Below, piece after piece: positions 1-22,073 of a stretch of 22,073 nucleotides of DNA (position 1 is the stretch's first letter; each line of letters begins with the position of its first letter). The translations under genes were made by a program, and so were the position numbers. Source of the stretch: a virus; the IMG/VR virus record IMGVR_UViG_3300009605_000172, positions 1-22,073 of that record; one strand, given 5' to 3'. The notes beneath the pieces were generated by a model, which saw nothing but the letters and a program-made list of their open reading frames with translations, did not search any database and was not told the origin of the DNA.

Positions 1-1131
1 CTCTATAACACTTCGGCGGTTTTTATCAACAATTCTTAAAACTTTATTTTCTAAATTTGAAAGACTAAGATTTAACTTATCTATTCTTTTTGCAATTCGA
101 AAGTCTTGAATCTTTGTATTAGGAACAGTTTTTCTTACTAAAAAGGGGGTTGTACGAGGATTAATAAATTGCGTTCCCCCAATCCAAGCTCCAGTACCGT
201 CAGCACCTGCATAATAAATAGGATCTTGACGAGTACCATAATTTGAAGCTGGATGACCACGATGAACTTCACCAACCCATATGTGATTAGTTGGAGTGAC
301 TTTTATTGGCGCACTGCTGGCTGGATCTGGCGGAACAATTTGGGCAATCACATAAAAAGAAGAATTCTTAACTAAAGCACCATCTTTGAAAACAAGATCT
401 GACTTTACTTTTCCGATCATAATGCCAGCCGAAGTCAATAATGTTGCCAAATGGGCCACATCATTTATTTTATATTCCTGTCCAAAAGTTTGAAGATCAA
501 ATTGAGCCCAGGCAAAATATGCTAAATTTTGTGGATTGGGACTTAAAGGGGGTGCGTCATTACCATCGTTATCCTCCCAAACGGAAGGCAAAATATTTTT
601 ACACATACTTCTAACAGAATTTCCAGCTGAGTCGTATTCTTTGTAGTGTCGATCTAATATATTTGATCCCTCTAGTTCTGATAAGTAAAATTCATATTTT
701 GCTGAATCATTAATTCTTAATGTGTCAAGTTGGGGATTTGGTGTCCCAGCCACTTCCCGAGACCAAGCTTGAGTTGCAGTGCTAGTTGTTGTTCGAATTA
801 CCACAACTTTAATATAATCTTTTAAAGTTTTTCTATCTGTGCCACCCGTCGTTTTAAAAGGAAGTTCTCCTCCTGCAAACCACTTGGAAAGGTTGTTCGA
901 TATAGCATCTTTGAGTGTTAGTTGCAAGGTCACATTAAGAGTGTCGGCGGCATATGTTTTACCGCCCTCAACAATGCCAGCATTTTTTTGAGCTTGGGTT
1001 GGATCAATGTGAGGATTATCTCGAAAAGAACTTTGAACAAATCCTCCACTTTCAAGAGTAATTCTGCTGATATAAACGTTGGGAATGATTGTTCCAACAA
1101 CTTCTTCAGGATTCATTATATAATCTGACAT
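1..1131 (-). CDS. Unrecognised virion-structure-region protein, C-terminus cut by window edge
   Basis: Reading the minus strand from the ATG at 1131-1129 gives 377 codons without a stop up to base 1, so the 3' end lies outside the window. The protein starts MSDYIMNPEEVVGTIIPNVY and looks soluble, with no signal peptide or membrane segment. It has mixed beta-type segments (near residues 60-75 and 105-115), a Trp/Asn/Asp/Pro-rich stretch near 185-205, a Gly/Tyr/Asp loop region near 290-320, and a more helical, charged segment at the right-hand end of the readable part (about 345-377). The start lies 9 bases after the TAG of the 351-aa gene, and a weak AGGGA overlapping that stop is the only ribosome-binding candidate. 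I do not recognise a family. By position (last visible gene of a baseplate operon) it is probably another structural or fibre-attachment protein, which is inference. The open frame and tight packing make the gene itself reliable. Confidence 0.75.
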   Translation of the reverse strand, partial: MSDYIMNPEEVVGTIIPNVYISRITLESGGFVQSSFRDNPHIDPTQAQKNAGIVEGGKTYAADTLNVTLQLTLKDAISNNLSKWFAGGELPFKTTGGTDRKTLKDYIKVVVIRTTTSTATQAWSREVAGTPNPQLDTLRINDSAKYEFYLSELEGSNILDRHYKEYDSAGNSVRSMCKNILPSVWEDNDGNDAPPLSPNPQNLAYFAWAQFDLQTFGQEYKINDVAHLATLLTSAGIMIGKVKSDLVFKDGALVKNSSFYVIAQIVPPDPASSAPIKVTPTNHIWVGEVHRGHPASNYGTRQDPIYYAGADGTGAWIGGTQFINPRTTPFLVRKTVPNTKIQDFRIAKRIDKLNLSLSNLENKVLRIVDKNRRSVIE

Positions 1132-1140
1132 TAAAAATCC

Positions 1141-2196
1141 CTAATCCACATCTTCTTCGGTAACATCTGTATTATAAATATTACGCGAGGCTAATTCTCT
1201 CCTGCGATCTGCATCTTCGCAATCTAAAAAGCGAGTTCCATAAATGCCTGCGGTTCGATCAACTGCATATTTACATAGAAAGTCTTTATCAATTTCATGA
1301 TCCACATCAATTTCAAGAAAATATTCAACATAACTTGGATCTAAACTTGAATTTTCATCCCCCAGTTCTTCTATTTGGGCCAAATAAGATTCTCGATCTA
1401 ATAAAATTCCATCTTTAACTCTTTCAGGATTTTTGGCAAAATAAAGAGGAATCATAAGTTGGCGTGTACCGCCTTTCCCCTTGCATATTACCTCATCCTC
1501 TATTTTGTAAACTTCAATTTCAAAATCATCTTTTTCAAATGTAGTGTTTATTTCATTGATATCAAGAAGAATTCCTTCGCTACCATCATTTACATAAATA
1601 TCAATAAATTCGTTTCCATAAATATTTGAATCGCTGCCGGTCAAAACAATTTCAGGCCCGACTTTCTTAATTATTGTATTGTATATTACATCTTTTGGAG
1701 AAATTTGTGGAATATTGATTGCACTTCCTGTTTGTTCTTTCGTCCACGAAGTTGTTCTTGCAGAACTACTTATTTCTCCTCTTAAAAATTTAATATCCCA
1801 TGCTGGCGCAAACGTTGAATTTAAGTCAGAAGTTCCCAAAATATTTTGAAGAGCATATTGTTTATCTGTTGTGGTTTCTGGTGGCTTTAAAGTACGATCT
1901 TCAAACACACTTTTTTCCCACTCGTGTTGTGAGCGAATTAATTTGTTTACTTTTCTTACTTCTGATTCCACGCCACGAAAATTATATTGTCCTTCTAATT
2001 GTGAAGTATCAACTTCAATTCGCTTTTGTATTTCTTTTTGATCTTGGGGGCCATAACCATATCTGGGATCATATAAAATCCCATCATCAAAAAAGGCATA
2101 GTAAGCTGGCTTAAGTTTACCTATGGAAAGCAAATATTTTCCATATGGTGTTAATTGGAGATCAATAACTTGTTCTTGTTTGTTAAAAAATTTCAT
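1141..2196 (-). CDS. Conserved-looking phage structural protein of unknown function (351 aa)
   Basis: The protein begins with an aromatic, charged N-terminus that includes the segment LTPYGKYLLSIGKLKPAYYA (about residues 16-35) followed by FFDDGILYDPRYG. This recalls uncharacterised proteins next to baseplate genes in marine phage genomes, but I cannot name a family. A charged, probably helical stretch follows at about 54-100 and a mixed alpha/beta remainder after it. The C-terminus is very acidic (ending TDVTEEDVD), and Cys occurs at about 306 and 327. No membrane segment or signal peptide is visible. The ATG shares its A with the TAA stop of the 3255-aa gene (TAATG), which indicates translational coupling, and AGGAG lies 4 bases upstream. 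Its place at the end of the baseplate block suggests a virion or assembly role. That is inference from context only. Confidence 0.72.
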   Translation of the reverse strand: MKFFNKQEQVIDLQLTPYGKYLLSIGKLKPAYYAFFDDGILYDPRYGYGPQDQKEIQKRIEVDTSQLEGQYNFRGVESEVRKVNKLIRSQHEWEKSVFEDRTLKPPETTTDKQYALQNILGTSDLNSTFAPAWDIKFLRGEISSSARTTSWTKEQTGSAINIPQISPKDVIYNTIIKKVGPEIVLTGSDSNIYGNEFIDIYVNDGSEGILLDINEINTTFEKDDFEIEVYKIEDEVICKGKGGTRQLMIPLYFAKNPERVKDGILLDRESYLAQIEELGDENSSLDPSYVEYFLEIDVDHEIDKDFLCKYAVDRTAGIYGTRFLDCEDADRRRELASRNIYNTDVTEEDVD

Positions 2197-5100
2197 TAGG
2201 CTCCTGTAAGACCTCCTGGTGGAGTTCCACCGCCCCCTTGCGTAAATCCGCCACCCCCTCCGGTATTAGTAGGAGTGGTAGTAGAAGTTGAGGGCGATGC
2301 CGATGGAGCAACATTCGTTCGATTAGCCGCCCTCAAAGCAACTTCGGCAGTTGTTGCGGGTCTTGTTGTGGCTCTTACTGTTCCTCCCGGTCCCGTGGGA
2401 ATCGGGGGTCGTGTTACAAATTGATCTTCCACTTCTACTTGAGCGAGTTCCACCAGTGAAAAGTAATCATAAGGCCAATTATAACTATAGTCTAAACCGA
2501 CAGGATTCAGATCTTGTGGGTGGCCAGTATAACTTACATCGTCCGTTGATGCTGGTGTCATGGACCAATAATTTATATTCGCTTTCTTTTTCACCTTAAA
2601 CACCATCCATCTTATTTCACTAGAAGGAGGCAATTTTTTACCACCAAAAAATTCATTAGGGCCGGTGTAATGAGTAATATTAGAGGTGTCTAATTCAGCA
2701 TTGACAGAAATCTTTGGCATTAAACCTTGCCAAATGTCTGCCAGATCAAGATCACTCAAAGTATGAGTAAATTCCATTATGTACATTGCAAACGGCTCAA
2801 TCGAACCGTTTTTTACGAAGTCCAAGTGAGGGGGAATAATATATTCTTTCATGAGTCTTCCCATATCGCTAATAGACGTTGGTGCAAGAACGGCAGCATC
2901 TCTCATTGAAGTAGTAAACATGCTTCTTGCATTTCTTGCGGTGCTGCCAAGAGAGAAAAACCACTTACCCATAATTGGAGCAGAAACTGTTCGAGCACGA
3001 CCTGAATTACGACCATATTGGCGTGTTGAGAAAGGAATTGCTACGACTGCTTCGGAAATGATTTTTTCATCAGCGATTTGACCAACTTGTTGAGTATGCT
3101 CTGTACTAGTGACGGCTCCAACTTGGGCAGCGTGTCTTCTTCCTCGGGCGTCCCTAGTAGTTTGGGCAGAAGATTCTCCAACTGGTGTATTTCTAAACCA
3201 TTCTGTCATATCACGAACATTCGGATTATTTAAAAATAGTTGGGGTGGGGATTCAATCCCAAAATAAATTCCCTTACTTCCTGATGGGATTCGACCATAA
3301 CCACTCCACATTCCTCGGCCATAGCCTTGTTCTGGAGTTTGTGAAGAAGAAAAATCTAAAACTGGTGTTTCCATAAATGGTGCAATGACCCATCGATTTA
3401 AGCCAATGTTTGTAGGTTCTTCAGGATCAACCTTGATACCATCAATTGACAAAGAGGCAGTAACGTTCATCATATTAAGAAAAGCGGAACCACCTTCATA
3501 GTTCAAAGTACCATCTTCCCATGTACGATATTTTGTCCATGCAGATCTTCGTTCATCGTCAACGCCTCTAAAGCTCATTGTCATACTTGTTAATATCTTG
3601 GTTAAATCCCAAAATTGTGACGATCCACCTAAACGATCATTTATAGATCCAGTATAGATCAGGCGAGCATGGGCTTTTCCATAAAAATAAGGAGGACAAA
3701 CTGGTGCATAAGCCGGATCAGCATTATATCGACCCGGAGCACCACCAGCGCCCCAAGAATCATCACCAACTGCTACATCACTGCCGCCTTTTCCCATAGG
3801 ATTGTATGGGGGGCCAAAATATTTACCATTAAATGAAGCACTGTTGTCGTTGCCCCACGTATTGTTTATAACTGTACCAGAAACACTACCATTATAATAA
3901 TCCTCCATCATAACTAATTCATGATTATTGGACGGTTTTGTCTTTTCCAGAAAAACATCCATAACATAAATTTTACCTTCTTCAATAACATTGCCTAATT
4001 GAGTTTGCGTAAGGGATTCTATATATTTTAAGTTTTGATTTCTTAAGAAGAAATTAGGAATTTCAGCCAAATAATTATGCATGGCACTTTTATATAATCT
4101 CAATTCTTGATCCAGGCCCGCCTTTGAAGTAAATTCTGCATAAGGAAAACGTCGCGTTTTAGCAGTCGCGACCGAAGCATATTGTCCACGATAAAAATGA
4201 AGTCCTCTAAAATAAGTGGGGGCTTGAAAAAGCAATTCATGACCTCCTTGACCCTCATTAGAACTAGACACGGAAATCTGTGATAGAGGATCTAATAAAC
4301 TATTAAACGGAAACCGCACATTGGCACTACCAGTCATGCTCGACTCAAGATACTGTGAATAAGGATTATTGGTTGTGTACGAGCCTGTAAAAACCGGCCA
4401 ATCAACAGAAATTCCCGATTTGATAGTATTATATAAAATACCAGGCGCAAACCAGGGCTGCAAAAGAGATTGCATTGCCAGCTGTTGTTCGCAGTTTTTG
4501 CTCACATTAACATCGGAAGCTCCACCTGTATATTTATACGGATAACCCGACTGTGAAAGTGCTCCACCCGTCACATATTGACCCAAAGCTCCCGAGAATA
4601 AACTAACCAATTGGGTTGTGCGATCAGCGGGATAGAAACCTTTATAGGGCAATAATTTTTTGACAGCATTGCATTTTAAGGTAATTCGATCTAATTTATT
4701 ATCATCTGTAAATTTCCCAAAGTATTGTTGAAAATCAGAAAATGAATATTCTTTAAAGAAATTACGATTAAAATTACGCACATTGGGTTCGGCGGGAGCA
4801 GCATCACCAACCACTGCACTCGCTGTAATATTGCCTCCATCAAGGGACAAAAACTTATCATTTTTTGCCATAAAATTCATAGACTTGTCCTCAACATAGT
4901 ATGACATATGATCAGAAATTCTAAATTCGGGCAAGACTGTCCAAGCTTTTGAAAGACCGCGAATATCTTCTGCATATGCCTCATAAGAGTCAAAACCCGG
5001 ATTTTTCCCAGAATCGATTGCAGCGGTCCACTTCAAACCCTTACATAGTTCTATAGTGTAAGACCCAGAGCTTGCACCCCAAAGTAGTTGATAACCATCG

Positions 5101-8100
5101 CTGGTATCGTAGTATGCTTGACCCAAACCATTGTGTGGGAGCCAATAATAATAAGCAGACGCCGATGGGGTGTCATAAAAGTTATTTAAATTACATAAAG
5201 AGCTAGAAACTACGCCACCCATTAAGCCGCCAATTTTCATGATATTGATTGAATTTAATTCCCCAGTATCTTGCCCCTGGTTTTGACCAAGCACTGAAGA
5301 TGCCGAAACTCTTAAATTGCCGCAAGGCATTGATTGTGAGGGAGGATACCAGACAATTGGCTCTTTCCCAAAAGGCCAAACACTTCTAGCGTGTCCATCT
5401 TGGTTTCCACAAGAATTCGAAATGGTTGTAGCAAAACTCAGATAATTGTCCTCCCCACGCAGGCCACAAGATTCATCGGCTGGGCAAAACCAATTGGGTC
5501 CAAGATAGCGATTTCGTTCGTCCCTTCTATCGCGCCAGAAAGTCCTTCTTTCATTCGGGCCGCGATCAATTCCATTACTTCCCAAAGATAGACTAGCAGT
5601 TAATGGAATGACCGAAGGATTAATAACGCTCGCAGTTTCAGCGTATCGAGTTCTTGCACGAGTTCTTGCCAATCCTGTGTTTGCTTCACGAGGAAAAATC
5701 ACTTCTGGATATAATAGAGCACCATTGTTATCAAAAGAAATACGATATTGTTCCGAAGACCGTAGCTTTTCATAAATTTGTGCTTCGCCTTTTTCATTTG
5801 GCGTTTCCAAAAATTCAGCAATTGAACGCTCAGGCGATGCTAATGGAAGACCTCGTTGTGTCCACAATCCTTTATTATTGGCATATGTATGTCTTAAACT
5901 GACATTGCTCAACTCACTTGTAAGAGGGCGATATTTAAAAGTAACTGGAGGCTCAACAAAATTCGTAAAACTATCTGGCCTTTTATTGAAATACTCACCA
6001 GGCGCACTGCCAGATGGTTTTGGCAGATTTATGTATGCAGGCCGCGCCTGAATTGATAAAATATTATTTCTTTTATGGTTGCGCGCAACGGGTGTTTCGC
6101 CTGTTCTAATTTGTTTCCAAGATGGATAACCATAGGGACCATTTACGTTATTAAAGAAAGCATTAATGCTCTGGCCAAACACAGTGGTCCACCAACTGGC
6201 AGCTTCCAAAGTGTTTGTAGAACCAGTAACAGTATAGTGATATCTGTCCTGACGATAAGCTGGATTAATATGCCAATATTGAGCAAAATTAACCACTTCA
6301 GCACAAGGAGGATCCCAATCAGGATCGAAACAAGATGAGCTAATAAACTGAACTGCCGACGCAGTTATCGAACCTGTGCCAGATGGAACAGAAAATGGAA
6401 CTAAACCATCAGAATCATGAGAACCGGCAGCATAACCAAGTGGCTGACTTTGACTTACGTTATAAGAATCATTTATCCAAGCATATTGTAATTCACTTTG
6501 CGGAATTGGATGTTGAATAAACCAATTGTCATAACGAGGATTAGAAATTTTAAGATTTTTAATAGTTGTGCCAAGCTCTTTCAAGTCTATAAATGGATAT
6601 AAATCTGTGGTTGATGGTTGTAGCGACGTATAAAATGTTGTAAAGTTTTTTCCCTTATCTGTGCTTTTCTGATAAGTTATATTCTCATTTTCTCTTAAAA
6701 TTCTAAAAATATCACCAACTGCTCGGGTCGTTGGCGCAGTGGACACAATAACATTCGATTCAAGAACATATACGGCAGTCGTGAACGCCAACGTATAAGC
6801 CGGTCCATCCCCCGCGCCACCGCCGTTCTGCTCCTTCGCAGCCGGATTTTTATCTAGACCAAACCGCTGACCGTTGTTAGTGCCAATATATGTAAGTTCA
6901 GCCGAAATATAACCACTTCTATCCAATTTTTGCGTTCCCACCGCAATAGCTTCCCCATACGCCGAGCCACCAACGGATTTTGAAAGCGTTGCAGCAGTTC
7001 TATCGTATGTTATATGTCCTCCTCGTAAATCTAACAAATTCCAATCAATAGTTCTATCAAATCCAGATTTAACAAGGGCACTTTGAACAGGATTTCTATT
7101 GGTTTTGTGATATGCTGCAATTACACCATCATAAGATGCTGGATTGGTCTGATGCTGGCCAGGGTTTGTTCCATCGCCAGGACTTCCAGTCGGACTAATT
7201 CCAAATTGACCGCAATGATTTGTTTGCCAATCTTTTAAAGCATTTCGAACTTCTAAATTTCTATTATTTAATTCATTGTAAACAGAATATTCTTCAGCGT
7301 ACAAGTCTAAAGAACCACGACCGCTAGCAGCTGGACTACCGGGAGACGAAAATCTTTCAACAAAAACATACTTTGTTGAACCAAATTTACTAAAATCGGG
7401 AAGCAGATACCCAGCATGGTCACTAATAAAGGCTGATGAAGAAACCACAGGATTAAATCCGCCGTTCTTTGTTAGAAAACTATTATTGGATGACCGCCCA
7501 ACAGTTTGAACTATTTCGTAATCTTTACGATAATTGCCGGCAACTGCTGAACTCGTACCCCATTTAATATTGCGAATATTTACTGGGCGCTTTGCATACT
7601 CATCGCGAATCATTGTTGCGCGAGGTTCGTCCGCAGTTCTGGGCGAAATAGTTAGTATATTCGAAGCTAACGATAAATTCCAAGCTTCTGGCCTGGTAAG
7701 AGTTGTATCCACTGCACCCGTATTAACATTTATGTGTCGATGCTGCCGCCCACCAACATGTCTTTCTGTAAATGGGCCTTGAGCGGGAATTCCTTTATCG
7801 TCTCCATAAATGTCATCGTGATAATTATCGATTTCTGTATTGCTTTTAAAATTTGTTGCAACACTTGCAATATATCCTTGCTTAGCAGATGAACTAAACA
7901 AACTAAAGGGTGCAAATATCTCGCTTTTTCCGCTTGTATAACCAAAACGATTTCCATTATTCTCAACTTTAGCTTCTAATCTGTTTTTTGCATTAGGAAC
8001 AATAACATCATCACATCCATCAAAACGATTTCCGTTCGCCATTGGAATGCTAGAAGCAGCAATTTGAAGTTGTTCGGACGAGCCAAATTTTAAAGCTTCA

Positions 8101-11100
8101 TGAGTATACTCAACTGTTTTTGCTCTTGGGAAATTTGAACCACCATGAATTTCTGGCGATTCATCGACTGTTAATCTATAAGGTTTTGTAAAGTTTCTTA
8201 ATGCATATGTATTTCCTCTGTAAGTTGTCGTTGTGGCTGTTGTTTTTCTGGAAACCACAAGATTTGGCACACTTCCAGTTCTAAAATCATTTGCATTTCT
8301 AAATTTATCTCGCTGACTATCAATTGTCGAATCACCCGAAGTAATATTGGGGTTATCTCTATTTGCACGCTCATGCCACCATTCACAATTTGAACCTGTT
8401 GCTGTTGTAGGAATTGGGGCCAATCCGCGTTTACCAGAATAAAGCAATTCATTGATTCCAAACACTCCAGCTTCTGGATCAGAAACTTTCATCTCCAAAG
8501 TTGGAAATTTTGACCAATACTTATTTCTTTCAAGTACATGACTTTCAATCATTGTACGAACATTTTCAGAGAACCGAGCGCTTCCCGGCACCAATTGTTG
8601 AAGCATTACTGATATTGCAGAATCAATCCATTTAAAATATTCAACAAACTTATTTAAATCAAGTGTGTTCTGTAATCTTTCAAAATAAAGCTGACGCAAT
8701 TTTTGCATTTGCTTATATTCTTGACGATAACGATTTACAGGTTCACCAATAAGATTATTAAAATCAACAATTGTTGCAAAAATATCAAGTATTTCTTTAG
8801 AAATGGTGTTATACATGCTCTTCTCAAAAGCAAAGAAATAACTTTCAGGTCGAGTGTCCCGAGAAAATAGTTTATTTTGGTCTTCATCAACCAAAGAAAT
8901 CATATCTGAACTATTAATTGTTTCTGGTGGTTGTAGTTCTAAGGTATGAACATAGCGTCGGTCTATAGAACCAGTTGCATTTGCAGGAAATCCAAAACCA
9001 TATCCAGTGTGTTGGTGTTGTCCGATTGGGCCAAGCCATCCCCATCGCGTTGAATAATCATTAGTTCCAGAAGAAGCAATGGAAACATCAGGAACTGTAA
9101 AATTACCACCCGCATCTGAACTGGTTACAGTGGCAAAATCCCAATTTAAAATTAAGGTTTCTAATTGTGGAATGCTTTTAACGTTCTTGCTTCCCAATGC
9201 AGCTCCTAGTTCCGTAATGTATGCATCTCTATATGGATTTAAAGAACCAAAATTTGTAACATCTTTAGCGTGAGCTTGCAAAACACTACTTGTAAGATAA
9301 TCCATCCAGACACGTAACGATGTAGATTTAACATTACTCTTTTGTAAAACTGTTCCCGTTGTATTTGTTCTGTGTGCTCCAACAAAAAAACGCTTTTTTG
9401 CTCTTAAAAATTCCTGAGCATCTGCGGCAGATATAGAAGAAGTAACAAGAAAGCTATTGTTTGATATATCTAAAACATAATTATATCCACTAAACTCAAC
9501 ATCATATTGTCCAGTCGTACTCCCACTTACACCATCAGCTAAGGGATATTTCTTAGGCTTAATTCTAACTGCAAAATTCCATCGACTTCCATCATATACA
9601 TCTTGAAAAACAGAACTAGTAAGTTTGGGTATAAGACCTTCCCCATCATTACTACAGGTTAATTGGAAAAAAGCCGCTGGTCTGCTAGTATCAGTACGAA
9701 CAGATTGAACTTGAAATTGTCCATAATCAGGCGTACCCCAAGCTGTAGAACCTGCCGTACCCGAAGTATGACAACCATAAATTGATGCAGTAAGAAAAGC
9801 CGCATTAAAATATGAACTAATTCCCTTTTGTATATCTTTGGGAAAATATGATTCTAATTCATAAGTATTTCCACGATATTGTACTTCGCCACTAGAACTA
9901 ATAAACCCACGACTATAAGAATTGCCGCTTGCTGTTTGTTGATAAACTACTGCATTTAATTTATCGGCAGCATAAAAATCTACATAACGTTTTCTTACAG
10001 TAGAATTATCATAGTTGTCTTGTAATTTATATGTAACTTCGTCGCCATATAACTTAATGTTGATGAGTTCTTTATCTACACCGAAACTTCTTATAAGGTT
10101 TCTAAAAGATTTTTCTGTACCTTTGGTTTTATAGATATAAACTAAATTGTTATAAATATTTTTATATATTAAGTTCTTAAGTTCATTAACTTTATCTCCA
10201 AATTTTTTGGTGTCATTGCGAGCATCTAAATATTCTAAATCTGTTGCTTTAGAAAAAATTTCAGATGTCAAAAATCCAGAAGCATCTATAAAGCGATTAA
10301 CAAAAGGAAATGGTTTATCGCTACCACTAATATAGTCTTTGTTTTTAAGACCCGGAACAGCTTGTGTCTGCAAATAAAGCGTATCAAAATAACTTGCCAT
10401 TATTTGCGTTAGATTTCGTAAGGCACTATTTCCTTTATTTTGATCATCTGATGTAATCCATTCAGGAAGAGAACCATAAATTGAAGAATTATTAGTTTCA
10501 TCATGCCATTTTCCAACGTCTTTCTTCTCATTTAAAGAACTCGAAACAAGTGGATGAGAAGAATATAAAATAGGATCTTTAAACTCTGAACTTGCAGCAG
10601 AAGCCGACACAATGGCCGATCCCGTATTGCGAGAAGTGACTGAATATCCTGTCCATTGGCCATTTGTTACACGACCTGCGTAATCCAGCACAACAGCGTC
10701 TTGGGAATTTATACTAGATGTGTTTATAATTCCTTCATTAAACTTATAATAAACTCCCAGATCTGCTGGATTTTCATAACTATATTTTGTGGAGGCGGTC
10801 GCTGCTAACGTAACATCTGTGTTTGTTCCACCACCAACTTGTGTAAACCAATATTTACCAATTTGTTCGGATGTTCTACGTGTTTTCCAAAATCTAAATT
10901 CATCAAGAGAGGCTGATAATTTTCCATAACCTCTTGCTGGACCAGAACTGGATACTTTTGCCACCAAAGAGCCAACTTGACCCAACATTGATCCTGTTAC
11001 CGTCCCCATAGTTGTTCCAGATACACATGTATAAGTTAATGCTCCATTCGTATATAAGCGTCCAACCATTTGACTTCCAGTATTTTGAAATGTAAGTGCA

Positions 11101-11963
11101 AAATGATTCCAAGAGCCAGTAAGCTTACTGCCACTCATAATAATAGTCGGAACATTATCAGAAGTGGAGCCCTTAACGACATATTCAGAAGAAAAGCCTG
11201 TTGATCCAGACAACAACTCTACGTGGAAATTTGGATGAAGTTTGTTGCCAACTTCAGTTCCTGAAATTTCCACACGGAAACGACCATATGAAGAAGAGAT
11301 ACCATCAGCGGTTCCCCACGAACCACTATTCCAAACATCTACAACAACTTGCCGTCGAGATTCAATAGAGCTATCAAAACTATTTTTATTAAGCCAAAAC
11401 TCAACGCCAAGTCCACCACTTCCTTCTAATTCAAGATTAGACAATCCTTGGCTAGCAGTATTATAAATATTTAAATTATCAAATTGTAAAGTTAATTCTG
11501 GATTGGTTTCCGCATTTAAAGAATAATTTACATTATACCCTTTAAAATAAATCCATTCGTTTTTTGTGGATGAATCATAGCCTTTAGTTTGCTGAGTGAG
11601 AGTACCATAAGACTTACCAAAATTAATATATCCAGTTGTGCGAGGATAGTCATTTTCGAAAATATAGCGATCTAAATATGAACCGGAAAGACTCCAATTA
11701 ATTTTTTCTTTTAGAGATCCATCATAAGGATATTGCTTACGAATATAATTGTAAGCATCTTCATAATATTTTTCTGCTGAACCATATATGGCAAAATTGG
11801 AAGCTGACGTAAAATCAACATGAGGAATAAACCTCTTTTTGTCTTTAATATTTGATCTTAAATAATCGGCGGACTCAACGGAAGAGCCCACGTCCTTCGC
11901 AGTAGAGTTTTCTAAAAGTTTATCGGTTTTTTTGCCACTAAAAAGATCTTTAATATTGGACAT
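2196..11963 (-). CDS. Giant LamG-containing virion protein with tail-protein-I/gp7-like motif (3255 aa)
   Basis: This is the largest gene here. Visible parts, N to C: a conserved-looking head rich in Tyr and Asp (residues 30-115, ending around YLDRYIFENDYPRTTGYI); a LamG/concanavalin-like beta-sandwich at about 180-372, with the hallmark SWNHFALTF near 283 and LDEFRFWKTRRTSEQIGKYW near 355-374; a helical block with YKTKGTEKSFRNLIRSFGV near 607-626, which resembles the (R/K)GT signature of P2 gpI/Afp12/gp7-type baseplate proteins; and a second likely concanavalin-like fold at about 700-910. A long helical region follows at about 1041-1160. Beyond it lies Ser/Gly/Tyr/Asn-rich, beta-type sequence with scattered Cys up to about 2950. 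A C-terminal block at about 2988-3085 contains IEPFAMYIMEFTHTL, and the end is Gly/Pro/Thr-rich (3228-3255). Position after gp25 and gp6 matches gp7/Afp12, but T4 gp7 is only about 1000 residues. Likely role: baseplate wedge arm combined with glycan or host-surface binding. The structural role is fairly sure; gp7 equivalence is inference. The start follows the upstream TGA by 4 bases with only a weak GAG ribosome-binding site. Confidence 0.82.
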   Translation of the reverse strand: MSNIKDLFSGKKTDKLLENSTAKDVGSSVESADYLRSNIKDKKRFIPHVDFTSASNFAIYGSAEKYYEDAYNYIRKQYPYDGSLKEKINWSLSGSYLDRYIFENDYPRTTGYINFGKSYGTLTQQTKGYDSSTKNEWIYFKGYNVNYSLNAETNPELTLQFDNLNIYNTASQGLSNLELEGSGGLGVEFWLNKNSFDSSIESRRQVVVDVWNSGSWGTADGISSSYGRFRVEISGTEVGNKLHPNFHVELLSGSTGFSSEYVVKGSTSDNVPTIIMSGSKLTGSWNHFALTFQNTGSQMVGRLYTNGALTYTCVSGTTMGTVTGSMLGQVGSLVAKVSSSGPARGYGKLSASLDEFRFWKTRRTSEQIGKYWFTQVGGGTNTDVTLAATASTKYSYENPADLGVYYKFNEGIINTSSINSQDAVVLDYAGRVTNGQWTGYSVTSRNTGSAIVSASAASSEFKDPILYSSHPLVSSSLNEKKDVGKWHDETNNSSIYGSLPEWITSDDQNKGNSALRNLTQIMASYFDTLYLQTQAVPGLKNKDYISGSDKPFPFVNRFIDASGFLTSEIFSKATDLEYLDARNDTKKFGDKVNELKNLIYKNIYNNLVYIYKTKGTEKSFRNLIRSFGVDKELINIKLYGDEVTYKLQDNYDNSTVRKRYVDFYAADKLNAVVYQQTASGNSYSRGFISSSGEVQYRGNTYELESYFPKDIQKGISSYFNAAFLTASIYGCHTSGTAGSTAWGTPDYGQFQVQSVRTDTSRPAAFFQLTCSNDGEGLIPKLTSSVFQDVYDGSRWNFAVRIKPKKYPLADGVSGSTTGQYDVEFSGYNYVLDISNNSFLVTSSISAADAQEFLRAKKRFFVGAHRTNTTGTVLQKSNVKSTSLRVWMDYLTSSVLQAHAKDVTNFGSLNPYRDAYITELGAALGSKNVKSIPQLETLILNWDFATVTSSDAGGNFTVPDVSIASSGTNDYSTRWGWLGPIGQHQHTGYGFGFPANATGSIDRRYVHTLELQPPETINSSDMISLVDEDQNKLFSRDTRPESYFFAFEKSMYNTISKEILDIFATIVDFNNLIGEPVNRYRQEYKQMQKLRQLYFERLQNTLDLNKFVEYFKWIDSAISVMLQQLVPGSARFSENVRTMIESHVLERNKYWSKFPTLEMKVSDPEAGVFGINELLYSGKRGLAPIPTTATGSNCEWWHERANRDNPNITSGDSTIDSQRDKFRNANDFRTGSVPNLVVSRKTTATTTTYRGNTYALRNFTKPYRLTVDESPEIHGGSNFPRAKTVEYTHEALKFGSSEQLQIAASSIPMANGNRFDGCDDVIVPNAKNRLEAKVENNGNRFGYTSGKSEIFAPFSLFSSSAKQGYIASVATNFKSNTEIDNYHDDIYGDDKGIPAQGPFTERHVGGRQHRHINVNTGAVDTTLTRPEAWNLSLASNILTISPRTADEPRATMIRDEYAKRPVNIRNIKWGTSSAVAGNYRKDYEIVQTVGRSSNNSFLTKNGGFNPVVSSSAFISDHAGYLLPDFSKFGSTKYVFVERFSSPGSPAASGRGSLDLYAEEYSVYNELNNRNLEVRNALKDWQTNHCGQFGISPTGSPGDGTNPGQHQTNPASYDGVIAAYHKTNRNPVQSALVKSGFDRTIDWNLLDLRGGHITYDRTAATLSKSVGGSAYGEAIAVGTQKLDRSGYISAELTYIGTNNGQRFGLDKNPAAKEQNGGGAGDGPAYTLAFTTAVYVLESNVIVSTAPTTRAVGDIFRILRENENITYQKSTDKGKNFTTFYTSLQPSTTDLYPFIDLKELGTTIKNLKISNPRYDNWFIQHPIPQSELQYAWINDSYNVSQSQPLGYAAGSHDSDGLVPFSVPSGTGSITASAVQFISSSCFDPDWDPPCAEVVNFAQYWHINPAYRQDRYHYTVTGSTNTLEAASWWTTVFGQSINAFFNNVNGPYGYPSWKQIRTGETPVARNHKRNNILSIQARPAYINLPKPSGSAPGEYFNKRPDSFTNFVEPPVTFKYRPLTSELSNVSLRHTYANNKGLWTQRGLPLASPERSIAEFLETPNEKGEAQIYEKLRSSEQYRISFDNNGALLYPEVIFPREANTGLARTRARTRYAETASVINPSVIPLTASLSLGSNGIDRGPNERRTFWRDRRDERNRYLGPNWFCPADESCGLRGEDNYLSFATTISNSCGNQDGHARSVWPFGKEPIVWYPPSQSMPCGNLRVSASSVLGQNQGQDTGELNSINIMKIGGLMGGVVSSSLCNLNNFYDTPSASAYYYWLPHNGLGQAYYDTSDGYQLLWGASSGSYTIELCKGLKWTAAIDSGKNPGFDSYEAYAEDIRGLSKAWTVLPEFRISDHMSYYVEDKSMNFMAKNDKFLSLDGGNITASAVVGDAAPAEPNVRNFNRNFFKEYSFSDFQQYFGKFTDDNKLDRITLKCNAVKKLLPYKGFYPADRTTQLVSLFSGALGQYVTGGALSQSGYPYKYTGGASDVNVSKNCEQQLAMQSLLQPWFAPGILYNTIKSGISVDWPVFTGSYTTNNPYSQYLESSMTGSANVRFPFNSLLDPLSQISVSSSNEGQGGHELLFQAPTYFRGLHFYRGQYASVATAKTRRFPYAEFTSKAGLDQELRLYKSAMHNYLAEIPNFFLRNQNLKYIESLTQTQLGNVIEEGKIYVMDVFLEKTKPSNNHELVMMEDYYNGSVSGTVINNTWGNDNSASFNGKYFGPPYNPMGKGGSDVAVGDDSWGAGGAPGRYNADPAYAPVCPPYFYGKAHARLIYTGSINDRLGGSSQFWDLTKILTSMTMSFRGVDDERRSAWTKYRTWEDGTLNYEGGSAFLNMMNVTASLSIDGIKVDPEEPTNIGLNRWVIAPFMETPVLDFSSSQTPEQGYGRGMWSGYGRIPSGSKGIYFGIESPPQLFLNNPNVRDMTEWFRNTPVGESSAQTTRDARGRRHAAQVGAVTSTEHTQQVGQIADEKIISEAVVAIPFSTRQYGRNSGRARTVSAPIMGKWFFSLGSTARNARSMFTTSMRDAAVLAPTSISDMGRLMKEYIIPPHLDFVKNGSIEPFAMYIMEFTHTLSDLDLADIWQGLMPKISVNAELDTSNITHYTGPNEFFGGKKLPPSSEIRWMVFKVKKKANINYWSMTPASTDDVSYTGHPQDLNPVGLDYSYNWPYDYFSLVELAQVEVEDQFVTRPPIPTGPGGTVRATTRPATTAEVALRAANRTNVAPSASPSTSTTTPTNTGGGGGFTQGGGGTPPGGLTGA
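2201..2217 (-). promoter_or_regulatory. Two ribosome-binding sites before the 351-aa gene
   Basis: The minus strand has AGGAGGT (2211-2217) and AGGAG (2201-2205), 14 and 4 bases before the ATG at 2196. Both are made by the Gly codons of the Gly-rich tail of the 3255-aa protein. The stop and start overlap as TAATG. The arrangement favours coupled translation of the two genes. Confidence 0.65.
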
Positions 11964-11967
11964 GGTT

Positions 11968-13491
11968 TCACTCTATTACTCTAAATTTAAAAGTTTCAGG
12001 TTGTTCTTGGTAAGCACCATTTATATAATAAACAAATTTAATTCCATAAGCATAACCAGTTTCAAGCATTTTCATGTCTAGATCAAAATAACTTCCGGTT
12101 ACATCGTATGAAAGCCTCGTGTGATTTAAACTACCAGTTCCATATTTAATAACATCCTTTTCGTCAATCATCCTAAAAACTTTAAAATAAGCATCATCGA
12201 CAATATCGTTTTGAATTTGTGTAGATGCTACTGTGTAAATAGTTGGACTCCAATCTTTTAAACGTGTAAAGAGGCGCAACCTCGCTGAATCATTATTATA
12301 ATATTCAGATTCCAAATTTGTAATCGTAGTAACATAGCGAGGAATAGAATATATGTTTGAAGAATTAAATTTCTTGGGTATAAAAGAACCTGTATGATAA
12401 ACTTTTACTCCAGAATCTGTAATTGCCGAACCTGATGATCCCGAAAACCACCTATCGAACAAAAGACTTGCCGAAGTATCTAACGCAAAAGAAGCACTAT
12501 AAATTCCAGTTGTTACATACCCTCCAGTAATGGGATTATTTGGTGCCGCCGTTATTTTTTCTCCTGCGCTTGCAGAAGTATATACATTAACATAAAGACG
12601 TTGAAGAGTTCCAAGGTTCGCAATGTCTTTTGGTTGGCCACGCACATAATTGTATAGATAAAGCGTGTTCAAATTATCAGCAGCATTCAAGTTTGAACTT
12701 GAAACATAAAAACTTCCTCTCTGATCTTTTCGTGATGAATCCCATCTTGCTTCAATAACTGGTCGCGAAAAGAAATATTCGCTACTTCTTGCAGAAAACT
12801 TTTTGGTGTAATATGATTGTGAGCCACTTTCTTGACTTTGCGAAAGCATTATGCCCACGCCATAATTGTTATAATCGCCAGCGATCCATTTTTCTACAAG
12901 ACCAGTAATTCTAACCTCTAAATCTCCGGTTCCTTTTTCACCAAATGTTCCCTTGTAATTAAATTCATTATATGTGGTTGTGGGAGAGCCATTCCACGAA
13001 GCACTCAAATAGCTGCCGCCAGTTAAGGTTGTGCCATCATCATTTGTCCAAACTGTATGAGCACTCGCATTAATCCAGTTTGAACCTGTTCCATCATAAG
13101 TTAAATCTGAATATTCTTCCATGTCTAAACCTTGACCTTCTTCCCAAGATTGAGAGACTGGAGAAATTACCAATGTAAAATTTCTAGGAAGCGTTGCTGT
13201 ATGTTTTACATTATAAAGTCTTAAATAAAAATCAACACTTCCGCTAGCCGGAATTGTTCCCGCAGTACGATCTGCCTGTATTGTTGTTGTAGCATCAGCC
13301 GTCACAACAGGAAATTTAGTAAGAATTCGAGTAAGTTCAGAGGAACCACTCGCTTCTTGGGCATAAATGGAAAAAACTTCTAAAGAATCAGCCAAACCCA
13401 TATTACTGCCAGTGCCGCGAGTAACCAAATTGGCATCAAAGGCATTCGTAATTGTGTTATCGTTTATAGCTGTATATCTTTTAATGCCCAT
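11968..13491 (-). CDS. DNRLRE-like beta-sandwich virion protein (507 aa)
   Basis: The protein is rich in Ser, Thr, Gly, Tyr and Asn, with alternating beta-strand patterns and no membrane segment. Residues about 111-170 contain SQSWEEGQGLDM followed by spaced Trp residues. Residues about 193-250 contain VRITGLVEKWIAGDYNNYG, then Ser-rich text, KKFSARSSEYFFSRPVIEAR and W. The order (Trp repeats, V-x-x-W-x-x-G-x-x-NYG, later a Ser-Ser-Glu and R-P-x-I-E) is the layout I associate with DNRLRE-type beta-sandwich domains found in surface and adhesive proteins. I judge this by eye, not from a search. The C-terminal half (about 265-507) has no recognisable domain. The ATG directly follows the TAA of the gp6-like gene with no spacer. 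The only Shine-Dalgarno candidate, AAAGGA, is encoded in the last gp6 codons about 12 bases upstream, so expression probably depends on coupling. Between gp6 and the LamG giant, it is probably a baseplate-associated or decoration protein. Confidence 0.78.
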   Translation of the reverse strand: MGIKRYTAINDNTITNAFDANLVTRGTGSNMGLADSLEVFSIYAQEASGSSELTRILTKFPVVTADATTTIQADRTAGTIPASGSVDFYLRLYNVKHTATLPRNFTLVISPVSQSWEEGQGLDMEEYSDLTYDGTGSNWINASAHTVWTNDDGTTLTGGSYLSASWNGSPTTTYNEFNYKGTFGEKGTGDLEVRITGLVEKWIAGDYNNYGVGIMLSQSQESGSQSYYTKKFSARSSEYFFSRPVIEARWDSSRKDQRGSFYVSSSNLNAADNLNTLYLYNYVRGQPKDIANLGTLQRLYVNVYTSASAGEKITAAPNNPITGGYVTTGIYSASFALDTSASLLFDRWFSGSSGSAITDSGVKVYHTGSFIPKKFNSSNIYSIPRYVTTITNLESEYYNNDSARLRLFTRLKDWSPTIYTVASTQIQNDIVDDAYFKVFRMIDEKDVIKYGTGSLNHTRLSYDVTGSYFDLDMKMLETGYAYGIKFVYYINGAYQEQPETFKFRVIE

Positions 13492-15294
13492 TTATTTAAT
13501 CGTTCCTTTGATATCAATATCTGGATATTTAATCTCAAAAATTACATTTTTGGGAGCATTAATATATCTGCCATCTGCGGAAAAACTTTGTTCAATATCC
13601 ATTATTTCGTTTGAATAACTTGCGCCCTCTTTTTGAACTATTTTAACGCTTGTTACATCAACAATATTTTTCATTTTATTAAGTTGATTGAAAATATTTG
13701 TGATATAAAATGGTTCTCCAATTTCATATTTTCTATTATAATGATTTGATAATTGTAAAATAGCATCACTCAATACATCAAACTTATTCGCTTCCATCGT
13801 AGCAACCGCAGTAAATTCAATTCCCAAATTTACAATTTTGGCATCTAAAATATCAATAGTGTCACTTATCATTCTGCCTTGATTAAGCCATTGTTTTAAA
13901 TTTTGCTTTATTGCGCTATTTGCCGCTATCAAAGTGCTATCAACATCTTCAGAAATTACATAAATATTGAGATTTCTTTTAAACGAAGTCGGGTCACGAA
14001 CAATATTTACTCGTTTAAGAGCACCAAATTGAGGAGGCATTGAATAGCACATACTTTGATAATCTTGTGATGTTACTGCTCTATTCTGTGCAGAAAAAAC
14101 ATTGTATATTCTAGTTTTAAGTTCTTCCACAGATGGCAAAGTAACATCTCCAGTAATAGGTTCTTCATTAGTTACCTCAAGAGAACTAAGGACAGTCCCA
14201 AGGGAATCAGAGCTTAAAGAACTTAAGTTTTCAAAATCCCAAATAGGGGCATCAACAGTAGTTAAAGAATTTGCTGAAACATTTGTATCCGCTGCGTCAT
14301 TTACTCGATAAATAATAGTTAAGGTTGTGTTCGAAGGAGCAACACCAAATTTATCTGTTTTTAAGAAATTGGTCGGATCAATAGTTGCATCAGAAACATA
14401 ATCTTTTCCATGAACCTTCATAACAACGGTGCTTGGATCTACTATAGAATCTACCGCTTGAGTTGTAGTTTCTGAGCCATAGCCAAATTGTAAAAAGATA
14501 TCATTTTCTGTTCTTTCTACAACAAAACGTCGAGGAACAACAAAAGGCCGTAAAACGTTTTGAGTCACATCTTTGTTGGATCCTTGATTGAGTGTAGCCT
14601 TATAGATTGTATCTTGCGAAAGAAAATCAACTTCAAAATATTCATTACCGTTTGTATCGATCACCGATATAATTTCAGTAATATCTTCGCCCGCCACTTT
14701 TATTCTGCGAAACTTTTGATATTTTCCAATTGTAGTTGCTTGTCTATCAACCCGACCAGAAACAACTTGACCTTTTGCTTTTATAGCAAAAGAAGTTGGA
14801 GCGCCAGTGGTATTATTAACATTGGCAACAACAATTTCATTATTTGGATTTGCAAAATTAATATCTTCGTTTAAGTTAAACCCAATTCCATCTACAGAAG
14901 TAAGCACCGTACCGCGACGTAATCTGGGTATATAATTCGAATCCGGTCCTGCTTGAGTTGTGGAAGCGGGGACGATAATATAAAAAGTTGCTTCTCCATA
15001 AGATGATGCGGCGGGCTGGAATCTATAGCCCATTTGTCGTCCCAATTTGATGATATTCTCATACTCAATGGCAGTATCGAGGAAAGACTCATTAACGCTA
15101 TAGTCCAAATAAAATGATAAAATATCACCAATATACGCAGTAGTATCGACCATCAATGAACCAAAGCCCGCTTCACTGAAATCTTGGAATGTATTTGGAT
15201 AATATCTTTTTGCGTAATCTATTAAATCACTGCGAATAGAATTAAAATCTCTTGATGTATAATCAATAAGCGGATATTGTTTTTTTGAACTCAA
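13492..15294 (-). CDS. Baseplate wedge protein, gp6 / baseplate J-like (TTG start)
   Basis: The N-terminus carries the strong signature of T4-like gp6 wedge proteins: YPLIDYTSRDFNSIRSDLID (residues about 7-26), then FSEAGFGSLMVDTTAYIGDI and LSFYLDYSVNESFLDTA up to about 78. The middle and C-terminal parts include AVTSQDYQSMCYS, PPQFGALKRVNIVRDP (about 420-436) and NIYVISEDVDSTLIAANSAI, which fit the baseplate J core. Length (600) is close to T4 gp6 (660). In family members this protein dimerises to link neighbouring wedges of the contractile baseplate, next to gp25 and gp7. The start is TTG at 15294-15292. An in-frame TAG lies just upstream (15310-15312), no in-frame ATG occurs before about residue 48, and the conserved N-terminus begins right after the TTG. 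AAAGGGG with an 8-base spacer supports it. The gene lies 26 bases after the gp25-like gene and abuts the next gene. Confidence 0.93.
   Translation of the reverse strand: MSSKKQYPLIDYTSRDFNSIRSDLIDYAKRYYPNTFQDFSEAGFGSLMVDTTAYIGDILSFYLDYSVNESFLDTAIEYENIIKLGRQMGYRFQPAASSYGEATFYIIVPASTTQAGPDSNYIPRLRRGTVLTSVDGIGFNLNEDINFANPNNEIVVANVNNTTGAPTSFAIKAKGQVVSGRVDRQATTIGKYQKFRRIKVAGEDITEIISVIDTNGNEYFEVDFLSQDTIYKATLNQGSNKDVTQNVLRPFVVPRRFVVERTENDIFLQFGYGSETTTQAVDSIVDPSTVVMKVHGKDYVSDATIDPTNFLKTDKFGVAPSNTTLTIIYRVNDAADTNVSANSLTTVDAPIWDFENLSSLSSDSLGTVLSSLEVTNEEPITGDVTLPSVEELKTRIYNVFSAQNRAVTSQDYQSMCYSMPPQFGALKRVNIVRDPTSFKRNLNIYVISEDVDSTLIAANSAIKQNLKQWLNQGRMISDTIDILDAKIVNLGIEFTAVATMEANKFDVLSDAILQLSNHYNRKYEIGEPFYITNIFNQLNKMKNIVDVTSVKIVQKEGASYSNEIMDIEQSFSADGRYINAPKNVIFEIKYPDIDIKGTIK
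13504..13509 (-). promoter_or_regulatory. Weak, distant ribosome-binding site of 507-aa gene
   Basis: AAAGGA on the minus strand is encoded by the final codons of the gp6-like gene, 12 bases before the ATG at 13491, which is longer than usual. The ATG follows the gp6 stop with no gap. Coupling rather than independent initiation is the likely mode. Confidence 0.45.
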
Positions 15295-15302
15295 ACGTCT
15301 TT

Positions 15303-15309
15303 CCCCTTT
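15303..15309 (-). promoter_or_regulatory. Ribosome-binding site that decides the TTG start of gp6-like gene
   Basis: The minus strand reads AAAGGGG with an 8-base spacer to TTG at 15294. An in-frame stop lies just upstream and no in-frame ATG is near, so this site fixes the TTG as the start. Confidence 0.75.
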
Positions 15310-15320
15310 CTATCAAATAA

Positions 15321-15710
15321 TTAGTCGTCGGGTAAAGTTAGTTCTAATTTGTCGATAGTACCCAAAGGCTTAATAACATATTCCACAGCAACACTCAAAT
15401 AATGCGGGTCCAAAGAACCATCAACCGCAGATGAGTCAAATTTTATATCAACAATATCAATATATGGAAGATATTTCAACACTTGCTCACTTATTTTTCC
15501 AGAAATTCTGCTATAGAGTCCTGGGGCATCCATCTCAAACAAATATCTTTTTAGGCCAATTCCAAAATTTAAATCCATCACTCGTTCGCCAGGAATTGTA
15601 AACATTAAATTTTTAAAATTTTGTTTAACCAACTCTACATAATCAGTTATAAGCATATAACCGTTTAGCGTATCTCTTACAAGCGGCAATTTTGGAGTTA
15701 ATCCTGCCAT
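15321..15710 (-). CDS. Baseplate wedge protein gp25-like (GPW/gp25 family)
   Basis: This 129-residue protein matches the length and pattern of the GPW/gp25 family (T4 gp25 is 132 aa). The key block is VKQNFKNLMFTIPGERVMDL followed by NFGIGLKRYLFE at about residues 29-60. The Gly-Glu-Arg...Phe-Gly core is the conserved element that contacts the sheath and the other wedge subunits in contractile baseplates and in type VI (TssE) systems. The rest is a short alpha/beta domain ending in an acidic tail. Older names call gp25 a lysozyme, but no catalytic site is expected or seen. The ATG is preceded by a perfect GGAGGTGA that overlaps the end of the 2117-aa gene, with its TAG lying between the site and the start. 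Translation is therefore likely coupled. With the gp6-like gene downstream, it identifies the operon as a contractile baseplate locus. Confidence 0.93.
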   Translation of the reverse strand: MAGLTPKLPLVRDTLNGYMLITDYVELVKQNFKNLMFTIPGERVMDLNFGIGLKRYLFEMDAPGLYSRISGKISEQVLKYLPYIDIVDIKFDSSAVDGSLDPHYLSVAVEYVIKPLGTIDKLELTLPDD

Positions 15711-15713
15711 TTT

Positions 15714-18700
15714 CTATTCACCTCCATTATTCGTGCCAACGTCGGCTGCTGGTCCAGCAAATGGCGGCAAACCGCTATCGATGCTACCGCAAGGTTTCTT
15801 TTCATCCCCTGGTGATGGCTGTTGAATATCTTCATCCTTATTAAGTAGTTTCTCCGGCCATTCAAGATCCTGCAACCAATTAGGTGCAGGCTTTAAATCA
15901 AGCCCCCAATATGCCAATCCAAACGGTGTAATCGGTATTCCAGGCCAAAACATCGGTAACAATGTTACAGGAAGCATGGCCAAACTAATCATCCAAATAT
16001 CTGGTTCAGGTATAAGATTATCTTCTACGGGATCAAACCATGAATCAGGCGGTTTTGCAGGAACGCTTACTTTTTCACAAGTTAGAGGATCAATCTCACC
16101 ACCACCACCCTCGGCCATGGCGGCAATAGATGCCGCAATTTGCTGGGCTTGGTTTGCCGACGCCTGGGCTGCTGCAATCAATTTATTTGTTAAATGAACA
16201 GCGTCAACAATTTTTCGAGAAATTGCAATATTAGTATCAAATATTTCTGTAAAGCCTTTAAAAACCAACATCGCTGCTTTAACTGCCATAAGTGCTAATG
16301 TTTTAGCGAGTCCTTCGAGATCCATGCCATTAATACTTGCAATGGCCATATCTTTACTAGATGGCCCACAATCACCAGCAAATGGATTGCCACTATGCAA
16401 AAGAGCGAAGAATAATCGCTTCAAAATTACTATAGTACCATCAAAAAGTCCGGGTATATCTTTAAACGATGCCAAATATGCTGAAGAATATACATTACAT
16501 AATGACAACATTCGATCAAGCGGAAACATATATTTAAACAAGCCTTTGAACTCATCAGTCTTTTTAAGGTCTGCATACAAACCATCGTCGCCCAAGAGTC
16601 TTTCATAATATTCATTTGTAAAAAAACCAACAGTGTCTGTTGCTGGCTGATTGGTTTGATCATTCCATATCTGTCTTATAATATCTTCGCGCCGAACCTC
16701 TCTCATCAAAGTCTCGCCAGGAATTTCTTGCTCAACACTCACAATTGGCACAACATGTGCCCATCGTTCACCACGAACATTACACTTATCGTTTTCTGCA
16801 TTACAAAATTCTTTTACGAAAAGAGCCTTTTCTTTCATGGCTACATCTTCCCAGGTTCCACCAACTTGTCCGTTTGTCGGACTCCATTGCCTAATTTCTG
16901 CAAATGGAGGCTGTACCGGATTAGTTGTGGGATCTCTAAGATCTCTCCATGCAAAATCACTGGGATGATAACGCCAACACATTGATTTTGCGGTGAATCC
17001 TTGCCCTCCCTGTTGAAAATCGCGAGACTGTAAATTCTCTATGAATTCATTATCTTTCATAGGAGTAACATATGAAATGCGTACACCAACTGAAACTTTT
17101 TCAAAAAAATCGCTTAACAACCAATCTGCACCTTCCTCTATGATTCCCATAGACTTTGCTTGCTGCTCACCGCAGCTTGCATATTCGGCAAACTCGCGAA
17201 TTAGAAGTTTTCTTAATTTTTCTGGATGACAGTTCAAAGGAATACCAGTAGTGTTGGGTGATCCGTTTTCATTAAAACGCTCAGTAATATATTCTTGAAA
17301 CTTTTCAATATTAACAACACCTTTTAAAAATTCTGTGCGTGTTCCACCATCAACAAAATTTGAATTTTTCCATTTAGCTTCTTCAATGGGGATCATAAAT
17401 TGATTACCTGATTGACGATATGTTGGATCAGTTTGCATTTTATGTCTAAACGAATCAACAAATTCTTGTCGAGTTCTAACAACTGGTTGTCCTTGAGCAT
17501 CAGTTGTTCTTTCCTGCCATTCAACATTCCAACCCCCGCCCGGTTGTTGTTCTTGGAGATTTTCAAAGGGCATTCCTTGATATGGAAGTTCTTTAATCCT
17601 TAAATAAAATTCAGTAATAAAGTTGCCATTTTCAAAACTTTCTCCTGGGTTGTATGGCATTTCGCGACGGGCAATACCGCCGATAGAAACTTGTTGCCGC
17701 AATCTTGTTGCCATATCTTCGCGAGCGCCAGCAGCGCGACCAAACAGCCGATCTACCGAATTCTCATCGCCTGTCGCTCCAGCAATATCATTAATCCATC
17801 GATTATAATGTTCTACCCCAGCATGACTCTCATTGACTCCATATGTTCTCATAAATTCGCCTTTTTCCCATATCAAAATCGATCTTATAGAATCCATATC
17901 AAAGTCAAGAAGGCTTAAATATGGCATTCCAATCCACCTTAAATCCATTGCACGCCTTAAGTTTTGTATTTGGTGTCCGTTGGCGCTTGCGCCCACTCTG
18001 TTTGTAAGGCCAAAAGGCTCGGTGGGCTGCCCGCGCATCTCGCGCCAAGCATCATCTGGTGGTCTTGTTCCGTGAACTGTAGCCGGGTCTCCCTCGCCCC
18101 ACCTCGGCGCGTCCTCCAAAATCTTTTTTGCTCTCGCCAGGCGGGCTGCGATCGCCAACTCGGCCTTGAGCGCCTTCCGAAAACCATCAGGTGACGCAGC
18201 GACACTCTGAAAATCGGGAACCCAGGCTCTTACATCGCTGCTGTGGTTCCAAGTCATCAAGAAATATTCGATATACCCTGACCTTCCCATTAACCATTCA
18301 AGGTGTGCTACTATGGAGTCCTCGTCCGCGCTGCTAGTGAAGTCCTCCATCAGTTCCAAGATGGCGCTGACCATGCGTGCCGCGCTTCTTCCAAGACTAG
18401 CGCGTGTAATCTGCTCCCATTCGCGAGCCTCTGCGCCAAAATCATAATTATTCAAGAAAAATCCTGGGTAAATTACAGTTGTTGCGGGATATTGACCTGT
18501 GGCTGTAACGGGATATGTAAAAGCATAATTAGAGGGAGAAACTGAATCATATGCCGGAGGTAAATGTTGTATTCGAGACCCGCCCGACATGAGCGCCGCG
18601 CTTGAAGCGCGTGCATACAAAGGCGCTGCAATCATTCGAAGATAAACGGCCATTGCCTTTTCTTCATAAGAAGATACCCCAAATTCATAAGGTGTGTCAG

Positions 18701-21700
18701 GATCTCCCCACGGTTCCGCAACAGAACCTGAACCAAAATGATCGTGCCAAGATTCTGGAGTTAATGCCGATTTTCCCAAATTGGAAAATTTCATCGAGTG
18801 TGTGAATCCTGCTCCTGCCGTAGTTGCCGCTTCTATAAATCCTGCATGGTATAATGTCCACCATTCACGCGAATTGAATTGTCTTTCCATCGGAGGATCA
18901 TGTGGTGGATGTATTTTACTCTTTGAAATATCCGCTCGCTTTCCAGTTCCAAGCCATCCCGCCCTTTCTGGCGGAAAAGTGGCTGCACCCCCAGGACCAG
19001 AGCTTGCGGCGACCGTCGAGGTGGATGTATGTTTCGCTGTAGATAAATCTATGGGCGCATCCATCGACCATATTCTTTCATTTGGCTCCGGTCGGCCAGC
19101 TGCTCCATAACCAACTGGATCCTTTCCCATATCAGTTTGAGAAATATTTCGCTTTGGCCATGCATAATATTTTCTGAATAAGAAACCCATTGGATATCTG
19201 TAAGTGTATGAATTAATACCCACGCCACCAGCAGCCGGTCCATTCCAATTAAATAATCTTATTTCTGGTTCTGTAAGAGTTCCTTGACCTATCAAAGCCA
19301 ATGTTTTTGAAGCAGGAACCGTTTGTCCAGTAGGATCTGGGGGTTCAGGTAAATCCTTTCCCAATACTCGTGATCCAATTTCTGCTGGAACTGGATAGGA
19401 TGGCATCCATTCTTCAACCAAAATAGAATCAAGAGAAGTATCTCCCATGGCACCCACGATTTTTGTTAAACGTTCTGAAACTCCGAAAACTTGTAATCGA
19501 GTAAAATACTCCAAGGCAAAATCAAAACCAGAATCAGTGATCCTGCGCGAGCGTTCGGCAACCTCAAAGAGGGCAGCATCAGCTTCATCATCGGGAATGT
19601 TCACGTTGCCGACCACCGGCAGTCGCAGTTGCGACCGTGGAGGATCCATATTGGGCGCATTCCTATTGTACAATTTAATGGTTTCTTGGGCAAATTCCTC
19701 AATAAATTTCTTTTCAGTAATATCTTTTTTAATATTTTGTATGATATAAGAAAGTAAAAGCGGATCAACAGAGTCCGCGCTATCATATCGGAAATAATAA
19801 AAAGAAAAGATAGATCTCATTAATATTTCTATAACATATGTGCGAATTATTAATAGAACAGCGCCCCCAAGTCCGGCTGACTCAAATGCATTGTTCCTAA
19901 CATCACCGCCACCAGTGGCCGGCAAACAGAGTTCAATACATTTATTCAACGAATATTCTTGCTTGACCCTTTCTTTAATTAATTCAACATCTAATAAGCC
20001 TTGACCCAAATCACACTCTTGTCCCATTTCATTCATGGGAACTAAATTAAGGGCAGCAATTTTTTTCAAATCCAAAAATGGAGAATCTGCAATATTATTC
20101 GAAAGACTACAATAAAAATCTTTCCACAAACAATCATAAGAACTGCTAGCAGGACCGAGACTACCACCAAATTGTTTTCGTAAATAAAACTCTTTTAAGT
20201 TACTCCAATCAAAAGCCCGCATCTGAAGTCCTTGCGCATAACTCGGCCTGTCGCCATCAGCAAGAACTTGACCATTTTGATATATCGTTCCACCGGCTTG
20301 CCATATTTTTTGATTCCAGGCTGTAAAATACCTTTCTTGAGGAACAATGAGATCTCCATCATCAGGTCTCGGCGGAAGATTTATTGAGTGTAAGACATTC
20401 GCCACTGGAGGTTTTAGTATTTTTTCTTCCTCGGACCTATAAAGAACTAAAGCCGGCGTTTTGTATGACCCTTCTAAGCTTGCCTGCATTGTAAGAGTTA
20501 CATCATATGTATCTTTGGGTATTCCATTATCGTAAGGAACGGCAAATGGAACAATATATTTCAAACTAATCTCAGAACTATTCAAAAACTCAAGTGCCTG
20601 CTGTGTTGCGGAAGCCCCCGCCGTAAATGCGCCTGCGGTGGTTCCCCCATGGCCTGCTCCTATGGCACCACCTTCAATATCTGCGTCCTGCGTTTTATCC
20701 AGAGCATCCTTAAGTTTATTGAAATCAATTCCCGCCCCTTCAAATAAATTATTTGGAACCATAAAAGAATAAACTTGATATTGTTCTTCCCAAGGATAAA
20801 CGGAAAATAAATCTTCAACCACGCACATTCTTTTAAATGCGCCTCTAAGACCAGGCGCAAGTTCATATGGGCCAGCTTCTTTAACAATAACAGGGACAGG
20901 AGAATAACCAAATTTTTTAGTATAGTCCGCTAAACGTCGCTGGTTGTTGTTCTGACCATATTCAGTGATTCGTCGACGGCCTTTCATATTGCCCGGCTCC
21001 ATTCGTCTTTGAGCTATTTCCCATACTCGTTCCTGTTCACCAGTTGGCATTTTGCCACCCATGCCCATTTGGCCTGCCGTCATCAAAATATTTTGATTGC
21101 GACTGAGTTCTCGGTCGTGCCCAAGATAATGGCCTGAATCGTCCTTGCTGAAATCACCATCCTTTTGGAATAGTCGAATATCAAATATGTCGCCATCTCC
21201 CTCGATATCGTATGTATATCTATAAGTTCCGCCTGGCACAACTGATTCCGCAGGCAATGCACCAAATTCATAAGCCAACTTTGGATCTTTTACCATTGAC
21301 ATCCACTCTGGATTAATAATAATTTCCATGCGATGGTTGATCCAAGCTAATTTCGTTCGCGGTACTTCGCGCTCAACAGTTGTGCCTTTTGTTAATGCAG
21401 GAACAAAATTAGTAACATCTTCACTAAAACTCATTGTAATTCCATCAAACATTGTTTCAAGGGTCATATTCATCATAAAAGTAAAAGTCGGATGGTCTTT
21501 TTCGATTAATCCCGGCTTTGTACCTCTAAAAAGTTTTTCTCCAGTGCCCTTCTCCATCCATTGCTCTTGTCCAAGAGATCCGGGAGTCGGATCTACTATG
21601 ACTTTTTCATTAGGAACAATAGATCCATCGGTTTTACGGAAAACCATTTTACAATAAATGTCGGGAATTGCTCCCTCAAGTATATTGTCTTTCTCAAGTA

Positions 21701-22067
21701 ATGCCGAAAGTTCTTTAAGCTTTTTCTTTTTACGATCTTGGGATTTTTTAACTTGTTCTTCAACCTGCGATGGCGTTAATCCCTTTTTTGCTAATAATTG
21801 TTTTCTTAACGCAAGATCATCAGCGTCAGTTAAACATTGCAATTCTACAGGAATGGCTTCGGTAACTTCTTTTACTTTCTGCAAAATTGGAACAGGGCCA
21901 AGAAGTTTTCCAAACTCAGCAAACATTTTAGTAATAAATCTTTTATTATCCCCTGGATCTGCGGCTGCTATAGCTTCAATTTTAGGAAAAGCACCAGATT
22001 TTAACAAACCTTCGACCGCATTAAGAGCTTCTGGCGCTCCTCCGCAACCCAAAAGCATATTGCCCAT
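15714..22067 (-). CDS. Giant virion protein of unknown function with hydrophobic segments (2117 aa or longer)
   Basis: The frame is open to the right edge (GGA GAA precede the ATG at 22067), so the true start could lie outside. Within the window the candidates are Met1 (GGAG only 2 bases upstream) and Met4 at 22058 (GGAG 11 bases upstream). Visible parts: a charged, Lys-rich likely coiled coil at about 86-129; mixed beta-rich sequence from about 130 to 720; a strong hydrophobic segment at about 730-758 (LLIIRTYVIEILMRSIFSFY); a long Trp/Pro/Arg-rich middle including a GC-rich patch at about 1215-1365; and a C-terminal region with hydrophobic segments at about 1873-1891, 1920-1943 and 2025-2055, an Ala/Gln-rich helix at about 1958-1985, and a Pro/Gly-rich end. 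Cys residues are scattered throughout. I do not recognise a family. It lies directly upstream of gp25, where spike, hub or tape-measure genes often sit. The hydrophobic segments would fit a tape-measure or membrane-penetrating protein, but the beta-rich parts argue against a plain tape measure. Confidence 0.8.
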   Translation of the reverse strand: MGNMLLGCGGAPEALNAVEGLLKSGAFPKIEAIAAADPGDNKRFITKMFAEFGKLLGPVPILQKVKEVTEAIPVELQCLTDADDLALRKQLLAKKGLTPSQVEEQVKKSQDRKKKKLKELSALLEKDNILEGAIPDIYCKMVFRKTDGSIVPNEKVIVDPTPGSLGQEQWMEKGTGEKLFRGTKPGLIEKDHPTFTFMMNMTLETMFDGITMSFSEDVTNFVPALTKGTTVEREVPRTKLAWINHRMEIIINPEWMSMVKDPKLAYEFGALPAESVVPGGTYRYTYDIEGDGDIFDIRLFQKDGDFSKDDSGHYLGHDRELSRNQNILMTAGQMGMGGKMPTGEQERVWEIAQRRMEPGNMKGRRRITEYGQNNNQRRLADYTKKFGYSPVPVIVKEAGPYELAPGLRGAFKRMCVVEDLFSVYPWEEQYQVYSFMVPNNLFEGAGIDFNKLKDALDKTQDADIEGGAIGAGHGGTTAGAFTAGASATQQALEFLNSSEISLKYIVPFAVPYDNGIPKDTYDVTLTMQASLEGSYKTPALVLYRSEEEKILKPPVANVLHSINLPPRPDDGDLIVPQERYFTAWNQKIWQAGGTIYQNGQVLADGDRPSYAQGLQMRAFDWSNLKEFYLRKQFGGSLGPASSSYDCLWKDFYCSLSNNIADSPFLDLKKIAALNLVPMNEMGQECDLGQGLLDVELIKERVKQEYSLNKCIELCLPATGGGDVRNNAFESAGLGGAVLLIIRTYVIEILMRSIFSFYYFRYDSADSVDPLLLSYIIQNIKKDITEKKFIEEFAQETIKLYNRNAPNMDPPRSQLRLPVVGNVNIPDDEADAALFEVAERSRRITDSGFDFALEYFTRLQVFGVSERLTKIVGAMGDTSLDSILVEEWMPSYPVPAEIGSRVLGKDLPEPPDPTGQTVPASKTLALIGQGTLTEPEIRLFNWNGPAAGGVGINSYTYRYPMGFLFRKYYAWPKRNISQTDMGKDPVGYGAAGRPEPNERIWSMDAPIDLSTAKHTSTSTVAASSGPGGAATFPPERAGWLGTGKRADISKSKIHPPHDPPMERQFNSREWWTLYHAGFIEAATTAGAGFTHSMKFSNLGKSALTPESWHDHFGSGSVAEPWGDPDTPYEFGVSSYEEKAMAVYLRMIAAPLYARASSAALMSGGSRIQHLPPAYDSVSPSNYAFTYPVTATGQYPATTVIYPGFFLNNYDFGAEAREWEQITRASLGRSAARMVSAILELMEDFTSSADEDSIVAHLEWLMGRSGYIEYFLMTWNHSSDVRAWVPDFQSVAASPDGFRKALKAELAIAARLARAKKILEDAPRWGEGDPATVHGTRPPDDAWREMRGQPTEPFGLTNRVGASANGHQIQNLRRAMDLRWIGMPYLSLLDFDMDSIRSILIWEKGEFMRTYGVNESHAGVEHYNRWINDIAGATGDENSVDRLFGRAAGAREDMATRLRQQVSIGGIARREMPYNPGESFENGNFITEFYLRIKELPYQGMPFENLQEQQPGGGWNVEWQERTTDAQGQPVVRTRQEFVDSFRHKMQTDPTYRQSGNQFMIPIEEAKWKNSNFVDGGTRTEFLKGVVNIEKFQEYITERFNENGSPNTTGIPLNCHPEKLRKLLIREFAEYASCGEQQAKSMGIIEEGADWLLSDFFEKVSVGVRISYVTPMKDNEFIENLQSRDFQQGGQGFTAKSMCWRYHPSDFAWRDLRDPTTNPVQPPFAEIRQWSPTNGQVGGTWEDVAMKEKALFVKEFCNAENDKCNVRGERWAHVVPIVSVEQEIPGETLMREVRREDIIRQIWNDQTNQPATDTVGFFTNEYYERLLGDDGLYADLKKTDEFKGLFKYMFPLDRMLSLCNVYSSAYLASFKDIPGLFDGTIVILKRLFFALLHSGNPFAGDCGPSSKDMAIASINGMDLEGLAKTLALMAVKAAMLVFKGFTEIFDTNIAISRKIVDAVHLTNKLIAAAQASANQAQQIAASIAAMAEGGGGEIDPLTCEKVSVPAKPPDSWFDPVEDNLIPEPDIWMISLAMLPVTLLPMFWPGIPITPFGLAYWGLDLKPAPNWLQDLEWPEKLLNKDEDIQQPSPGDEKKPCGSIDSGLPPFAGPAADVGTNNGGE
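15718..15725 (-). promoter_or_regulatory. Strong ribosome-binding site of gp25-like gene
   Basis: The minus strand reads GGAGGTGA here, a near-complete match to the anti-Shine-Dalgarno sequence, 7 bases before the ATG at 15710. It lies inside the last codons of the 2117-aa gene, whose TAG falls in the spacer. Ribosomes finishing that gene would therefore be placed to re-initiate on gp25. Confidence 0.85.
17971..18420. other. GC-rich patch inside the 2117-aa gene
   Basis: Counting bases by line, 18001-18180 is about 60-65% GC and 18301-18420 about 55-58%, with a dip to about 40% at 18241-18300. Typical lines elsewhere are near 33-40%. The reading frame is intact and encodes an Ala/Arg-rich, charged segment (about residues 1215-1365). 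This marks either a domain acquired from a GC-richer source or a locally constrained segment. Confidence 0.7.
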
Positions 22068-22073
22068 TTCTCC

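Follow-up and report, generated by a model that had tools for sequence, protein, structure and literature searches.

Which protein takes the place of gp7 in the baseplate wedge of marine T4-like phages, and is host recognition built into it? The question is raised by a virus record of 22,073 bases (IMG/VR record IMGVR_UViG_3300009605_000172), which is called the window here. All of its gene-sized frames lie on the minus strand, and one of them encodes a protein of 3255 residues, P0001, in a gp25-gp6 operon. We propose, with a probability of roughly 0.64, that P0001 is the gp7-position protein of the wedge in marine T4-like phages and is laid out as a core, a cassette zone and a C-terminal part (C-part).

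A giant gene in a wedge operon

The genes of the window on which the argument rests are the following.

1141..2196, minus strand: P0006, 351 aa, conserved neighbour downstream of the giant gene
2196..11963, minus strand: P0001, giant protein of 3255 aa, proposed to take the gp7 position in the baseplate wedge, 205 relatives in IMG/VR
11968..13491, minus strand: P0002, 507 aa, unannotated protein, between gp6 and the giant gene
13492..15294, minus strand: P0003, gp6-like baseplate wedge protein (phrog_219, E=1.2e-16)
15321..15710, minus strand: P0004, gp25-like wedge protein (PF04965, E=3.3e-12)
15714-22073, minus strand: protein of 2119 aa upstream of gp25, its frame left open by the edge of the window

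The frame of P0001 runs unbroken from ATG to stop, as had been predicted, and it is not a product of chance, since it is conserved in relatives. The relatives were found by tblastn; the 80 retained out of 205 are 33-77% identical to P0001, mostly near full length, and P0001 relatives usually measure 2840-3900 aa. The whole length of P0001 gave no match to Pfam and PHROGs models. On the minus strand the order is 2119-aa protein, gp25, gp6, 507-aa protein, giant, 351-aa protein and a last protein that is truncated at the window edge and reaches about 1240 aa in a relative, and the order gp25-gp6-507 aa-giant is maintained in relatives. P0003 is 32.6% identical over 98% to an annotated Flavobacterium phage wedge protein. 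The 2119-aa protein had no match in Pfam, PHROG or phage records, and its counterparts in relatives are about 1500-2770 aa long. In the relative L003 the 507-aa protein is 91% identical, and gp6 there just 74%.

A gp23-type major capsid protein is encoded in all six of the relatives whose contigs measure 151-186 kb, and these long relatives are therefore T4-like myoviruses. Judged by gp6, the closest isolates are Flavobacterium phage immuto and Microcystis phage Mel-JY01. One core relative is located in a Flavobacteriales MAG contig, which hints weakly at Bacteroidota hosts for phages of the P0001 type. The T4 gp8 model (PF09215) found no match in P0001 relatives. As a separate observation, the leader MK(I/L)TKSxLxxIIxEE stands at the N-terminus of different small ORFs in 12 cases within three 20-kb stretches of these phages (L328 at 15407, 15878 and 16414; L330 at 681, 14309, 14653 and 14913; L331 at 11987-17286), and none was seen in the scanned stretches of T4, S-PM2, immuto and Mel-JY01. 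By analogy with T4 internal proteins, this leader may serve in capsid targeting or injection.

The KGT block and the gp7 position

The wedge role of gpI-type proteins is known (PMC6300606, PMC10457771), and gpI, gp7, Mup48 and TssG hold equivalent places in the 2:1 complexes formed with gp6/gpJ/TssF (PMC6300606). The parts of P0001 that bear on its relation to these proteins, from the N-terminus onwards, are as follows.

10764..11546, minus strand: LamG / concanavalin A-like domain 1 (LamG 1), residues 140-400 (PF13385)
10344..10553, minus strand: helices ahead of the KGT block, residues 471-540 (AlphaFold secondary structure, low confidence)
10077..10133, minus strand: KGT block YKTKGTEKSFRNLIRSFGV, residues 611-629 (profile-profile comparison with shuffled-column nulls)
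9159..9896, minus strand: possible second beta-sandwich, residues 690-935, between the two helical blocks
8469..8846, minus strand: second conserved block, YKWiDxxlxxMLxQLvPaSA...ESHvLERNKY, residues 1040-1165, end of the compact core

The helical block carrying YKTKGTEKSFRNLIRSFGV had been placed at residues 607-626; it is present, but at 611-629. The region 601-640 that contains it is, alongside 1041-1160, among the most conserved parts of P0001. A helix-KG(T/I)-helix block occurs in a gene that follows gp6 in the gp25-gp6 operon, with one gene between. The same block is seen in P2 gpI as HCHKGTIGAIRRVVEPLG, in the 3048-aa post-gp6 protein of S-PM2 (S-PM2p084) as FYRAKGTDQSIKFIFNTL at residue 197, and, as a KGT-type block, in T4 gp7 (FYSTKGIEASYKFLFKVLY, YSTKGIEASYKFLF at about residues 735-750). 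It is also visible in immuto gp109 and in Mel-JY01, the isolate relatives in the same gene slot, which match the core profile with E=4e-16 and E=5e-18, respectively.

Profile-profile comparisons were made with query windows centred on the motif, and their scores were judged against nulls in which the target columns were shuffled. The P0001 family together with the immuto group matched the S-PM2 block (E=9.3e-7, 0 of 150 shuffles as high), the full S-PM2 protein (E=1.3e-4, 0 of 60) and the P2 gpI family (E=0.0045, 0 of 200). The S-PM2 block in turn matched full T4 gp7 (E=1.1e-5, 0 of 150), as did the block pooled with S-PM2 when set against full-length T4 gp7 (E=8.9e-6, probability 83%, 0 of 200). 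The direct comparison of the P0001 family with T4 gp7, without S-PM2, was marginal (E=0.014, 3 of 200 shuffles as high), and the gpI profile did not find T4 gp7 (90 of 200). A block HMM built from the P0001 family and four distant relatives put S-PM2p084 at the top of the 341 S-PM2 ORFs and, by a narrow margin, gpI at the top of the 197 P2 ORFs; T4 gp7 was top-ranked only with the block HMM pooled with S-PM2 (E=0.25). These comparisons support a relation of the KGT block of P0001 to P2 gpI and the S-PM2 giant, and through S-PM2 to T4 gp7, and the original prediction of an (R/K)GT motif followed by a helix, as in gpI and gp7, is supported on that route.

The homology to gp7 and gpI is carried by about 35 residues, and enlarging the KGT window to 195 residues left the convincing alignment no longer than before. 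Among Pfam families, Tail_P2_I (PF09684) drew matches from the largest number of sequences in the core alignment, though from no more than 3 of 47 and with a best E=0.11, and its model found no match in the six long relatives. T4 gp7 itself is also unmatched by PF09684, so that this model does not define the wider gp7/gpI/TssG group. The AlphaFold model of residues 430-735 is unusable (pLDDT 51, pTM 0.24), and the lack of a Foldseek match with it therefore carries no weight. At low confidence, AlphaFold predicts helices at about 471-540 and 589-626, and by the layout of gpI and gp7 those at 471-540 are possible core-bundle helices. A likeness to gp7 and gpI had further been looked for at residues 1040-1160, and here the outcome was negative: these helices did not match gp7, gpI or S-PM2, and a scan over T4, S-PM2 and P2 placed gpI and S-PM2p084 low and T4 gp7 not near the top.

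The short extent of this homology and the failure of the second helical block bear on another explanation, in which P0001 is a peripheral baseplate or adhesin protein beside gp6, its KGT block is convergent or a small interaction motif, and the third wedge chain is P0002, P0005, P0006 or P0007. The gene lying between the giant and gp6 counts against the gp7 position, and the several large, unannotated neighbours in the operon are also consistent with a peripheral role. However, the KGT block occupies the same post-gp6 slot in S-PM2, immuto and Mel-JY01, belongs to the best-conserved parts of the protein and withstands the shuffled-column nulls; we consider a peripheral role unlikely.

A different candidate for the vacant position has been published for related marine T4-like phages: gp7 is absent in cyano- and pelagimyophages and is apparently substituted by VrlC (PMC7029224), in which case the giant would be an extra structural protein. 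The S-PM2 gene taken here as VrlC is p087 ('Virulence Associated protein'). By tblastn, no relative of p087 was found in seven long contigs of the P0001 group, in immuto or in Mel-JY01, the KGT-type pattern was not found in p087, and in S-PM2 the T4 gp7 block sits instead in S-PM2p084, which adjoins gp6. Substitution by VrlC is thus very improbable for this group, and, both for S-PM2 and for this group of over 200 environmental phages, the KGT block points to the post-gp6 giant, not VrlC, as the equivalent of gp7. Core matches occur once per genome. The original prediction named a separate gp7 homologue in the same genome as evidence against it; no separate gp7, PF09684 or VrlC was found in the long relatives, by searches that a very remote homologue would escape.

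Conserved core, cassette zone and C-part

At the N-terminus, PF13385 matches residues 240-368 of P0001 above its curated cut-off (E=1.1e-7; 32.5 bits vs 27.6) and also matches 35 of 37 relatives, with SWNHFALTF at residue 284 and LDEFRFWKTRRTSEQ at 353, which verifies the LamG-type fold expected there. The second likely beta-sandwich that had been proposed is unconfirmed: residues 690-935 resemble such a fold by eye, found no Pfam match among 40 relatives and compare weakly with LamG 1 (E=0.063), so that a second beta-sandwich is only suggestive. HMM searches of PDB sequences with core, LamG, second-beta and C-part profiles gave no credible match; Rab and IcmE matches in that search were rejected as chance or repeats by their appearance. 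One compact relative, L097, has 1204 aa and stops right after the second conserved block, which points to a core some 1170 residues long. Three segments lie beyond this boundary.

5019..8426, minus strand: module-insertion, fast-evolving zone, residues 1180-2315, between core and C-part
6519..7091, minus strand: accessory module, residues 1625-1815, presence varies among relatives
2349..5018, minus strand: C-part, separable domain, residues 2316-3205 (AlphaFold pTM 0.83)

Modules turn over in the first of these segments. The accessory module is missing in L001, 42% identical in L002 and 24% identical in L003, which holds a second partial copy of it in an insertion after residue 1184. Additional LamG domains are inserted in other relatives after 1204, 1324 or 1429 (PF13385, E=6e-12 to 1e-19), and L090 has two further LamG domains. 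In comparison with the two closest relatives, identity is mostly 70-89% over residues 1-1500, 18-69% over residues 1600-2000 and 44-74% over most of the C-part; the fastest-varying zone of P0001 is 1180-2300.

These rates bear on a further reading, that of the original prediction, in which P0001 is a single threefold-enlarged gp7 that binds host glycans through LamG domains, one at 180-372 and one behind the KGT helix, with these domains replacing separate fibres. LamG 1 is indeed confirmed and the KGT block does come after it, and there is no obvious classical fibre gene beside the wedge genes in the stretches of two relatives. However, the two closest relatives share 71-79% identity with P0001 in LamG 1, which is the pace of gp6 (74%), whereas identity falls sharply in residues 1600-2000. 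LamG folds are also used in protein-protein contact. In addition, one relative (L024, contig G001, 156004-158795) carries two separate Peptidase_S74 ORFs, distant from the wedge operon; Peptidase_S74 is of the fibre/spike chaperone type. The C-part, moreover, is separable. A single enlarged gp7 that replaces fibres is accordingly quite unlikely, and the assignment of LamG 1 as the host-recognition domain is not supported. Because the 1180-2300 zone varies fastest and LamG 1 keeps the pace of gp6, this variation makes the zone the better candidate for host contact, and host recognition, if any, more likely lies there than in LamG 1.

The C-part alone is predicted with confidence by AlphaFold, with 326 residues at pLDDT >= 90. 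It found no match among PDB structures (best E=1.6) and just seven matches in BFVD (E<=6e-21), apparently members of its own family; the predicted fold would thus be new to the PDB. The C-part was absent from immuto, Mel-JY01, S-PM2 and T4.

In 11 loci the C-part is encoded as its own gene; two of these duplicate another contig or are near-copies, and nine were placed in the tree. The junction is variable, falling right after residue 1627 or within 2107-2316, and the gene-split positions of relatives lie in the 1630-2315 part of the zone. The spacing between the two genes is -28 to +24 bases, with the exception of L041 (+234), and Shine-Dalgarno-like sequences (GGAG, GGAGG) precede most second genes. 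On a quick core tree the split label requires at least 7 changes, 5 of which are forced by well-supported branches. A frameshift or assembly error was considered as the source of the splits and rejected for most loci, given the Shine-Dalgarno-like starts and the repeated switching on the tree; the L041 split, with its wide gap, a GTG start and a core nearly identical to that of L020, which is fused, is possibly such an error. The repeated switching shows that the two parts need not be covalently linked, an indication that core and C-part act in the same complex. Of the threefold-enlarged gp7, then, the gp7-related block is supported and the enlargement is not, the last ~900 residues being separable.

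On our preferred reading, the gp7-position protein with its three-part layout, the N-terminal ~1170 residues would form the wedge core, comprising LamG 1, the KGT helices, a probable second beta domain and the second helical block. The KGT helix region would pack on the gp6 dimer in the manner of gpI/gp7/TssG, and the beta domains would decorate the rim of the wedge. The cassette zone, about 1180-2300, where relatives acquire, lose and exchange LamG and other modules of beta type, would be the likeliest site for contact with the host surface or for attaching fibres. The final ~900 residues would be a separately folded subunit in the same complex, able to work linked or unlinked, since relatives alternate between one gene and two.

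A stronger version is doubtful, namely that one chain unites a gp7 core, swappable lectin-type host-recognition cassettes and a ~900-residue subunit of unsolved fold. If it were true, a single chain would join three parts that are otherwise apart in contractile tails, the last joint, at the C-part, would be one that relatives repeatedly cut and rejoin, and receptor binding would be written into the wedge. The cassette zone and the C-part are, in any case, named segments for testing host recognition.

Comparison with known systems

Cyanomyophages were already known to encode giant proteins in the gp7 slot, and that of S-PM2 is annotated simply as a virion structural protein; the additions made here are the link to gp7 and gpI, the core-cassette-C-part anatomy and the switching between fused and split genes. 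Concanavalin A domains have also been noted in structural genes of marine T4-like phages (PMC7029224). S-PM2p084, from a Synechococcus phage (3048 aa, L103 7073-16219), is, like P0001, a giant encoded after gp25-gp6 in a T4-like phage, and the two have the KGT block in common. We note four differences between them. First, there is no detectable sequence similarity beyond the KGT block. Second, this block lies near the N-terminus of S-PM2p084, unlike in P0001. Third, S-PM2p084 is followed by gp8, whereas gp8 was undetected in the P0001 group. Fourth, S-PM2p084 lacks the C-part.

Closer in sequence are immuto gp109 (1265 aa) and Mel-JY01 WWT39511 (1336 aa), whose core around the KGT block is homologous to that of P0001 and whose genes lie in the same operon. 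They are 2.5 times shorter, have no C-part and show no match to LamG 1 in their N-terminal stretch. T4 gp7 (1032 aa) shares the KGT-type block and is three times shorter; its gene lies directly behind gp6, whereas the P0001 gene lies one further on. Its firm match to P0001 runs only via the S-PM2 bridge, with no detectable similarity elsewhere.

In AlgoCIS Alg12 and in Afp12, the gp7-like part is a hot spot of re-engineering and holds fibres (PMC8894135); by description, which is the level of this comparison, it is fused there to a gp6-like part, whereas P0001 has gp6 separate. P2 gpI/Tail_P2_I (PF09684), TssG and XM1 gp17 have, as P0001, a KGT motif followed by a helix and are encoded after gpJ/gp6. 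Proteins of the gp7 type are elastic in size, XM1 gp17 having 242 residues (PMC10457771) and P2 gpI 176, as against 3255 in P0001.
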